Shown: positions 1 through 64,000 of the stretch, in pieces | Position numbering within the stretch: the stretch's first letter is position 1 | How the letters are laid out: every line of letters begins with the position of its first letter | DNA from: an uncultured Tateyamaria sp. | Lineage (GTDB): Bacteria; Pseudomonadota; Alphaproteobacteria; Rhodobacterales; Rhodobacteraceae | Direction: 5' to 3' | Length of the DNA stretch: 64,000 bases | Assembly (NCBI RefSeq): GCF_947497045.1 | Contig: NZ_CANMEU010000004.1 | Location: 248,001-312,000, forward strand | The notes under the pieces: model-generated | Databases searched by the model: none | Told to the model about the DNA's origin: nothing | What the model saw: the letters and a program-made list of their open reading frames with translations, nothing else | Translations under genes and position numbers: made by a program

Positions 1-1441
1 CCATGCGGGATTCGTGGGCAAAGGCATGCTGACGGCGGCGGTCTGCGGCGAGGTGTTCGCCTCGCCCTCGGTCGATGCGGTGCTTGCGGGTATCCTCGCG
101 GTCACGGGGCCTGCGGGCTGTTTGCTGATCGTCAAGAACTACACGGGCGACCGGTTGAATTACGGGCTGGCGGCAGAACGGGCGCGGGCCTTCGGGCTGG
201 ACGTGTCGATGGTGGTGGTCGATGATGACATCGCCCTGCCCGATCTGCCCCAGGCCCGCGGCGTGGCGGGCACGTTGTTTGTTCACAAGATCGCCGGGTC
301 CATGGCCGAGGACGGGGCCGACCTTGCGGCCATCACCGACGCCGCCAATACCGCGATCAATGGGATGGCGTCCATAGGCACATCTCTCGACACCTGCACC
401 GTGCCCGGCTCGGCCAAGGAGGACCGGATCGCGCCCGGCATGGCCGAACTCGGGCTTGGCATCCACGGCGAGGCAGGCGTGCAACAGGTGGTCTTCAAGG
501 ATGCCCGGAATGCAATGGATCTGGTGCTGGAAAAACTTGCCCCCCATATCGGGGACACCCCGCATGTCGCGATCCTCAACAACCTGGGGTCCACCACCCC
601 ACTTGAGATGAGTATTCTGGCCCATGCGCTGGCCACCTCGGTGAAAGCCCGGCATATCAAGCACATCATCGGACCTGCACCACTGATGACATCGCTGGAC
701 ATGCACGGGTTTTCGGTGTCGGTTTTGCCTGTGGATGCCAACACCGTGCCGCATCTGCGTCGGGCCGTGGACCTGCCTGCATGGCCCGGTGTGAAGGATG
801 TGACGCAGGTATCGGTGCGCCCTTTGCCCGATGGGCTGTCCCCGATCCGCCCCGTGCCATCGGAGAAAGCCGAAACCCGCGCGCTGATCGAACGGTGCTG
901 CGATCTTTTGCTGGCTGCCGAAACGGATCTGAACCTGCTGGACGCAAAATCGGGTGATGGGGACACGGGCAGCACGCTCGCCACCGCATCACGTGCGCTC
1001 AAAGGGGCGCTGGATCGGCTGCCGCTGGCCGATCCGACGCAACTGTTTCGGGCGGTTGGCAATGAGCTGAGCCAAACCATGGGCGGATCATCAGGCGTGA
1101 TCATGGCGATCTTTTTCGGGGCGACGGGGGATGCCTGCGCGAGCGGCAAACCCACGACCAAGGCATTGCTGGCCGGCCTTGAGCGGATCACGCAGGTGGG
1201 CGGAGCCACCAAGGGCGATCGCACCATGATCGACGCGCTGGAACCTGCATTGAAAGCCCTGCCCGACGGGCTTGATGCGGCGGCGGCGGCGGCGCGCCAA
1301 GGGGCGGACGCAACGGCACAAATGGGGCGCGCAAATGCCGGGCGCGCCAGCTACGTGCCATCCGAAAATTTGATCGGTCACAATGATCCCGGTGCCGAAG
1401 CGGTTACCCGCCTTTTTGAAGGGTTGGCCAAGCACACGTAA
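1..1441 (+). CDS. Dihydroxyacetone kinase family protein, DhaK-DhaL fusion (5' partial)
   Basis: The reading frame is open from base 2, so the gene starts outside the window; 479 residues are visible and roughly the first 55-60 of the DhaK domain are missing. The visible part begins with HAGFVGKGML, a DhaK signature. A conserved His lies in LGLGIHGEAG (about visible residue 155); in this family it binds the ketose substrate covalently. From about residue 290 the DhaL (ATP-binding) domain follows, with the Mg-ADP motif SGDGDTGST near residue 320. A fused DhaK-DhaL is the ATP-dependent form, needing no PTS partner. It would phosphorylate dihydroxyacetone or a related short ketose. The following LacI, TIM-barrel isomerase and Gfo/Idh/MocA genes suggest a tetrulose, apiose or similar polyol pathway rather than plain glycerone use; that is inference. 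Confidence 0.9.
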   Translation, partial: HAGFVGKGMLTAAVCGEVFASPSVDAVLAGILAVTGPAGCLLIVKNYTGDRLNYGLAAERARAFGLDVSMVVVDDDIALPDLPQARGVAGTLFVHKIAGSMAEDGADLAAITDAANTAINGMASIGTSLDTCTVPGSAKEDRIAPGMAELGLGIHGEAGVQQVVFKDARNAMDLVLEKLAPHIGDTPHVAILNNLGSTTPLEMSILAHALATSVKARHIKHIIGPAPLMTSLDMHGFSVSVLPVDANTVPHLRRAVDLPAWPGVKDVTQVSVRPLPDGLSPIRPVPSEKAETRALIERCCDLLLAAETDLNLLDAKSGDGDTGSTLATASRALKGALDRLPLADPTQLFRAVGNELSQTMGGSSGVIMAIFFGATGDACASGKPTTKALLAGLERITQVGGATKGDRTMIDALEPALKALPDGLDAAAAAARQGADATAQMGRANAGRASYVPSENLIGHNDPGAEAVTRLFEGLAKHT

Positions 1442-1458
1442 CCACGCATAAGGGCGCA

Positions 1459-2511
1459 ATGAAACAAGGACTTACCCCCCACTCCACCCCCACCGTCAAC
1501 GACATCGCCCGCGTTGCCGAAGTCAGCCTTGCGACCGTGGATCGCGTCCTGAACGCGCGCCCCGGAGTGCGCGAAAAAACCGTGAAAAAAGTCAATCAGG
1601 CCATCGCCGAACTGGGCTATGTGCGTGACACGGCAGCAGCCAATCTGGCGCGGGGGCGGGTCTATCGGTTCGTGTTCATCCTGCCCTCCAACAGCAACGA
1701 ATTTCTGACCTCGCTCGAGGCGCAAATCGAAGCGCTTGGCAACGATATCCGGCGGGACCGCACGCAGCTCAGCTTTGTGCGGGTGGCCGCGTTTGATCCT
1801 GTCGCATTGGCGGATGCAATTGCCGCCATTGATGTGACCGCCGTGGACGGGGTGGCCATTTTCGGACCCGAAACCCCATCAGTGCGTGACAGCATCGCCC
1901 ATCTCAAGGCGCACGGGGTCACCGTCGTGTCGCTGGTCGCTGACATCCCGAGTTCTGATCGCGACCACTATGTCGGCGTGGACAACATCGCCGCGGGGCG
2001 CACCGCGGCGCATTTGCTGGGCCGCTTTGTCGGGCCTCAGCGCGGTAAAATTCTGGTCCTGACAGGCTCCATGCTGGCGCGGGATCATCTGGAACGCCGC
2101 CTTGGCTTTGACGAGGTAATGGGCCGTGATTTTCCGCATCTCGACATTCTGGCCTCGCTTGAGGGGCGCGATGACCCCGACCTGATCGCCCGACTTATGC
2201 CCGGCGCGCTGCACGACAATGCGGGCGTCATCGGCATCTATTCATCCGCTGCCGGCAACGAAGGCTTGCTGCGCTTCCTGAGCACGCAGCAAAACACGTC
2301 CCGCCCCGTCGTGGTCGCCCACGAGCTGACACAACTGTCTCGCAATGCCCTGCAAGAGGGGCTTTTCGATGCAGTCATAAGTCAGGACACCGGCCATCTG
2401 GTACGCAGTGCCGTGCGCATCATGCGCGCCGAGCGCGACCGCACCCCCATTCACGCCGCCCAGGAGCGCATTCGTATCGACATCTACTTGAAAGAAAACA
2501 TGCCGCTTTGA
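1459..2511 (+). CDS. LacI family transcriptional regulator
   Basis: This 350-residue protein has the LacI layout. An N-terminal helix-turn-helix occupies about residues 10-55, with PTVNDIARVAEVSLATVDR and the hinge-helix region NARPGVREKTV. A periplasmic-binding-protein-like effector domain follows from about residue 65 to the end. It starts 17 bases after the kinase gene with an AAGG-type ribosome site, so the two are probably co-transcribed. Such regulators usually sense the sugar or an intermediate of the neighbouring pathway. The effector here is unknown, and no operator could be assigned because the promoter lies outside the window. Confidence 0.93.
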   Translation: MKQGLTPHSTPTVNDIARVAEVSLATVDRVLNARPGVREKTVKKVNQAIAELGYVRDTAAANLARGRVYRFVFILPSNSNEFLTSLEAQIEALGNDIRRDRTQLSFVRVAAFDPVALADAIAAIDVTAVDGVAIFGPETPSVRDSIAHLKAHGVTVVSLVADIPSSDRDHYVGVDNIAAGRTAAHLLGRFVGPQRGKILVLTGSMLARDHLERRLGFDEVMGRDFPHLDILASLEGRDDPDLIARLMPGALHDNAGVIGIYSSAAGNEGLLRFLSTQQNTSRPVVVAHELTQLSRNALQEGLFDAVISQDTGHLVRSAVRIMRAERDRTPIHAAQERIRIDIYLKENMPL

Positions 2512-2538
2512 GGGCGGTCCAATTCGGGAGGACTACAC

Positions 2539-3594
2539 ATGAGAACCATCAAGGGCCCGGCGCTGTTTCTGGCGCAATTCGCAGGCGATGAGGCACCGTT
2601 CAATTCGTGGGGCGCGATCACCAAATGGGCGGCCGGTTGCGGATATAAAGGTGTGCAGGTGCCCAGTTGGGATGCACGCCTGTTTGATCTGGCCGCCGCA
2701 GCGACCAGCAAAGGGTACTGCGATGACTTCATGGGTCAGGCGGTGGCCAACGGAGTCGAAGTCACCGAATTGTCCACCCACCTGCAAGGCCAGCTGGTTG
2801 CGGTGAACCCGGCCTATGACGCTGCCTTTGACGGCTTTGCCGATCCATCGGTACGGGGCAATCCCAAGGCGCGCCAAGCCTGGGCCGTCGATCAGGTCAA
2901 AATGGCCATCAGCGCGTCCGCCAATATGGGCATCGGGGCGCACGCGACATTTTCAGGCGCACTGGCCTGGCCCTACATCTATCCATGGCCGCAGCGGCCC
3001 GCAGGTCTGATCGAGACCGCCTTTGATGAGTTGGCCGCCCGCTGGCGACCTATTCTGGATCATGCCGAGGACAATGGCGTCGACATTTGCTATGAAATCC
3101 ACCCTGGCGAAGACCTGCACGACGGGGTCACCTTTGAGATGTTCTTGGAGCGGGTGGACAACCATGCACGCTGCAACATGCTGTATGATCCCAGCCACTA
3201 CGTGCTGCAATGCCTTGATTACATTGACAACATCGACATCTACAAGGATCGCATCAAGATGTTCCACGTCAAGGACGCCGAATTCAATCCAACGGGGCGG
3301 CAAGGTGTCTATTCCGGTTATCAGCCTTGGGTGGATCGCGCGGGCCGTTTCCGGTCCCTGGGGGATGGGCAAGTCGATTTCGCATCGATCTTTTCCAAGA
3401 TGGCCGCCAATGATTTTGACGGATGGGCCGTGGTCGAGTGGGAATGTTGCCTCAAACATCCCGAAGACGGTGCCCGTGAAGGGGCGGCTTTCGTCAGCGA
3501 TCATATCATCCGGGTGACCGAACGCGCCTTTGATGACTTTGCCGATGGCGGCACTGACGAGGCGGCGAACCGCAAGTTGTTGGGCATCGATTAA
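2539..3594 (+). CDS. Sugar phosphate isomerase/epimerase (xylose isomerase-like TIM barrel)
   Basis: A 351-residue TIM-barrel protein of the AP endonuclease 2/xylose isomerase-like superfamily. Metal-ligand regions expected of the family are visible: CYEIHPGED (Glu at the end of a beta strand), NMLYDPSHY (Asp/His), MFHVKDAEF (His/Asp) and a C-terminal VVEWECC (Glu). A strong GGGAGGA ribosome site precedes the ATG. It lies 27 bases behind the LacI gene and upstream of a Gfo/Idh/MocA dehydrogenase, a pairing common in sugar and polyol catabolic operons. The exact substrate cannot be read from the sequence; isomerisation or epimerisation of a ketose or its phosphate is the family role. Confidence 0.85.
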   Translation: MRTIKGPALFLAQFAGDEAPFNSWGAITKWAAGCGYKGVQVPSWDARLFDLAAAATSKGYCDDFMGQAVANGVEVTELSTHLQGQLVAVNPAYDAAFDGFADPSVRGNPKARQAWAVDQVKMAISASANMGIGAHATFSGALAWPYIYPWPQRPAGLIETAFDELAARWRPILDHAEDNGVDICYEIHPGEDLHDGVTFEMFLERVDNHARCNMLYDPSHYVLQCLDYIDNIDIYKDRIKMFHVKDAEFNPTGRQGVYSGYQPWVDRAGRFRSLGDGQVDFASIFSKMAANDFDGWAVVEWECCLKHPEDGAREGAAFVSDHIIRVTERAFDDFADGGTDEAANRKLLGID

Positions 3595-3633
3595 GCACTT
3601 TCCCCCGGACGTCGGAGCAGATGGCAATCCGGC

Positions 3634-3669
3634 CCTCCGGGGGGAGTTTATTTGGCAAGATGAAGATCG
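3634..3669 (+). repeat. GC-rich intergenic repeat, copy A
   Basis: This is one of four related sequences in the window. A C/G-rich stretch that can pair with itself (CCTCCGGGGGGAG) is followed by the tail TTTATTTGGCAAGATGAAG. The same tail layout occurs at 60475-60512, and a diverged form (GCGGTATTT-GG-CAAAAGAAG) occurs at 46041-46094 and 49851-49904. It sits between the isomerase and dehydrogenase genes, where it would be transcribed. Confidence 0.6.
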
Positions 3670-3697
3670 GATCGCGGTGCGCCGCAGGGAGAGTGAG

Positions 3698-4822
3698 ATG
3701 ACACGGATCAAGTTGGGAATGGTTGGCGGCGGCAATGACGCTTTTATCGGTGGGGTGCACCGGATTGCGGCGCGTATTGATGACCGGTTTGAGCTGGTGG
3801 CGGGTGCGTTGTCGTCGACGCCCGAGAAATCGCAGGCCTCGGGTGCCGCGCTTGGTTTGGATCGTGTCTATGACGATTTCAAGTCGATGGCGATCCGCGA
3901 GGCCCGCCTCAAGAACGGGATTGAGGCCGTCAGCATCGTCACCCCCAATCACATGCACTATGCCGCCGCCAACGAGTTTCTCAAGCGTGGTATCCATGTG
4001 ATTTGCGACAAGCCGCTGACCTCGACCCTGGCGGACGCCAGGAAGTTTGCCAGGGCGGTCGAGAAATCCGATGCACTGTTTGTTCTCACTCACAATTACA
4101 CAGGCTACCCGATGGTTCGCCAAGCCCGTGAGATGATCGCACGGGGCGATATTGGCAAGGTGCGGGTGGTGCAGGTCGAATATCCGCAGGATTGGCTGAC
4201 CACGCAGCAGGATTTCAAACAGGCCGAGTGGCGCACTGACCCCGCCCGTTCGGGCGCGGGTGGATCAACCGGCGATATCGGCACCCATGCCCACAATCTG
4301 GCCTGTTTCGTCACCGGACTTGAGGTCGAGGCACTGGCCGCTGATCTTGACGCTTTTGTGCCCGGTCGGCAGGTGGACGACAATGGGCACGTCATGTTGC
4401 GCTTCAAAGGCGGGGCCAAGGGCATGCTGTGGTGCAGTCAGGTCGCACCCGGCAATGAGAATGCGCTGCGCCTTAGGGTCTATGGTGAAACCGGCGGTCT
4501 GGAATGGGCCCAGGAGGATCCAAACTATCTGTGGCACACCCCGTTCGGGGAGCCCAAGCGGCTGATCACCCGCAATGGTGCGGGTGCGGGCGACGCGGCG
4601 GCGCGCGTCAGTCGCGTGCCACCTGGTCACCCCGAAGGATATCTGGAAGGGTTCGCCAACATCTATTCCGAAGCCGCCACCGCGATTGAAGCGCATCGCG
4701 CGGGCGCACCAATCCCTGCCGACGTCATGTATCCGTCGATTGAGGATGGCGTGCGTGGGGTTACCTTTGTCGATGCCTGTGTGCGCTCGTCCGCGCGCAA
4801 TGCGGCATGGGTCAGGCTGTAG
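3698..4822 (+). CDS. Gfo/Idh/MocA family oxidoreductase
   Basis: A 374-residue NAD(P)-dependent dehydrogenase. The N-terminal Rossmann fold shows MVGGGNDAFIGGVHR (residues 8-22), followed by AVSIVTPNHMHYAAA and the family signature HVICDKPLTSTLADA, whose Lys is the usual catalytic/cofactor residue. The C-terminal alpha/beta domain contains GGSTGDIGTHAHNLA, with the His of the active site. The start at 3698 was chosen because GGGAGAG precedes that ATG; the reading frame also runs further upstream through the intergenic repeat, which is unlikely to be coding. It would oxidise a sugar, polyol or inositol-like compound in the same pathway as the upstream genes. Confidence 0.9.
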   Translation: MTRIKLGMVGGGNDAFIGGVHRIAARIDDRFELVAGALSSTPEKSQASGAALGLDRVYDDFKSMAIREARLKNGIEAVSIVTPNHMHYAAANEFLKRGIHVICDKPLTSTLADARKFARAVEKSDALFVLTHNYTGYPMVRQAREMIARGDIGKVRVVQVEYPQDWLTTQQDFKQAEWRTDPARSGAGGSTGDIGTHAHNLACFVTGLEVEALAADLDAFVPGRQVDDNGHVMLRFKGGAKGMLWCSQVAPGNENALRLRVYGETGGLEWAQEDPNYLWHTPFGEPKRLITRNGAGAGDAAARVSRVPPGHPEGYLEGFANIYSEAATAIEAHRAGAPIPADVMYPSIEDGVRGVTFVDACVRSSARNAAWVRL

Positions 4823-5387
4823 TAGGAGCCCGCCACCGCGGGGGCTTTCAGATAATCGGTCGGTTGGCTGTCTCAAGATCATCCGGCAAGCCGACCTTTG
4901 CCAACCCGTCGAGGACGGGAAAGGGCGACGTGTCCTGAAACCATCATCGATTTTGCAGGCCCAAAGGTCGGTCAGCAGCCCCCTCAGGTTAACGCGGTGA
5001 TGCAGCACGCCATCTTTCCATCGGGAGGCAAGATTTCCGCCTGATCCGCAACGCCGTCTGTCGTTACCTCGTCACGCATGTTGTTCAGTTTCCGCACTCT
5101 TTTGGTTCGGCAGTTTTGCAACTGCATCAGATGGTGTCGCATCACTTGTTCTGTACGCCGCAAGCAGGCTGAAATGATTGGGCACTGGAGGCAGATGCGA
5201 GACGATCCATGCCGAAGACCCGGAAAAAGACATGTTTGCAGCACGTACACCGTTGTCAAATCAAGCGATCTGGTGTCTGGCTGACAAGGCAGATGTCATC
5301 ATTTACCATGATGTTTGAGCGGCTTGCCTTGCGTAAACCTGCAACCCCCGGGCACCCTTTGCCATAGAATAAAAGTGCACGATATTT
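4823..5387. other. Intergenic region without a recognisable gene
   Basis: A weak imperfect hairpin (AGCCCGC, loop CACC, GCGGGGGCT; 4828-4845) directly after the dehydrogenase stop may act as a terminator, but it lacks a clear T run. The rest contains only short open frames with no family I recognise. Base composition is lower in GC than the neighbours, which fits a non-coding or decayed stretch. Confidence 0.5.
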
Positions 5388-6071
5388 ATGACGAAAACTG
5401 ACACCCCCCCCGGTCTGACGATCCTCAAGGATTATGAACCCATCGCCAATGGCGAAGTCCGTGACGTCTGGCATCGCCCCGGCCACCCCGATCAGCTTCT
5501 CAAGACGATACGCACCTACAAACGCGAAAAATATGAGCGCCGCCGGGGATTGCGCCGTACGCTCGACTATTTTCGCATGGGACCTTACGGGACATTCAGG
5601 ATTGAATATCGCTGCTATCTGAAGACGGCCTATCGCTGTGCGCAGCAAGAACGTCCCCTCCCCATTGCGGAAATGGGCGGGCTCGTCATTACCGACCGCG
5701 GCCTCGCGCAGGTCTGCGAAAAGATAGCCGATGCGTCAGGCAATGTGGCCCGGACGTTGGAGGACATCCTGAGAGAGGGTCCGCTGAATGAGGAACGGCT
5801 GAAATGGCTGAATGACTTTGTCACCAACATTTTTGCGCTGAATGTAAACGTCCCGGACTTGCGGCCTTCAAATATCGCGCTGGATGAGGTGAACCGCCGG
5901 TTCGTCGTGATCGATGGGTATGGAGACAAGACGCTGATCCCGATCCGGTCGTGGCTCACATGGTTGAACCAAAGGCATCTGGATTACCGGTTCTCCGAGA
6001 TGGAAAAGCATCGCAATCTGAAATGGTCATCAGACACCCAGAGTTTTGCAGTCGTCCATAAGGCTGATTAG
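5388..6071 (+). CDS. YrbL-like (PhoP regulatory network) kinase-fold protein
   Basis: This 227-residue protein matches the layout of the YrbL family, first described as a PhoP-regulated gene in enterobacteria and predicted to have a protein-kinase-like fold. Visible features are a beta-strand start (GEVRDVWHRPGHPDQLLKT, with the Lys expected to touch phosphate), a middle section ITDRGLAQVCEKI, and a catalytic-loop-like NVNVPDLRPSNIALDE followed by RFVVIDGYGD, resembling the DxxxxN and DG elements of kinases. The biochemical activity is not established. The start codon has only a weak ribosome site. No operon partner is obvious. Confidence 0.7.
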   Translation: MTKTDTPPGLTILKDYEPIANGEVRDVWHRPGHPDQLLKTIRTYKREKYERRRGLRRTLDYFRMGPYGTFRIEYRCYLKTAYRCAQQERPLPIAEMGGLVITDRGLAQVCEKIADASGNVARTLEDILREGPLNEERLKWLNDFVTNIFALNVNVPDLRPSNIALDEVNRRFVVIDGYGDKTLIPIRSWLTWLNQRHLDYRFSEMEKHRNLKWSSDTQSFAVVHKAD

Positions 6072-6237
6072 TGTCAGGCCGCACTACCTATAGATGACGA
6101 AAGCTATGCGCACGACTGCTGAGAGGAAGACCCGTCTGGCAGCTTCGTTGAATGCCTCCTCCATCTGCCACAATCAGGACTTACTCTGGCCCAACCTGTA
6201 CTAGAAGAAGATGACAGGTATCCAAGGGAGGGTCACA

Positions 6238-7524
6238 ATGATCGTTCTTCGCAGTTTTGTTCACCTGTCCGCGGGGCTTTTGGCTCTGCCTTTTCTTGTG
6301 GTTCTCAGGTTCAGGACGATGGGTGCCCTCTTGAAGAGCCTGTTCTCTGGGTTGACGGACATTTCTTTGTCCGAGCCGGAACATCGCGCGCGGATCGCAT
6401 TCGACACGGTGAAGGCAACGCCTGCCATGGAACGCAGGGCCGCCACGGAAGACAAGTGCCGGGCACTGGTCTCCGCCAGAAACTGGACAGAACTGTCAGA
6501 TCACCTGATCCAATGGGATCAATCGCGCGCGGCATGCAACGCTGGCATTCCGCTTGCGCAGATCGGCAGACAGGCCGTCCTGTTCGATCTGGCCGATGCT
6601 GTTGTCGAGGGGCACGACTGTCACCCTGACCCGATTGCAATATTCTCTGATGAGGTTGTCCAGCGGATGGAGACGCTTTCGGCAATGCACCCCGAAAAGT
6701 ACCCATTGCTCGCTTTGGCGGCGGAAATGCGGTGCTATCAGGGGTGGTCTTCACGCGGGGCAGACTACGCTGAATATGTCAGCGATAACGGCTGGTTCGG
6801 GATGGGACAGCACTTTGCCAAAGCTGCATGGCTTCTTGAAAAGTATGACGTTGTCGAAATGAATGCACCGTTGTTGGCGGCAGCGCGGCATCGCCTTTTG
6901 GGTTTCATGCCGGACGCCGACAAACATGTTGGACGATTTTATGAGGAATGGAGTGCGCTTGATCCAAAGGATCAGGAACCACACGAAAAACATGCGATTA
7001 TGATGCTACCACGCTGGTTTGGCACGCAGGAAACCCTTGAGATCGAAGCGCAAAAGGCCGCGGTGCGGACAACGACGGCGGCCGGCGATGCTGCATATTT
7101 CACAATGTACAGACGTGTCTTTGATGCTTGGGACCCGAGCGTTCTGAACATGGACACCAAGGTACTAAAGCGCGGCGCACATGATCTTATAACGCTCAGA
7201 GGCGACGACCCGGCCTTTGTGGCGCAGCTTGTCCAGGACATCAGATGGTGGACCGGAATCGGGTCAGGTGACAGCTATACCCGGGACGGGCGCAAGCTGT
7301 GGTCGGATATCACAACTGATATTGAAGAAATGCGTCAGGAGTTGGTGCTGTCCCGGCTGACGGCAATTTGTCCGGATGCGTGGGAGGACGGGCCGGAAGG
7401 CGCACTCGACATGCTGTCTGAATGTGTTCAGGCCGACATCCGGGCAGGTGCGACATTCCAACTCGGTAAAAGTGGCCTCGAAATATTCCCTCAGGATGAA
7501 CCACTGTCGTCCGGGTCCGCATGA
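6238..7524 (+). CDS. Hypothetical protein with N-terminal membrane segment
   Basis: I do not recognise a family in this 428-residue protein. It starts with a hydrophobic stretch (residues about 8-24, LSAGLLALPFLVVLRF) that could be a signal anchor. The rest is soluble, rich in Trp, Ala and acidic residues and predicted largely helical, reminiscent of helical-repeat proteins. I preferred the ATG at 6238 because AAGGGAGG lies just upstream; an in-frame ATG at 6211 would add nine residues. It follows the YrbL-like gene by 166 bases on the same strand. Confidence 0.6.
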   Translation: MIVLRSFVHLSAGLLALPFLVVLRFRTMGALLKSLFSGLTDISLSEPEHRARIAFDTVKATPAMERRAATEDKCRALVSARNWTELSDHLIQWDQSRAACNAGIPLAQIGRQAVLFDLADAVVEGHDCHPDPIAIFSDEVVQRMETLSAMHPEKYPLLALAAEMRCYQGWSSRGADYAEYVSDNGWFGMGQHFAKAAWLLEKYDVVEMNAPLLAAARHRLLGFMPDADKHVGRFYEEWSALDPKDQEPHEKHAIMMLPRWFGTQETLEIEAQKAAVRTTTAAGDAAYFTMYRRVFDAWDPSVLNMDTKVLKRGAHDLITLRGDDPAFVAQLVQDIRWWTGIGSGDSYTRDGRKLWSDITTDIEEMRQELVLSRLTAICPDAWEDGPEGALDMLSECVQADIRAGATFQLGKSGLEIFPQDEPLSSGSA

Positions 7525-7666
7525 ACCCGATAAATACCCCCAAACATGTCAGCAAATGATCCGGGCGTCTGATCCTCGATAGGTTCACGATTTTAGGGAC
7601 TTAGCAGACCTTCGCCATGATCTTTCGAACACTCGTTTGGAATTGGAAACAACCGTTCACAAGTGT

Positions 7667-9169
7667 TCAAGCGTAACTAAGTCTCTGCTTTGCAGATTGA
7701 TTGTAGCTGTACTGAACATTCAGGATGGCTCGCATGTGTCGGGCCTCGATATCAGGCGCATTCCCGAATAGGTTCACGCGTTCGTCTGGGTCGTCCCCAA
7801 GGTCCGTCAGTTCACCAAACGCTTCGCCGGGATAGCAGGTCAACTTGTGCCGGCTGGACACAACGGTCACGCAGTTGAGTGCGTGCCAATCCTGCACCGT
7901 CTCAACGAAAACATGGCGATCTTTATCGGGCGCAAAGAGGTCCACGCCATCGGTCTTCAAGGCAGAAGACACTTTGGCAGCGGCCAGACAGGTCGGTGCG
8001 ATGTCGACCAGAGAGACCGGGCTGTCCCATCGGGAACTCAGCTTGGGCTTCAGCCACTGCGGGGCGCGCATCAAGAGGGGAACCCGGATCACTTGCTCAT
8101 AATGGAAAGGGCCCTTCATCCAGAGCCCGTGATCTCCCAAGAGTTCGCCATGATCCGATGTCACGATAATGAGTGTGTTTTCGAGCTGACCGGATGCTTC
8201 GAGAGCCGACCAGATTCTTTGGATTTGTTGATCGATGAGGGATACCATCCCGTAGTACTGGTGCCGTCCATCCCGTGCGGCGTCTTCCGTGACCTGCCGG
8301 AAGTCTGCACCCTTGCCTTGACCGGACATCGGATAGGTCTTTCCGACATATCGCGATCCGCTGAGTTTCCCTTCGCGGGCGAGCTGAAAATGCGGTGGTC
8401 GATCGTCCAGTTCGCCCTCGCAATAGACGGGTTTCGGGATCTTCTTTGGATCGACGGGATTCTCAAAATCTGCTGGCAGCGCATGAGGATGATGCGGGTC
8501 CTGGAAACTCGCAAAGAGAAAGAAGGGCTGATCGCTTTCGTGGGTTTCGATGAACTCGACGGCGCGGTCACCCGTCCATACCGAATTATGTGCCTCAAGA
8601 GGCAGGTCCCAATCATAGCCTTCACCACCGAAGGGCTTGTGGTTGCGTCGGGGTTTCAGGGATTTGAACTGTTCGATCTGATCCGCACTGAACCTCTGTC
8701 TCAACCAGGCACCATAATGACCTGTCATACCGTAGTTGACATGTCCCAGGGCCAGCTGCACCTCGTCAAATCCATAATATGGTCCAGTCCAGTCGCCATA
8801 GCCCGCCTCATAGCCAGCGACGGATTCCTGACTCACTTCAGGTGGGGCCAGATAGGCCTCCAGATGGGCCTTCCCAATCAGCCCCGTCCGGTAACCCGCA
8901 TCCCGCAAACCGTGCTGGATCATGCGTACATCATCGCCGGTGTTGACCCCGATGCTCCACACACCGTGCCGCCCCGGATATTGTCCCGACAGAAGTGATA
9001 CGCGGCTTGGCGTGCACACCGCCGAGGGCGCATAGGCACGGGTGAACATCGTGCCTTCTTGGGCGATCCGGTCAAAACCGGGCGTAGCCACATGCTTTGC
9101 CCCATAGCATGACAATGTGTCGGTGCGCTGCTGGTCGGTGCAGATGACAAGAATATTGGGGCGCTTCAT
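7667..9169 (-). CDS. Sulfatase (formylglycine-dependent, type I)
   Basis: A 500-residue sulfatase of the alkaline phosphatase superfamily. The N terminus reads RPNILVICTDQQRTDTLS with the first metal-binding Asp. CTPSR (Cys at about residue 52) is the type I formylglycine site that an anaerobic or FGE-type maturase must modify. TSDHGELLGDHG holds further metal ligands. No signal peptide is seen, so it probably acts in the cytoplasm. Its ATG overlaps the stop of the upstream permease gene (TGATG), making it the last gene of an import operon, which suggests it desulfates the imported compound. The substrate (sulfated sugar or other sulfate ester) is not determinable. A longer open frame upstream lies inside the permease gene and was rejected. 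Confidence 0.92.
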   Translation of the reverse strand: MKRPNILVICTDQQRTDTLSCYGAKHVATPGFDRIAQEGTMFTRAYAPSAVCTPSRVSLLSGQYPGRHGVWSIGVNTGDDVRMIQHGLRDAGYRTGLIGKAHLEAYLAPPEVSQESVAGYEAGYGDWTGPYYGFDEVQLALGHVNYGMTGHYGAWLRQRFSADQIEQFKSLKPRRNHKPFGGEGYDWDLPLEAHNSVWTGDRAVEFIETHESDQPFFLFASFQDPHHPHALPADFENPVDPKKIPKPVYCEGELDDRPPHFQLAREGKLSGSRYVGKTYPMSGQGKGADFRQVTEDAARDGRHQYYGMVSLIDQQIQRIWSALEASGQLENTLIIVTSDHGELLGDHGLWMKGPFHYEQVIRVPLLMRAPQWLKPKLSSRWDSPVSLVDIAPTCLAAAKVSSALKTDGVDLFAPDKDRHVFVETVQDWHALNCVTVVSSRHKLTCYPGEAFGELTDLGDDPDERVNLFGNAPDIEARHMRAILNVQYSYNQSAKQRLSYA

Positions 9170-9996
9170 CACTTCATACCCGTCATGGCGATCCCCTTCA
9201 CGATCATCCGCTGGAAAATCAGAAAGGCGATGAGGAGTGGGAACGCTGCAATGAGCGCGGCGGAATAAGGATTGAAGAGGTCGGCGGATTCCACCGCATC
9301 GCCCGAGAACGTGGCCAGACCCGCTGGCAACATCTGCATTTCGGGCGAATTGGCTGCCACCAGAGGCCAGAGCAGGCTTTCCCATTGATGCAGGAAAGTG
9401 ATGATCCCGAGGGCCACGCATGGGCTCTTCATCAATGGCAGTACGATGTGCTGGAATATCTGGCGCTCGCTCACCCCATCAAGGCGTGCCGCTTCGATCA
9501 GATCATGCGGGAAGCCCGCCAGAAACTGATACATCAAAAAGACGCCGAACCCCCAAAGGGCATAGGGCATGATCAAGGCCTGATAGGTGTTGAGCCATCC
9601 GAGCCAAAGCACAATCTGGAAATGTGGCAGGACAAGAACCGGCAAGGGGATCATTGTCGTGGCGATCACCAGATACAAAAGTGGTATTCGGAAACGGAAC
9701 TGAAACTCTCGAAACACGTAGGCGATGTATGCGCTTGAGAAGACCGTCAGCAGGGTAACCGTGCTGGAAACGAAGACCGAATTCAGCATCATCCGGCCAA
9801 AGTTCCGCTCGGTCCAGATATAGACAAGGAATTCCGTGGACCATCTGTCCGGCAGCAATCGAGGCGGATAGTCCAACAGCTCCTGTGGGGATTTGAACGC
9901 CGAGAGCAACATCCAGACAACCGGAAAGAACATGATTGCGGCACCCATCCAGATCAGACCTGTGGCAAGGCGGCTTTGGTTGGTCACATGGTCCAT
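9169..9996 (-). CDS. ABC transporter inner-membrane permease, MalG type
   Basis: A 275-residue carbohydrate-type (CUT1) permease with about six hydrophobic segments. The EAA loop that contacts the ATPase is visible as EAARLDGVSERQIFQHIVLP. The start at 9996 was chosen because GGAGGAG lies six bases upstream and the ATG overlaps the stop of the preceding permease as TGATG. It pairs with the 9996-10886 permease and the 10952-12346 binding protein. No ATP-binding subunit gene is present in the operon, so an ATPase encoded elsewhere must energise it. Confidence 0.9.
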   Translation of the reverse strand: MDHVTNQSRLATGLIWMGAAIMFFPVVWMLLSAFKSPQELLDYPPRLLPDRWSTEFLVYIWTERNFGRMMLNSVFVSSTVTLLTVFSSAYIAYVFREFQFRFRIPLLYLVIATTMIPLPVLVLPHFQIVLWLGWLNTYQALIMPYALWGFGVFLMYQFLAGFPHDLIEAARLDGVSERQIFQHIVLPLMKSPCVALGIITFLHQWESLLWPLVAANSPEMQMLPAGLATFSGDAVESADLFNPYSAALIAAFPLLIAFLIFQRMIVKGIAMTGMK

Positions 9997-10886
9997 CAGC
10001 GCTCCTCCGACCGGCCGCGCAACCAAAACAGGACCGCAGTCAGCGCCAGGATCATCCCGAAGAGCAGAATTGAGATTGCAGCGGAATAACCAAATCGCTG
10101 GCGTTCAAAGGCGGTCTCGGCAACCAGCATGACCATCGAAACCGAAGAACGCAGCGGTCCGCCATCTGTGATGACATACATCGGTTCAAACACCTGAAAC
10201 GAATTGATGATGCCTGCGATCACCACGAACCAAAGCGCAGGTTTGATCAGCGGGATGGTGACATGGAAGAACTGCTGGCGTTTTGTGACACCATCTATGG
10301 AAGCGGCTTCATAAAGGTCGCGCGGGACCGCTTCGATGGCGGCAAGAAGAATGATGATCCTGATGCCGAGGAATTTCCACAGACCGAACAGGATGACAGT
10401 CGGCATCGACCAGTCGGTTGTTGTCGTCCAGCCGATTTCAGGGAAAGGCGGCAACCCCAGACTGTCGGTGAGATAGTAAAGCCCGTTGTTCAATATGCCA
10501 AAGCGCGGTTGAAAAATCTCTTCCCAGACGACGGCAGCGGCCACGATTGAAAACAATGTCGGCATGAAATACGCGGTCTGCGCCAGGCGACGAAGTGTGC
10601 CGAGGCGGGACAATCCGTTGGCGATCAGCAAGGCCATTATCGTGCCAAGGACGACATTGCCAAAAGTGAAGTAGGCCGTGTTTTTGACGGCTGCCCAAAA
10701 GACGTGATCCTGAAAGAGTGCCTCGCGGTAGTTTTCCAACCCGACCGGTGCATTGTTCGGGCTGATGGGCGAGTAGTCCCAAAAAGAGACCCACAACACC
10801 CACCCGATCGGCAGGACATACCAAATCAGAAAGAACGCGCCCGCCAGAATGGGAGCGCCGTATATAAAGGCGTTCTTTGAGGTCAT
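9996..10886 (-). CDS. ABC transporter inner-membrane permease, MalF type
   Basis: A 296-residue CUT1 permease with six hydrophobic segments, beginning with a cytoplasmic N terminus and a first helix about residues 9-30. The EAA loop is visible as EAASIDGVTKRQQFFHVTIP. It is translationally coupled to the following MalG-type permease by a TGATG overlap. It lies 65 bases behind the binding-protein gene, with a stable hairpin in the gap. Its role is import of the same substrate that the terminal sulfatase probably processes. Confidence 0.92.
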   Translation of the reverse strand: MTSKNAFIYGAPILAGAFFLIWYVLPIGWVLWVSFWDYSPISPNNAPVGLENYREALFQDHVFWAAVKNTAYFTFGNVVLGTIMALLIANGLSRLGTLRRLAQTAYFMPTLFSIVAAAVVWEEIFQPRFGILNNGLYYLTDSLGLPPFPEIGWTTTTDWSMPTVILFGLWKFLGIRIIILLAAIEAVPRDLYEAASIDGVTKRQQFFHVTIPLIKPALWFVVIAGIINSFQVFEPMYVITDGGPLRSSVSMVMLVAETAFERQRFGYSAAISILLFGMILALTAVLFWLRGRSEER

Positions 10887-10906
10887 AATTTCAGCTTACC
10901 TAATTC

Positions 10907-10933
10907 GGGGGGCAGGCCGAAGCCCGCCACCCC
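10907..10933 (-). promoter_or_regulatory. Intercistronic hairpin between binding-protein and permease genes
   Basis: On the minus strand the transcript can fold as GGCGGGC, tetraloop UUCG, GCCUGCC, extended outward by four G-C pairs past a single bulged base. A UUCG-capped stem directly after the binding-protein stop codon is typical of ABC operons, where it protects the upstream mRNA or partly terminates transcription so that binding protein outnumbers permease. There is no T run, so it is not a full terminator. Confidence 0.6.
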
Positions 10934-10951
10934 AGGGAGGATGCCCAATTC

Positions 10952-12346
10952 CTATTGCCCGGCCAACATCAACGAGGCGTTTGCGTAGTTCCGCTCGATA
11001 ATGTTCCAGTCGGCCCGTTCCGCCAGCAGACGGTTTTGCGCCTCTTCCGATTGAGCCAGCAAGTCATCGAGATCGCCTTGGCCAAGGATCACCGCAGTCA
11101 CGAGTTCGAGTTGTTCATCGCGGATGACGTTGGGCAGGTCGTTGATCACACCTAATGAACCGGCTTTGGCCATTGTTGATGCCAAAGGATCACCTGTCAC
11201 ACGCGGGTCGTCCAACACCTTGGAATAGGGCGGCAGGAAGCCGTTGAAAAGTGCCAGATCTTCGACAATCACGTCTTCGCGGCTGTAGTTGAAGTGCCAG
11301 AAGTCCCAGGCAACGGCCTTGGTTGCCTCATCAGCAAAGGGGTTGATCGCAGCTTCGATTGCAAAGCGGATATTGCCGTAGGCCGGAGCCAGCTCACCAT
11401 CGGGCGTCGGAAGAAGGAACGCTGACCAGTTGATGTCAGGCGCATTTGCACGCATGAAACCAGCGATCCAGGAAAAGCCGACATACATGGCCGCCTGCCC
11501 CGCAGGCAAAGCTTCGTGTCGCGTGGAGGCGATCTCGTTGTCGAGCGCCTTGTCGGAGTGCACGAGGTCGGCAATGAACTGGAGTGCCGTGCGATATTCA
11601 GGATTGTTGACCTGAACCGCTGTCGCATCCTCATTGAACAGGAAACGGCCCTGTTGATAGACCGCATTTTGCAGCCATTCCTGACCGTCCATCGACAAGC
11701 CTGCAACGGTGATCCGGCCTCTGGCATCGCGTTCAGTCAGCTTTACCGCGACGGCGCGCAACTCTTCCCACGTATTGGGCACGTCTGCTTCGGTCAGACC
11801 TGCGGCTTCCCACTTGTCGAGGTTCACGAACAGAAGCGGCATCATCGCACCCATGGGAACGGTATGGATGCTCCCGGTTGCTGCACATTGCATCGCACCC
11901 TCGGAATACCCAATCCAGTTTTCGTTAAGATAGGCCGGGTCAGCGGCACTTGCGGGAATCGGGTCCATCAGATTGCCGCCACAGAATTCGGCCTGTTTTG
12001 AGGCGTGCATGTGCCACATGGCCGGGCCTGCGCCCGCAGGCACATTTGTGATGAGCGACGGCCAGTAGCTTGCCCAAGGCTGCAAGACGACTTCGATTTC
12101 GACGTTGGGATACATCTCCATATAGGCGGCGGCCCATTGGCGCTGATAGTCAGCGCGCTGGCCGGACCATTCCCAATATTCAAGCTTGATCGGCTCGCCA
12201 TTATTGATCTGATCCTTGCGAACATAAGGAACGCCCGTGGCTGCCTGACCATGTCCATCCGCCCAGACAGCGCTTGGTGTTGAAGCGATGGTTGCCATAG
12301 CAGCGGACGAAAGGATCGCCTGACGGCGTGTGAGTTTGAATGACAT
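10952..12346 (-). CDS. Extracellular solute-binding protein family 1 (Tat-exported)
   Basis: A 464-residue periplasmic binding protein of the carbohydrate (CUT1) type. The N terminus carries a twin-arginine signal, FKLTRRQAILSSAAMATIAS, with likely cleavage after AVWA near residue 29. The mature part has the usual LEYWEWSG start and a substrate-binding-cleft composition rich in Trp and Tyr. It is the first gene of the importer-sulfatase operon. The substrate is not known; carbohydrates, glycerol-phosphate-like compounds or sulfated sugars would fit the family and the downstream sulfatase. Confidence 0.92.
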   Translation of the reverse strand: MSFKLTRRQAILSSAAMATIASTPSAVWADGHGQAATGVPYVRKDQINNGEPIKLEYWEWSGQRADYQRQWAAAYMEMYPNVEIEVVLQPWASYWPSLITNVPAGAGPAMWHMHASKQAEFCGGNLMDPIPASAADPAYLNENWIGYSEGAMQCAATGSIHTVPMGAMMPLLFVNLDKWEAAGLTEADVPNTWEELRAVAVKLTERDARGRITVAGLSMDGQEWLQNAVYQQGRFLFNEDATAVQVNNPEYRTALQFIADLVHSDKALDNEIASTRHEALPAGQAAMYVGFSWIAGFMRANAPDINWSAFLLPTPDGELAPAYGNIRFAIEAAINPFADEATKAVAWDFWHFNYSREDVIVEDLALFNGFLPPYSKVLDDPRVTGDPLASTMAKAGSLGVINDLPNVIRDEQLELVTAVILGQGDLDDLLAQSEEAQNRLLAERADWNIIERNYANASLMLAGQ

Positions 12347-12450
12347 ATCTTCCTCCCGGTTCTCGCCACATGTCGCGGCGTTACGAGGAAGCCTAGAACA
12401 ACAGACACATTCGAGACATGATCAGGAATGACTTTATTGATGCCAATTTG

Positions 12451-13368
12451 TTATCGGTCACGCAGAATACGTCGATGCAGATCCGTGAGCATCTCGACAA
12501 TGGGATTGGCGAGGAGGGATTTGCGCACAACGAGCCCGGCCCGAAACTTGCGCTCGTCCAGCTGGACCGGAACCTGCCGAAGTGGTAGCCCCGGAATATT
12601 CTCTGCGATTGTCGTGGGAAGGTAAGCGAGGTAGGGTTCGGCGCGCATCAACGCGAGACCTGACGCGTCACATTCCACAATCGTGCGAAAGCGCCGCCCT
12701 GTTTTCCGAAATACCTCGCTTTGAATATCCTGTGCGCCCGGCCAAACCTGAGAGCCGGACGGACGGCCAGCGCCGTAGTCGATCCATGGAAAGTCGCAGA
12801 GACGTTCAAGCGACAGATCACCTTTGAATATTGGGTGGCTCGCGACGGCAACAACGCCAAGCTCAACATCCATAAGAGGAATGCGTGTCAGGTGTGATGG
12901 CAACGTGGCTTCCGAGTCGAACCCGCCAACATGGGCATCCAGGTGTCCTTGCTCCAGAAGGGTGACTGCTTCGTGGAAGCCACGCGCACTGAGTTTCAAA
13001 CGCACGCCCGGAAAACTGTCATTCAGTGCCGGTAAAACCTGGGGCAGGATCGCGAAAATCCAGACCGGCCCGACTGACAGACGGAGTTGCCCGGTGCGTC
13101 CGCTTACGGCCGAACGAATATCGTCTCCGGCCAATTCACTTTCCCGCAAAAGGTGTCGGCACTTTTCCGTTACGACCTCACCCAACGGCGTTAAGGCGAT
13201 CCCTCTTGGCAGCCGGTCAAAGAGTTGTCCTTCGCACTGTTCCTCCATGCGTTTGAGCACACGTGACAGCCCCGGTTGACTGACATCGAGACGCGCAGCA
13301 GCTTCATGCAAGCTGCCTGCGTCCACAATCGCGAGGAAGCGCTCTATATCTTTGATCCGGTCGAACAT
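12451..13368 (-). CDS. LysR family transcriptional regulator
   Basis: The 305-residue form starting at 13368 begins MFDRIKDIERFLAIVDAGS, the classic start of a LysR helix-turn-helix (AAARLDVSQPGLSRVLKRME). The substrate-binding domain follows from about residue 90. The frame is open for a further 42 codons upstream, but these do not resemble the family, so the internal ATG was preferred even though its ribosome site is weak. It lies 104 bases upstream of the binding-protein gene on the same strand and is a plausible regulator of the importer-sulfatase operon. Confidence 0.88.
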   Translation of the reverse strand: MFDRIKDIERFLAIVDAGSLHEAAARLDVSQPGLSRVLKRMEEQCEGQLFDRLPRGIALTPLGEVVTEKCRHLLRESELAGDDIRSAVSGRTGQLRLSVGPVWIFAILPQVLPALNDSFPGVRLKLSARGFHEAVTLLEQGHLDAHVGGFDSEATLPSHLTRIPLMDVELGVVAVASHPIFKGDLSLERLCDFPWIDYGAGRPSGSQVWPGAQDIQSEVFRKTGRRFRTIVECDASGLALMRAEPYLAYLPTTIAENIPGLPLRQVPVQLDERKFRAGLVVRKSLLANPIVEMLTDLHRRILRDR

Positions 13369-13676
13369 GCGGCACATTAGAGGCGCGGGCATGTGGTTTG
13401 TCCATTGCCACTCGAAAACAATGCGAACTGCAGAAACGACATTATTGCAGACGTTCAACCGATTATCAAAGCACCATGAGACACGAGGCCGCAATTTTGT
13501 ACGGCCTTAAATGGTCTCAATGAAAACCAGTTCAGTTCAGCATTAAATCGCCACGCACCACCGAAGTTAAGCAGCTATCTGCTGGTTTATTCGCTGTCGC
13601 AATGCGTCATCTTGGATAGAGAGAGACGTCGATTACAATCATAAGTGGTGACGAAATCCATAAGGAGAACAATGCG
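13369..13676. other. Intergenic region between LysR gene and RTX-like gene
   Basis: No gene or RNA is recognisable in this divergent region, which must hold the promoters of the LysR gene (minus) and the RTX-like gene (plus). An AAGGAG ribosome site lies just before the RTX-like ATG; a spurious ATG-CGA-TGA sits directly before it. Confidence 0.4.
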
Positions 13677-14165
13677 ATGAATACCATATCGGAACCATCT
13701 GACGACATGGGTACCAGTGATGAATCTACGACGTTCAGAGACTTGTTTTCTGCTTTGCCAGAACCGTTTGTCGACGTCGGCACCAGCGGCGACGACACGA
13801 TGTTCAGCACATTGTTTTCCATTTTGAAGGCAAAGGCAGGAGACGATACCATCATCACTGGTGGCGGCAACGCCAGGATACTTGCCGGACCAGGAGACGA
13901 CAGGCTCGAAATCACGGACGGAGGGGTTACAAAGTCAAATGGAGGTGAGGGGAGCGACACTTTTGTATTTGATGACAAAGGTGGCACCCATCTCGTGACA
14001 GACTTCTCGTTGGAAGAAATGGATGCGATCCTGCTGTTGGGGGATAGCGAATTTGAATGGGATCGGACGGACATCTTTGAAGTGACCGCCCAGTACGGTG
14101 ACACGACGCTGATTTTCGAAAATGTGACTGGTCGTGAGTTCACCTATGAGGAAGCGTTTCTCTAA
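13677..14165 (+). CDS. Small RTX-like calcium-binding protein
   Basis: A very acidic 162-residue protein without an N-terminal signal. Residues 45-95 contain degenerate RTX nonapeptides (GTSGDDTMF, KAGDDTIITGGG, AGPGDDRLEI). The C-terminal block GGEGSDTFVFDDKGG followed by VTDFSLEEMDAILL is the layout at the end of many RTX proteins exported by type I secretion. Secretion through an ABC/HlyD/TolC machine is therefore likely, but none of those genes is here. The N-terminal 60 residues contain two related copies (DMGTSDESTTFRDLFSALP and DVGTSGDDTMFSTLFSILK), suggesting an internal duplication. Function unknown; it is far shorter than most RTX proteins. Confidence 0.75.
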   Translation: MNTISEPSDDMGTSDESTTFRDLFSALPEPFVDVGTSGDDTMFSTLFSILKAKAGDDTIITGGGNARILAGPGDDRLEITDGGVTKSNGGEGSDTFVFDDKGGTHLVTDFSLEEMDAILLLGDSEFEWDRTDIFEVTAQYGDTTLIFENVTGREFTYEEAFL

Positions 14166-14726
14166 GGCGGCAAGCCATCTGGCCGCTCGACAAAGCGAAG
14201 CTGAGCCTATTTCGGGTCTGGTTTTTATCCGACGTTCGGGGGGGCCACAAATGGGCTTGGCGTCAGTTTGTCGGGCGGTGAGTGTGGTCGGTTGCGGATA
14301 CGCTTTTGGCAGCGAACCAATTCATGTCCGATCGGTTTCACCTTGGCATGAATGGATGATCATGTGCCCTTATGCACTGGAAAATAAGCCGCGGCCCGGT
14401 CGAGGGCTTATTTTCCGGTGGGTAAGGTCACCTACCATGACGCCGATAGCCACTTCGTTATCATATCGTCTGGCAACGCAGTATCGCTATCGGGTCCTGA
14501 TGTGTAAATTCCGGCTGCGTGTGCTCGACATCTGCTGATGGGTTTGCCGTGGACAGAGCATCGATACCATCCGTGATCGGCTACTGGAGTGGTCCGCCGA
14601 AAGGTGTCCACCAACTGGGATGGAATACCCCCTAAATTGGAGGATCAGCATGCATGCACCTTCTTGCTCTATGGCTGCTTCCAGCAACGCGATATCCAAA
14701 ACGGTCGGCCATCGTATATCCACCAC
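14166..14726. other. Intergenic region containing a long hairpin
   Basis: Apart from the 16-pair inverted repeat at 14375-14420, no gene is recognisable. Short frames on both strands here resemble no family I know. The region ends where similarity to carbamate kinase begins (14727). Confidence 0.4.
14375..14420. terminator. Long inverted repeat, possible bidirectional terminator
   Basis: GGAAAATAAGCC (14379-14390) is repeated in inverted form as GGCTTATTTTCC (14405-14416), a perfect 12-base match. The stem extends four more bases outward with one G-T pair. The loop is 14 bases and GC-rich. Read on the plus strand the right arm ends with TTATTTT, which could serve as the weak U tract of a terminator for the RTX-like gene 210 bases upstream; the symmetry makes it equally possible on the minus strand. 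Confidence 0.5.
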
Positions 14727-14903
14727 GCAACGCCGATGGAACTGGCATCAATGTCGTTCCCGCCAGGTTCAATGGGTCCAAAGGTTGAAGCCGCATGTGA
14801 CTTTGTGACGGCAACCGGTGGTTTCGCCGCGGTCGGTCGGCTGACCGATTGTAGCGCACTGGTGAACGGCAGCGCCGGCACGCGCATCAGCCGCGGGGCC
14901 TGA
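14727..14903 (+). pseudogene. Carbamate kinase 3' fragment
   Basis: The last 58 codons of an open frame read ATPMELASMSFPPGSMGPKV and then EAACDFVTATGGFAAVG...SALVNGSAGTRI, which is the C-terminal end of carbamate kinase (ArcC), a roughly 310-residue enzyme that makes ATP from carbamoyl phosphate. The rest of the gene, including the substrate- and ATP-binding parts, is absent: the sequence upstream in this frame is unrelated. This is a relic left by a deletion. Its neighbours, a DnaJ-type co-chaperone and a universal stress protein, are often clustered with arcC-type genes in low-oxygen stress loci, which supports the identification. Confidence 0.8.
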
Positions 14904-14909
14904 ACCTGC

Positions 14910-15209
14910 CTAGAGCATCTCGTATTGCGCCAGCCGACGCAGCACCGCATCCCGTTCTTCCAGCAAGTCCAGGACCAATGCGACACCAGCGGTATTGACC
15001 CCCAGGTCCCGGTTCAGGCGATGTGCCTTTTTGGCCCGCACGATACTGGTGCCGACAAAACGCCAGTCACTTCTGGTTTCACCGACAGGGTCGAGCACGC
15101 CGTGCTCGACCAATTCGATCACCCATGCCTCATCCGCATGGCAAAAGCGGCAAAGGTCCTGCAAGGTAAGCGTGTCCACAACTTCGCTGCGCAAGGTGGT
15201 CCTTTTCAT
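14910..15209 (-). CDS. cbpM: Chaperone modulatory protein CbpM
   Basis: A 99-residue MerR-like protein of the CbpM family, which binds and restrains the DnaJ homologue CbpA. Visible are the short winged-helix start TLTLQDLCRFCHADEAWVIE, the central DWRFVGTSIVRAKKAHRLNR and the coiled-coil end NTAGVALVLDLLEERDAVLR. Its AGGAGG ribosome site lies inside the last codons of the preceding cbpA frame, and only three bases separate the expected cbpA stop (15213) from its ATG. This indicates a coupled cbpA-cbpM pair. Confidence 0.85.
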   Translation of the reverse strand: MKRTTLRSEVVDTLTLQDLCRFCHADEAWVIELVEHGVLDPVGETRSDWRFVGTSIVRAKKAHRLNRDLGVNTAGVALVLDLLEERDAVLRRLAQYEML

Positions 15210-15212
15210 AAT

Positions 15213-16140
15213 CTAACCTCCTGGATTGGCGCGCGGATCAAAGGGCATCTCCCGTGCCATCTTTTCAAAAAACGCGCGGGCCTCGGCCCTTTCGACCCTT
15301 GGATTGACGATTTTCAAGGTCGCATAGATGTCCCCCCTTCGGCTGGCCGGGCAGCCCTTTGCCTCTGAGTCTTAATTTCTGACCCGCGCGGGAGTTCTGG
15401 GGGATGCGCAGATCAACCTTGCCTTCCGGTGTCGGCATCGTCACATGCCCACCAAGCGCGGCCTCCCACGGAGTAACCGGCAAATCGAGGTGCAGGTTCC
15501 TGCCATCAACCCGATAAACCGGGTGCGCGGCGAACGTGATCTCAAGAAAGAGATCGCCCGCCCCCCTCAGCCCCGGCATACCTTGACCCGCGAGCCGGAT
15601 GTGCTGACCTTCGACGACACCCTTGGGTACATTCACCGCAATGGTGCGTTCCTGTAGAGTGACACTCCCACCTGCTTCCACAACCGGTGATCTCAGGCTC
15701 AGTGTTCGCGCAACGCCAGTGTAGGACTCCTCGATTGTGATCTCAATCCGGCCATGGCTGTCGCCGCCACGGTCGGTTTTCATGTCACCTGGTGAACCAC
15801 CCCCATGCCGAAAGAGTGTCTCAAAAAAGTCGCTGAACGTCGCACCATCCTGCGGCCCGACATCAGAGAACGAAAAGCCAATGTCCCAATCGGGGGGCGG
15901 ACGGTACGCCCCCCGATTGCGCGGCGGCTCATGTCCAAGCTGATCATAAGCCGCGCGGCGCTCAGGATCCTTGAGCACCTCGTAGGCTTCATTCACGTCC
16001 TTGAACCGTGCCTCGGCTTCGGCACCGGGATTGATGTCCGGGTGATACTTGCGCACCGCCTTGTGGAAGGCTTTTTTGATCTCGCTCGCGTCCGCACTTC
16101 GCGCAACACCCAACGCCTTGTAGTAGTCCTTGAATTCCAT
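15213..16140 (-). pseudogene. cbpA: DnaJ-class co-chaperone CbpA, one-base frameshift near 3' end
   Basis: The protein has an N-terminal J domain (MEFKDYYKALGVARSADASE, HPD at about residue 33), a G/F-type linker and the two C-terminal substrate-binding domains of DnaJ/CbpA. After GKGLPGQPKG the frame shifts at a run of six C on the plus strand (15332-15337). With five bases the reading continues as GDIYATLKIVNPRVERAEAR and ends at 15213, exactly where cbpM needs it; as written the frame runs out with an unrelated tail at 15265. About 300 residues would be made. No zinc-finger domain is present, which separates CbpA from DnaJ. The lesion is a recent mutation or a sequence error, so the gene may be functional. 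Confidence 0.85.
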
Positions 16141-16201
16141 TTGCCTGCCGTTCGCATCCATTCATCTGGTCGGATCATGCCATCCGTCAGGTACTGCTGA
16201 T

Positions 16202-16215
16202 TTGATCTTTGTCAG
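16202..16215. promoter_or_regulatory. Degenerate FNR-like site between cbpA and the universal stress gene
   Basis: TTGAT-CTTT-GTCAG matches 8 of the 10 fixed positions of the FNR/FnrL consensus TTGAT-N4-ATCAA. It lies in the divergent 154-base region between cbpA and the universal stress gene, genes that are often oxygen-controlled in this group. The match is imperfect and may be chance. Confidence 0.25.
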
Positions 16216-16294
16216 TTGGCCCGCTGCACGGCGTGACATCATGCCTGCAATTGATCCGGCCCATCAGCCGGCAACCTTGCTGAAGGACGATGCA

Positions 16295-17140
16295 ATGCAG
16301 CACCGCACGATACTCTTTGTCCTGGATTCCAAAACGCCCGACGCCGAAGTCAGCGCTGCCGCAGACGCTGCCAGGCAGGATGAAACCAATCTGGTCTGTT
16401 TGCTGATTGGGCACGCCCCTGCGCTGCCGATATATGCCTACGGCGTACCCCCATACGGCGGAATGAATATCCCCGACAATTAGAATGAAACGGTTGCGGC
16501 AGCGCAGCAAGCCCAACAGGATCGCGTTGATGCCCTCGAAGATCTGCTCGCCAAAAGCAACACCTCAGGCGATGTCCATTCGGCCCTGTGTGTGACGACG
16601 GACGTCAAGCATCTTGTTTTCAGGCTGGCCCGTGTCACCGATGAGGCCTTTTTCGCAGCAAATCTGCGGGATTCTCCGGATGTGATGCGTGAAGCGGCTG
16701 CGGGTGTGCTGTTTCACTCTCCGATCGGTTTGCGCCTGAACGGATCAGTTGAACAGAAAGCGGATCGTGTGTTTGTTGCGTGGAACAGCAGCGAGGCGTC
16801 GTCCGCCGCGGTGCATGCGGCACTGCCATATCTCAAAGAGGCAAAGGAGGTCGTCATTGCGTGCTTTGATCCGGTGATGACTGCCGCACATGATGGTCAG
16901 GACCCCGGTGTGGATGTCGCCGAATGGCTTAACCATCATGGGTGCCAGGTCACTGTTTCTCAGTTCCCCAGTGGCGGCCACGAAATCGGCAGCGCCATTC
17001 AGGACCGGGCAACCGAGTTCGGTGCGGATTTGGTTGTCATGGGCGCCTATGGCCACGCCCGGATGATCCAGACCGTCCTTGGTGGCACCACCCGCACCAT
17101 GATTGAACAGACAAATCTCCCACTCTTGCTGGCGCATTGA
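16295..17140 (+). pseudogene. Universal stress protein (tandem UspA), interrupted by in-frame TAG
   Basis: Reading from the ATG at 16295 (GAAGGA ribosome site) gives a 281-codon frame with a single TAG at codon 63 (16481-16483). The sequence before it (RTILFVLDSKTPDAEVSAAA) and after it is continuous with a two-domain UspA protein. The C-terminal domain is intact and carries the nucleotide-binding pattern GAYGHARMIQTVLGGTTR. The frame does not shift, so the only visible lesion is the nonsense codon, flanked by IPDN and NETVAAAQQAQQD. Such proteins act in survival of energy or oxygen stress. Translation could restart downstream (ATG at 16592) to give the second domain alone. Confidence 0.85.
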
Positions 17141-17143
17141 GAG

Positions 17144-17533
17144 CATCGGATTGGCTTGCGGCAACAAGGCCGAATTGGTCGCGCTAGTGGAAAAGGAATA
17201 TGGCAAGTTGCAAGAGCCGATAGCGTCGTTGAACCAAGGGTCCTCAGAGTTCAGGCAGGCAGATGTAGTGATCAAGGATGTAATTGGTCATCGTACCCAT
17301 TGGGTCACCTGTTCCTTGGCTGGCATAAATACGACAAGGCCGGGAAAACGGTGTTCTTTCCAGCCGAAGGCTACAAGCAGAACGATTTGAAACGCTACAA
17401 CACCGATCTGCGAAAAACACAGCAGCAACTTGACTGGATTACGGTATCTGGTTGGCGCTGTGAGCCGGGGCGTTATCGCAACTTTGGCAACGCATACGGA
17501 ATGAGCTTTCGCTATCATCACCGCACAAGGTGA
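17144..17533 (+). pseudogene. ClbS/DfsB-family four-helix-bundle protein remnant
   Basis: One frame gives NKAELVALVEKEYGKLQEPI and VVIKDVIGHRTHW. The next frame continues with HLFLGWHKYDKAGKTVFFPA, EGYKQNDLKRYNTDLR and QQQLDW. Joined, these match the first two thirds of the ClbS/DfsB family (about 170 residues). The frame breaks within 17297-17306. After QLDW the sequence appears to skip the central part and ends in a tail (GRYRNFGNAYGMSF) reminiscent of the family's C terminus, so an internal deletion is likely. There is no start codon at the expected place. ClbS is a colibactin self-protection protein; in this context no function should be assumed. Confidence 0.7.
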
Positions 17534-17699
17534 GACGGGCTGCAATTATGCGCCAGACGACACTTGTGCGATCTGCCCAAACACTATAAGATGCAGATGA
17601 AATATATCAAATCGATCATATATTTCCTGCCGAGCAAGCGTCTTCGTGAGCGAGCCAACAAACGGTCGTTGGCTGCGACTCTCAAACTGATGAGAATCC

Positions 17700-18140
17700 A
17701 TGATGATAAAGCTCCTTTTGCCAGCCCTCGTGCTCGGTTTTTCCCCGCTCATAGTGTTTGCCGACACTAAGCTCATTGACGTTGATATTCTGGAATCGCG
17801 ACAGGTCCATGATGTCGCTAAAATAACCCCTCTCGCAATCGTTGACGGAAAGCCGATGGTCCTGCTGCTCGACCTTCCCGCCGGTGGGGTCGTTCCGCCA
17901 CACGCGACCGAGAGCGAGAGCGGTTTGCGCCTTTTGACCGTGATCAGTGGAAACCTTCACTGGGGAGATGGCACCGAAATGGACCAGGAGCAGGAGAGGG
18001 TCTTCCCGGCCGGGAGTGTCCTTGTGGTGTCCGAGCAAGATCCCCATTGGCTCGCCGCACGCGACGGTGCCCTCCAACTGCAACTCGTCACACTTGCGCG
18101 TGACACCCCGGTTCCAGGCATCCAAGAACAGCTGGAATGA
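17700..18140 (+). CDS. Periplasmic cupin-domain protein
   Basis: A 146-residue protein with a signal peptide (MIKLLLPALVLGFSPLIVFA) and a single cupin barrel. Motif-like stretches are PAGGVVPPHATESESGLRLL and VISGNLHWGDG, then FPAGSVLVVSEQDPHWLAARDG near the end. One His in each conserved half suggests metal binding. It lies 118 bases upstream of a methyltransferase gene on the same strand; no functional link is known. It is intact although it lies among disrupted genes. Confidence 0.75.
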   Translation: MMIKLLLPALVLGFSPLIVFADTKLIDVDILESRQVHDVAKITPLAIVDGKPMVLLLDLPAGGVVPPHATESESGLRLLTVISGNLHWGDGTEMDQEQERVFPAGSVLVVSEQDPHWLAARDGALQLQLVTLARDTPVPGIQEQLE

Positions 18141-18258
18141 TGTGACCTTCCCATCACACCGCGTGCAGCCTGTTTTGCCGGTCCGGATACTGACGAAGCG
18201 ACCGCTCGTGGATGCAAACTATGACCCTGCTCGCAACACTGAAAAGAGGAAAGCGGAT

Positions 18259-19077
18259 ATGACCGGACGGGGCTCCAAAAACGAAACAGTGCCAGGTGCG
18301 CAACTGGATGCGTCCAAGATGCCCGGCCATTGGTTGCTCGCGCGGGTTGGAAAACGGGTGCTCAGGCCGGGCGGCCTGAGCATGACGCATTCTCTCCTCG
18401 ACTCTCTGAAGATCAACGGGTCAGACAATGTTGTCGAGTTCGCACCCGGACTTGCGGCGACGGCACATCAGATTATTACGATGAAGCCATCAAGCTATAT
18501 CGGCATCGAGCGAGACAAGAATGCGGTCCAATTCACCGCCCGCCAGCTCGAGGGCACTGATATTGCAAAGGTGATCCAGGGGACCGCAAGCAACTGCAAC
18601 TTGGGGGATGGCGAAGCATCGGTCGTGGTTGGCGAAGCGATGTTGAGCATGCAAACGCAGTGGCAGAAAGAACTGATTGCGCACGAGGCTTTTCGATTAT
18701 TGGGACCGGGTGGGCGCTACGGCATCCATGAGCTGAGTATCACGCCCGATCAGATACCGATCGAGATAAAACAAGAGATCGAAGCCGCATTGTCTGACGC
18801 GATTAACGTGGGAGCGAGACCACTGGCGGAGTCTGACTGGCGCAAACTTCTTGAAGCCGCGGGGTTCGAAGTTGAGATCGTTCAACATGCCCCAATGCAC
18901 CTCTTGCAGCCTATGCGTCTAATTCAGGACGAAGGACTGCTCGGGGCGCTTCGGATCGTCAAGAACCTGCTGTTCGATCGTACCGCCAGACAACGTGTCT
19001 TACAGATGCACCGTATCTTCAAAAAATACGAAACGCATCTATCCGCAATTATGATTGTCGCGAAGAAACCCGGATGA
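18259..19077 (+). CDS. SAM-dependent class I methyltransferase
   Basis: A 272-residue methyltransferase. Motif I is visible as DNVVEFAPGLAATAHQII, followed by SYIGIERDKNA (acidic residue binding the ribose) and GEASVVVGEAMLSMQ (motif IV region). HEAFRLLGPGGRYGIHEL is the post-motif region typical of small-molecule methyltransferases. The start at 18259 was chosen for its AAGAGGAAAG ribosome site; the frame extends upstream through the cupin gene but has no family similarity there. The substrate is unknown. Confidence 0.85.
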   Translation: MTGRGSKNETVPGAQLDASKMPGHWLLARVGKRVLRPGGLSMTHSLLDSLKINGSDNVVEFAPGLAATAHQIITMKPSSYIGIERDKNAVQFTARQLEGTDIAKVIQGTASNCNLGDGEASVVVGEAMLSMQTQWQKELIAHEAFRLLGPGGRYGIHELSITPDQIPIEIKQEIEAALSDAINVGARPLAESDWRKLLEAAGFEVEIVQHAPMHLLQPMRLIQDEGLLGALRIVKNLLFDRTARQRVLQMHRIFKKYETHLSAIMIVAKKPG

Positions 19078-19125
19078 AAACATCTACGGATTAGCGAGTG
19101 CGTGGATCACAGCAGATATCTTTGG

Positions 19126-20133
19126 CTACATCTTTTCGGTTGAAGCGTATGATGGACCAGTACAATCAACGCATCGCGAGATTTGGTCGTCATTCAGACG
19201 GCAGGCTTTTTCAGACCTGCTTGCTGGTGTTTGATCCCGCGGTTTGATGGGGTAGATATAGACGTAATCGGTCATAACCCGCACATAATTGAGGGGAAAG
19301 ATGTATTTCGGCGTCATGAAGTGCTGACGATGCTGCCACTCTTCCTGTGGGGTATCCTTGAGGTCAACGATACTTGGAAGCGGCACGGAGTGACGCACAT
19401 GCGGACATTTGTCGATCCAGCTGGATTGATTGCCGAGATAGGCCGCGCATGCGGTATGCTCATGCGCGCCGCAGAAGTGGTAGGACTCTTGAAAGCCCTC
19501 AAGGGCAAGGTGCCAGTTCATTTTGCGGTCCAAAGACCACGCACGGAAGACCACGTGGTTTTCCAGACCCCGCGAAGCCAGTTGCTCCGCCATTGGTGCA
19601 ATCCAAGCATCAGGGTCCAGTTCACCCTCGCCGGCCGAGGGCCGCGCCCAGATCAGGCCAAACCGTTCGAACGCTGGCAGTTCGACCAGCCCCAAAGCTT
19701 TCTTATCGATGTCCCCAAAGCCGGAAGCATGAGGCAGTCCGCGTAGGTTGCCGTTCAGGTCATAGGTCCATTTGTGATAGGGGCACGCAAAGGTTTTCGC
19801 CTTACCGCATTCGCCACTGGTTAGCCGTGCACCACGGTGGCAGCAGACGTTCATAAAGGCTTTGACCACGCCGTCGTTGTTGCGCGTGATCAGGATCGGT
19901 ACGCCCAGTTCGCCGTTGGTGAAATAGGACGCCAGTTCGGGCAATTGCTCGGCATGCTCCATGATGATCGGGAACTTGCGGAACAGGGTTTCAACCTCGC
20001 GCGCAAGCACGTCCGGGTCGGTTTAGTTCGTGACTGGGTTGCGCATCAACGCAGGTTCCATGTCGGTTGTACGGTCTTCGGTGTGCTGCAAAATATCTTT
20101 GATGATCTGTGTTTCTTCGGTGCTCAGGCCCAT
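19126..20133 (-). pseudogene. Rieske-type ring-hydroxylating oxygenase alpha subunit, in-frame TAA and truncated
   Basis: The frame begins MGLSTEETQIIKDILQHTED at 20133 and meets a TAA at 20023-20025 after MRNPVTN. It then continues without shift (TDPDVLAREVETLFRKFP) into a clear Rieske domain: CCHRGARL and CPYHKWTYD supply the Cys-X-His and Cys-X2-His ligands. ALEGFQESYHFCGAHEH holds the mononuclear-iron His pair. The protein then stops about 50-100 residues early in an unrelated tail after VYIYPIKPRDQ, so the 3' end is also damaged. It directly follows the broken nitronate monooxygenase gene (four bases apart), so the two formed an operon before decay. Confidence 0.85.
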
Positions 20134-20137
20134 AATC

Positions 20138-21030
20138 TTACGCTCCGTCTTTTTGGCTTGGGACCGTGCCGAAACGACTCCCTTGGCTTTGATCTGTGAC
20201 GGCTTGATGGTATTCTGCGACCGGCGTCGCGACGACGTCTGCGACGGCTTCGGGCTTGGTGATACCGCCGACGCCCTGCCCGGCGCTCCAGACGTGTTTC
20301 CATGCCTTTGATCCGGCGCCCATGTCGCCGGAGAAGTCGAGCTTGGCCGCATCTTTCATGTCCTCGATTGAATACCCGCAGCCTCGACATTGGCGCGCAT
20401 CCAGTTTCCCAATGCACCGGTGATGGCGCGCGAGCGCGATCAGGCCTTCCATGGCACTGGTCCATACCATCTCGCGGTATTCCTGAGAGATCATGGTTTC
20501 GCGACCGGCCAGAAAACGGGTCCCCAGATACGCAAAATCCGCACCAAGGTTTTCGACCGCTCGGATGGCACGGCCAGATCCGATGCCGCCGCCGACAATC
20601 AGTGGCCCTTCGAAAAACCTGCGCACTTCGTCAATGAACGGCAACATGGCGTATTCGCCCGTATGCCCACCTGCGCCTGAACGCACCAACACCAAACCGT
20701 CCGCGCCTTTGTCCAGGGTCTTGCGCGCAAACTTTGGCGAAATCACATCTGCAAATACCAGCCCGCCCTATCGGTGAACCGGTTCTGTCACCCGATAAGG
20801 ACCGCCGAGTGCTGTAATCACCAGATCGGGCTGGAATTCCCCAACCAAGGCGATCTCTTCATCGAACCGGCCATAGCTGTTGTGCGTGATCATGTTCATT
20901 GCCCAAGGTGCGTCGCCGGCTTCCTGTCTTCCGATAGCTCCAGCATCGGTCGCCGCACGCGTCCGCCCCAAAAGCTCCTGCCGGTATTCTCCGAAAGCGG
21001 TCAGTTCGTCGCCGGATCCTGATGCCTTCA
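20138..21030 (-). pseudogene. Nitronate monooxygenase (2-nitropropane dioxygenase family), multiply disrupted
   Basis: Recognisable order: GDAPWAMNMITHNSYGR, PDLVITALGGPYRVTEPVH, a TAG at 20768-20770, then GGLVFADVISPKFARK, GADGLVLVRSGAGGHTG, GPLIVGGGIGSGRAI, ADFAYLGTRFLA and a C-terminal KAWKHVWSAGQGVGG. These are the FMN-binding barrel strands of nitronate monooxygenase. The TAG replaces the Tyr of the usual HxYGG. Between about 20375 and 20440 two mutually compensating indels hide the expected ITGALGNWMRANVEAAG in another frame. The N-terminal 60-70 residues of the enzyme are absent. No functional protein can be expected. Its partner was the downstream Rieske gene. Confidence 0.85.
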
Positions 21031-21141
21031 TCGCGTCACACGCGTACGCTTTGGCGTCATGTTTGCTGTATTTCATGGGGCGGACCCGTTTGTGTCGCTC
21101 TGGTTTCCAACCCGAAAGCCGTATCCTGCCGACTTTGCCAA

Positions 21142-21905
21142 TTTCAAACGCTGGAACTAGACATTGATAATTTGAATATCCAGGCCACCTCAATTTCACA
21201 TGGGCTAAGGCAAATCGAAGCGCGGCGCGACGAAAATAGGCTTGGTCGGCAACGATGCAATCGCAAGCCATGTGCGAAGCGCGCTGAAACACCGCCTCCA
21301 TAGCATCGAGTGTATTATTGTGCAGGCCACGCGGCCCTTGCCACAACCGCAATCGCCACGGTGCTGCGCGACCGGCCCAAGATCGCGATAAAGATCGTTG
21401 AGACCACCAATGAAATTCTGATGCCAGCATTGCTGTCGGGTGAGACTGATCTTGTTGTGGATCGGCGGCCTGCACACCGTCATGGAGACAAGTTGCGACA
21501 GGAGAGGCTGCTCGAGGATCGTGTCAAAGCTGTTGTTGGCCACGATCCTCCCTTGGCGCGGATCAAGTCGCTGCCGTTTGATCGGATCAAACCCCCTGGA
21601 TGGATTTTGCCTAAGGTGGAAACGACCCTTCGCCGTCAGATTAACCAGCTCTTGATCAAACAACATCAGTACGCACCCCAATTCGCCATCGAACCCGTCT
21701 CGCATCTGGCCGACAGGGCGATGCTGCAATCCAACGACTATCGGACTGATGCCTGCCGAGGTGGTGCGCCAGGACATCGAGAGCGGGATATCTCACCACG
21801 CTTGATTGGAATGTTCCTTTCGGTCAAAGCCCCATCGGTCTGACCTATCGCAATGACAACAGCCTGTCGCCCATATTTTCAAAGACGCGCTGCACATCCC
21901 GGCAA
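21142..21905 (+). pseudogene. LysR family regulator, decayed
   Basis: Traces of the helix-turn-helix (LNIQATSISHGLRQIEA) are followed by a TAG at 21301-21303. Then comes a long substrate-binding-domain section in the same frame: ATVLRDRPKIAIKIVETTNE, ILMPALLSGETDLVVDR, WILPKVETTLRRQINQLL. After LQSND the reading moves to a second frame (TIGLMPAEVVRQDIESGI) and then a third (LDWNVPFGQSPIGLTYRNDN). This adds at least two frameshifts and probably a deletion in the linker. The gene is divergent from the broken nitronate monooxygenase/Rieske pair and was probably their regulator. Confidence 0.75.
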
Positions 21906-22019
21906 AACAGCGATGAGCTTTGATATTCAGGAAAGTGATATCAGTATCCAAGCAATTCACTTGAAACGCCCCCCAATCCTGAATGATCTGGGCGAAAGAA
22001 ACGATGGAGCGCGAGATCG

Positions 22020-23450
22020 ATGTATCCTGAGCTGAAACTGTTCATTGCAGGCAAATGGCGCACAACCCGCCGCGATATGGCCGTGGTGAACCCCGCGACA
22101 GAGCAAGAAATCGGGCGTCTGCCTTGCGCCGATATCAGCGACCTTGATGATGCACTTGCCGCTGCCCAAGAGGGTTTCCGCATCTGGGCCGCAACCTCCC
22201 CCCGCGCGCGTGGTGATACGATCCTGCGGGCTGCGGCCCTGATGCGTGAACGTCAGGAAGAGATTGCGCAGTCCATCACATTGGAGCACGGCAAGCCACT
22301 TGCGCAGGCCCGTCTGGAAGTGATCCGGGGTGCCGAATTCTTTGAATGGGACGCGGGCGAGGCCATGCGCACCTATGGCCGGGTTATTCCTGCCGCACGG
22401 GGGCACAAGTTCTCGGTCCACCATCAACCCATCGGCGTAGTCGCGGCTTTCTCTCCATGGAATTTCCCGATGAGCCAGCCCGCGCGCAAGATCGCCGGTG
22501 CCCTGGCCTCTGGCTGCTCGATCATACTCAAGGCTGCCGAGGAGACCCCCGCAGGTGCCATCCATATCGCGCGCGCCTTTCAGGATGCAGGCCTGCCCGC
22601 AGGTGTCTTGAACCTCGTTTTTGGCGATCCTGCCGAAATCTCCGGCCATTTGATACCGCAGGATCCTGTGCGCCTTGTCGCCTTCACCGGCTCGACGCCT
22701 GTTGGTCGGCATCTGACAACGCTGGCTTCCGAGAACATGACTTCTGTGCTTATGGAACTCGGGGGGCATGCGCCCGTCATCGTCTGCGAAGACACCAACG
22801 TGCAGGTTGCCGCAGTCTCGGGTGCGATCCGCAAGATGCGCAATGCGGGTCAGGTTTGCACATCACCGACACGGTTCTTCGTGCACGACACGATCTTTGA
22901 TGGGTTCGTTGAGAAGTTTATCGCCCGCGCCACGCAGACCGTTGTGGGTAATGGCATGGAGGCAGGCATTGAGATGGGGCCTCTCGCAAATGACCGCCGG
23001 GTCCCTGTCCTGACGGCACTGGTCGAGGATGCACGCACCAAGGGTGCGACTGTTGCGACAGGCGGCGCACGTCACGGCGACACCGGCTATTTCTTTCAGC
23101 CCACCGTGTTAGTCAACGTCCCCGATGACGCGCGCATCATGCAGGAAGAACCGTTTGGACCGATTGCCGTTATTAACCCTGTGAGCTCTCTGGATGACGC
23201 AATCGCGCGGGCCAATTCAGTGCCCTACGGGTTGGCGGGCTATGCTTTCACCAATCGTGCAGACTACATCGACCGCCTGATTGACGAGGTAGAGGTCGGC
23301 AATCTGTCGATCAACACACTCGAAGCATCCATGCCCGAAACCCCTTTTGGCGGCGTGAAGTCCAGCGGTTATGGCCGCGAAGGTGGTTCGGAAGGTTTGG
23401 ACAATTACATGACAGTCAAGAACGTGTGGCATTCGTCGCAGATCGTCTGA
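22020..23450 (+). CDS. NAD(P)-dependent aldehyde dehydrogenase (succinate-semialdehyde dehydrogenase-like)
   Basis: A 476-residue aldehyde dehydrogenase. The family landmarks are present: FSPWNFPMSQPARKIAGALA (Asn of the oxyanion hole), FTGSTPVGR (cofactor binding), MELGGHAPVIV (general-base Glu), NAGQVCTSPTRFFV (catalytic Cys) and EEPFGPIAV. It most resembles succinate- or glutarate-semialdehyde dehydrogenases. It lies just 35 bases upstream of kynureninase, so it could act on a semialdehyde in tryptophan breakdown; this is inference from position only. It is intact although it directly follows decayed genes. Confidence 0.88.
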   Translation: MYPELKLFIAGKWRTTRRDMAVVNPATEQEIGRLPCADISDLDDALAAAQEGFRIWAATSPRARGDTILRAAALMRERQEEIAQSITLEHGKPLAQARLEVIRGAEFFEWDAGEAMRTYGRVIPAARGHKFSVHHQPIGVVAAFSPWNFPMSQPARKIAGALASGCSIILKAAEETPAGAIHIARAFQDAGLPAGVLNLVFGDPAEISGHLIPQDPVRLVAFTGSTPVGRHLTTLASENMTSVLMELGGHAPVIVCEDTNVQVAAVSGAIRKMRNAGQVCTSPTRFFVHDTIFDGFVEKFIARATQTVVGNGMEAGIEMGPLANDRRVPVLTALVEDARTKGATVATGGARHGDTGYFFQPTVLVNVPDDARIMQEEPFGPIAVINPVSSLDDAIARANSVPYGLAGYAFTNRADYIDRLIDEVEVGNLSINTLEASMPETPFGGVKSSGYGREGGSEGLDNYMTVKNVWHSSQIV

Positions 23451-23485
23451 CCTCCACAAAAACACCACATATCAGGAAGAGCACA

Positions 23486-24742
23486 TTGAACGCCCAGACA
23501 GGACAAATCACCCGCGCTGATACGATCAAAATGGATGGCGATGATCCCATCGCCCACCTGCGCGACCGCTTCGAATTACCCGCCAATGACATCTATCTGG
23601 ATGGCAATTCCCTTGGTGCTCTTCCACGTGGCGTGATGGAGCGGCTGGAAGTCGCGGTCAAAAAGGAATGGGGACAAGGGTTAATCCGCAGCTGGAACGA
23701 CACCGATTGGTACCCTGCCCCACAGCGCGCAGGTACTGCGATTGCACGTATTCTGGGGGCCGATGATGATGAGGTGATCGTTTGCGACTCCATCTCCGTC
23801 AACCTGTTCAAGCTGCTGGTGGGCGCGCTGCGCATGCGCCCCGACCGCAAGGTCATCGTGTCCGAGATCGGGAACTTCCCCACGGATGTCTATATCAACA
23901 CCGAAGTGGCCGAGATGATGGGCTGCGAGTTGCGTTGCGTCATGCCCGAAGATGTTGAGCAGGCCATTGACGATGCAGGGCAGGACCTCGCGCTCGTGCA
24001 GCTGACACATGTGCATTACAAATCGGGTCGCATCTATGACATGACTGGCATCACCAAGCGCGCCCAAGACCTTGGCGGGCTGGTGATCTGGGATCTGGCC
24101 CACTCTGCGGGATGCCTGCCTGTGCAGTTGAACGCCTGTAACGCTGATTTTGCCGTCGGCTGTGGCTACAAATACCTCAATGGCGGTCCAGGTGCGCCTG
24201 CGTTTGTGTTCGTAGCCCAACGTCACTTTGAAGCCATGAACCAACCCCTGCGCGGCTGGCACGGACACGCCGAACCGTTCGCCTTTACCCAGAACTACAA
24301 ACCACATCCCACCATCGACCAGATGTTGACGGGCACCGCCTCCCAACTTGCCACATTGGCGCTGGAAACTGCGATGGAAGTGTTCGAGGACGTCGATATG
24401 AACGTGCTGCGCCAGAAAAATATGGCGCTCGGGGATTTGTTCATCGCACTGGTCGAGCAAGAGCTTGGCGGCATGGGCTTCGCACTGGCCAGCCCCAAAG
24501 ACGCAGAGCAGCGCGGCTCGCAGGTGTCGCTGACCCATGAGAACGGGTATGCAATCATGCAGGCCGTCATCGCGCGTGGCGTGGTCGGTGACTTCCGTGC
24601 GCCAGACATCCTGCGCTTTGGGTTTGCGGCACCTTATGTCCGTTATGTCGACATCTGGGATTCGGTGTCGCACCTGCGCGAGGTCATGGAAACAGGCGAA
24701 TGGGACCGCGCCGAGTTCAAAGAGCGCCGCGCCGTCACTTAA
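23486..24742 (+). CDS. kynU: Kynureninase
   Basis: A 418-residue PLP enzyme that hydrolyses kynurenine to anthranilate and alanine. Visible are the start DIYLDGNSLGALPRGVMERL, the phosphate-binding DSISVNLFKLL, the Asp-containing LVIWDLAHSAGCLPVQLN and the PLP-binding Lys in CGYKYLNGGPGAPAF. The most likely start is a TTG at 23486 with AGGAAGAG seven bases upstream; an in-frame GTG at 23426 lies inside the dehydrogenase gene, and the next ATG (23531) would cut the conserved N terminus only slightly. No other kynurenine-pathway gene (kynA, kynB) is in the window. Confidence 0.93.
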   Translation: MNAQTGQITRADTIKMDGDDPIAHLRDRFELPANDIYLDGNSLGALPRGVMERLEVAVKKEWGQGLIRSWNDTDWYPAPQRAGTAIARILGADDDEVIVCDSISVNLFKLLVGALRMRPDRKVIVSEIGNFPTDVYINTEVAEMMGCELRCVMPEDVEQAIDDAGQDLALVQLTHVHYKSGRIYDMTGITKRAQDLGGLVIWDLAHSAGCLPVQLNACNADFAVGCGYKYLNGGPGAPAFVFVAQRHFEAMNQPLRGWHGHAEPFAFTQNYKPHPTIDQMLTGTASQLATLALETAMEVFEDVDMNVLRQKNMALGDLFIALVEQELGGMGFALASPKDAEQRGSQVSLTHENGYAIMQAVIARGVVGDFRAPDILRFGFAAPYVRYVDIWDSVSHLREVMETGEWDRAEFKERRAVT

Positions 24743-24789
24743 CACCAACAGGCGCTCCCCACGCGATTATGGGCGCGGGGGTACCTCGA

Positions 24790-25966
24790 TCATTCTGGCT
24801 TCGGCTCTTGTTCGGCCTTCCAGGCGGCGAGTTCGTCTTCGTCCCAAAATCCAAGATACACACCCTCAACCGCATCATCATGGCACATGTGGGTGTCGAT
24901 CTTTTCGTCTGACAGCGTGACGCGGTTATGCTGTCTGCGGGACCAGTCGAACATCGCAGATGAGAGGCGCGTAATTTCATTTGCGTATTTTTCGTTTGCG
25001 CCAAGATCGACAAACTCGTCGGGGTCAGTTTCCAGATCAAACAGCATCGGGCGATGCCCTTCGACCCAAATCATCTTCCACCGCCCGTCAAACACCATCG
25101 TCAACAGGCAGGATTTGGCATTGGGGCTGAGGTGCCTGAGATGCGCGCGTGTGGAATAGTCATATTCAGAAATAGCGTAGGCGCGGGGTGGGATCGTTTT
25201 GCCATGCAAGGACGGCAAAAGCGAACGCCCCTCCAGAATATGATCGGGCACTTTGCCACCAAAATACTCCACAAACGTTGGCGCAAGATCAATCGCCTCA
25301 GTGAGGTCTGTGATGACCTGCCCCCGCGTCGCCTCCGCATCTTTGCTGGGATCCACAATGATCATCGGGATACGGGCGGATGGATCGTAAAAGAGGTCCT
25401 TTTTCGCCCATCCACTGATCGCCAAGGTAGTCTCCGTGATCCGAAGTAAACACGATCAATGTGTCATGCGCCTGCCCGCTGTCTTTCAAATAGGTCATCA
25501 GCCGTCCGATCTGGTCATCAATCTGGGTGATTAGCCCCATGTAAGCAGGGATCACAGCCTTGCGCACCTCGTCACGGCTGAAGGCCTGCGAATACCGATA
25601 GCCATAGTACGCCTCCATCAAGGGATGCGGGTCCTCCAGTTCAACCTCAGATCGCTTCACCGACAGCACGTCCTCCTCACTGTACATATCGTGGTAGGGG
25701 GCTGGCACTATGTAGGGCCAGTGCGGCTTGATATAGCTCAGATGCAGACACCAGCTGTCTTCTTTGGCCTGCTCCATGAACTCGATTGCGCGGGTTGTGG
25801 TGTAGGGGGTCTCGGAATCTTCTTCCGCCACCGCAGCCGGTTCACTGCTGTGTTTTAACAGCCAACCTGAGAGGATATCGCCATCGTCACTTCGCCCCGA
25901 ATTCGCGGCCGAGTGCCAGGGATTGTGCCCCTCATGTCCTTGGGCCTTCAGATGATCCTTGTATTT
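24790..25966 (-). pseudogene. Sulfatase/phosphonate monoester hydrolase-like gene, 5'-truncated and frameshifted
   Basis: The downstream part of an arylsulfatase-like protein is clear: KDHLKAQGHEGHNPWHS, LSYIKPHWPYIVPAPYH, IVFTSDHGDYLGDQWMGEK and, in the next frame, DLFYDPSARIPMIIVDPS onward to the end. The frame breaks at a run of five T on the plus strand (25400-25404); four would restore WMGEK-DLFYD. About 150-170 N-terminal residues, including the Cys/Ser-X-Pro-X-Arg catalytic motif, are missing: the sequence runs straight into the CoA-transferase gene at about 25966. It cannot be active. Confidence 0.85.
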
Positions 25967-27693
25967 GGACGGTTCACGATGACATCAACCCGCTTTCCAT
26001 GCGCTTCGCAGGTTCGGGCGACAGTATCGCGCACAAGGTGGATTTCTTCTTGTGTCCTAATGCGCATCTTCTCGAAATTCAGGAACAGCTGCCCGACTTT
26101 ACTGTCGATTGCAACGCGATCAGGCAAGTCGAGGTGCAGAAGATCGGTGCGCAGACCCATCTCCTCCGCGCGGAAGATGCGCGGATCCATTGGGCGGATC
26201 TCGTCCATGATCGGGTCCACATCCATCAGGCGTAGAATATCGCGTTCCAGATCAATGCCGGGCGCGACTTCAATCAGTTTCAATCCGTCTGGCGTCAGTT
26301 CAAACACGCACCGCTCTGTCACATACAGGACCGGCTGACCCAAACGCGCCGCGCGCGCTCCGGAGAAGGAAATTTGCTCGACATGGTTCAAGAATTTCCG
26401 GGCCTTGCCCTCTTGGCGGACCTCAACACCGTCCTCACGCACCTCTACCTCTAGCCCTTGCGTGGTAAACGTACCCGCAAAGACCACGGCGCGGGCATTC
26501 TGGCTGATATTGATGAATCCGCCGGCCCCGGCCAGACGGGACCCAAAGCGCGACACATTCACATTGCCTGCCGCATCCGCCTGCGCAAGCCCAAGGCACG
26601 TCATGTCGAGGCCACCGCCATCGTAAAAATCAAACTGGTTGTTCTGCGGGATCACCGCATCGGTGTTGACCGCCGCGCCAAAATCAAGGCCAGAGGCAGG
26701 CTGGCCTCCGATTACGCCGGGTTCTGCGGTGAGCGTCAGATGCTCCAGCAATCCCTCTTCAGCCGCGACGGATGCAACCCCTTCCGGCATCCCGATTCCC
26801 AGATTGACGACGCCATTGACCGGCAGCTCAAACGCGCACCGTCGCGCAATCACCTTGCGCGCATCCAGCGGCATGACGGGCATCTCGCCCAGAGGTGGTT
26901 TGATCCGGTTGGTGAAGGCCTGACTGAAAACGGTCCTGTAAGTCTGCACGTGGTTCTCCGGTTTCGCGACTATGATGGCGTCCACAAGAATGCCCGGAAT
27001 GTGCACATCCCGACCAGGCAGCGACCCGGCACGCGCCACGCGTTCCACCTGCACGATCACCACACCGCCCGCGTTATGCACGGCCATGGCCTGGGCCAGG
27101 TTGTCGATGGTCAGCGCCTCGCGCTCCATTGTCACATTACCTGCCTCATCCGCTGTCGTGCCGCGCAGCAAGGCGACGGTCAGTTTTTGCGACGGGTAGA
27201 AGAGAATCTCTTCGCCGCCCAATTCCATCAGTTCAACCTAGGGTCCGGTTGAGATGTCGTTGACGGCCCCGCCACCATTTCGCGGATCAACAAAGGTCTC
27301 CAACCCCATTTTCGACAGCAGCCCCGGCTTGCCCGCCGCGATATCGCGATAAAGTTGGCTGATCACGCCCTGCGGCAGGTTCCAACCCTCGATCTTGCCC
27401 TCCGTTGCCAGTTTTGCGACCTTGGGGATCAGACCCCAATGACCGCCGACAACCCGTTTCAACAGGCCTTCATGGCCAAGCCGGTTCAGGCCACGTTCCT
27501 TGCCGTCGCCCTGCCCTGCTGCAAAAACCAAGGACAGGTCACGCGGATGCCCGGTCTGGACAAATCGATCTTCAACGGCAGCCAGCAGTTCGTCCTGGAC
27601 ACCGATACCCACAAAACCAGACGTCGTGATCGTGTCACCGTCCTTGATCAGGGCGGCGGCCTCAGATGGGGAAACGACCTTGCTTGCCTTCAT
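25948..27693 (-). pseudogene. Acyl-CoA:acetate/3-ketoacid CoA-transferase (YdiF type), in-frame TAG and 3' truncation
   Basis: A family I CoA-transferase with both subunits fused. The N-terminal half begins [20 protein letters not shown] and [15 protein letters not shown]. After VNDISTGP a TAG (27238-27240) interrupts the frame, which resumes without shift as VELMELGGEEILFYPSQKL. The second half contains NLGIGMPEGVA, the likely catalytic Glu in LTAEPGVIGGQPASG, and GLDMTCLGLAQADAAGNVN. The usual last 50 or so residues after GKRVDVIVN are missing, replaced by the sulfatase remnant. The ATG overlaps the stop of the upstream MarR gene (ATGA), so they form an operon. Family members move CoA between short-chain acids. 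Confidence 0.85.
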
Positions 27694-28178
27694 GTATCTG
27701 CCCTCGATTTTGGACTTTGCTGCACCACAGGCTCCGCTTGCCGATCCAAGGCATCTTGCAGACGCAAGAGCAGATGATGCAGGTCCTGCCTTTCCTTGAG
27801 GGTAAAGGCCTCAAGCAGCGCAGCTTCAAAAGACAGTGCGTCCGGGACAATCGCGTTAAAGACTTTTAGCCCGGCATCGGTAATCTCGATCTCAACAAGG
27901 CGATGATCCGCATCGCAGGTCGACTTTGCCAACAGCCCCGCTTGTTCAAGCTTGGCAACGGCTCGGCTGACGCTTGGCTTTTCAAGATAAACGCTGTCGT
28001 GGATTTCACGAACAGACATTTTTTCGCGGCGCGCGACGTGCACGAGGACGCGCCATTCAGGCGTCGAAAAACCGTATTCTTCGCTATAGACTTTCGAAAG
28101 CATTTTGGTGACGCGCGACGACAGCACCGACAGTTTGTAGGGCAGAAATTCGGACAGATTGAAACCGCTTGATGTCAT
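27690..28178 (-). CDS. MarR family regulator (candidate repressor of hmgA and the CoA-transferase)
   Basis: A 162-residue winged-helix regulator of the MarR family. The DNA-binding part reads [20 protein letters not shown], then [20 protein letters not shown] and the wing [16 protein letters not shown]. It is transcribed divergently from hmgA, and two copies of a 16-base motif flank the hmgA promoter, so it is the obvious candidate regulator, similar in role to HmgR-type and LinR-type repressors. It overlaps the CoA-transferase gene by ATGA. It is intact although its operon partner is broken. Confidence 0.88.
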
Positions 28179-28199
28179 GTGAATCTAGTGCCTTTGATT

Positions 28200-28262
28200 T
28201 CGTTGCACATGAAATGATCTTGACTCACTTTTCCACAAAATGTTAATCGTTGCAAGTGAAAC
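28200..28262 (+). promoter_or_regulatory. hmgA promoter with two repeated operator motifs
   Basis: A sigma70-type promoter is visible: -35 TTGACT (28220-28225), a 17-base spacer and -10 TTAATC (28243-28248). Two similar 16-base motifs bracket it: TCGTTGCACATGAAAT (28200-28215), upstream of the -35, and TCGTTGCAAGTGAAAC (28247-28262), over the -10 end and start region; 13 of 16 bases agree. The first copy also contains the inverted pair ATTTC/GAAAT. The layout suggests repression by the divergent MarR protein, relieved by an aromatic catabolite such as homogentisate. Confidence 0.6.
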
Positions 28263-28347
28263 GAATTTTCAGCCGCCCGTTAAAACGGGTTTGAACGCAC
28301 CACACGTTGCCGCAGTGCCGATCCGTTGAAACGCAAGGAGACATGCC

Positions 28348-29697
28348 ATGAAAGACGCAGTTATCAGCCCTTTGGTTCAGGCCGACGGCACCACCACCAC
28401 ACCGGGGTACATGCCGGGGTTCGGCAATGATTTCGAGACCGAAGCCCTGCCCGATGCCCTTCCCCAAGGCATGAACAGCCCGCAAAAGTGCAACTATGGC
28501 CTTTACGGAGAGCAGCTTTCCGGCACCGCTTTCACCGATGTGCGCCCTGAACGCACGTGGTGCTACCGTATCCGCCCGTCGGTGAAACACAGCCATCGCT
28601 ATGAAAAAACTGACCTGCCATATTGGCGTTCTGCGCCCGACATTCACCCCGATGTGACCTCTTTGGGCCAGTACCGTTGGGATCCAATCCCGCATACGGA
28701 CACGCCGCTGACATGGCTGACAGGCATGCGCACAATGACCACCGCAGGGGACGTAAACACGCAGGTGGGTATGGCGTCTCACGTCTATCTGGTGACGGAA
28801 TCCATGCAGGACGCCTATTTCTTTTCCGCCGACAGCGAGATGCTGGTGGTTCCACAGGAAGGCCGGCTGCGCTTTGCGACCGAGCTTGGGATCATCGACC
28901 TTGAACCCAAGGAAATCGCCATCCTGCCGCGCGGCCTTGTGTACCGCGTCGAGGTTCTCGAAGGGCCAGCGCGCGGCTTTGTCTGCGAAAATTACGGTCA
29001 GAAATTCGAACTGCCGGGCCGCGGGCCCATCGGGGCCAACTGCATGGCCAACCCACGTGATTTCAAAGCGCCTGTTGCGGCGTTCGAGGACCGCGAAGTG
29101 CCTTCCACCGTGACGGTCAAATGGTGCGGCCAGTTCCATGAAACCAAGATCGGTCAAAGCCCGCTCGACGTTGTGGCATGGCACGGCAACTATGCGCCCT
29201 ACAAATACGATCTGCGCAACTACTGCCCTGTCGGCGCGATCCTGTTCGACCATCCAGACCCATCGATCTTCACCGTTCTGACTGCGCCATCCGGCCAGCC
29301 GGGCACTGCAAACATCGACTTCGTGCTGTTCCGCGAACGCTGGATGGTGATGGAAGATACGTTCCGCCCGCCGTGGTACCACAAGAACATTATGTCAGAG
29401 ATGATGGGCAACATTTACGGTCAATATGATGCCAAGCCGCAGGGCTTTGTCCCCGGTGGCGTCAGTCTGCACAACATGATGCTGCCCCACGGGCCTGATC
29501 GTGAAGCATTCGAGAAAGCATCCAATGCCAACCTCGGCCCGGACAAACTGGACAACACCATGTCCTTCATGTTCGAGACACGTTTTCCGCAGCAACTGAC
29601 CCCGTTCGCAGGCAAGGAAGCCCCGTTGCAGGACGACTACATCGATTGCTGGGCGGATATGGAGAAGAAGTTTGACGGCACGCCGGGCAAGAAGTGA
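28348..29697 (+). CDS. hmgA: Homogentisate 1,2-dioxygenase
   Basis: A 449-residue iron enzyme that opens the ring of homogentisate, the central step of tyrosine and phenylalanine breakdown. Typical stretches are [15 protein letters not shown] and [20 protein letters not shown] at the N terminus, [15 protein letters not shown] (iron-binding His/Glu region) and [15 protein letters not shown]. The length fits the family. A strong AAGGAGA ribosome site precedes the ATG. It heads the operon hmgA-maiA-fahA, and its stop overlaps the maiA start (TGATG). Confidence 0.97.
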
Positions 29698-30338
29698 TGG
29701 GCACGCTGACGCTTTATTCCTATTGGCGCTCCACCACATCCTACCGGGTGCGGGTGGCGCTCAACCTCAAGGGACTGTCTTACGAGACAGTCCCAGTGGA
29801 TCTCGTCGCGGGCGATCAGCGCGCGGCGGAATATGTGGCCAAGAACCCGAGCAAGGGTGTGCCGACGCTGGTGCTGGAGGACGGCACCGTGCTGACGCAA
29901 TCGCTGGCGATCCTCGACTATCTGGATCACGTCGCCCCCGATCCCGCGCTTTTGCCGGAAGACCCACTGTTACGGGCGCGGGTTCTGGCCGCAGCGCAGG
30001 CCATCGCGCTGGACATCCATCCGGTGAACAACCTCAAGGTCGTGAACCGCCTGAAGTCCGAACACGGATTGAGCGCCGATCAAGGCATCGCCTGGATGCG
30101 CAACTGGATGACCGAAGGGTTTCACGCCTATCAGGCGCTGCTGCCGGATGGCCCTGCCTTCAGCTTCGCGGAGACACCGCTGCTGTGCGACATCTGCCTC
30201 GTCGCGCAGCTTTACAATGCACATCGCTGGGGCGTTGACATGACACCCTTTGCCCGCCTGCTCAAAATAGAAGAGCAAGCCCTCAAGCTGCCGGCCTTTG
30301 ACGTCGCGCGCCCCGAAAAACAGCCAGATTCGAACTGA
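29697..30338 (+). CDS. maiA: Maleylacetoacetate isomerase
   Basis: A 213-residue zeta-class glutathione transferase that isomerises maleylacetoacetate to fumarylacetoacetate with glutathione. The N-terminal thioredoxin-like domain shows SYWRSTTSYRVRVALNLKGL, in which the Ser-rich segment binds glutathione, and KGVPTLVLEDGTVLTQSLAI. The C-terminal helical domain has DIHPVNNLKVVN. The ATG at 29697 overlaps the hmgA stop; a GTG directly before it is in frame but less likely. Second gene of the homogentisate operon. Confidence 0.95.
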   Translation: MGTLTLYSYWRSTTSYRVRVALNLKGLSYETVPVDLVAGDQRAAEYVAKNPSKGVPTLVLEDGTVLTQSLAILDYLDHVAPDPALLPEDPLLRARVLAAAQAIALDIHPVNNLKVVNRLKSEHGLSADQGIAWMRNWMTEGFHAYQALLPDGPAFSFAETPLLCDICLVAQLYNAHRWGVDMTPFARLLKIEEQALKLPAFDVARPEKQPDSN

Positions 30339-30348
30339 AGGACATCCA

Positions 30349-31599
30349 ATGACACAGCTACTCCGCTCCTGGGTCGAAAGCGCCAATTCGCCCGATACCG
30401 ACTTCCCGCTTAACAACTTGCCTTATGGTGCGTTTCACACGTCAGGCAGCGGCCTGCATGCTGGTGTTGCCATCGGGGATCAAATTCTTGATGTGACCGC
30501 GTTGGAACAGATCGGATTGCTCGACTTGCCCGAGACCGGCGTTTTTGCACGCGGGACGTGGAATGATTTCATGGCTCTTGGCTCGGATGTGTGGAACAGC
30601 TTTCGCGCTCATTTGACGTCGGTGCTGGCAGAGGGTGCCGCTGAGCAATCCGAGCTTGAGCCGCATCTGGTTCCCATGAATAATGCTACGCTAGAAATGC
30701 CCTTTATCGTGACGGAGTTCACCGACTTCTACGCGGGCCGGCATCACGCCTTCAACGTCGGCTCGCTGTTTCGCGATCCGGCCAACGCCCTACCGCCGAA
30801 CTGGTTGCACATACCCATTGGCTATAACGGGCGCGCATCGTCGGTCGTGGTCAGCGGCACAAACATCACGCGCCCCAATGGCCAGTTGAAAGCACCCGAC
30901 ATGGACATGCCGGTTTTTGAGGCCTCCAAGCGTTTTGACCTTGAGCTTGAGATGGGCGCAATTGTCGGCACACCATCCAAAGGCCGCGTGGGCGTGCAAG
31001 AAGCCGATGACATGATCTTCGGCTATGTCCTGCTGAACGACTGGTCTGCACGTGACATCCAAGCCTGGGAATACCAGCCGCTCGGCCCGTTTCAGGCCAA
31101 GGCAACGGCGACCACGATCAGCCCGTGGATTGTCACCAAGGCCGCGCTCGAACCGTTCCGCGCCTCGACCCCGCCGCGCGAGAAAGAACTGCTGCCATAC
31201 CTCACCGAACCCGGTCCGATGCTATATGACATTGATCTTGAGGTCGGTCTGGCCCCCGACGGCAAGGTCGAGACGATCCTGTCGCGCACGAATTACAACG
31301 TGATGTATTATTCGGCCGCCCAACAGCTGACGCATCACACCACCAGCGGATGCCCGATGCGGGTGGGTGATTTGCTGGGCTCCGGCACGATTTCCGGACC
31401 CGAAAAGGAAAACCGTGGCAGCTTGCTGGAACTCAGTTGGGCCGGAAAGGAACCGCTGACACTGGACACGGGCGAAACGCGCACCTTCCTTGAAGACGGC
31501 GATACCCTGACCCTGCGCGGCGCGGCCAAAGGGGACGGATACAAAATAGGGTTCGGTGACTGTGCTGGCACGTTGCGTCCGGCACCGATCCTCGACTAA
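30349..31599 (+). CDS. fahA: Fumarylacetoacetase
   Basis: A 416-residue enzyme that splits fumarylacetoacetate into fumarate and acetoacetate, ending tyrosine catabolism. The N-terminal SH3-like domain (LPYGAFHTSG) is followed by the catalytic beta-roll with FTDFYAGRHHAFNVG (metal-binding Asp and catalytic His), RFDLELEMGAIVG (metal-binding Glu pair) and LLNDWSARDIQAWEYQPLG. GAAGGA serves as ribosome site 10 bases after the maiA stop. A terminator follows at 31635. Confidence 0.96.
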   Translation: MTQLLRSWVESANSPDTDFPLNNLPYGAFHTSGSGLHAGVAIGDQILDVTALEQIGLLDLPETGVFARGTWNDFMALGSDVWNSFRAHLTSVLAEGAAEQSELEPHLVPMNNATLEMPFIVTEFTDFYAGRHHAFNVGSLFRDPANALPPNWLHIPIGYNGRASSVVVSGTNITRPNGQLKAPDMDMPVFEASKRFDLELEMGAIVGTPSKGRVGVQEADDMIFGYVLLNDWSARDIQAWEYQPLGPFQAKATATTISPWIVTKAALEPFRASTPPREKELLPYLTEPGPMLYDIDLEVGLAPDGKVETILSRTNYNVMYYSAAQQLTHHTTSGCPMRVGDLLGSGTISGPEKENRGSLLELSWAGKEPLTLDTGETRTFLEDGDTLTLRGAAKGDGYKIGFGDCAGTLRPAPILD

Positions 31600-31634
31600 G
31601 CCAACCGACGCTCGCCACAGGTACAAAACAGAAT

Positions 31635-31665
31635 GCCCGCCCTCTTCGGAGAGTGGGCTTTTTTT
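31635..31665 (+). terminator. Rho-independent terminator of the homogentisate operon
   Basis: GCCC and CTCT pair with AGAG and GGGC across a TTCG-containing loop and a small internal loop, followed by seven T. It begins 35 bases after the fahA stop. Confidence 0.75.
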
Positions 31666-31726
31666 CTGAGGCCGAGACACTGCTTTGGGTGATCTGAACA
31701 CTCAATGTCGTCGCCCCGGAACCCGA

Positions 31727-31947
31727 TCCCGACACAGGATGAAATCCCGTCCGATATCATCAACGGTTACATAGAACGCGCGCAATCAGAAATGGACGCG
31801 CAGGGGATTTCCAGCAAGGCGATCACACCCTTCCGGCTGCAACGCATCTTCGAGCTTTCAGAGGGGCAAAGCCTCAAAGCCAACATTGCTCCGGTCAAAA
31901 ACAATGCACAGTTGGCCGCTGGCATCGCTGTCGCGTTTCATGTGTAG
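31727..31947 (+). pseudogene. Pseudouridine-5'-phosphate glycosidase 3' fragment
   Basis: A short open frame reads NPIPTQDEIPSDIINGYIER, then AQGISSKAITPFRLQRIFEL and ANIAPVKNNAQLAAGIAVAF. This is the C-terminal quarter of PsuG/IndA, the enzyme that splits pseudouridine monophosphate (about 300 residues). The catalytic Lys and Mn-binding parts are absent, and no further similarity is seen upstream, which is the fahA terminator. An ATG 22 bases earlier could start an 80-residue product, but it would not be an enzyme. I see it as the remnant of a deletion. Confidence 0.8.
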
Positions 31948-32044
31948 CCTTTCAGTACCCTGCCCGTTTTTGGTGCAGGGGCCGAGCTTGGGTCAAGTCG
32001 TCCGTTGAACCTGATGCCTCACATCGTCAGGCACCCATCTGCCG

Positions 32045-32746
32045 CTAAATCTGTGTACGCAGTTTATAGCCGGGTGCGAACAGCAGGCAAACCTTTGTGA
32101 CAGATGCCTGATTGTCCCAGGTCAGTCGGTCAATAGCGAACAAAGCACTATGCGGGGGAACATCTAGGATTTCAGCGACCTCCGGCTCCGCCTGGACAGA
32201 CGAAAATGCGATATCCCCGTGGGTATAGGGCGCATGTTTCAACAGCCATTCGTTTGCGCTCAGTTTTTCAAACCCTTCGGACAACGCATCGGGGACGACG
32301 CTTGGATTGACCCATCTTTCTTCAAACGCATACGGGGTCTCGTCTGCAAGGTGCAGCGCTCGTACATGCAGCATCTCCTGCATTGGCTGGGTCTGCATCG
32401 CGCCGCTGATATGGAGCGGAGGCGCAACAAGCGATCTTGCGATCAGCATATAGCCGTATCTTGCGCCATGCTCTTCGATCTCGTGTCGGATTACGGCAAT
32501 ATTCAGCGTTGCCTTGGCCACCGGTTCGGCAGCCACACGCGTACCGGCCTTTCGCCTGCGGTCCAATAGTCCGCTGTCTGCCAATGACCGCAATGCACGG
32601 TTCACGGTTGATCGCGCGCAACCGAACTCAATCGCCAGGTCAGCCTCATTGGGGATCAGATCGCCCGGGAGCCATTCGCGAGCATGGATCCGCCGAAGCA
32701 CTTCTTCCTGAACTCTCTGCCAATTGCGAAAGGTCTGTGTGTTCAT
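32045..32746 (-). CDS. hutC: Histidine utilisation repressor HutC (GntR family)
   Basis: A 233-residue GntR/HutC regulator. The winged helix spans about residues 8-75 (VQEEVLRRIHAREWLPGDLI, then NEADLAIEFGCARSTVNRAL). The C-terminal UTRA effector domain that binds urocanate follows, ending SVTKVCLLFAPGYKL. Its ATG overlaps the hutF stop as ATGA. In the Hut system HutC represses the hut genes until urocanate accumulates. A suitable palindrome lies in the hutF-hutI intergenic region. A longer frame reaching 32848 lies inside hutF and was rejected. Confidence 0.92.
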   Translation of the reverse strand: MNTQTFRNWQRVQEEVLRRIHAREWLPGDLIPNEADLAIEFGCARSTVNRALRSLADSGLLDRRRKAGTRVAAEPVAKATLNIAVIRHEIEEHGARYGYMLIARSLVAPPLHISGAMQTQPMQEMLHVRALHLADETPYAFEERWVNPSVVPDALSEGFEKLSANEWLLKHAPYTHGDIAFSSVQAEPEVAEILDVPPHSALFAIDRLTWDNQASVTKVCLLFAPGYKLRTQI

Positions 32747-34107
32747 ATCGCATCCCTTAACGCATCGATTGTCCGCTTGTAAGCTGCCACAATCTGCGAA
32801 CGGTGGAGGTGTTTGCCGTTTGCAACCATATGTCGGCCCGCTGACCAAACATCCGTAACAAGTCGGTCATCGCCCGCGAAAATCCAAGAATCGAGAACTG
32901 TATCCTTGTCACGCCCCCAAAGATGCTCGGACGACGTATCAAGTGAGAACAGGTCGGCCCAGTACCCCACTTCAATGCGCCCGGTTTTGCGGCCCGACGC
33001 CTGAGCGCCGCCCTTGACAACTTCGTCAAACAGGCGGCGACCAGTGGATTTGTCGCGAGACGCCAAAGCGGCCCGGCTGTTATCTCGCAAACGCTGCGAA
33101 TAATCCAAGGTCCGCAATTCTTCATTGAGTGAGATACGGATGTTACTGTCAGAGCCGATGGAGATAGCACCTGAGTTGTCCATCCAGCGCACCCCATCGA
33201 AAATTCCATCACCCAGGCTGCTTTCCGTGATCGGACACAGTCCCGCGACGGCCCCGGACCGTACAAGCGCGACCGTTTCTTGCGCGGTCATCTGCGTGCA
33301 GTGAATAAGGCACCAGCGCGGGTCGAGCCCCATGTGCTCCAGCACCCAGTCCACAGGGCGCGCACCCCACGCCTGTTCGACCTCCGCAACTTCGGCCTGT
33401 TGCTCCGCCAGATGCATGTGGATCGGGCCATTGGGAAACAGCAGGGCGTATCGCTTCAGGTCCTCCCTCCCCACCGCGCGCAGCGAGTGCGGGGCAACGC
33501 CAATGCCTGCATCGGGTGCACCCGTTTTGATGCAGGACGATGCCGCGGCATGAAGGTTCTGAAACTGCTCCAACGTATTGCCGAACCGGACCTGCCCCGC
33601 CGTCAGGGTACGCCCGTCGCACCCGCCATACTGATAGTGCACCGGCAAAAGACATAGACCCAACCCAGACTGATCAGACGCGGCCACGATTCGCTCCGAC
33701 ATTTCTGAAATGTTGTCGTAGGGAATGCCGCCGGGCTGGTGATGCAGGTAGTGAAATTCGACAGACGAACCGTATCCCGCCTCCAGCATCTCCATCTGCA
33801 CAAAGGCCGTGATTGCCTCGATATGCTCAGGCGTCATGCGGTCCAGAAAACGGAACATGAGCTGGCGCCAGGTCCAGAAACTGTCGGTTGGATCAGGGCC
33901 GCGCCGCTCTGTCAGCCCGGCCATTGCACGCTGGAACGCATGGCTGTGTACGTTGACCGGTGCAGGCAGCAGCATGGCGATACGCGTCGCGCGTTCCGGC
34001 GCATCCGTCTGAACTGCAGCGATGTGTCCTTTGGCATCAATGTCGATGGCAACATCAGAGGCCCATCCCGTGGGCAGCAAGGCCGTTTCGGCCCAAATCG
34101 TTTGCAT
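32743..34107 (-). CDS. hutF: Formimidoylglutamate deiminase
   Basis: A 454-residue amidohydrolase-superfamily enzyme that deaminates N-formimino-glutamate to N-formylglutamate, the five-step version of histidine breakdown. Metal-binding His residues appear in PAPVNVHSHAFQRAMAGL, and the downstream HMHLAEQQAEV, LIHCTQMTAQE and ISIGSDSNIRISL match the barrel strands of the family. The ATG at 34107 has GGAGGT just upstream. It is divergent from hutI and couples to hutC. The presence of hutG (deformylase) downstream on the other strand completes this branch. Confidence 0.93.
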   Translation of the reverse strand: MQTIWAETALLPTGWASDVAIDIDAKGHIAAVQTDAPERATRIAMLLPAPVNVHSHAFQRAMAGLTERRGPDPTDSFWTWRQLMFRFLDRMTPEHIEAITAFVQMEMLEAGYGSSVEFHYLHHQPGGIPYDNISEMSERIVAASDQSGLGLCLLPVHYQYGGCDGRTLTAGQVRFGNTLEQFQNLHAAASSCIKTGAPDAGIGVAPHSLRAVGREDLKRYALLFPNGPIHMHLAEQQAEVAEVEQAWGARPVDWVLEHMGLDPRWCLIHCTQMTAQETVALVRSGAVAGLCPITESSLGDGIFDGVRWMDNSGAISIGSDSNIRISLNEELRTLDYSQRLRDNSRAALASRDKSTGRRLFDEVVKGGAQASGRKTGRIEVGYWADLFSLDTSSEHLWGRDKDTVLDSWIFAGDDRLVTDVWSAGRHMVANGKHLHRSQIVAAYKRTIDALRDAI

Positions 34108-34118
34108 GACACCTCCGC

Positions 34119-34147
34119 TTGACAGGGTTATTATGTGCACACATAAA
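34119..34147 (+). promoter_or_regulatory. hut promoter with HutC-type operator
   Basis: TTGACA (34119-34124) with a 17-base spacer and CATAAA (34142-34147) makes a promoter toward hutI. The inverted repeat TTATGTG-CA-CACATAA (34131-34146) fills the spacer and -10, where a bound GntR-type repressor would block polymerase. A weaker promoter toward hutF may use the same region (TTGCTA, 17 bases, TTTTAT on the minus strand), so one operator could control both directions. Confidence 0.65.
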
Positions 34148-34183
34148 AGCGATAAATATGAGCTTTAGCAAGCGAGTCGGCTT

Positions 34184-35377
34184 ATGCTTCTCACAAATGC
34201 CCAGATCGTCACCCTGCAAAATGATACCGACTACGGCCTGATCAAAGACGGCGTCATCGCCGTGCGGGACGCGCAAATCGCCTGGGTCGGTGGCGTGGAC
34301 GCGATTCCAACGACCTACCGGAACGAGTCGGCGCATAATCTTGGTGGCAGGCTGGTGACCCCTGCCCTGATTGACTGCCACACCCACGTGGTCTTTGGCG
34401 GCAATCGCGCCGCAGAGTTCGAGCTGCGGCTGAACGGGGCTAGCTATGAAGAAGTTGCGCGCGCTGGTGGTGGGATCGTGTCGACGGTATCCGCAACGCG
34501 CACCGCGTCCGAGGATGAACTTCTGGAGGACGCGCTGACTCGTGTGGACGCCCTGATCGCCGAAGGTGTCACTCTGATCGAGGTGAAATCCGGCTACGGT
34601 CTCGACCACGACACAGAATTAAAAATGCTCCGCGTCACGCGTCAGATCGCATCGCGCCGTCCTGTCGACATTCGCACCAGTTTTCTGGGGGCGCATGCCG
34701 TGCCTCCGGAGTTCAAGGAAAAGCCAGACACCTATATCGACGATATCTGCATTCCGACATTACGTGCCGCCCATGCCGAAGGGCTGGTGGACGCCGTGGA
34801 CGGTTTTTGCGAAGGGATCGCCTTCGACACCGCCCAGATTGCCCGTGTTTTCGACGTGGCGGTCGAGCTTGGGCTGCCCGTCAAACTGCACGCCGAGCAG
34901 TTGTCGAATATTGGGGGCACCCAGTTGGCTGCAAAATACGGCGCGCTGAGTGCGGACCATGTGGAATATGCCAATGACGCGGATGCGCAGGCATTGGCAA
35001 AGTCAGGCACGGTCGCTGTTCTTCTGCCCGGCGCGTTCTACACCCTGCGCGAAACGCAAGCGCCGCGGGTCCAGTCCTTCCGCACCCATGGTGTGCCGAT
35101 GGCGCTGGCCACCGATTGCAACCCCGGATCGTCCCCGCTGGCCTCGCCGCTCTTGACCATGAACATGGCCTGCACGTTGTTCCGCATGACCCCGCTTGAG
35201 GCCTTGCTTGGCCTGACAGCACATGCCGCCACCGCGTTGGGTCTTGCCGATCGTGGGCGCATTGCGGCCGGCGCGCGCGCCGATCTGTGCGTCTGGGACG
35301 TGACCCATCCGGCAGAGCTTGCTTATCGGATCGGTTTCAACCCGCTGCACAAACGTATTTTCAAGGGGTCGCTATGA
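34184..35377 (+). CDS. hutI: Imidazolonepropionase
   Basis: A 397-residue amidohydrolase that opens imidazolonepropionate to formiminoglutamate. [20 protein letters not shown] carries the zinc-binding His-X-His. [39 protein letters not shown] and [12 protein letters not shown] provide the remaining metal and substrate ligands of the family. Its stop overlaps the hutH start by ATGA. It is the first gene of the plus-strand hut operon. Confidence 0.95.
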
Positions 35378-36915
35378 CTGTCACTCTGACGCCGGGTGCG
35401 GCAACTCTGGCCCAACTGCAAGACATTTGGACCAATAGCCACGCGGTCGTTCTTGAGCCTTCTTCGCACGCGGGCATTTCGGCGGCGCAAGAGTTGGTGA
35501 CAAAGGCCGCCAATGGCGAGGCTGCGGTTTACGGCGTCAATACGGGCTTTGGCAAACTCGCAAGCGTCAAGATCGCGGCCAAGGATGTGGCGACCCTCCA
35601 GCGCAATCTGATCCTGTCTCATTGCTGCGGCATGGGTGAGGCGTTGGATGAAGCCACCACCCGGCTGATGATGGTCCTGAAGCTGCTGTCGCTCGGACGT
35701 GGTGCCTCCGGGGTTGCAATGACAACGGTTGAGCTCATTCAGGATATGCTGGCGCGCGGCGTGACCCCCGTGATCCCCAGCCAAGGCTCGGTCGGGGCAT
35801 CCGGCGACTTGGCCCCCCTTGCCCATATGGCCGCAGCCATGATCGGGGAAGGCGAAGCGGTGTTCGAAGGCACGCGCATGACTGCTGCGGATGCGCTTGC
35901 GAAGGCCGGCGTCACACCTATCGTGTTGGGCCCAAAAGAAGGCTTGGCGCTCATCAATGGCACGCAGTTTTCAACCGCGTGTGCCTTGGTCGGTCTTTGG
36001 GGCGCATGGCGCAATGCGGCCACGTCGGTCGTCACGTGCGCGCTCTCTACCGATGCCATCATGGGATCAACCGCGCCCTTGCAGGACGCCATCCACACTC
36101 TGCGCGGGCACGCCGGGCAGATCGCGGTGGCACGAGCGCAACGGGCACTCATGGAAGGCTCGCAAATCCGCGAAAGCCACCGCGACGGCGACACCCGCGT
36201 GCAAGACCCCTATTGCATCCGCTGCCAGCCACAGGTGACCGGTGCCGCGATGGACCTGCTGCATTTTGCGGGCCGCACGCTGGAGATTGAGGCAAACGCC
36301 GTGACCGACAACCCGCTGGTGCTGGTGGATAACGACCTGATTGTCTCGGGCGGGAATTTTCATGCCGAACCCGTGGGTTTTGCGGCAGATCAGATCGCGG
36401 TTGCGGTGTCCGAAATCGGCGCGATCGCACAGCGACGCGTGGCGCTTATGGTGGACCCGACCCTGTCATTCGACCTGCCGCCTTTCCTGACCCCTGATCC
36501 GGGGCTCAACTCTGGTTTGATGATCGCCGAAGTGACCACCGCCGCGTTGATGAGCGAGAACAAGCATTTGGCGAACCCCTGCACCACCGACAGCACGCCC
36601 ACGTCTGCCAATCAGGAAGACCACGTGAGCATGGCCGCACACGCCGCGCGTCGCCTGTTGCGGATGAACGCGAACCTGAACGTAATCCTCGGGGTCGAGG
36701 CCATGTGCGGCGCGCAAGGCATTGAGTTCCGCGCGCCGTTGCAGACCAGCGCGCCGTTGCAGGCCGCCATGGCAACCTTGCGCGCGGACGTGCCCACCAT
36801 TGCAGAAGACCGCTACATGGCGCCCGCAATCGAGGCGGCTGCGGGCCTGGTGGAAAGCGGTGCGTTGGCCGCCGCCGTAGACCTGCCCGCTTTTGTCAAA
36901 GGGCAGGTTGAATGA
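35374..36915 (+). CDS. hutH: Histidine ammonia-lyase
   Basis: A 513-residue lyase that converts histidine to urocanate. The [15 protein letters not shown] motif contains the Ala-Ser-Gly triad that cyclises to the MIO cofactor. Tyr of [13 protein letters not shown] and the section [20 protein letters not shown] are also characteristic. The start at 35374 overlaps the hutI stop (ATGA), and hutG overlaps its own stop in the same way. Confidence 0.97.
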
Positions 36916-37727
36916 ACCCGGTTTCTGTTAGCCAAGGCAACAGTCCTATCGTTTTGGGGCTGCCGCACACGGGCACCTTTGTCCCTGACGGCATCATGTG
37001 CAAACTTAACGAGAATGGCCGCAAGCTTGCGGATACGGACTGGCACATCGACCAGCTCTATGACGGAGTGCTGGACAGTGCGACAACGGTGAGGGCAAAT
37101 TTCCATCGCTACGTCATCGACGCCAACCGCGATCCAAGCGGCGTGAGCCTCTATCCCGGTCAGAACACAACAACGCTTGTACCGCTCACGGATTTTGATG
37201 GTTCAGAGATTTGGAATGCGCCTCCCACGCCCGTGGAGATCGACGCACGCCGTACTGCGTTTCACGCGCCCTATCACGCAGCATTGAAGGCAGAATTGGA
37301 CCGCGTTCGTGAGGTTCACGGCGTCGCGATCCTCTATGATTGCCACTCGATCAGATCAAGCATCCCTTTTTTGTTTGAAGGAACCCTGCCCGATTTCAAT
37401 ATCGGGACCAATGATGGGACGACCTGCGCTTCGACCATCGAACACCTCGTGGAGCGCGCTTGTTCCGCAGTCGCCGATCCGAGAGACCCCACCTATAGCC
37501 AGATCACCAATGGCCGGTTCAAAGGGGGCTGGACGACGCGGCAGTATGGCCGGCCTGACCAAAGCATCCATGCGATCCAGATGGAACTGGCCCAATCCAC
37601 GTATCTGGCGACTGAAACCCCACCTTGGGACTACGACGAGGAAAAAGCGACCGCACTGCGCTACCGCCTGAGCCATGTCCTGATGGCTTTGGAAGGTGTC
37701 GCCCCTAGCTTGAGAGAGAAGACATGA
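36912..37727 (+). CDS. hutG: N-formylglutamate deformylase
   Basis: A 271-residue zinc hydrolase of the N-formylglutamate amidohydrolase family, releasing formate and glutamate in the last step of the HutF branch. Visible motifs are [40 protein letters not shown] and [17 protein letters not shown], with the metal-binding His and Asp residues. It is sandwiched between hutH and hutU with ATGA overlaps on both sides, an unusual order in which hutU comes last. Confidence 0.93.
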
Positions 37728-39394
37728 CCAATCCGCGCCACAACCTCCGTGATATCTATCCCCCGACCGGCACCGACATCACAGCCAAAAGCTGGCTGAC
37801 CGAAGCACCCATGCGGATGCTGATGAACAACCTGCACCCTGACGTGGCCGAGAACCCGCACGAGCTGGTCGTGTACGGCGGTATTGGCCGCGCCGCGCGG
37901 ACCTGGGAGGATTTTGATGCCATCGTGGCTGCGCTAAAAGACCTTGAGGACACGCAAACTCTGCTGGTCCAATCTGGCAAACCCGTGGGCGTTTTCAACA
38001 CGCACAAAGACGCACCGCGCGTGTTGATTGCAAACTCCAACCTCGTGCCGCATTGGGCCAACTGGGACCACTTCAACGAGCTGGATAAGAAGGGCCTTGC
38101 GATGTACGGCCAGATGACCGCCGGGTCGTGGATCTACATCGGCACGCAAGGCATCGTACAGGGCACTTACGAGACCTTCATGGAAGCCGGTCGCCAGCAC
38201 TATGACGGGAACCTTAAAGGCCGCTGGATTTTGACAGGCGGCCTTGGCGGTATGGGTGGCGCGCAACCCTTGGCAGCTGTCATGGCAGGTGCCTGCTGTC
38301 TGGCCGTGGAATGTGACGAGACCCGCGCTGATTTCCGCCTGCGCACGCGCTATGTGGATGAGAAAACGCACGATCTGGATAATGCCTTGGCCATGATCGA
38401 CCGCTGGACGGCAGCGGGCGAAGCCAAATCTGTGGCCCTGATCGGCAATGCGGCCGATGTCTTTCCCGAACTGGTCAAACGCGGCATCAAGCCGGATATA
38501 GTCACCGATCAGACCTCGGCACACGATCCGATCCACGGCTACCTGCCACAAGGCTGGAGCGTCGCGGAATGGCGCGCCAAGCAGGAAAGCGATCCGGCGG
38601 CTGTCGAGAACGCCGCACGCGCCTCGATGAAAACGCAAGTCGCGGCAATGGTCGACTTCTGGAACCAAGGCGTGCCAACGCTGGATTATGGTAACAACAT
38701 CCGGCAGGTCGCGCAGGAGGAAGGGCTGGAAAACGCCTTTGCCTTCCCTGGCTTTGTTCCGGCCTATATCCGCCCGCTTTTTTGCCGGGGGGTTGGGCCG
38801 TTCCGCTGGTGCGCGCTGTCTGGCGATCCAGAGGACATCTACAAGACGGACGCGAAGGTCAAAGAGCTGATCGACGACCCGCATTTGCACAATTGGCTGG
38901 ATATGGCGCGTGAGCGGATCGAATTTCAGGGCCTGCCTGCGCGCATCTGCTGGGTCGGTTTGGGCCTGCGCGATAAACTTGGTCTGGCCTTCAATGAAAT
39001 GGTGCGGAACGGCGAGCTGAGCGCCCCGGTTGTGATCGGTCGCGATCACCTCGACAGCGGATCGGTCGCTTCGCCCAACCGCGAAACCGAGGCGATGAAG
39101 GACGGCTCCGACGCAGTATCAGATTGGCCACTCCTGAATGCGATGCTGAACGTCGCAGGCGGCGCGACATGGGTATCCCTGCACCACGGTGGCGGCGTGG
39201 GCATGGGTTTCTCGCAGCACTCCGGCATGGTGATCTGTTGTGACGGCACCGAAGACGCGGACCGCCGGATCGCCAACGTCTTGTGGAACGATCCTGCCAC
39301 GGGCGTGATGCGCCACGCAGACGCGGGTTACGATATCGCACTGGACTGCGCACGGGAAAAAGGGCTGAATCTGCCCGGAATTCTGGGGAGATAA
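37724..39394 (+). CDS. hutU: Urocanate hydratase
   Basis: A 556-residue enzyme adding water to urocanate, with tightly bound NAD as electrophile. [20 protein letters not shown] is the NAD-binding glycine loop, and [19 protein letters not shown] contains the conserved active-site region. [15 protein letters not shown] near the C terminus is also typical. It is the last classic hut gene; a Rieske oxygenase frame begins four bases after its stop. Confidence 0.97.
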
Positions 39395-39397
39395 CTC

Positions 39398-40438
39398 ATA
39401 TTCTTGAAAAACGCTTGGTACGTCGCCGCCTGGGATCACGAGATCACCCGCGAATTGCAGCAGATCATGGTGCTTGGCGAAAAGATCTGCGTGTTCCGCT
39501 CCGAGGCCGGAGAACTGGTTGGGCTGGAAGACGCCTGCCCGCACCGTAAACTCCCCCTGTCCAAGGGGCGCATCAAGGGCGACACAGTGGAATGTGGCTA
39601 TCACGGTCTAACGTTCAATTGCGCAGGCCAATGTGTCTGGGCACCGGGAACGGGTAGCATTCCATCAAACGCCAAGGTCCGCGCCTATCCCTTGCACGAG
39701 AAATACGGGCTGGTCTGGATCTGGATGGGCAACGCTGCGTTGGCCGACCCGTCGGACATCTTCGAGATCGAAAACTACGACAACCCGGACTGGGGCATCA
39801 ATCGCGGTGCCGCGATGGAACTGGACTGCAACTATCTGCTGATGTGCGACAACCTGCTGGACCCGACACATGTGGCATGGGTCCACCAAAGCAGCTTTGC
39901 CGCTGATGCGACCAAAGATACCCCCCTGCGGATCAAGAAAACCGAGGAAGGCGTGATCGTGCACCGCTGGATGATGGATCACGAACCAGCCCCTTTTTAC
40001 AAAAAAGTGGTGGAATTTGAGGGCAACTGCGACCGCTTGCAGCACTACGAGGTCCGTTACCCCTCTCATGCGTTAATCAAGGCCGTGTTCACCCCTGCGG
40101 GCACGGGTGGTCCCGATGGACCGTTGCATGACCAGACCTTCATTATGGACAGCTACAACTTTATGACACCCACCGATGAGGGAAGGACGCGCTACTACTG
40201 GTTCCAGCTGCGCAACATCCGCCCAGAGGATGAGGACCTGTCCAAAATGATGTCGGAGGACGTGCAGCACGCCTTTGAGGAAGACCGTGCCGTTCTGAAC
40301 GAAGTGCAAAAGGGCATGAGCAACAAGACCTCACCCCACATCGACCTGCCCATTGATGGCGGGCAATTGCGGTTCCGCCGCCAGCTACAGGCCATGATCA
40401 ACGAAGAACAGCAGGTTGATCGCCAGATGGCCGAGTAA
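39398..40438 (+). CDS. Rieske (2Fe-2S) oxygenase alpha subunit, VanA-like, with non-canonical start
   Basis: A Rieske oxygenase of about 345 residues. The Rieske cluster ligands are ACPHRKLPLS (Cys-X-His) and CGYHGLTFN (Cys-X2-His). The mononuclear iron site lies in CDNLLDPTHVAWVHQSSF (two His). The length and motif layout match the vanillate demethylase group. Homologous proteins would begin MFLKNAWYVAAWDHEITREL, but here that Met codon is ATA (39398). A GGGGAG ribosome site is seven bases before it; the next usable codon is TTG at 39404. The gene follows hutU by four bases and is probably expressed with the hut operon. Its substrate is unknown. Confidence 0.85.
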   Translation: MFLKNAWYVAAWDHEITRELQQIMVLGEKICVFRSEAGELVGLEDACPHRKLPLSKGRIKGDTVECGYHGLTFNCAGQCVWAPGTGSIPSNAKVRAYPLHEKYGLVWIWMGNAALADPSDIFEIENYDNPDWGINRGAAMELDCNYLLMCDNLLDPTHVAWVHQSSFAADATKDTPLRIKKTEEGVIVHRWMMDHEPAPFYKKVVEFEGNCDRLQHYEVRYPSHALIKAVFTPAGTGGPDGPLHDQTFIMDSYNFMTPTDEGRTRYYWFQLRNIRPEDEDLSKMMSEDVQHAFEEDRAVLNEVQKGMSNKTSPHIDLPIDGGQLRFRRQLQAMINEEQQVDRQMAE

Positions 40439-40579
40439 CGCCGGATACCTGGAAAAGGCGGTGTGTCAAACCGCAAGGCATCACTGCGTTTGGGTTTGAC
40501 CGACAGCGGCAAGTTGATGCACGGGCATGCCCACCTAATGATGCGCAAATTGTCTGGCGTCGGCGCTGACATCGCCTGG

Positions 40580-40810
40580 CAGCCCACCATCATGGCCCAG
40601 CACGTGTTCAAATGCGGCGCTAAGGCGGTCAAGACATTGACCGATCCAGTCTGTGATATCAGGGATACCCCCATCGTTCAGGACAAACAATGTGTGTTCC
40701 AGCGCGATATTGTCCAGATTGGGTTTGCGCCCTGTCGCGGCCAGCAGATAATCAAACCGTTTCTCCCCTGAGATGGATGGATCATTCCAGTCGTACCATG
40801 CAACCACCAC
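40580..40810 (-). pseudogene. Lipoamide dehydrogenase-like (pyridine nucleotide-disulfide oxidoreductase) fragment
   Basis: A short minus-strand stretch reads FDYLLAATGRKPNLDNIALE and LFVLNDGGIPDIT, the section of flavoprotein disulfide reductases that ends the NAD-binding domain before the second FAD contact. Nothing of the FAD-binding N terminus or the dimerisation domain can be seen on either side, and the continuation (IGQC) is out of context. It is a remnant about 50-70 residues long, next to ychF. Confidence 0.6.
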
Positions 40811-40827
40811 CGCATCGCCATTGCGGG

Positions 40828-41925
40828 TTAGGTGTTGAACAGGAAGTGCAGCACATCGCCGTCCTTGACGATATACCCTTTGCCCTCGGCACGCATCTTG
40901 CCCGCCTCTTTGGCCGGACCCTCACCGCCAAGGGTCACAAAATCATCGTAGGCGATGGTTTCGGCCCGGATAAAGCCCTTTTCAAAGTCGCCGTGGATCA
41001 CGCCAGCGGCCTTGGGCGCAGAGGTGCCCGACGCAATCGTCCACGCGCGCGCCTCTTTGGGGCCAACGGTGAAGTAGGTCTCAAGATGCAGCAATGCGTA
41101 CCCTGCGCGGATCAGGCGATCCAATCCAGCCTCCGACAGGCCCATCTCGTCCAGAAACATCACCGCCTCGTCAGCCTCAAGCTGGCTGATCTCTTCTTCG
41201 ATCTGGGCGGAGATGATGACATGGGCGTTGCCCTGCGCGGCAGCCATTTCAGCCACCGCTGCGGAATGGGCATTGCCCTCGGCCGCTTCAGCCTCGCCCA
41301 CGTTGCAGACATAAAGCACAGGTTTCGTAGTCAACAATTGCAGCATGTTCCAGGCGCGCAGATCATCCGCGTCCACCTCGACCAGACGGGCGGGTTTGCC
41401 CTCTTCCAAGGCCGCCAGAGCCAGACGCATCAGGCGTTCCTGTTGCACCGCTTCCTTGTCACCGCCGCGCACCTTGCGCACGATGTTCTGCAACCGCTTT
41501 TCGATACTTTCGATATCGGCCAGCATCAACTCGGTCTCGATGGTTTCCGCGTCCGCCACGGGATCCACGCGGCCCTCGACATGGGTCACATCGCCGTCCT
41601 CGAAACAGCGCAACACATGGGCGATGGCGTCAACCTCGCGGATGTTGGCAAGGAACTGGTTGCCAAGGCCCTCCCCTTTGGAGGCCCCTTTGACCAGCCC
41701 TGCGATATCTACAAAGGTCATACGGGTGGGAATGATGGATTTGGACGAGGCAATCGCAGCGAGTTTATCTAGGCGATCATCAGGCACAGCCACTTCGCCC
41801 ACATTGGGCTCAATGGTGCAGAACGGAAAGTTGGCCGCCTGCGCCGCAGCCGTCTTGGTCAACGCATTGAACAGGGTCGATTTGCCCACATTGGGCAGCC
41901 CCACGATTCCCATCTTAAAGCCCAT
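40828..41925 (-). CDS. ychF: Ribosome-binding ATPase YchF (Obg family)
   Basis: A 365-residue Obg-family P-loop protein that prefers ATP. G1 is GLPNVGKSTLFNALTKT and G3 is FVDIAGLVKGASKGEGLGNQ. The central coiled-coil region follows about residues 130-180, and the C-terminal TGS domain ends RAETIAYDDFVTLGGEGPAK and KGYIVKDGDVLHFLFNT. Its length fits the family. It binds the ribosome and is linked to stress control in other bacteria. In many proteobacteria it neighbours pth and rplY; here those are 10 kb away. Confidence 0.97.
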   Translation of the reverse strand: MGFKMGIVGLPNVGKSTLFNALTKTAAAQAANFPFCTIEPNVGEVAVPDDRLDKLAAIASSKSIIPTRMTFVDIAGLVKGASKGEGLGNQFLANIREVDAIAHVLRCFEDGDVTHVEGRVDPVADAETIETELMLADIESIEKRLQNIVRKVRGGDKEAVQQERLMRLALAALEEGKPARLVEVDADDLRAWNMLQLLTTKPVLYVCNVGEAEAAEGNAHSAAVAEMAAAQGNAHVIISAQIEEEISQLEADEAVMFLDEMGLSEAGLDRLIRAGYALLHLETYFTVGPKEARAWTIASGTSAPKAAGVIHGDFEKGFIRAETIAYDDFVTLGGEGPAKEAGKMRAEGKGYIVKDGDVLHFLFNT

Positions 41926-42107
41926 AGCGTCCTCACTGATCAGGTTGGCCTGCTTCTAGCAGGCGTGCCAATAGGTGCAAGACGGTGACAGGTCAGCAAA
42001 AATCTGGAAGAGACGCTTGGAACCAAACGATAAAAACCATTATCACTGCCGGGTACACGCATCCTTCCATGCGATTCTTTCATCTCATTACATGCAGGAG
42101 CAACCGC

Positions 42108-42596
42108 ATGACTCGTTTTTGTGTTGCCGTCGTTTCATCCCTTCTGGCACTTTCAGCTCCGGCTTCTGCGCAGGAACTCACATTTGCGCTTGGAGCAACG
42201 GATTTTGGAGAAGGCGGCGAAGACAGCGCCGTGTTCGACTTCGAATACCGCCACACACCCTTTGTGCAGAAACGGGTCCGTTCGCACGCGTTCGGGGCCA
42301 ACGCCAGCGTATCGGGTGAAGGGGATGTGTTCATCGGTGCGGGCCTTTGGACCCGCTGGCAGTGGGACAATGGCTGGTTCATCGACAGCTCGCTCATGCC
42401 GGGCCTCTTCGAGGAAGGCACAGATGGCAACGATCTTGGCTCCTCTTTCGAGTTCCGCTCGCTTCTGGGTCTTGGCTACCAATTCGACAATGGGCGCGCC
42501 GTTTCGGCAGCGATTTCGCACAAGTCGAACGCAAGCCTTGCCGACGATAATCCGGGCATGAACTCCTACTCCATCCGTTATCACGTCAAATTCTGA
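42108..42596 (+). CDS. PagL-like lipid A 3-O-deacylase (acyloxyacyl hydrolase)
   Basis: A 162-residue outer membrane protein with signal peptide ([20 protein letters not shown]). Alternating hydrophobic strands fit an eight-stranded barrel. The PagL motif is visible near the end as [12 protein letters not shown], with the catalytic His and Ser spaced as H-X-S, followed by the usual Asn/Gly-rich turn ([13 protein letters not shown]). The protein ends with a C-terminal Phe as expected for outer membrane assembly. It would remove a fatty acyl chain from lipid A. The ATG at 42108 has AGGAG upstream; earlier in-frame starts lack signal-peptide character. Confidence 0.82.
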
Positions 42597-42655
42597 GGGC
42601 GCTTGCCTTTTCCTGCCCTCTGGGGCAGGTCAGGGTGACCAACTCGGAGAGTGTG

Positions 42656-43450
42656 ATGACAAGCCGGATCGACGCCAAATTCGCGGCCCTCAAAGCGGAG
42701 GGGCGCAAAGCATTTGTGTCCTACATCATGGCGGGCGACCCTGACTACGACCGTTCGCTTGAGGTCGTAAAGGGCTTGCCGGGCGCGGGCGTGGATATCA
42801 TCGAACTTGGCCTGCCCTTCACCGATCCGATGGCAGACGGGCCCACGATTCAACTGGCCGGGCAACGCGCGCTTGGGGCCGGCATGACACTGCAACGCAC
42901 CCTTGATCTGGCGCGTGCCTTTCGTCAAACCGACGACACCACGCCCATCGTTTTGATGGGGTATTACAATCCGATCTATTCGCGCGGCGTGGATGCTTTT
43001 CTGACGGATGCGAAAGAGGCCGGGATTGACGGGTTGATCGTGGTTGACCTGCCCCCCGAAGAAGACAGCGAATTGTGCATTCCGGCCCAAAAGGCGGGAT
43101 TGAACTTTATCCGGCTTGCGACCCCTACGACGGATGACAAACGCCTGCCACGTGTGCTGCAAAACACGTCGGGCTTTGTCTATTACGTCTCGATCACCGG
43201 GATCACGGGCGCGGCCGAGGCCGAGGCGACCAATGTTGGCCCCGAAGTGGCGCGCATCAAGGCGGCCACCGATCTGCCTGTGATCGTCGGGTTCGGGATC
43301 AACACACCGGACAAGTCGCGCGCCATCGCATCCGTGGCCGACGGGGCCGTGGTCGGGTCCGCCATCGTGAGCAAGATCGCAGCAGGTGAAAACGTGGATG
43401 ACGTATTGGCCTTTGTAAAATTGCTGGCCGACGGGGCACACGCCGCCTGA
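42656..43450 (+). CDS. trpA: Tryptophan synthase alpha chain
   Basis: A 264-residue TIM barrel that splits indole-3-glycerol phosphate and passes indole to TrpB. The catalytic Glu is in [19 protein letters not shown], which also holds the catalytic Asp. [14 protein letters not shown] and [12 protein letters not shown] are typical strands, and [13 protein letters not shown] binds the phosphate. The ATG at 42656 has GGAGAG in front. Its partner trpB lies 13 kb away on the other strand, whereas in many alphaproteobacteria trpF-trpB-trpA are adjacent. Confidence 0.96.
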
Positions 43451-43567
43451 GCAGATTGTTCCGCGCAAAAAACCGCTCAAACCCCACACGCATAGCGAGA
43501 GATTGCAAAATTCGTTGCTTTTGGGGTCTGGCTTGACACAAAGTCGGTCAACTGATGTGGACCCCCG

Positions 43568-44032
43568 ATGCAAGAGCCGACCCAAAGCGCACATGAGATA
43601 TCCGAGCATTTGCTGGATCGAACCGGAAATGCGATCATGTCGGACAGGTTTACTGATTTTCTGGCCTGCTTTGTGTTGCCATACCACATGGAAACGCTTG
43701 AAAGCTCACGGCTTATTTCAACGGCACCGGGTATGGAGACGACATTTCAGGCCGTTCGCGCACATCTGAACAAGCACGAGATTACCCTCATGGCGCGCCA
43801 TTGCGTCAGCGCCAGCTTTCGCAGCGAGACCGAAGTGGCGGCAACACATGAAACCCGGCTGATCAGCCGCGGAGTGATGGTGCAGCAGCCCTACCCGACG
43901 TTCTCCGTGATCCGGCGTGGGTGGGACAAGCGATGGCGCATTTCGTCCTCATCTTATGTGATCGTGGATTCCGATCCGCTGAACGCGGCGCTGGCAGCGC
44001 ATACTCAGGCCGCGCGCAACGCAGCCACATAA
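43568..44032 (+). CDS. Hypothetical protein, possibly NTF2/SnoaL-like
   Basis: A 154-residue protein that I do not recognise with certainty. The predicted pattern, a helical N terminus ([20 protein letters not shown]) followed by strands ending in [18 protein letters not shown], resembles small alpha-plus-beta folds of the SnoaL/NTF2 type. It has no signal peptide. Its 3' end overlaps the convergent cmk gene by 28 bases. An alternative start is the ATG at 43637. Confidence 0.55.
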
Positions 44033-44628
44033 TCGACAGCAGCCGAAACCGCCGCCTTGATCGTCAACTCAGAGGTATCAAGCACCAAGGCCCCTTCTGC
44101 TGCACGCAAGGGGGCGGCTGCACGCGCGCTGTCGCGCGCATCACGTGCTTCGACATCGGCCAGCACATCCTCAAAGGGGCTGTGATCACCGCGCGCCTGT
44201 AGCTCTTTCCACCGGCGTGCCGCGCGCACGGGCGCACTGGCGGTGACAAATAATTTGGCTTCGGCCTGAGGGCAGATCACCGTGCCGATATCGCGCCCGT
44301 CCAGCACTGCGCCCCCGGCCCGGCGCGCAAAGGCGCGTTGGAAATCGAACAAGGCATCCCGCACCTCCTGAATCACCGCGATCTTGCTGGCGGCCTGGGC
44401 CACATCAGCGGTGCGCAAACGCGGGTTTTCCAGCGCGGCGTGGTCCAGTGTGCGGGCCGCGGCAACCGGATCGACCCCGTCCAGAACCTGCGCCCCGACC
44501 GCACGGTAAAGCAAACCGGTATCCAGATGCGCCAGCCCGAAATGCTCCGCCACCGCACGGCTGATCGTGCCCTTGCCCGCCGCAGCAGGGCCATCAATAG
44601 CCACGGTGAAAGGTTGGGGTGGGTTCAT
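44005..44628 (-). CDS. cmk: Cytidylate kinase
   Basis: A 207-residue nucleoside monophosphate kinase that phosphorylates CMP and dCMP. The P loop is [21 protein letters not shown], the CMP-binding region contains [11 protein letters not shown], and [20 protein letters not shown] holds the conserved Arg-Asp. The lid shows [14 protein letters not shown]. The ATG overlaps the aroA stop (TGATG), confirming an aroA-cmk operon. Confidence 0.95.
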
Positions 44629-45974
44629 CACAACCGGCTCAGGCTCGCGCCAAGGCCTGCCATCAACGGCTCAAATATCGGGAAAGAGGTCGCAATCGGC
44701 CCACCATCATCGACGGACATGGGGTTCTGGGTCGCCATGCCCATCACCAGAAAGGACATCGCAATGCGGTGATCCAGATGGCTGGCGCAGGTCACACCGC
44801 CGCGGACATTGCCGTGACCCTGCCCGATAACGGTCCACCAGTCCGGACCATCCTCAACCCCGACACCGGCTGCGCGCAACCCATCGGCCATGGCCGCGAT
44901 CCGGTCGCTTTCCTTGACGCGCAGTTCCTTGACACCGGGCATATGCGTGTCGCCCTTGGCAAATGCCGCAACCACAGACAGGACCGGGTATTCATCAATC
45001 ATGCTGGCTGCGCGGTGGGCGGGCACCTCGATGCCCCTGAGGTCGGGCGAGAACCGGGCGCGCAAATCGGCCACAGGCTCCCCGCCTTCGGTGCGCTCGT
45101 TTTCATAAGTCAGATCGGCCCCCATCTCGCGCAGGGTGGCAAACAGACCGGCACGGGTCGGGTTAAGCCCGATCGTGGGCACCAACACGTCCGATCCGGG
45201 CACAATCAGCGCGGCACAGACGGGAAAGGCCGCCGAGGACGGATCGCGCGGCACATCGATATGCTGCGATTTCAACTCGGGACGGCCCTTGAGGGTGATC
45301 ACCCGCCCTTCATTCGTGACCTCGGTGCTGATCTCGGCACCGAAACCTGCCAGCATCCGCTCGGTATGATCACGCGTGGCCTCGGCCTCCATCACAACCG
45401 TCTCACCGGGTGCGTTCAGCCCCGCCAGCAACACCGCCGACTTCACCTGCGCCGAAGGCACCGGCACCACATAGCGCACAGGCACAGGGTCAGCGGCACC
45501 CACCAGGGTCATGGGCAAACGCCCGCCCGTGCGGCCCACAGCCTGACAGCCAAACAGCGCCAGCGGATCGGTCACCCGGGCCATGGGCCGCTTGTTGAGG
45601 CTCGCATCCCCCGTAAACGTCGCCGAAATGGGCGAGGTCGCCATCGCGCCCATGATCAGGCGCACACCGGTGCCGGAATTGCCGCAATCAATCACCTGAT
45701 CCGGCTCCGCAAATCCGCCGACACCCACGCCGTGAACCGACCACTTGCCGCCACCATGATCAATGACCTCAGCGCCAAAGGCCTCCATCGCACGGCCGGT
45801 GTCCAGAACATCCTGCCCTTCCAGCAACCCGGTAATGGTCGTCTCGCCCACGGACAAGGCCCCAAGGATCAACGCGCGATGCGAAATCGACTTGTCGCCC
45901 GGCACATCGGCAACCCCCGAAAGCGGCGCGCTGGCACCAGATTGCATGGGGATCGGATCACCGTGGCTGGACAT
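44628..45974 (-). CDS. aroA: 3-phosphoshikimate 1-carboxyvinyltransferase (EPSP synthase, class II-like)
   Basis: A 448-residue EPSP synthase of the shikimate pathway. [20 protein letters not shown] binds phosphate, and [20 protein letters not shown] and [20 protein letters not shown] match the class II (CP4-like) type rather than the E. coli type. In the PEP-site loop the sequence is [14 protein letters not shown]: the position that is Ala in the glyphosate-tolerant CP4 enzyme appears to be Gly here. That alignment was made by eye. The gene is coupled to cmk. Confidence 0.94.
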
Positions 45975-46040
45975 TGCAAACTCTCACGTCTGGAAACTTC
46001 GGAGCGACACCTAACGAACGCGATGGACGGCGTCCAGACC

Positions 46041-46094
46041 AGCTTCTTTTGACCAGAAATACCGCGGGGGAGGCGCAGCCGGGGGCAGCGCCCC
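46041..46094 (-). repeat. GC-rich intergenic repeat, copy C
   Basis: On the minus strand: two GC-rich self-complementary blocks (GCTGCCCCCGGC, CCTCCCCCGCGG) then the tail GGTATTTCTGGTCAAAAGAAG. The tail agrees with copy D (49851-49904) in nearly every position. It fills most of the gap between aroA and trmB. Confidence 0.6.
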
Positions 46095-46103
46095 TTCATC
46101 GCA

Positions 46104-46799
46104 CTAGAGCCTGCGAAACGTAAGATAATGCGGCACGCGGCCCTCGCGCAGCGCCTTTTGCTCATAACGGGTGCTGATCCAGTCCTCCCACGGCGCCCGC
46201 CAATCGGCAGGGCTCTCGGCCAACCACTCAAAGCCTGCCTGTGGTACTTCCTCAAGGGTCTGGCGCACATAGTCCGGAATGTCCGTCGCAACCCGCAACA
46301 TGGCACCGGGCTGCATTGCGCGGGCCAGCGGCACAAGATGCTCTTGCGTCACAAAACGGCGGCGGTGATGGCGCGCCTTGGGCCATGGGTCAGGATAAAG
46401 CAGAAAGGCACGGGAAATACTGGCGGCAGGCAAAACATCCATCAAATCGCGCGCATCACCGGGATGCACCGCAAGGTTTGACACATCCGCACGGCGGATC
46501 TTGCCCAGCAACATCGCAACACCATTGATATAGGGTTCCGCCCCGATGATGCCGGCGTCCGGATTGGCGGCAGCCTGATGCACCAGATGTTCGCCACCCC
46601 CGAATCCGACCTCAAGCCAGACCGGTTTGCCGCCAAACAGCGTCTCAAGATCAAGCGGTGCCCGGTCGGGATTGTCCTCCCAACTGACGGCACCCGGAGA
46701 CAGCGCCTCCAGATCCTCGGCGATATAGGCGCGCTGGCTCTTCTTAAGGGTCTTGCCCTTCAGGCGGCCATAGAAATTACGATGGGGGCGTTTGGTCAT
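46104..46799 (-). CDS. trmB: tRNA (guanine-N7-)-methyltransferase
   Basis: A 231-residue SAM-dependent enzyme that makes m7G46 in tRNA. PVWLEVGFGGGEHLVHQAAA is the SAM-binding motif, and AFLLYPDPWPKARHHRRRFV contains the family signature PDPWxKxRHxKRR-like stretch. The C terminus STRYEQKALREGRVPHYLTF also fits. The start at 46799 has no clear ribosome site; the frame is open twelve codons upstream but without similarity. Confidence 0.94.
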   Translation of the reverse strand: MTKRPHRNFYGRLKGKTLKKSQRAYIAEDLEALSPGAVSWEDNPDRAPLDLETLFGGKPVWLEVGFGGGEHLVHQAAANPDAGIIGAEPYINGVAMLLGKIRRADVSNLAVHPGDARDLMDVLPAASISRAFLLYPDPWPKARHHRRRFVTQEHLVPLARAMQPGAMLRVATDIPDYVRQTLEEVPQAGFEWLAESPADWRAPWEDWISTRYEQKALREGRVPHYLTFRRL

Positions 46800-46871
46800 G
46801 GGCGGGCGTTTAGCGCGCAGGCCCCGCGGGGGCAATGGGGAGGTAAGGCGCAGGTTTCCTGCGCCCCGGCA

Positions 46872-47333
46872 TCAGACATCACGCGCGGCATCCAGAAAGA
46901 TACGCAAATCCGTCAGCACAGGCTGAATTTCCGCCAGACGGGTGGTGTCGAACCCTCGGGCAAGCGCGACAAAGTCAGGGCCAAGATCGACGATCACACG
47001 GGCAAACAGCGCGCGCCCGTCATCCGTCAGCCACACACGTTTGGAGCGGCCATCCTTCGGGTTCGGGCGCATCTCGATCAATCCCAAACCTTCCAGCCCC
47101 TTCAGGGTGTGGGTCATCGAGGTCTTGGGGACCTGAAACGCGCGGGCCATATCGATCGGGGTCTGGCCGTCTTCACGGCGGCTCAGATGGCTCAACACCG
47201 AAAAATGCGGCGCGATGAGATCACCCGGCAACCGCGCCTCAAGAATGGCGCGGCTGAGCTGTTCGATGATACCGATTTCCTTGAACACATCAAAGATCAA
47301 GCCAACATCCTGTCCGCCTTGCCCGTCATCCAT
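46872..47333 (-). CDS. MarR family transcriptional regulator
   Basis: A 153-residue winged-helix regulator: APHFSVLSHLSRREDGQTPI, then DMARAFQVPKTSMTHTLKGL and the wing NPKDGRSKRVWLTDDG. It lies 18 bases behind the Acg-like flavoprotein gene on the same strand, so it probably controls that operon. A candidate operator is the inverted repeat at 48540-48573 in front of the first gene. Confidence 0.88.
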   Translation of the reverse strand: MDDGQGGQDVGLIFDVFKEIGIIEQLSRAILEARLPGDLIAPHFSVLSHLSRREDGQTPIDMARAFQVPKTSMTHTLKGLEGLGLIEMRPNPKDGRSKRVWLTDDGRALFARVIVDLGPDFVALARGFDTTRLAEIQPVLTDLRIFLDAARDV

Positions 47334-47351
47334 ACGCCGTCCCCATCGCGA

Positions 47352-48497
47352 CTATCCTTCCAAGATCTTGCGCTCCAGCGGCCAGCGCGGGCTTTGACCC
47401 ACCTGGGGGCCATAACCAATGCGGGCAAACATCTGCACGGCACCACCATCCGGCGCGAACCGGGCATGCAGTTCCCGATATATGTCCGACATTTCAGGGT
47501 ACTCCTGCAAGCCCTGGCTCAGCGGCTGCATCCCCAGCCCCGCGCGCGTGGTCGCAAGGTTCAGCCGCAGCCAGTCGCGTCCGGCATTGATCTGATCGGT
47601 GCGGGTGTTGGTCGGCGTGACCTGCCAGATGTGGCCCATGGCCGTATCGGTGTTCTCAAAGACCGCCTTCAACCCGCCACGATAGGCCATCGACGACTGA
47701 TCAAGCGCCGCCTCGCGCGAGAATACCCCGGTCAGCGCCATCGCCTCGAAGGCAGGGCCGGAAAAGTCGATGCCGTCCGGGTTGACCTCAACCTCGCGGC
47801 TGCCGATGCGGAACAGATCGACGCTTTCCTTGTAGGTGTGCGGGGTCTCGATCTCGATACGCAGGGCCGCATGGCTGATTTTGCGCAACGTGGCAATGTC
47901 GTCCGGGGCGACTGTGCCTTCGACCTTGGTCCGCTCGGCGGCGGCGATCACGTCCTCCAATACGGTCGGATCAACGGGGCGCGTAATGTCATAAGGTTCC
48001 TTGAGCGAGCGGCGCTGCATGACATGTGCAAACAGATCAGGTGCGGGCACGCCAGCCCCTTGTGCAAACCGCGCCACAGCCACGCGGCGCGTATCAAGCC
48101 CGCCCGGGTCCTCTCCGTCCGGGAACAGATCAAGTTCGACACCGTATCCCTGCGCCGCGGCCGCGAGTGTCATCAGCTCCAGAAAACAGCCCAGCCCCAC
48201 AACGATTTGGCGGTTGAACGGGTCAGTGTAGGGCAACAGCCTGTCCGTATCGACATGCAGCGTGACTTCGCCAGCGCGGCGCAGATCAACGAGCCAGGGT
48301 TGGCGGTTGTGCGGATTGGGGGCGAGGATTGCATAGGACAGCGCATTCATGCGGGGATCAGCATAGCCACCAGCGGCAGCCCAAGGTGCCAGCGCGCTGT
48401 GAGGCGTTCGGGTGACTGCCAAACCAGCCGCACCGCCAGCGGCCACGATGAACCCGCCACCCAAAAGGGCAAGTGTCTTGCGGCGTGAAAGGGTCAC
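47352..48497 (-). CDS. Acg-like nitroreductase-fold flavoprotein (Tat-exported)
   Basis: A 381-residue protein with a twin-arginine signal, LSRRKTLALLGGGFIVAAG. The rest resembles the Acg group of duplicated nitroreductase-fold proteins: SYAILAPNPHNRQPWLVDLR is the FMN-contact N-terminal block, RRSLKEPYDITRPVD is the second Arg-rich block, and NLATTRAGLGMQPLSQGLQE and RIGYGPQVGQSPR are C-terminal motifs. FMN binding and a redox role at the cell envelope are likely; in mycobacteria Acg sequesters FMN. AGGAGG-type bases precede the GTG start. Operon with a MarR gene. Confidence 0.82.
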   Translation of the reverse strand: MTLSRRKTLALLGGGFIVAAGGAAGLAVTRTPHSALAPWAAAGGYADPRMNALSYAILAPNPHNRQPWLVDLRRAGEVTLHVDTDRLLPYTDPFNRQIVVGLGCFLELMTLAAAAQGYGVELDLFPDGEDPGGLDTRRVAVARFAQGAGVPAPDLFAHVMQRRSLKEPYDITRPVDPTVLEDVIAAAERTKVEGTVAPDDIATLRKISHAALRIEIETPHTYKESVDLFRIGSREVEVNPDGIDFSGPAFEAMALTGVFSREAALDQSSMAYRGGLKAVFENTDTAMGHIWQVTPTNTRTDQINAGRDWLRLNLATTRAGLGMQPLSQGLQEYPEMSDIYRELHARFAPDGGAVQMFARIGYGPQVGQSPRWPLERKILEG

Positions 48498-48534
48498 GGG
48501 GAGGATCCTCCTATTTAGTACGATATCCCACCAT

Positions 48535-48573
48535 TATAATGCAATATCGATCTAAATAAAGTCCTATATTGCA
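48535..48573 (-). promoter_or_regulatory. Promoter/operator of the Acg-like-MarR operon
   Basis: The inverted repeat TGCAATAT (48540-48547) and ATATTGCA (48566-48573) lies in the divergent region before the Acg-like gene. On the minus strand TATAAT can serve as -10 just inside the left arm, with CTTTAT about 17 bases upstream as a weak -35, so a bound regulator would cover the promoter. The right-hand arm is close to the start region of lldD. Confidence 0.5.
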
Positions 48574-48653
48574 CTAGATGCGGGCAAGGAAGTTTCATAT
48601 TGCCATGAAAACCGAGCATTGGTAAGTAAATATGACCAATCCAGAGGGTTATC

Positions 48654-49820
48654 ATGGCCGCCATCACCAACATCGACGACCTCAAGCGGATCTATGAGCG
48701 CCGCGTGCCCCGCATGTTCTTCGACTACTGCGAGTCGGGCAGTTGGACCGAACAGACCTTCCGTGACAATTCCTCGGACTTTGATGACATCCGCCTGCGC
48801 CAGCGCGTCGCTGTCGATATGTCCGGGCGCAGCACTGCGTCCCAGATGATCGGGCAGGATGTGGCAATGCCCGTCGCGCTGGCCCCCGTCGGCCTTACCG
48901 GCATGCAACACGCCGATGGCGAGATGAAAGCCGCCCGCGCCGCCGAAAAGTTCGGGGTGCCCTTTACCCTGTCCACCATGTCGATCAACTCGATCGAGGA
49001 TGTGGCAGGCTTTACTGACGCCCCCTTTTGGTTCCAGCTTTATACGATGCGCGATCAGGATTACGTCTCGCGCCTGATCCAACGGGCCAAGGACGCCAAC
49101 TGTTCGGCCCTCGTGATCACACTTGATCTGCAAATCCTCGGGCAGCGCCACAAGGACATCAAAAACGGCCTCTCCGCCCCGCCCAAACTGACGGCCAAGA
49201 CCATCGCGAACCTCGCCACCAAATGGGGCTGGGGGATCGAGATGCTGTCGGCCAAGCGCCGCGACTTCGGCAATATCGTCGGCCATGTCGAGGGCATCTC
49301 GGACACGTCGCAACTGGGCGCGTGGACGGCAGAGCAGTTCGACCCCTCGCTGGATTGGAACAAGGTCGCCAAGCTGAAAGAGCAATGGGGCGGCAAGGTG
49401 ATCCTCAAGGGTATTCTGGATGCCGAGGATGCCAAGATGGCGCTCAAGGTGGGGGCGGACGCGATTGTCGTTTCCAACCATGGCGGGCGGCAGCTCGACG
49501 GGGCGCTGAGTTCGATCCGCGCCCTGCCCGCGATTTTGGATGCAGTCGGGGATCAGGTCGAAGTGCATCTCGACAGTGGTATCCGGTCGGGTCAGGACGT
49601 GCTCAAGGCCCTCGCGATGGGGGCAAAGGGCACCTATATCGGCCGCGCTTTCATCTATGGCCTTGGCGCGATGGGCCAGCAGGGCGTGACCGAGGCGCTC
49701 AATATTATTCACCGCGAGCTGGACACGACCATGGCCCTGTGTGGTGAGACGAACGTGAACAATCTGGGGCACCACAATCTGCTGGTACCAGAAGGGTTCG
49801 AGGGGCGCTGGCAGGATTAG
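48654..49820 (+). CDS. lldD: L-lactate dehydrogenase (FMN alpha-hydroxy acid oxidase family)
   Basis: A 388-residue FMN-dependent enzyme oxidising L-lactate to pyruvate at the membrane. RMFFDYCESGSWTEQTFRDN is the N-terminal FMN region, PVALAPVGLTGMQHADGE is the first strand, and FQLYTMRDQDYVSRLIQ carries the Tyr/Arg substrate contacts. AIVVSNHGGRQLDGALSSIR contains the catalytic His and Arg, and VHLDSGIRSGQDVLKALAMG is the phosphate-binding end. A related 2-hydroxy acid as substrate is possible. The ATG has GAGGG in front. Confidence 0.9.
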   Translation: MAAITNIDDLKRIYERRVPRMFFDYCESGSWTEQTFRDNSSDFDDIRLRQRVAVDMSGRSTASQMIGQDVAMPVALAPVGLTGMQHADGEMKAARAAEKFGVPFTLSTMSINSIEDVAGFTDAPFWFQLYTMRDQDYVSRLIQRAKDANCSALVITLDLQILGQRHKDIKNGLSAPPKLTAKTIANLATKWGWGIEMLSAKRRDFGNIVGHVEGISDTSQLGAWTAEQFDPSLDWNKVAKLKEQWGGKVILKGILDAEDAKMALKVGADAIVVSNHGGRQLDGALSSIRALPAILDAVGDQVEVHLDSGIRSGQDVLKALAMGAKGTYIGRAFIYGLGAMGQQGVTEALNIIHRELDTTMALCGETNVNNLGHHNLLVPEGFEGRWQD

Positions 49821-49826
49821 CAATTT

Positions 49827-49874
49827 CGCTGCGTATTCCACGCAGCGACCGTCTGGGGGGCCAGCCCCCCAGAC
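49827..49874. terminator. Two strong hairpins between convergent lldD and MFS genes
   Basis: CGCTGCGT (49827-49834) pairs with ACGCAGCG (49840-49847), and GTCTGGGGGG (49851-49860) pairs with CCCCCCAGAC (49865-49874). They lie between two genes that face each other and could end transcription from both sides. The second hairpin belongs to the intergenic repeat copy D. Confidence 0.6.
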
Positions 49875-49904
49875 CCCCCGCGGTATTTTCGGTCAAAAGA
49901 AATC
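49851..49904 (+). repeat. GC-rich intergenic repeat, copy D
   Basis: A ten-base-pair hairpin is followed by CCCCCCGCGG and the tail TATTTTCGGTCAAAAGAAATC, matching copy C at 46041-46094 in the tail. It ends at the stop of the MFS gene. Confidence 0.6.
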
Positions 49905-51060
49905 AGGCGGGACGCACCGCCAATAGTCGCGCCCACCACGGCACGAGCACAGCGGCGACGACGCACATGACGGCGGCAATGACATAGAATGAAGCGCGCA
50001 GGCCGAACCCTTCGGCCACGTAGCCCATGACCACGGGCCCAAGGAAGAAGGCCGCGTAGCCCAAGGCCGCCGCCTGACTGATCGCCGCCAGCCGGTATTT
50101 GCGCGGCACCGCCTGCCCCACAAGACCAAGGGCGAGTGGGCCGACCACTGACACGCCCAGTCCACCGAGCAGGAACCCGGCATAGGCGACTGGCAGGCTC
50201 GGTGCGGCACCTGCGAGTGCGAGGCCCACACCCGCAATCAGCGATGCGATCACCATCACGCGGATCGGCGGCCACCCTGCCCCGAACAGATGTGCTCCCA
50301 GACGGCCCACCGCCATGCCGCCCGCCAGCAATGCCGGGCCAAGGGCGCCTTGGGCCGGGCCTCCGCCCAACATGCGTTCGATGTGGAGCGCGGACCAGCC
50401 TTCGGAGGCGGCCTCTCCCAGAAAGGCGGACAGGACGACGAGGCCGCCGACCCAGACCAGCGCGCGGGGCATGCCGGCCACGGGCGCGGTGGGGTCATCT
50501 TCGGGGGTAATGCGATCCGGCAGGCGCATCCATATCATCAGGACGCCAACGGCCACCGCCATACCCGCAAAGATCGTCACTGGCCCAAACCCGGCCCCAC
50601 GCGCTGCACCGACAGATACCGCCGCCACCGCGTAAGCGACCGAAAACATCCCGTGGTTCAAATTCATAAGACTGCGCCCCGTTTCGGCCTCCGCCTCGCT
50701 GACCTCGGCATTGGCGAGCACATCAGCCACCCCAGATCCGCCTGCCGCCAGAAACAGCGCGAACCCGATCATCACCGGTCCTTGCGCCGTTCCGCTGAGC
50801 AGGAAACCCGCGATCATGCCAACGACCCCGGTCATCAACGCCCACGTGCCCATCAGGCGAAACACCAGCGGGGCCAGCCACATCGCCATCAGCGCACCCG
50901 TGCTGCCCATCAGCACAAGCGTGCCCCACAGCCCGTCGCCGACCCCCACCTGGGCCTTGATCACCGGCATCTGAGCCGAGAAACTGGCCCAACCAAAGCC
51001 GACGACGATAAAGCCTGCAAGCGCACGGCGCGATGCGTGAAGATCATGGAGAAGTTGCAT
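49903..51060 (-). CDS. MFS transporter
   Basis: A 385-residue membrane protein with about twelve hydrophobic segments and short loops, as in the Major Facilitator Superfamily. A central cytoplasmic loop lies around [15 protein letters not shown]. The N terminus [19 protein letters not shown] and internal [13 protein letters not shown] fit the group of putative sugar/efflux permeases related to YbjJ. No substrate can be assigned. It is a single gene, convergent with lldD and divergent from rplY. Confidence 0.85.
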
Positions 51061-51210
51061 GCCTCAAGCGGTCGCATGAGATCCCCCAACCGTCCAGCAC
51101 AAAGCATAGGTTTTTTGCACTTTTCATGTGGGTCAAACCGGTCTATAGCGCGCACTTCACGCGGGGTGACAGCCTTGGAGGCACTCCGCCCTTACATTTG
51201 GAGAAATACG

Positions 51211-51861
51211 ATGGCTGGAGAGATTCCTGATCTCGAAGCCCTGGAACGCACGGGGACAGGCAAGGGCGCCGCTCGTCAGGCCCGCCGTGACGGCATGGTT
51301 CCAGGGATTGTTTTTGGTGGCGACGCAGATCCGCTGCCAATCAATCTGCCCTTTAACAAGCTGCTGAAAATGCTGAAAGCTGGTCGGTTCAAGTCGACCC
51401 TGTTCAACATGAAGGTCGAAGGCCACGATGACGTCCGCGTCATCTGCCGCGACGTGCAGCGCCACGTGGTCAAGGATCTGCCCACACATGTGGACTTCAT
51501 GCGCCTCAAGCGCACCACCAAGATCAACCTGTTCATCGGTGTGGACGTGGCTGGCGAAGAGGTGTCGCCCGGCCTGAAAAAAGGCGGCGTGCTGTCGCTG
51601 GTGCGCCCCGAGGTCGAGTTGATCGTGACCGCAGCCGACATCCCCGAGAGCATCACAATCGATGTCTCCGAAGCGGAAATCGGCGACAGCATCACGATCT
51701 CGTCCGTCAACCTGCCCACAGGGTCCAAGCCGACCATCGACCGCGACTTTGTGATCGCCACGATCTCTGCCCCATCGGGCCTGCGCTCGGCCGAGGACGC
51801 CGAAGCGGATGAGACCGAGGCCGATGAAGTGCCCGCAACCGAGCAGGCTGACGACGCATAA
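51211..51861 (+). CDS. rplY: 50S ribosomal protein L25/general stress protein Ctc
   Basis: A 216-residue long-form L25 (Ctc type). The N-terminal RNA-binding domain has [20 protein letters not shown] and [20 protein letters not shown]. The C-terminal TL5-type domain contains [20 protein letters not shown] and [20 protein letters not shown], ending in an acidic tail. It binds 5S rRNA. The start at 51211 has TTGGAG upstream. A strong terminator follows; rplY and pth are often adjacent, as here. Confidence 0.96.
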
Positions 51862-51888
51862 GCAACGCCGACAGAGATGCAAGACATC

Positions 51889-51918
51889 AAGGCCGCCCTT
51901 GTCCGGGGCGGCCTTTTT
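51889..51918 (+). terminator. Rho-independent terminator of rplY
   Basis: AAGGCCGCCC pairs with GGGCGGCCTT across a seven-base loop and is followed by five T. It begins 28 bases after the rplY stop. Confidence 0.9.
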
Positions 51919-52235
51919 CATGGCGCCGGCCCGTGGTTCGGCCGCTCTGCACGGGCGAGGTCGCGGCCATGGGTTCATGGCAGGTGATGAAAGTCATGGC
52001 CTGCGCAACCAACTTGATGCTGGGCGGTCCAACGGGGATCCGTGTGGGCAGATCAGCCTTACCGCCACGGTCTTTGCCCTCGCGTTCACGGTGACATCCG
52101 GTTCTTTCTGGCAATCCGCAGCATGCCACAGATCAGGTCCCCGGCGGGTCAGATTTACCCGGGCAAGGCGCGTGGTCCTTGTTGTGCCCTGCCCCCCGCT
52201 TTATGCTGCGTGGCAGCAAAGTGGTGGAGCGCCTT

Positions 52236-52919
52236 ATGAAACTCATTGTCGGTCTCGGAAATCCGGGTGCGAAATACGCGCACAATCGGCACAATATCGG
52301 GTTTATGGCGCTGGACCGGATCGCCGCCGATCACGGCTTTCCGGCGTGGAAATCCAAGCATCAGGGTGTTGTGTCCGAAGGGCGCTTTGGTTCGGACCGT
52401 GCGGTCTTGCTGAAACCCGAAACCTTTATGAACAAGTCAGGCGACAGCGTAGGTGCCGCCATGCGGTTTTACAAGCTGGAGCCCGCGAATGTAGTGGTCT
52501 TGCATGATGAAATCGACCTCGCCCCGGCCAAGGTAAAATGGAAGATCGGTGGCGGCCACGCGGGCCATAACGGATTGCGCTCCATCCATGCCCATATCGG
52601 GGCTGATTATGCGCGGGTGCGCCTCGGTGTGGGCCATCCGGGGCACAAGGATGCGGTGCCCGGATATGTGCTGCGCGACTTTCCCAAGGCGGATGCGGGA
52701 TGGCTTGATGATGTGATGCGCGGCTGTTCGGACGGGGCACCCTATCTGGCGGTCGGGGATGGTGCGAAATTTATGAACGCGGTTGGTTTGCGCGTCTCGC
52801 CGCCCCGCTCGGGCACGGGGAACAAGGGCATGGCCGCACCTGCCACCCCGACACCAGGACCAGCGCAGAAACCCGATGATCGCTCGGCCCTGCAAAAGCT
52901 GATGGACCGGTTCACATGA
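52236..52919 (+). CDS. pth: Peptidyl-tRNA hydrolase
   Basis: A 227-residue enzyme that recycles peptidyl-tRNA. LIVGLGNPGAKYAHNRHNIG holds the catalytic Asn and His, LLKPETFMNKSGDSVGAAMR the second Asn, and VLHDEIDLAPAKVKWKIGGG the Asp. GHAGHNGLRSIHAHIG is also typical. The C terminus is about 30 residues longer than E. coli Pth and Pro/Ala-rich. The ATG at 52236 has GGAG in front; its stop overlaps the next gene by ATGA. Confidence 0.96.
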   Translation: MKLIVGLGNPGAKYAHNRHNIGFMALDRIAADHGFPAWKSKHQGVVSEGRFGSDRAVLLKPETFMNKSGDSVGAAMRFYKLEPANVVVLHDEIDLAPAKVKWKIGGGHAGHNGLRSIHAHIGADYARVRLGVGHPGHKDAVPGYVLRDFPKADAGWLDDVMRGCSDGAPYLAVGDGAKFMNAVGLRVSPPRSGTGNKGMAAPATPTPGPAQKPDDRSALQKLMDRFT

Positions 52920-53950
52920 GTCTGACCCAGGCCTTTCGCGATCAGGCTGGCACATGCGCGCGGATGGGGTCGCCCCTGATGGGCCGTGTCCTATCGATCA
53001 TGGCCGAGCATTGGGACGCCACGACCGCGCTCGGCCACGCGATGGCCGCCTATTCCGGCGATATTGGCCCCTCAGGTCACTCTCTGCCGCTGCGCATCGC
53101 GGGGGGGTTGCACGCACTGGTATTGCAAGGGACGGACGACCGTTTGATCGCCGCCTATCCGCCCAACACCGTCAATGATGAAACGCTCGAAGCTGCGGTT
53201 CTATCTGCCTTGAAAACACATCAGGATTTCTTGCTGGATTGGACCCAACTGCCACCGCAAACGAACGAGGTGCGCCGCAGTGCAGCCCTGATCGCGATGG
53301 CACATGTGGCCTGTACCCATTTTGACAGACCGGTTGTGTTGTCCGAATTGGGCGCGAGCGGCGGGCTGAACCTGATGTGGGACCACTTTGGGGTGTCAAC
53401 ACCACTGGGATCTTTCGGGTCGGATGACCCAGTATTGACACTGACACCGGAATGGGAGGGTGCGTTGCCGCCCGCCGCGTCCCCTGTGATTGTGGACAGG
53501 TTAGGTGTGGACCTTAACCCATTGAATCCACGCCATAACGACGACTTGTTACGGCTCAGCGCCTATCTGTGGGCAGATCAACCCCACCGCCTTGAACTGA
53601 CGCGTGCGGCGGCCTCAATCTTCACCGCTCGGATCGAAAAAGGCGATGCGATCAAATGGTTGGCAGATCGTCTTGAGGCGGCACCTGAAGGGCATATGCA
53701 CATCCTCCAGCACACAGTCGCATGGCAGTATTTCCCCGCGGACGCACAGGCACGCGGCACCGCAATGATCGAGGCCGCAGGCGCGCGCGCGACGCCCGAA
53801 ACACCGCTTGCATGGATGCAGATGGAAACGGATGGTGACAAAACGGGTGCAGTGGGTGCTGCCCTGACCCTGCGATTGTGGCCAGGCGACATAACGCTCA
53901 ACCTGGGGCGCGCTGATTTCCATGGCCGTTGGATCAATTGGACAGGCTGA
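52916..53950 (+). CDS. DUF2332 family protein
   Basis: A 344-residue protein of the DUF2332 family, function unknown. Recognisable blocks are FRDQAGTCARMGSPLMGRVL at the start and VVLSELGASGGLNLMWDHFG, whose glycine-rich loop resembles a methyltransferase SAM site. LGVDLNPLNPRHNDDLLRLS, LHILQHTVAWQYF-like MHILQHTVAWQYFPADAQAR and the C-terminal end follow. It is translationally coupled to pth, which occurs in relatives but does not explain its role. Confidence 0.82.
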   Translation: MSLTQAFRDQAGTCARMGSPLMGRVLSIMAEHWDATTALGHAMAAYSGDIGPSGHSLPLRIAGGLHALVLQGTDDRLIAAYPPNTVNDETLEAAVLSALKTHQDFLLDWTQLPPQTNEVRRSAALIAMAHVACTHFDRPVVLSELGASGGLNLMWDHFGVSTPLGSFGSDDPVLTLTPEWEGALPPAASPVIVDRLGVDLNPLNPRHNDDLLRLSAYLWADQPHRLELTRAAASIFTARIEKGDAIKWLADRLEAAPEGHMHILQHTVAWQYFPADAQARGTAMIEAAGARATPETPLAWMQMETDGDKTGAVGAALTLRLWPGDITLNLGRADFHGRWINWTG

Positions 53951-54014
53951 CCCTAGGGATGGATTGCGCAAGCGATAGGTCTGTGGATTACTCGGGCCAG
54001 CCAGGGGGTAAAAT

Positions 54015-55184
54015 ATGCGCAAAATCCTAAAATGGACACTCAGAGCCGGGCTCGCGTTGATAATCGCCGCTCTTGTAGTCGGATTCTGGAAACGCGAAGA
54101 GATCACCCGCCTGCTCGCCGTCAACTCGTTGTTTGACGCAGATCGCATCGTGTCCAATTTCTCCAATATGGAGAGCGCATTTCTCCACCAGGTTATCCCC
54201 AGAGGGGATGGCCCAATCAGCCCCCTGCCACAGGGGAGCAGCTTGTCGATGCCCCCAAGCTATGCGGATTGGGTGACGGACCGCACTGTCACCTCGACGC
54301 TTGTTCTGCACGACGGCGTTATCGTGCACGAAGCCTATTACCATGACACACAGCCCGACGATCTGCGCATCAGCTGGTCGGTCGCCAAAAGCTATCTCTC
54401 CGCCCTGTTTGGTATTCTGGTTGAAGAGGGCGCGATCACCTCGCTGGATACGCCTGTGACTGATTATGCGCCCATGCTCGCGGGTGGGGCCTATGACGGG
54501 GCCAGCATCCGCAACGTGTTGCAGATGTCGAGCGGGGTGACCTTTGACGAGGACTATCTGGATAAGAACAGCGATATCAACCGGATGGGTCGCGTTCTTG
54601 CCCTTGGGGGCAAGATGGACGAGTTCGCAGCAGGGCTGACGGATCGCTTCACCGCGCCGGGGGAGGAATGGAAATACACCTCAATCGACACCCACGTGGT
54701 TGGCATGGTGATCCGGGGTGCAACGGGGCGCAGCGTGCCCGACCTGATGGGCGAAAAGCTCATCGCACCCCTCGGCCTCGAACAATCACCACTCTACCTG
54801 ACGGACGGGGTCGGCGTGGCCTTTGTACTCGGGGGTCTCAACATCACCACGCGCGATTATGCCCGTTTCGGGCAAATGATCCTGCAAAACGGGCAATGGC
54901 AGGGTCAGCAGATCGTCCCTGCGGACTGGATTGAGGCCTCGACCCGCCCAAGCGCGCCCACTGCGTCCGGCAATATCGGCTATGGCTATCAGTGGTGGAT
55001 TCCCGTGGGTGCCGGCATCGGGCAGTTCATGGGTCGTGGCATCTATGGGCAGTACATCTATATTGATCAGCAAGCGGGCGTCGTCATCGTGACCACCGGC
55101 GCGGATCGCAAATTTCGCGAACCCGGCGTGAGCGAGGCCAATATCGAGATGTTCCGCCGGATTGTCGCAGCGACCAAGGGGTAA
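54015..55184 (+). CDS. Serine hydrolase, beta-lactamase/class C penicillin-binding fold
   Basis: A 389-residue protein with an N-terminal membrane anchor (WTLRAGLALIIAALVVGFW) and a class C beta-lactamase-like domain. The catalytic Ser-X-X-Lys is in RISWSVAKSYLSALFG, and the Tyr motif appears as EWKYTSIDTHVVG. The third motif is probably the region YGYQWWIPVG to GRGIYGQYIYID. Such proteins are esterases or peptidases, rarely true lactamases. It stands 64 bases behind DUF2332 and six bases in front of a DUF2237 gene, so it may be co-transcribed with them. Confidence 0.85.
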   Translation: MRKILKWTLRAGLALIIAALVVGFWKREEITRLLAVNSLFDADRIVSNFSNMESAFLHQVIPRGDGPISPLPQGSSLSMPPSYADWVTDRTVTSTLVLHDGVIVHEAYYHDTQPDDLRISWSVAKSYLSALFGILVEEGAITSLDTPVTDYAPMLAGGAYDGASIRNVLQMSSGVTFDEDYLDKNSDINRMGRVLALGGKMDEFAAGLTDRFTAPGEEWKYTSIDTHVVGMVIRGATGRSVPDLMGEKLIAPLGLEQSPLYLTDGVGVAFVLGGLNITTRDYARFGQMILQNGQWQGQQIVPADWIEASTRPSAPTASGNIGYGYQWWIPVGAGIGQFMGRGIYGQYIYIDQQAGVVIVTTGADRKFREPGVSEANIEMFRRIVAATKG

Positions 55185-55189
55185 GGCAC

Positions 55190-55558
55190 ATGGAGCCTGA
55201 GGACAGTATAAACGTGCTTGGCACGGCTTTGACGATGTGCGGCATGGACCCCGTCACCGGCTTCTTTCGCGACGGGCACTGCAACACCTGCGCCGCCGAT
55301 CAGGGCAGCCACACGGTCTGTGCGATTATGACGGCCGAGTTTTTGGCGTTCTCGAAATATGTGGGCAACGATCTCAGCACCCCGCGCCCCGAGTTCCGGT
55401 TTCAGGGCCTGAACCCCGGCAATCACTGGTGCCTGTGCGCCGCACGCTTTTTGCAGGCCCATGACGAAGGGTGCGCGCCCAAAGTGTCACTTGAGGCGAC
55501 GCATAAACGTGCCCTAGATATCGTATCCCTTGAGGTGCTGCGCCAATACGCGGTCTAG
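55190..55558 (+). CDS. DUF2237 family protein
   Basis: A 122-residue protein of the DUF2237 family. It has the characteristic sequence NVLGTALTMCGMDPVTGFFR, DGHCNTCAADQGSHTVCAIM, FLAFSKYVGNDLSTPRPEFR and GLNPGNHWCLCAARFLQAHD, with seven conserved Cys that may bind metal. Function unknown. It starts just five bases after the hydrolase stop and is convergent with trpB, which ends four bases beyond it. Confidence 0.85.
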   Translation: MEPEDSINVLGTALTMCGMDPVTGFFRDGHCNTCAADQGSHTVCAIMTAEFLAFSKYVGNDLSTPRPEFRFQGLNPGNHWCLCAARFLQAHDEGCAPKVSLEATHKRALDIVSLEVLRQYAV

Positions 55559-55561
55559 GCC

Positions 55562-56809
55562 CTATTCGACGTTGCGCCCCTCGGGGCCCGACATGTCAAA
55601 CCCAAGCGCGCGCGCGACGGTAAAGATATCCTTGTCGCCCCGCCCGCACATGTTCATGCAGATGATATGATCGGATGGCAGATCGGGCGCGATCTTCATC
55701 ACGTGGGCCAGCGCGTGCGACGGTTCGAGCGCGGGAATGATCCCCTCAAGCGTGCAACACAGTTGGAACGCCCCAAGCGCCTCCTTGTCGGTGATCGACA
55801 CATATTGCGCGCGCCCGATATCGTGCAGCCACGCGTGTTCAGGGCCGATGCCCGGATAGTCCAAACCGGCGGAAATCGAGAACCCTTCGAGGATCTGCCC
55901 ATCCTCATCCTGCAACAGATAGGTGCGATTACCGTGCAGCACGCCGGGGCGCCCCCCGGTCAGCGAGGCGCAGTGCTCCATCTTGGCGTTGACGCCCTTG
56001 CCGCCTGCCTCGACCCCGATGATCCCCACGTCCTTGTCGTCAAGGAACGGATAGAAAAGCCCCATTGCATTCGACCCACCACCGATGGCAGCGATCAGCG
56101 TGTCGGGCAGCCGCCCTTCGGCCTCTTCCATCTGGTCGCGGACTTCCTTGCCGATGATACTCTGGAAATCGCGCACCATGGCCGGATAGGGGTGCGGCCC
56201 TGCGACCGTGCCGATGCAGTAGAACGTATCACGCACATTGGTGACCCAGTCGCGCAACGCATCGTTCATCGCGTCCTTGAGCGTGCCGCGCCCGGAGGTG
56301 ACAGGCACAACCTCCGCCCCCAGAAGGCGCATGCGAAACACATTGGGGGCCTGGCGTTCGACATCATGCGCGCCCATGTAGACGACGCATTTCAGTCCGA
56401 ACTTGGCACAGACCGTGGCCGTCGCGACCCCGTGCTGGCCCGCGCCCGTCTCGGCGATGATGCGGCTTTTGCCCATGCGGCGCGCCAGAATGATCTGACC
56501 GAGTACGTTGTTGATCTTGTGCGCGCCAGTGTGGTTCAACTCGTCCCGCTTCATGTAAATCTTGGCACCGCCCAGATGTTCGGTCAGCCGCTCGGCATGA
56601 TAGAGGGGGCTGGGGCGACCGACATAGTGCTTCCACAGAAAGTCCATCTCGGCCCAGAAGGACTCGTCGGTCTTCGCCTTTTCATACTCTTCCTCAAGCG
56701 ACAGGATCAACGGCATCAGCGTCTCGGACACGAACCGCCCGCCAAAGTCGCCAAAGCGCCCGTTTTCGTCAGGGCCGGTCATAAATGAGTTGAAAAGGTC
56801 GTTTGCCAT
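55562..56809 (-). CDS. trpB: Tryptophan synthase beta chain
   Basis: A 415-residue PLP enzyme joining indole and serine. The PLP Lys is in [19 protein letters not shown], the phosphate loop in [16 protein letters not shown], and [20 protein letters not shown] contains the catalytic Glu region. [20 protein letters not shown] marks the N-terminal part. The start at 56809 was chosen over an upstream extension that reaches into the intergenic region. It follows trpF by 73 bases. Confidence 0.97.
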
Positions 56810-56882
56810 CTTGGGCCTCCCCGGTGTCGGTGCGTTTGCGTCTATACCCCACTGGTCAGCGGGTAAAGACGGCGCACGTGCA

Positions 56883-57527
56883 TCAAAGCGTGTTTGCGAC
56901 CCCGACAAAGGCGCGGATCATGTCGGTGTCCTTGACGCCCGGCGCGGTTTCGACACCGGATGAAACATCGAGCTGATTGGCCCCTGTCAGGCGCACCGCC
57001 TCGGCGGCGTTTTCCGCCCGAAGACCTCCGGCCAGCATCCAGGGCACAGGCCAGCGGCGACCCGCAATCAGGGTCCAGTCAAAGGCCAACCCATTACCAC
57101 CAGGCAAATCCGCACCCTTGGGCGGTTTGGCATCCACAAGGATTTGATCCGCAACACGGGCATAGGCGTCCAGCCTGGGCAAGTCCGAGGCATCGGCCAC
57201 CCCCACTGCCTTCATCACCGGCAAGCCATAGCGGACCTTGATCTCGGTCACGCGCTCGGGGGTTTCGGACCCATGGAGTTGCAGCATGTCGAGCGGGACG
57301 GTCCCGGTCAGCTGATCCAGAAACGCATCATCGGCATTAACGACAAGCGCGACCTTCGCGACGCCCACAGGAACATCAAGGGCAAGGGCGCGGGCATCCT
57401 CAAGGGACACATTGCGCGGCGATTTTTCAAAGAACACAAAGCCCACATATTTCGCACCGGCATCCGCAGCCGCAGCTACGTGCTCAGGACGGCTGAGGCC
57501 GCAAATCTTGACCGAAACGGGGGGCAT
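56883..57527 (-). CDS. trpF: Phosphoribosylanthranilate isomerase
   Basis: A 214-residue TIM barrel that rearranges phosphoribosylanthranilate. [20 protein letters not shown] contains the catalytic Cys, [17 protein letters not shown] the phosphate-binding end, and [20 protein letters not shown] the catalytic Asp. It starts five bases behind the lapA stop and belongs to the ihfB-lapA-trpF-trpB operon, a conserved order in alphaproteobacteria. Confidence 0.95.
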
Positions 57528-57532
57528 TTGGA

Positions 57533-57883
57533 TCAGCTTGCTTCGTCAAGCAGGGCCAGAACATCGTCCTGCCCTTCGTGCTTTTCAGCCTTGAGGCGCT
57601 TGACCTCACGCTCAAGGCGACGCACTTCGCGCGCGTTGCGGGCGTTTTCAGCGCGCACCGCATATTCGCGCATCCATTCCCACACGAATCCAACCAGCAG
57701 GCCAGTGACGATGCCACCAAAGATCACCACAAACAGCGGCAGTTCCATGGTCGGGGTGACTGCAAAGAGGCCAGCGATTTCATCGGGCAACAGCTTGAGC
57801 GCCACCGGGCCGCGATTGGCCAGAGCAACAGCAATAAGGGCCACCGCAAATACAGCGATGCAGGCGTAACGAATGTAGCGCAT
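57533..57883 (-). CDS. lapA: LapA domain membrane protein
   Basis: A 116-residue protein with two membrane segments ([20 protein letters not shown] and [20 protein letters not shown]) and a C-terminal coiled coil ([16 protein letters not shown]). This is the layout of LapA/YciS-type lipopolysaccharide assembly proteins. Its ATG overlaps the ihfB stop as TGATG. The gene is regularly found between ihfB and trpF in this group. Confidence 0.88.
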
Positions 57884-58167
57884 CAGGCTTTCCCGTTCAG
57901 ACGATCCCGCAACAGTTTGCCGGTCTTGAAGAACGGCACATGCTTTTCTTCTACGGAAACCGTTTCACCCGTTCTTGGGTTCCGTCCCACCCGCGCATCA
58001 CGCTTCTTCACCGAGAAGGCACCAAAGCCGCGCAGCTCGACACGATCACCGCGCGCCATGGCATCGGTCACTTCATCAAAGATGGTATTCACAATCCGCT
58101 CCACATCCCGTTGATACAAATGTGGATTTTCGTCAGCGATCTTTTGGATCAGCTCGGACCGGATCAT
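57883..58167 (-). CDS. ihfB: Integration host factor subunit beta
   Basis: A 94-residue HU/IHF protein. [20 protein letters not shown] begins the helical dimer core, and [20 protein letters not shown] and [18 protein letters not shown] form the DNA-bending arm with its intercalating Pro. It works as a dimer with IhfA in DNA bending, recombination and promoter control. It heads the operon with lapA, trpF and trpB. Confidence 0.97.
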
Positions 58168-58478
58168 GGCAATACCCCCATAGGACGCCCCGCGTGGGCA
58201 GGTCTGAATTCTCGTATCTGTGGAGGGGACTATAGGAAGAATAATGGCCCCCGTGAATAGGAAGCCTTTGGTCTAAGCGGGTTTTTACACCTCCAATGTC
58301 ATGCAGATCGCGATGAAAACCCCCATTTCAGCGTCAGGAGCACGTCAGGCGGCAATGACCAAGACCACGCGAGCCCCCTCACGGTTGCGTGATTCGGGGC
58401 ACTGGACGGGCTGTGCAGAGACGGAAAAAGGGGCCCGCATTGGGCCCCTTTCCTAAATCAGTACGCGGTGCCTGACCC
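58168..58478. other. Intergenic region between ihfB and rpsA
   Basis: Holds the rpsA terminator (58425-58451) and presumably the ihfB promoter. No gene is visible. The stretch around 58250-58420 shows nothing I can assign. Confidence 0.4.
58425..58451 (-). terminator. Rho-independent terminator of rpsA
   Basis: On the minus strand AAAGGGGCCC pairs with GGGCCCCTTT over a five-base loop and is followed by a run of T (five A on the plus strand at 58425-58429). It lies 28 bases after the rpsA stop. Confidence 0.85.
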
Positions 58479-60155
58479 TTAGTCTTCGGTTTTCAGAGCC
58501 GCACCAAGGATATCACCAAGCGATGCACCGGAGTCCGAAGAGCCATACTGCTCGACGGCCTCTTTCTCTTCGGCGATCTCGCGGGCTTTGATCGACACAC
58601 CCAAGCGACGGGTCTTGCCGTCGATATTGGTGATGCGCACGTCAACCTTGTCACCAACCGAGAAACGCTCGGGGCGCTGTTCGGCACGGTCACGGCTGAG
58701 GTCCGAGCGGCGGATGAAGGACTTCATGCCCTCATATTCCACTTCGACCCCACCATCTTCGATGGCCGTCACTTCAACCGTCACGATCGAGCCGCGCTTC
58801 ACGCCGCCCACCGCTTCGGCGAACTTGTCGCCACCGATGGCCTTGATCGAGAGCGAGATGCGCTCTTTCTCGACATCCACTTCGGACACGACCGCCTGCA
58901 CGACGTCGCCCTTGCGGTAGTCCTGGATCGCCTCTTCGCCGCGCTGATCCCAGCTGAGGTCGGAGAGGTGAACCATGCCGTCGATGTCGCCCTCAAGGCC
59001 GACGAACAGACCGAATTCGGTGATGTTCTTGACTTCGCCTTCGACTTCGGTGCCCTCGGGGTGCGTTTCTGCAAACACTTCCCATGGGTTACGCATGGTC
59101 TGTTTCAGGCCCAGAGACACGCGGCGCTTGGCACCGTCGATTTCCAGAACCATGACTTCGACTTCCTGGCTGGTCGATACGATCTTGCCAGGATGCACGT
59201 TCTTCTTGGTCCACGACATTTCGGAGACGTGGACAAGGCCCTCGACACCGGGCTCAAGCTCAACAAAGGCACCATAATCGGTGATGTTGGTCACGCGGCC
59301 TGTGTGGCTGGATTCCAGTGGGTACTTGGCGGCCACCAGATCCCATGGATCTTCCTGCAACTGCTTCATGCCGAGCGAGATGCGGTGCGTCTCTTTGTTG
59401 ATCTTGATGACCTGCACCTTGATCGTCTCGCCAATCGTCAGGATTTCCGACGGGTGGTTCACACGGCGCCATGCCATGTCGGTGACGTGCAACAGCCCGT
59501 CCACACCGCCGAGGTCCACAAAGGCCCCGTATTCGGTGATGTTCTTGACCACGCCGTCAACCGTCTGGCCTTCGGTCAGGTTGCCGATCACTTCGGCGCG
59601 CTGTTCGGCACGGGATTCCTCGAGGATCGCACGACGCGACACCACGATGTTGCCCCGGCGGCGGTCCATCTTGAGGATCTGGAAGGGTTGTTTCAGACCC
59701 ATAAGCGGGCCTGCATCGCGCACGGGGCGCACATCAACCTGAGAGCCGGGCAGGAACGCAACGGCACCGCCCAGATCGACGGTAAAGCCACCCTTGACGC
59801 GGCCAAAGATCGCGCCTTCGACGCGGGCTTCGCCTGCATAGGCGGTTTCGAGGCGATCCCATGCTTCTTCGCGGCGCGCCATCTCGCGCGAGATAACCGC
59901 CTCGCCCTTGGCGTTTTCAGCCGAGCGCAGGAAGACTTCCACTTCGTCGCCAACAGCGATTTCAGGGGCTTCACCGGGGTTTGCGAATTCTTTGAGTTCG
60001 ACACGGCCTTCCATCTTGTAGCCGACGTCGATGATGGCCTGGCCCGCTTCGATTGCGAGCACTTTGCCTTTGACGACAGACCCTTCTTCGGGTGTGTCCA
60101 TTTCGAAGCTTTCTTGCAGGAGGGCTTCGAATTCCTCCATCATTTTATCAGCCAT
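58479..60155 (-). CDS. rpsA: 30S ribosomal protein S1
   Basis: A 558-residue S1 with six S1/OB repeats. The later four are evident from the repeated pattern GxVKNITEYGAFVDLGGVDG, LLHVTDMAW; GRVTNITDYGAFVELEPGVEG, LVHVSEMSW; EGEVKNITEFGLFVGLEGDI, MVHLSDLSW. The N-terminal two bind the ribosome. It helps the ribosome unfold and load mRNA. AGGAAA precedes the ATG. In many relatives cmk lies directly upstream; here the upstream neighbour is an intergenic repeat and an unknown gene. Confidence 0.97.
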   Translation of the reverse strand: MADKMMEEFEALLQESFEMDTPEEGSVVKGKVLAIEAGQAIIDVGYKMEGRVELKEFANPGEAPEIAVGDEVEVFLRSAENAKGEAVISREMARREEAWDRLETAYAGEARVEGAIFGRVKGGFTVDLGGAVAFLPGSQVDVRPVRDAGPLMGLKQPFQILKMDRRRGNIVVSRRAILEESRAEQRAEVIGNLTEGQTVDGVVKNITEYGAFVDLGGVDGLLHVTDMAWRRVNHPSEILTIGETIKVQVIKINKETHRISLGMKQLQEDPWDLVAAKYPLESSHTGRVTNITDYGAFVELEPGVEGLVHVSEMSWTKKNVHPGKIVSTSQEVEVMVLEIDGAKRRVSLGLKQTMRNPWEVFAETHPEGTEVEGEVKNITEFGLFVGLEGDIDGMVHLSDLSWDQRGEEAIQDYRKGDVVQAVVSEVDVEKERISLSIKAIGGDKFAEAVGGVKRGSIVTVEVTAIEDGGVEVEYEGMKSFIRRSDLSRDRAEQRPERFSVGDKVDVRITNIDGKTRRLGVSIKAREIAEEKEAVEQYGSSDSGASLGDILGAALKTED

Positions 60156-60521
60156 GTGGCGTCGTTTTCCTAACTATATCTGTTTTTATCGGGCCGTGCG
60201 GTTGTCTCCGCCGGTCTTAGTTGATGCCCAAGGGGCGAAGGTGTCGGTCGGGCCCAAACAAAACAAAGAGGGCCGGATGAAGTCCGACCCTGCGCGTCTC
60301 AATGTCATTGTTGGTGTTTACACCTTGGCGACGTGCGGGCGTATAGCCGGAGTCGCGTGGCAGGGCAAGGGTCAGAGTGCCTGTGCCCATCGTTCGGCGG
60401 AATTGGGGGCGTTGCCCCCGGTTTTCAGCCTTCGGCCGGATTTATTGTTTAGGGGGCTCCGCCCCCGGCCTTGCGGCCTCCCCCGGAGTTTACCCGGCAA
60501 GATGAAGGGATCAGTATTGGC
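60156..60521. other. Intergenic region upstream of rpsA
   Basis: It contains several GC-rich inverted repeats (for example GGGGGCTCCGCCCCC near 60450) and the intergenic repeat copy B. On the minus strand a TATAGT about 20-25 bases before the rpsA start may be a -10 element, without a convincing -35. No gene is seen. Confidence 0.4.
60475..60512 (+). repeat. GC-rich intergenic repeat, copy B
   Basis: GGCCTCCCCCGGAG followed by the tail TTTACCCGGCAAGATGAAGG. The tail agrees with copy A at 3634-3669 except for the TTT/CCC triplet. A hairpin block with GGGGGC/GCCCCC lies directly upstream, as in copy C. Confidence 0.6.
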
Positions 60522-61097
60522 CTAGATCTCTTCGCCCAGCTCCTGCAATTCCTTCAGCAGCTCTTGATAGATTCCGTTGCTGTCGCCACCCCCGAACACG
60601 GTCGCGCCCCCCGAATAGGTCTGACCGTAAGTGCGTGCCACATTGATCGTCTGGATGAAAGCCGACAGTAGCTGATCCTTTTCCAGCGAGGACAGCGGGT
60701 GGATGAACACGCCCCAGAGCCGGCCTTGCGCCACGGCGTATCGGGCATCGAGCGCACTGTCGAAATTGGCCTGCATCAGCCGCATCAACTCCTCCGCCTT
60801 GAGCCCCTCGGCCGAGCGGATCGGCACCATGGCCCGCATCCGGTTCGCGCGCGGGTCAGCGATCACGATGACCGGAATGTCGTCGAGTGTGAACTGGATC
60901 GCATTGCCCGCCGCGGCAACCTCTGGGTCTATGGCCTGGATGATCTCGGCCATGCGCGCCATGGTCATGGGCGGTTCCAGCACGACCTCGGGTTCGGGGG
61001 TCGGCGCATCAGGTGTTGCGGTTTGGGACAGACCATACGTGCCTGCCCCTATCAACGCGGCAATCAGCAGGGCACGGACAGAAAAGAGGCGGGGCAT
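60522..61097 (-). CDS. Hypothetical envelope protein
   Basis: A 191-residue protein that I cannot place in a family with confidence. The N terminus (RLFSVRALLIAALIGAGTYG) is a signal or membrane anchor, followed by a Pro/Glu linker. The domain begins MTMARMAEIIQAIDPE and runs to FGGGDSNGIYQELLKELQEL, an alpha/beta pattern resembling the YbjN/type III chaperone-like fold. I chose the start at 61097 because AAAGG precedes it at good spacing. It lies downstream of metK by 113 bases on the same strand. Confidence 0.6.
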   Translation of the reverse strand: MPRLFSVRALLIAALIGAGTYGLSQTATPDAPTPEPEVVLEPPMTMARMAEIIQAIDPEVAAAGNAIQFTLDDIPVIVIADPRANRMRAMVPIRSAEGLKAEELMRLMQANFDSALDARYAVAQGRLWGVFIHPLSSLEKDQLLSAFIQTINVARTYGQTYSGGATVFGGGDSNGIYQELLKELQELGEEI

Positions 61098-61210
61098 GGC
61101 GGGACCTTTCATCAATATGATGAAAAGCTATGCCAGCCCCACCTCAATTTCCAAGCACCCTTTGGTGATCGGATGCAATACGTAAGGCGCAGGTGTCCTG
61201 CGCCCGTGGC

Positions 61211-62392
61211 TCAGAGGCCTTCTTTCAAGACTTCGCCCAAGTCGGTACGTTCCCAGCTGAACCCCCCATCCGCATCGGGTGCGCGTCCGAAATGCCCATA
61301 GGCCGCCGTACGTTCATAAACCGGCTTGTTCAGCGACAGATGTTCGCGAATGCCGCGTGGTGTGAGATCCATCGCCTTTGCCACAGCCTTTTCGATGGCA
61401 TCGTCAGGGGCCTGGCCTGTGCCAAATGTATCGCAGTAAATAGACAACGGCTTGGACACCCCGATCGCATAGGACAGCTGGATCGTGCATTTTTCAGCCA
61501 GCCCTGCGGCGACCACATTTTTCGCCAGATAGCGTGCGGCATAGGCGGCGGAACGGTCCACTTTGGTCGGGTCCTTGCCAGAGAACGCGCCGCCGCCGTG
61601 CGGAGCCGCCCCGCCATATGTGTCCACGATGATCTTGCGCCCGGTCAGGCCCGCATCCCCGTCAGGGCCGCCGATCACGAACTTGCCCGTGGGGTTCACG
61701 TGCCATTCCGTTGCATCCGTTAGCCAACCGTCAGGCAGCACTTGCGTGATGTAGGGTTCGACAATGGCGCGGATATCGGCGCTGGTCAGGGCCTCATCCA
61801 GGTGCTGCGTTGACAGCACGAGCGAGCTGACACCGACCGGCTTGCCATCTTCATAGCGCACTGAAAGCTGGGATTTCGCATCCGGACCCAGAGCAGGCTC
61901 GGTCCCGTCCTTGCGCACTTCGGCCAGACGGCGCAGCATGGCGTGGGCATAGTGGATCGGCGCGGGCATCAACTCGGGCGTTTCATTGGTGGCGTAGCCA
62001 AACATGATGCCCTGATCGCCGGCCCCCTCTTCCTTGTCTGCGCGCGCATCCACGCCTTGGGCGATATGGGCGGATTGTTCGTGCAACAGGTTTGTGACTT
62101 CGCAGGTGTTCCAGTGGAACTTGTCCTGTTCGTACCCGATATCCTTGATACAGGCGCGCGCGATCTCGTCGATCTTGCCCATATAGGTGTGCAGCTTGTC
62201 CTGATCGCTCAGGCCAACCTCGCCCCCGATCACGACACGGTTGGTGGTGGCGAAGGTTTCACAAGCGACCCTCGCTTCGGGTTCTTGCGACAGAAATGCG
62301 TCGAGAACGGCATCCGAAATCCGGTCACAGACCTTGTCCGGGTGACCTTCGGAAACGGATTCCGAGGTGAAAGTATAGTTTTGGCGGGACAT
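61211..62392 (-). CDS. metK: S-adenosylmethionine synthetase
   Basis: A 393-residue enzyme making SAM from ATP and methionine. [20 protein letters not shown] is the N-terminal signature, [20 protein letters not shown] the ATP/methionine loop, and [20 protein letters not shown] the phosphate loop. The start at 62392 has GGAG seven bases upstream; that GGAG is part of the riboswitch pseudoknot described separately, so product SAM should block its own translation. It lies downstream of lnt. Confidence 0.97.
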
Positions 62393-62394
62393 AT

Positions 62395-62443
62395 ATGCTC
62401 CATTCAATGTGACCCCGTCGCGTCAGGAAGCCGTTGCGACGGG
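62395..62443 (-). promoter_or_regulatory. SAM/SAH riboswitch controlling metK
   Basis: On the minus strand CCCGTCGC pairs with GCGACGGG as a perfect eight-base stem. It encloses the loop AACGGCTTCCTGAC, whose CGGCTTCCTG core is the conserved part of the SAM/SAH class. Downstream, AATGGAGCA supplies the second half of the pseudoknot (GCTTCC with GGAGC) and contains the metK ribosome site. This class is known to lie before metK in Rhodobacterales. Position, size (about 49 bases) and pairing all agree. Confidence 0.88.
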
Positions 62444-62454
62444 CATGGACCCCG

Positions 62455-63972
62455 TTACGCGGAAGGTGGGGTGCCGTCAATGTGCTGCGTGCGCCGGGTA
62501 CGGGCGCGATGCAACACGGCCACGATCAACCCGGCCAGCACCAGCACCACCCAAGGTAGATCACCCATCCGCGCATAGAGCGTCTGCGCGCCCGGGGCAG
62601 GCAATGGCGCGTCAATATAGCCCGCCGTGTTCAAGGGCAGCGCCTTGGTGATCCGCCCCCGCGTGTCGATCATTGCGGATATCCCGGTATTGGCGGCGCG
62701 CATCATCGGCAGTCCCTGTTCAATGGCGCGCATCCGGGCTTGCGCCAAATGCTGTTGCGGGCCGGATCGCGCCCCAAACCACGCATCATTTGTAAGCTGC
62801 ATCAAAAACGCGGGCCGACTAGGCGTGCCGCCAACATCATGGGCAAAGACCGCCTCGTAGCAGATCAGCGGCAGCCCGGCACCAAGCGGTCCGAAATCCA
62901 GCAGCCGTGGCCCTGGCCCGGCGGCATACCCGGTGTCGGAGCGTTCGGCCAATGCGCGGATGCCCATATTGCGAAACAGCCACTTGAAGGGCATGTACTC
63001 TCCGAACGGCACAAGGTGGTGCTTGTCATAGGTCTGGGCGACCCGCCCCCCCGCACCCAGCACCGCCAGGCTGTTGTAATACGCACCCCGGTCGTCGCGC
63101 CGTTGGATCCCGAGCACCACAGGCGCGCCCCGCGCCGCCTGGGCTGCGGCCTCAAGCACAGGGGTGGCGTTTTCCAAAAGGTAGGGCAGCGCGGTTTCAG
63201 GCCATACCACAAGGTCCGGCGCAGGCCCGGCGGCTGTTGCGTCGATCTGGCGGTCCACAAAGACCGGGATCAGGGCCGGGTCCCACTTTTCAGTTTGGGG
63301 GGCATTGGGTTGGACCAGCCGAACCGTGTGGCCCGTCAGAGTGTCAGGGGGCTGGACCACCGGGATCAGCAACGCAATCGTGGCCACAATGGCCCCTGCC
63401 CCACTCAAAATCAGGCGTTGCGCTGACATGATGAGCCCTGCGACCCCCAAAAGTGCGGCCGTCACCCCGTGCGGTCCGGCCCACGCCAGGGATTGCCCGA
63501 TATGCACATCAATCAGCGTTTGTGGCAGCATGGCCCAGGGAAAGCCCGTGAACAAATAGGCGCGCAGCATCTCGGCCCCCGTCCACGCCAAAACCAACAT
63601 CCACGTGCGCCCCCCCGCCCATTTGGCAAAGGCCAGCGCGAGCGCCCAGAACGCGCCCAGCAACAGTGCAAGCAGCACCAGTGCAAACGGGGCCATCCAG
63701 CCGGTTGTGGCCGCATCGACCTGAAAGGGCTCTGTGATCCAGTTGAGCGTCAGTGCAAAGTACGCCCAGCCCAAGGCCCACCCGAACGTCAGCGCGCGCA
63801 GGGTCGACCGGGCTGCACGCAGCAGCGCAAATCCGGCCAACATGGGCAACAGGATGAACGGTGCCAGATCAAATGGAGCATGGGCCAGCGCCCCCGCCGC
63901 CCCACCGCACAGGGCGAGGCAAAGCTGCACCCACGAGGGCCAAGCCCCAAACCGCGCAACCTGGGGTGTCAC
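62455..63972 (-). CDS. lnt: Apolipoprotein N-acyltransferase
   Basis: A 505-residue inner-membrane enzyme that adds the third acyl chain to lipoproteins. About six hydrophobic segments precede the carbon-nitrogen hydrolase domain, where the Glu-Lys-Cys triad lies in LVVWPETALPYLL, YDKHHLVPFGEYMPF and GLPLICYEAVFAHDV. The start is a GTG at 63972 with CGGAG upstream. It continues to the 3' side as metK after 62 bases. Confidence 0.94.
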   Translation of the reverse strand: MTPQVARFGAWPSWVQLCLALCGGAAGALAHAPFDLAPFILLPMLAGFALLRAARSTLRALTFGWALGWAYFALTLNWITEPFQVDAATTGWMAPFALVLLALLLGAFWALALAFAKWAGGRTWMLVLAWTGAEMLRAYLFTGFPWAMLPQTLIDVHIGQSLAWAGPHGVTAALLGVAGLIMSAQRLILSGAGAIVATIALLIPVVQPPDTLTGHTVRLVQPNAPQTEKWDPALIPVFVDRQIDATAAGPAPDLVVWPETALPYLLENATPVLEAAAQAARGAPVVLGIQRRDDRGAYYNSLAVLGAGGRVAQTYDKHHLVPFGEYMPFKWLFRNMGIRALAERSDTGYAAGPGPRLLDFGPLGAGLPLICYEAVFAHDVGGTPSRPAFLMQLTNDAWFGARSGPQQHLAQARMRAIEQGLPMMRAANTGISAMIDTRGRITKALPLNTAGYIDAPLPAPGAQTLYARMGDLPWVVLVLAGLIVAVLHRARTRRTQHIDGTPPSA

Positions 63973-64000
63973 GCAGCAGGCTCCGACCCGTTAAGACGCA

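Follow-up and report, generated by a model that had tools for sequence, protein, structure and literature searches.

The stretch of DNA analyzed here, a 64-kb window from an uncultured Tateyamaria sp. (GCF_947497045.1, contig NZ_CANMEU010000004.1, referred to as C4, positions 248,001–312,000 of the forward strand), probably contains a horizontally acquired mosaic segment whose genes are decaying one after another, with survival depending in part on redundancy with other loci of the genome. Eleven of the 16 genes at 14.7–27.7 kb are broken by nonsense codons, frameshifts, or large deletions when compared with intact relatives. Together with two controls on the same contig that yielded no convincing lesion, this confirms the concentration of broken genes reported in an earlier note. 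The five unbroken genes, cbpM, a putative cupin gene, a methyltransferase, an aldehyde dehydrogenase (ALDH), and kynU, are those previously listed as intact, the cupin gene being judged solely by its open frame.

The broken-gene block is located inside an accessory segment (positions 6071–40831, ~6.1–40.8 kb). In comparison with G017, the closest relative found, collinearity ends at both edges of the segment, and the G+C content of C4 is low at 250–270 kb. The block was not found at this site in G017, where the flanking sequences are on separate contigs and an uninterrupted empty site was not seen. Its modules, which include arc/cbp/usp, nitronate monooxygenase (NMO)-Rieske, a 3-hydroxyanthranilate-type operon, and CoA-transferase/homogentisate, are common to other genera and occur there apart from one another. 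Therefore, the block is not one functional unit. The lowest coding coverage among 45 ten-kb bins of C4 (0.65) is that of 260–270 kb. The 64-kb window contains no tRNA, and repeats inside the block are limited to a few short pairs. A mobile-element cause was rejected, as no transposase or integrase was present among the window proteins searched against Pfam and NCBIfam, a subset of the open reading frames.

The left part of the block begins with a remnant of arcC (carbamate kinase; 14727–14891, + strand) comprising the last ~55–60 of 298 codons. The cbpM gene (14910–15209, −) is intact, 90% identical to L040, and without sign of relaxation. The adjacent DnaJ-like cbpA (15216–16140, −) carries a +1 frameshift near 15336, and the universal stress protein gene usp (16292–17140, +) is interrupted by one in-frame stop, a TAG at 16481; upstream of the likely usp start, near 16281–16290, there are also a TGA and a shift. 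The DUF1706 pseudogene (17103–17620, +) contains frameshifts at ~17307, 17447, and 17574, and a TGA at 17502, which falls in a poorly conserved part. It is followed by the short open frame read previously as a cupin (17700–18140, +), which has no Pfam or NCBIfam match and no relative in the set, and by the intact methyltransferase gene (18226–19077, +), which is 76% identical to G002 (L010/L047) and differs in pairwise comparison mostly at third positions. The Rieske oxygenase gene (19126–20133, −) has a TAA at 20025, and its homology ends at ~residue 298–301 of about 386 (from 19240 on). The NMO-like gene (20138–20953, −) has lost its 5′ part and bears a TAG at 20770 and a +1/−1 frameshift pair at 20434/20370.

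The remains of the 3-hydroxyanthranilate-type operon come next. The DHDPS-family gene (20914–21076, −) consists of a 3′ piece (20914–21035) and the first codons (21042–21076, with the start codon at 21076), joined across an internal deletion of ~750 bp; the two pieces match L032 5657–5787 and 6538 on. DNA comparison gave one 5′ and one 3′ piece, which rules out that the remnant represents residues 185–326. The divergent DHDPS/nadX region (21077–21215) is retained, and one motif in it is partly conserved in an alignment of positions 21101–21260 with L032, the copy on contig C5, L041, L042, L127, and L128. The aspartate dehydrogenase-like nadX is reduced to 21216–21350 (+), two deletions (~90 and ~930 bp) having taken the rest. 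The lysR gene (21347–21913, +) lacks its first ~113–120 codons and has frameshifts near 21739, 21785, and 21873. The ALDH gene (22020–23450, +) and the kynureninase gene kynU (23426–24742, +; TIGR01814 above cut-off) are intact and constrained. Beyond them, the sulfatase gene (24790–25975, −) is without its first ~146 codons and frameshifted near 25402. The CoA-transferase gene (25972–27693, −) has a TAG at 27240 and is joined to the sulfatase gene by a deletion that took its 3′ end; short shared bases (GAAC) mark the joint. Next to the block, marR (−) and hmgA-maiA-fahA (+) at 27690–31599 are open and full length, and in G141 they are arranged identically, next to a CoA-transferase gene that is intact.

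Alignment with intact relatives assigns a residue to five nonsense codons, the number given in the earlier note, but they are three TAG, one TAA, and one TGA rather than four TAG and one TAA. Deletions of tens to ~1000 bp, visible only with relatives, matter as much as point lesions.

The genes of the block differ in their codon-position ratios, for which the neutral value is 2. The ratios of lysR (1.82–1.93) and DUF1706 (1.97) look neutral, and that of cbpA is intermediate, indicating partial relaxation. The codon-position tests detected no significant relaxation in usp, NMO, sulfatase, CoA-transferase, and Rieske oxygenase; they covered the eight broken genes other than the arcC, DHDPS, and nadX remnants, and those against distant references (L044/L048 for CoA-transferase, L087/L088 for Rieske and NMO) were redone with closer ones. 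ALDH (ratio 0.31) and kynU (0.25) retain purifying selection, with neutrality rejected at 1e-17 and 4e-14, respectively. Because the ratios differ among the genes, the ages of decay across the block are staggered, rather than the loss simultaneous. The claim that selection was lost for an accessory block is supported by the end of G017 collinearity at the segment edges, the low G+C content, and the many pseudogenes, but neither its timing as recent nor its extension to the whole block agrees with this mixture of genes that look neutral, that still look constrained, or that are under purifying selection.

Native counterparts of the operon genes show the opposite pattern of damage. DHDPS, nadX, and lysR are intact and constrained at the C5 locus, as are two TRAP genes tested there; the 3-HAO gene of this locus is open and its ALDH is broken. 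ALDH is full length at all seven other loci with the module, three of which are within the genus. The native kynU on contig C3, behind kynA, is a stub with a frameshift and, by our reading of the sequences, a deletion of about 295 codons. The native gene was examined in 15 of 19 genus relatives and is full length in every one, with kynA adjoining in 14 of the 15. Apart from the block kynU, no complete kynureninase was found in the genome, the other two matches being a 75-residue partial one on C3 and one of 27% on C2. Relaxation of the C5 ALDH is not significant (ratio 0.81 versus 0.55, p 0.2), and three of five reference choices for the C3 kynU stub are compatible with neutrality, while two are not.

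The surviving block copies come from another lineage. The best-segment identity of the block kynU is 88–92% to L032–L034, versus 44–49% to the native kynU of the 15 genus relatives. In the LysR tree, the block copy groups with L032 and L033 (99/99), and the C5 copy with G009 and G016 (96/98). The block ALDH groups with L032, L033, and G180 (96/95) in a tree that leaves the placement of the C5 copy unsettled. In all five duplicated pairs of the gene set, one copy is intact and the losses fall on different sides. The chance of such five-pair complementarity, with three genes broken in the block and two elsewhere, is 1 in 10 given the totals (hand count), so that the pattern is statistically weak by itself.

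Pseudogenes of failed horizontal transfer were reportedly studied by Liu et al. 2004. The block fits this class in that its eleven broken genes have intact counterparts in relatives. Plain failed transfer would mean neutral decay, with the intact genes either unhit so far or useful for unrelated reasons, and with the C5/C3 complementarity a coincidence, for which the 1 in 10 chance leaves room. Enrichment of pseudogenes in transferred DNA has been described before, in atypical accessory DNA with many disabled genes like that found here (PMC522871). Both copies of hmgA and fahA, two further pairs, are intact; redundancy has therefore not forced their loss. NMO, Rieske oxygenase, and CoA-transferase are broken while no close second copy of them was found at the thresholds used, so simple disuse suffices to explain them. 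However, ALDH and kynU are more than unhit, as their ratios reject neutrality, no complete kynU other than that of the block was found, and ALDH is damaged at the C5 locus. Some block genes are under strong purifying selection and apparently replace native copies, which differs from the failed-transfer cases of that source (PMC522871). We consider plain failed transfer unlikely.

Errors of sequencing or assembly are a very improbable source of the stops and frameshifts. The assembly is a draft of 54 contigs, and individual single-base lesions such as those in cbpA and usp are compatible with error from the sequence alone, but deletions reach about 1 kb, lysR and DUF1706 have neutral patterns, and no convincing lesion was found in 103 neighboring genes. 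The block was set against two controls, each using one relative (for each block gene the best of many relatives served) and sampling mainly shared backbone genes rather than other accessory regions: no lesion was convincing in the 103 C4 genes syntenic with G017, from 108 reference genes, or among 254 matches to G006 on the same contig. Both screens flag best-match stops or coverage <85%, a rule under which lesions close to a gene end, the cbpA frameshift for example, would go unnoticed. The 12 genes flagged with G017 comprise five unmatched, five with stops only in the first ~45 residues, and two with coverage <85%; three inspected alignments (both low-coverage cases and one early-stop case) revealed over-extended reference starts, and the other four early-stop cases were judged from stop position alone. 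With G006, 45 of the 254 matches were flagged, of which 43 were realigned and two were too large; the four candidates left after a coding filter and three others were inspected.

Stop-codon reassignment, or programmed readthrough or frameshifting that preserves function, is extremely improbable; in its favor, TAG accounts for three of the five aligned nonsense codons. Relatives have W, Y, and Q at the TAG positions, TAA and TGA also occur, there are deletions as well as multiple frameshifts within a single gene, and neighboring genes have no convincing internal stops. Genome-wide recoding had been suggested by a first control (42 of 250 places flagged; in-frame stops in 31 of 253 matches, most commonly TGA opposite arginine) and was dropped when realignment, the coding filter, and the seven alignments attributed the stops to shadow or over-extended reference frames. 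A position at the replication terminus, a region more prone to gene decay, can be dismissed: within the window alone the cumulative GC skew first climbs and later drops, but skew is negative on both sides along 452 kb of C4, with one positive 10-kb bin at the segment start, and a search for dif-like sites gave no close match.

The favored explanation is a mosaic segment decaying under partial control of redundancy. The segment at ~6.1–40.8 kb would have arrived horizontally as a mosaic and decayed piecemeal, through point lesions and deletions, not in one go. The DHDPS-family gene, nadX, and lysR of the arriving operon may have decayed because the native C5 copies stayed intact, and the block ALDH and kynU may have been kept because native ALDH (C5) and native kynU (C3) were destroyed. 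One catabolic gene set, putatively a tryptophan/kynurenine-to-3-hydroxyanthranilate pathway, would now be split across three loci. The C5 LysR could act in trans on the retained divergent region at 21.1–21.2 kb to drive ALDH-kynU expression; no sigma-70-like promoter was detected in 21250–24900, a stretch that excludes this region. More tentatively, and at somewhat less than even likelihood, we speculate that a single tryptophan/3-hydroxyanthranilate pathway runs on two complementing half-dead operon copies, native and foreign, plus kynA at a third locus, that the native regulator controls foreign structural genes via a promoter that survived the deletions, and that the foreign block is held largely by two genes that displaced their native counterparts.

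Xenologous gene displacement is a general concept, and the complete foreign kynU in a genome with a destroyed native kynU resembles it. The foreign kynU and ALDH appear, from sequence comparison, to have replaced the native copies. Here, however, displacement would be partial and two-way, with foreign ALDH and kynU kept alongside native lysR, nadX, and DHDPS. Complementary gene loss is described in Hodgkinia of cicadas (PMC10287537). Degraded copies there reportedly supply one gene set jointly, whereas here a native and a foreign operon copy share one 4.2 Mb genome. As in Salmonella pseudogene turnover, deletions remove disabled genes; the youngest pseudogenes are removed fast there, whereas remnants of several ages stand side by side in the block (Kuo and Ochman 2010, PMC2916853). 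Among the papers listed by our term searches of one open-licence library, none deals with complementary loss involving native and foreign copies of a bacterial operon, and none with the 3-hydroxyanthranilate-type operon in roseobacters.

The locus offers a readable case in which a foreign and a native operon were perhaps pruned against each other in a single genome, with lesions of mixed ages. It leads to the testable prediction that the two remaining foreign genes should be required for the native pathway. Gene-by-gene annotation would overlook both the loss and the rescue.

The block at 14.7–27.7 kb of the window contains 16 genes, 11 of which are broken. The source assembly comprises 4.24 Mb in 54 contigs and is 99.9% complete; the window corresponds to positions 248001–312000 of its contig C4. 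Lesions were called by comparison with the open reading frames of relatives and by frameshift-aware alignment. The arcC gene retains its last ~55–60 codons, cbpA has a single +1 frameshift close to its 3' end, usp carries one TAG, and the DUF1706 gene contains a TGA and three frameshifts. The Rieske gene is interrupted by a TAA, and its homology ends past approximately residue 300 of 386. The NMO gene has lost its 5' part and contains a TAG and a +1/-1 frameshift pair (20370–20434); the two shifts are ~20 codons apart, the residues between them are altered, and the frame then reopens. The DHDPS-family gene is reduced to a 3' piece and a few first codons, nadX to a 5' piece. The lysR gene is frameshifted at several points and lacks the part for DNA binding. 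The sulfatase gene lacks ~146 codons and is frameshifted, and the CoA-transferase gene carries a TAG and a deletion that fuses its reading into the sulfatase, with the joint at a short shared GAAC. Upstream of the arcC remnant, in the otherwise unexplained stretch 14165–14712, two 27-nt arms separated by a 14-nt loop form an inverted repeat (14364–14431).

The concentration of broken genes described in the earlier note is real. Coding coverage of contig C4 has its minimum at 260–270 kb (45 bins). The closest relative found, G017, is 92% identical to the source genome in kynA and 83–92% in the DNA of the flanks; 103 of 108 of its genes, used as references, were located in C4, and the 12 flagged were accounted for on checking, leaving no convincing lesion. 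In a second relative, G006, 254 places yielded 45 flagged and 43 realigned, and none of the four remaining was convincing when read. Each screen covers one relative and mostly backbone genes, and lesions near gene ends would escape it. The genes reported as intact between the broken ones, cbpM, the methyltransferase, ALDH (22020–23450, forward strand), kynU (23426–24742, forward strand) and the cupin gene, are indeed unbroken, the last by its open frame alone, with no family match and no relative in the set.

Window-specific changes against two relatives were counted by codon position, where a ratio of first and second to third positions of 2 indicates no constraint; the short arcC, DHDPS and nadX remnants were left out. 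The DUF1706 gene (1.97, p 1.0) and lysR (1.82–1.93, p 0.72) are neutral-like and differ from their intact relatives (p 0.003 and 0.002). The ratio of cbpA is 0.93–1.04, which sets it apart from its relative with one reference pair (p 0.003) and not with the other (p 0.07), and that of the Rieske gene is 0.81–0.93. The usp gene (0.59–1.00) could be older than others of its class, since the 1.00 comparison rejects neutrality only at 0.007. Ratios are lower for NMO (0.41–0.54), sulfatase (0.40–0.43), CoA-transferase (0.36–0.42, or 0.85 if distant instead of close references are used) and cbpM (0.40–0.67). ALDH (0.31–0.40) and kynU (0.25) reject neutrality (1e-17 and 4e-14). The lesions were therefore not made at one time. 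The proposed single recent loss of selection for the whole block is borne out neither in its timing nor in its extent, and staggered decay of acquired DNA replaces it.

G017 is collinear only with C4 214878–254070 and 288832–360894, so that window 6071–40831 is extra to it; no uninterrupted empty site is seen in G017, because the flanks lie on separate contigs (C12 and C2). The G+C content of C4 250–270 kb is the lowest among full bins (0.57 and 0.558). The module searches covered 20 genus genomes, one of them the source, with an E-value limit of 1e-100, and 394 family genomes with a limit of 1e-150 and no more than two candidate places scored in each; among the matches listed, none but the window spans more than one module. 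The genes arcC-cbpM-cbpA-usp-DUF1706 occur all together in G013 and as subsets in G007, G010, G011, G090 and G300. The NMO-Rieske module is present in G131, G076, G222, G404 and G305, and lysR-ALDH-kynU-sulfatase in loci L032 and L033. CoA-transferase-marR-hmgA-maiA-fahA has identical order in G141, and the hut genes (window 32–40 kb) form a block in G007. The kynU relatives come from a Sulfitobacter-labelled MAG (L032), Litoreibacter arenae (L033), Pseudooctadecabacter jejudonensis (L034) and a distant Euryhalocaulis (L035), with Roseobacteraceae given as the family of two of the four in the tree output. Window 1–4813 and 40831–46000 are inverted relative to each other, ~24–34 kb apart, in several genus relatives (e.g. 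G010, G015, G003), which suggests that the segment sits at an inversion end. Short repeats (~30–50 bp) occur at 3620–3681, with many copies in the source genome and genus relatives, and at 46043–46094 and 49857–49902, with many copies in G017.

A second operon copy on contig C5 has open DctM, DctP, 3-hydroxyanthranilate dioxygenase (3-HAO, PF06052), DHDPS-family, aspartate dehydrogenase-like and lysR genes, identified by Pfam, and an open DctQ named by position and homology. C5 DHDPS, nadX, lysR, DctP and DctM are constrained. C5 ALDH is truncated at its 5' end, has an internal deletion of ~145 codons and is frameshifted twice, and a TGA lies right at the border of its homologous stretch. Because its relaxation is not significant (0.81 vs 0.55, p 0.2), the gene may have been lost recently. 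ALDH is full length in seven other module loci (L032, L033, L041, L042, L045, L127, L128), a count that leaves out L034/L126, where a contig end cuts it; nadX was not seen in L033. In the trees, the block copy of lysR clusters with those of L033 and L032 (99/99) and the C5 copy with those of G009 and G016 (96/98); for ALDH, the block copy falls with L032, L033 and G180 (96/95), and the C5 copy is placed without resolution. Block ALDH exceeds the cut-off of none of the 25 NCBIfam models shown. No 3-HAO or TRAP gene remnants were found in the window.

A kynU search of the source genome found the block copy, a partial match of 75 residues on C3 and, on C2, a match at 27%. On C3, an open and constrained kynA (12 changes at positions 1 and 2 vs 31 at position 3) is followed by a frameshifted kynU with a deletion of ~295 codons, read by eye from the sequences. 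The shortness of the stub precludes a firm test: neutrality fits three of five reference choices and not the other two. At the same site, kynU is full length in 15/15 genus relatives and kynA adjacent in 14/15 (15 of 19 same-genus genomes examined). A single genus relative, at L145 (G011:C227:4001–15000), has a full-length kynU and no kynA match within the fetched stretch.

We infer the pathway from kynA, kynU and 3-HAO. The DHDPS/nadX divergent region is kept at 21.08–21.22 kb, with a motif partly conserved across relatives and C5, and no sigma-70-like promoter was found in 21250–24900, a stretch that excludes this region. We hypothesize that the divergent region, under the C5 LysR, now drives ALDH-kynU.

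Disuse is the simplest account for the loss of the Rieske, NMO and CoA-transferase genes, since no close second copy of them was found at the thresholds used. Two copies of hmgA and fahA, at window 28348–31599 and on C1 (L174), are all open and full length, with 85% and 67% identity; maiA has no match within the C1 stretch. That horizontal transfer gives rise to pseudogenes is well established (PMC522871), and rapid removal of pseudogenes is described for Salmonella (PMC2916853) and complementary loss for Hodgkinia (PMC10287537); no native and foreign operon pair like the block and C5 was found in the literature searched by term. The complementarity of five pairs is itself only suggestive: with these totals it has a chance of 1 in 10, and both copies of hmgA and of fahA are intact. 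The arriving and native operons seem to have been trimmed against one another, with C5 keeping DHDPS, nadX and lysR and the block keeping ALDH and kynU; this reading draws its support from the signature of selection seen in the survivors and from relatives that keep the native copies intact. In the block, ALDH and kynU seem to have taken the place of native genes that were destroyed.
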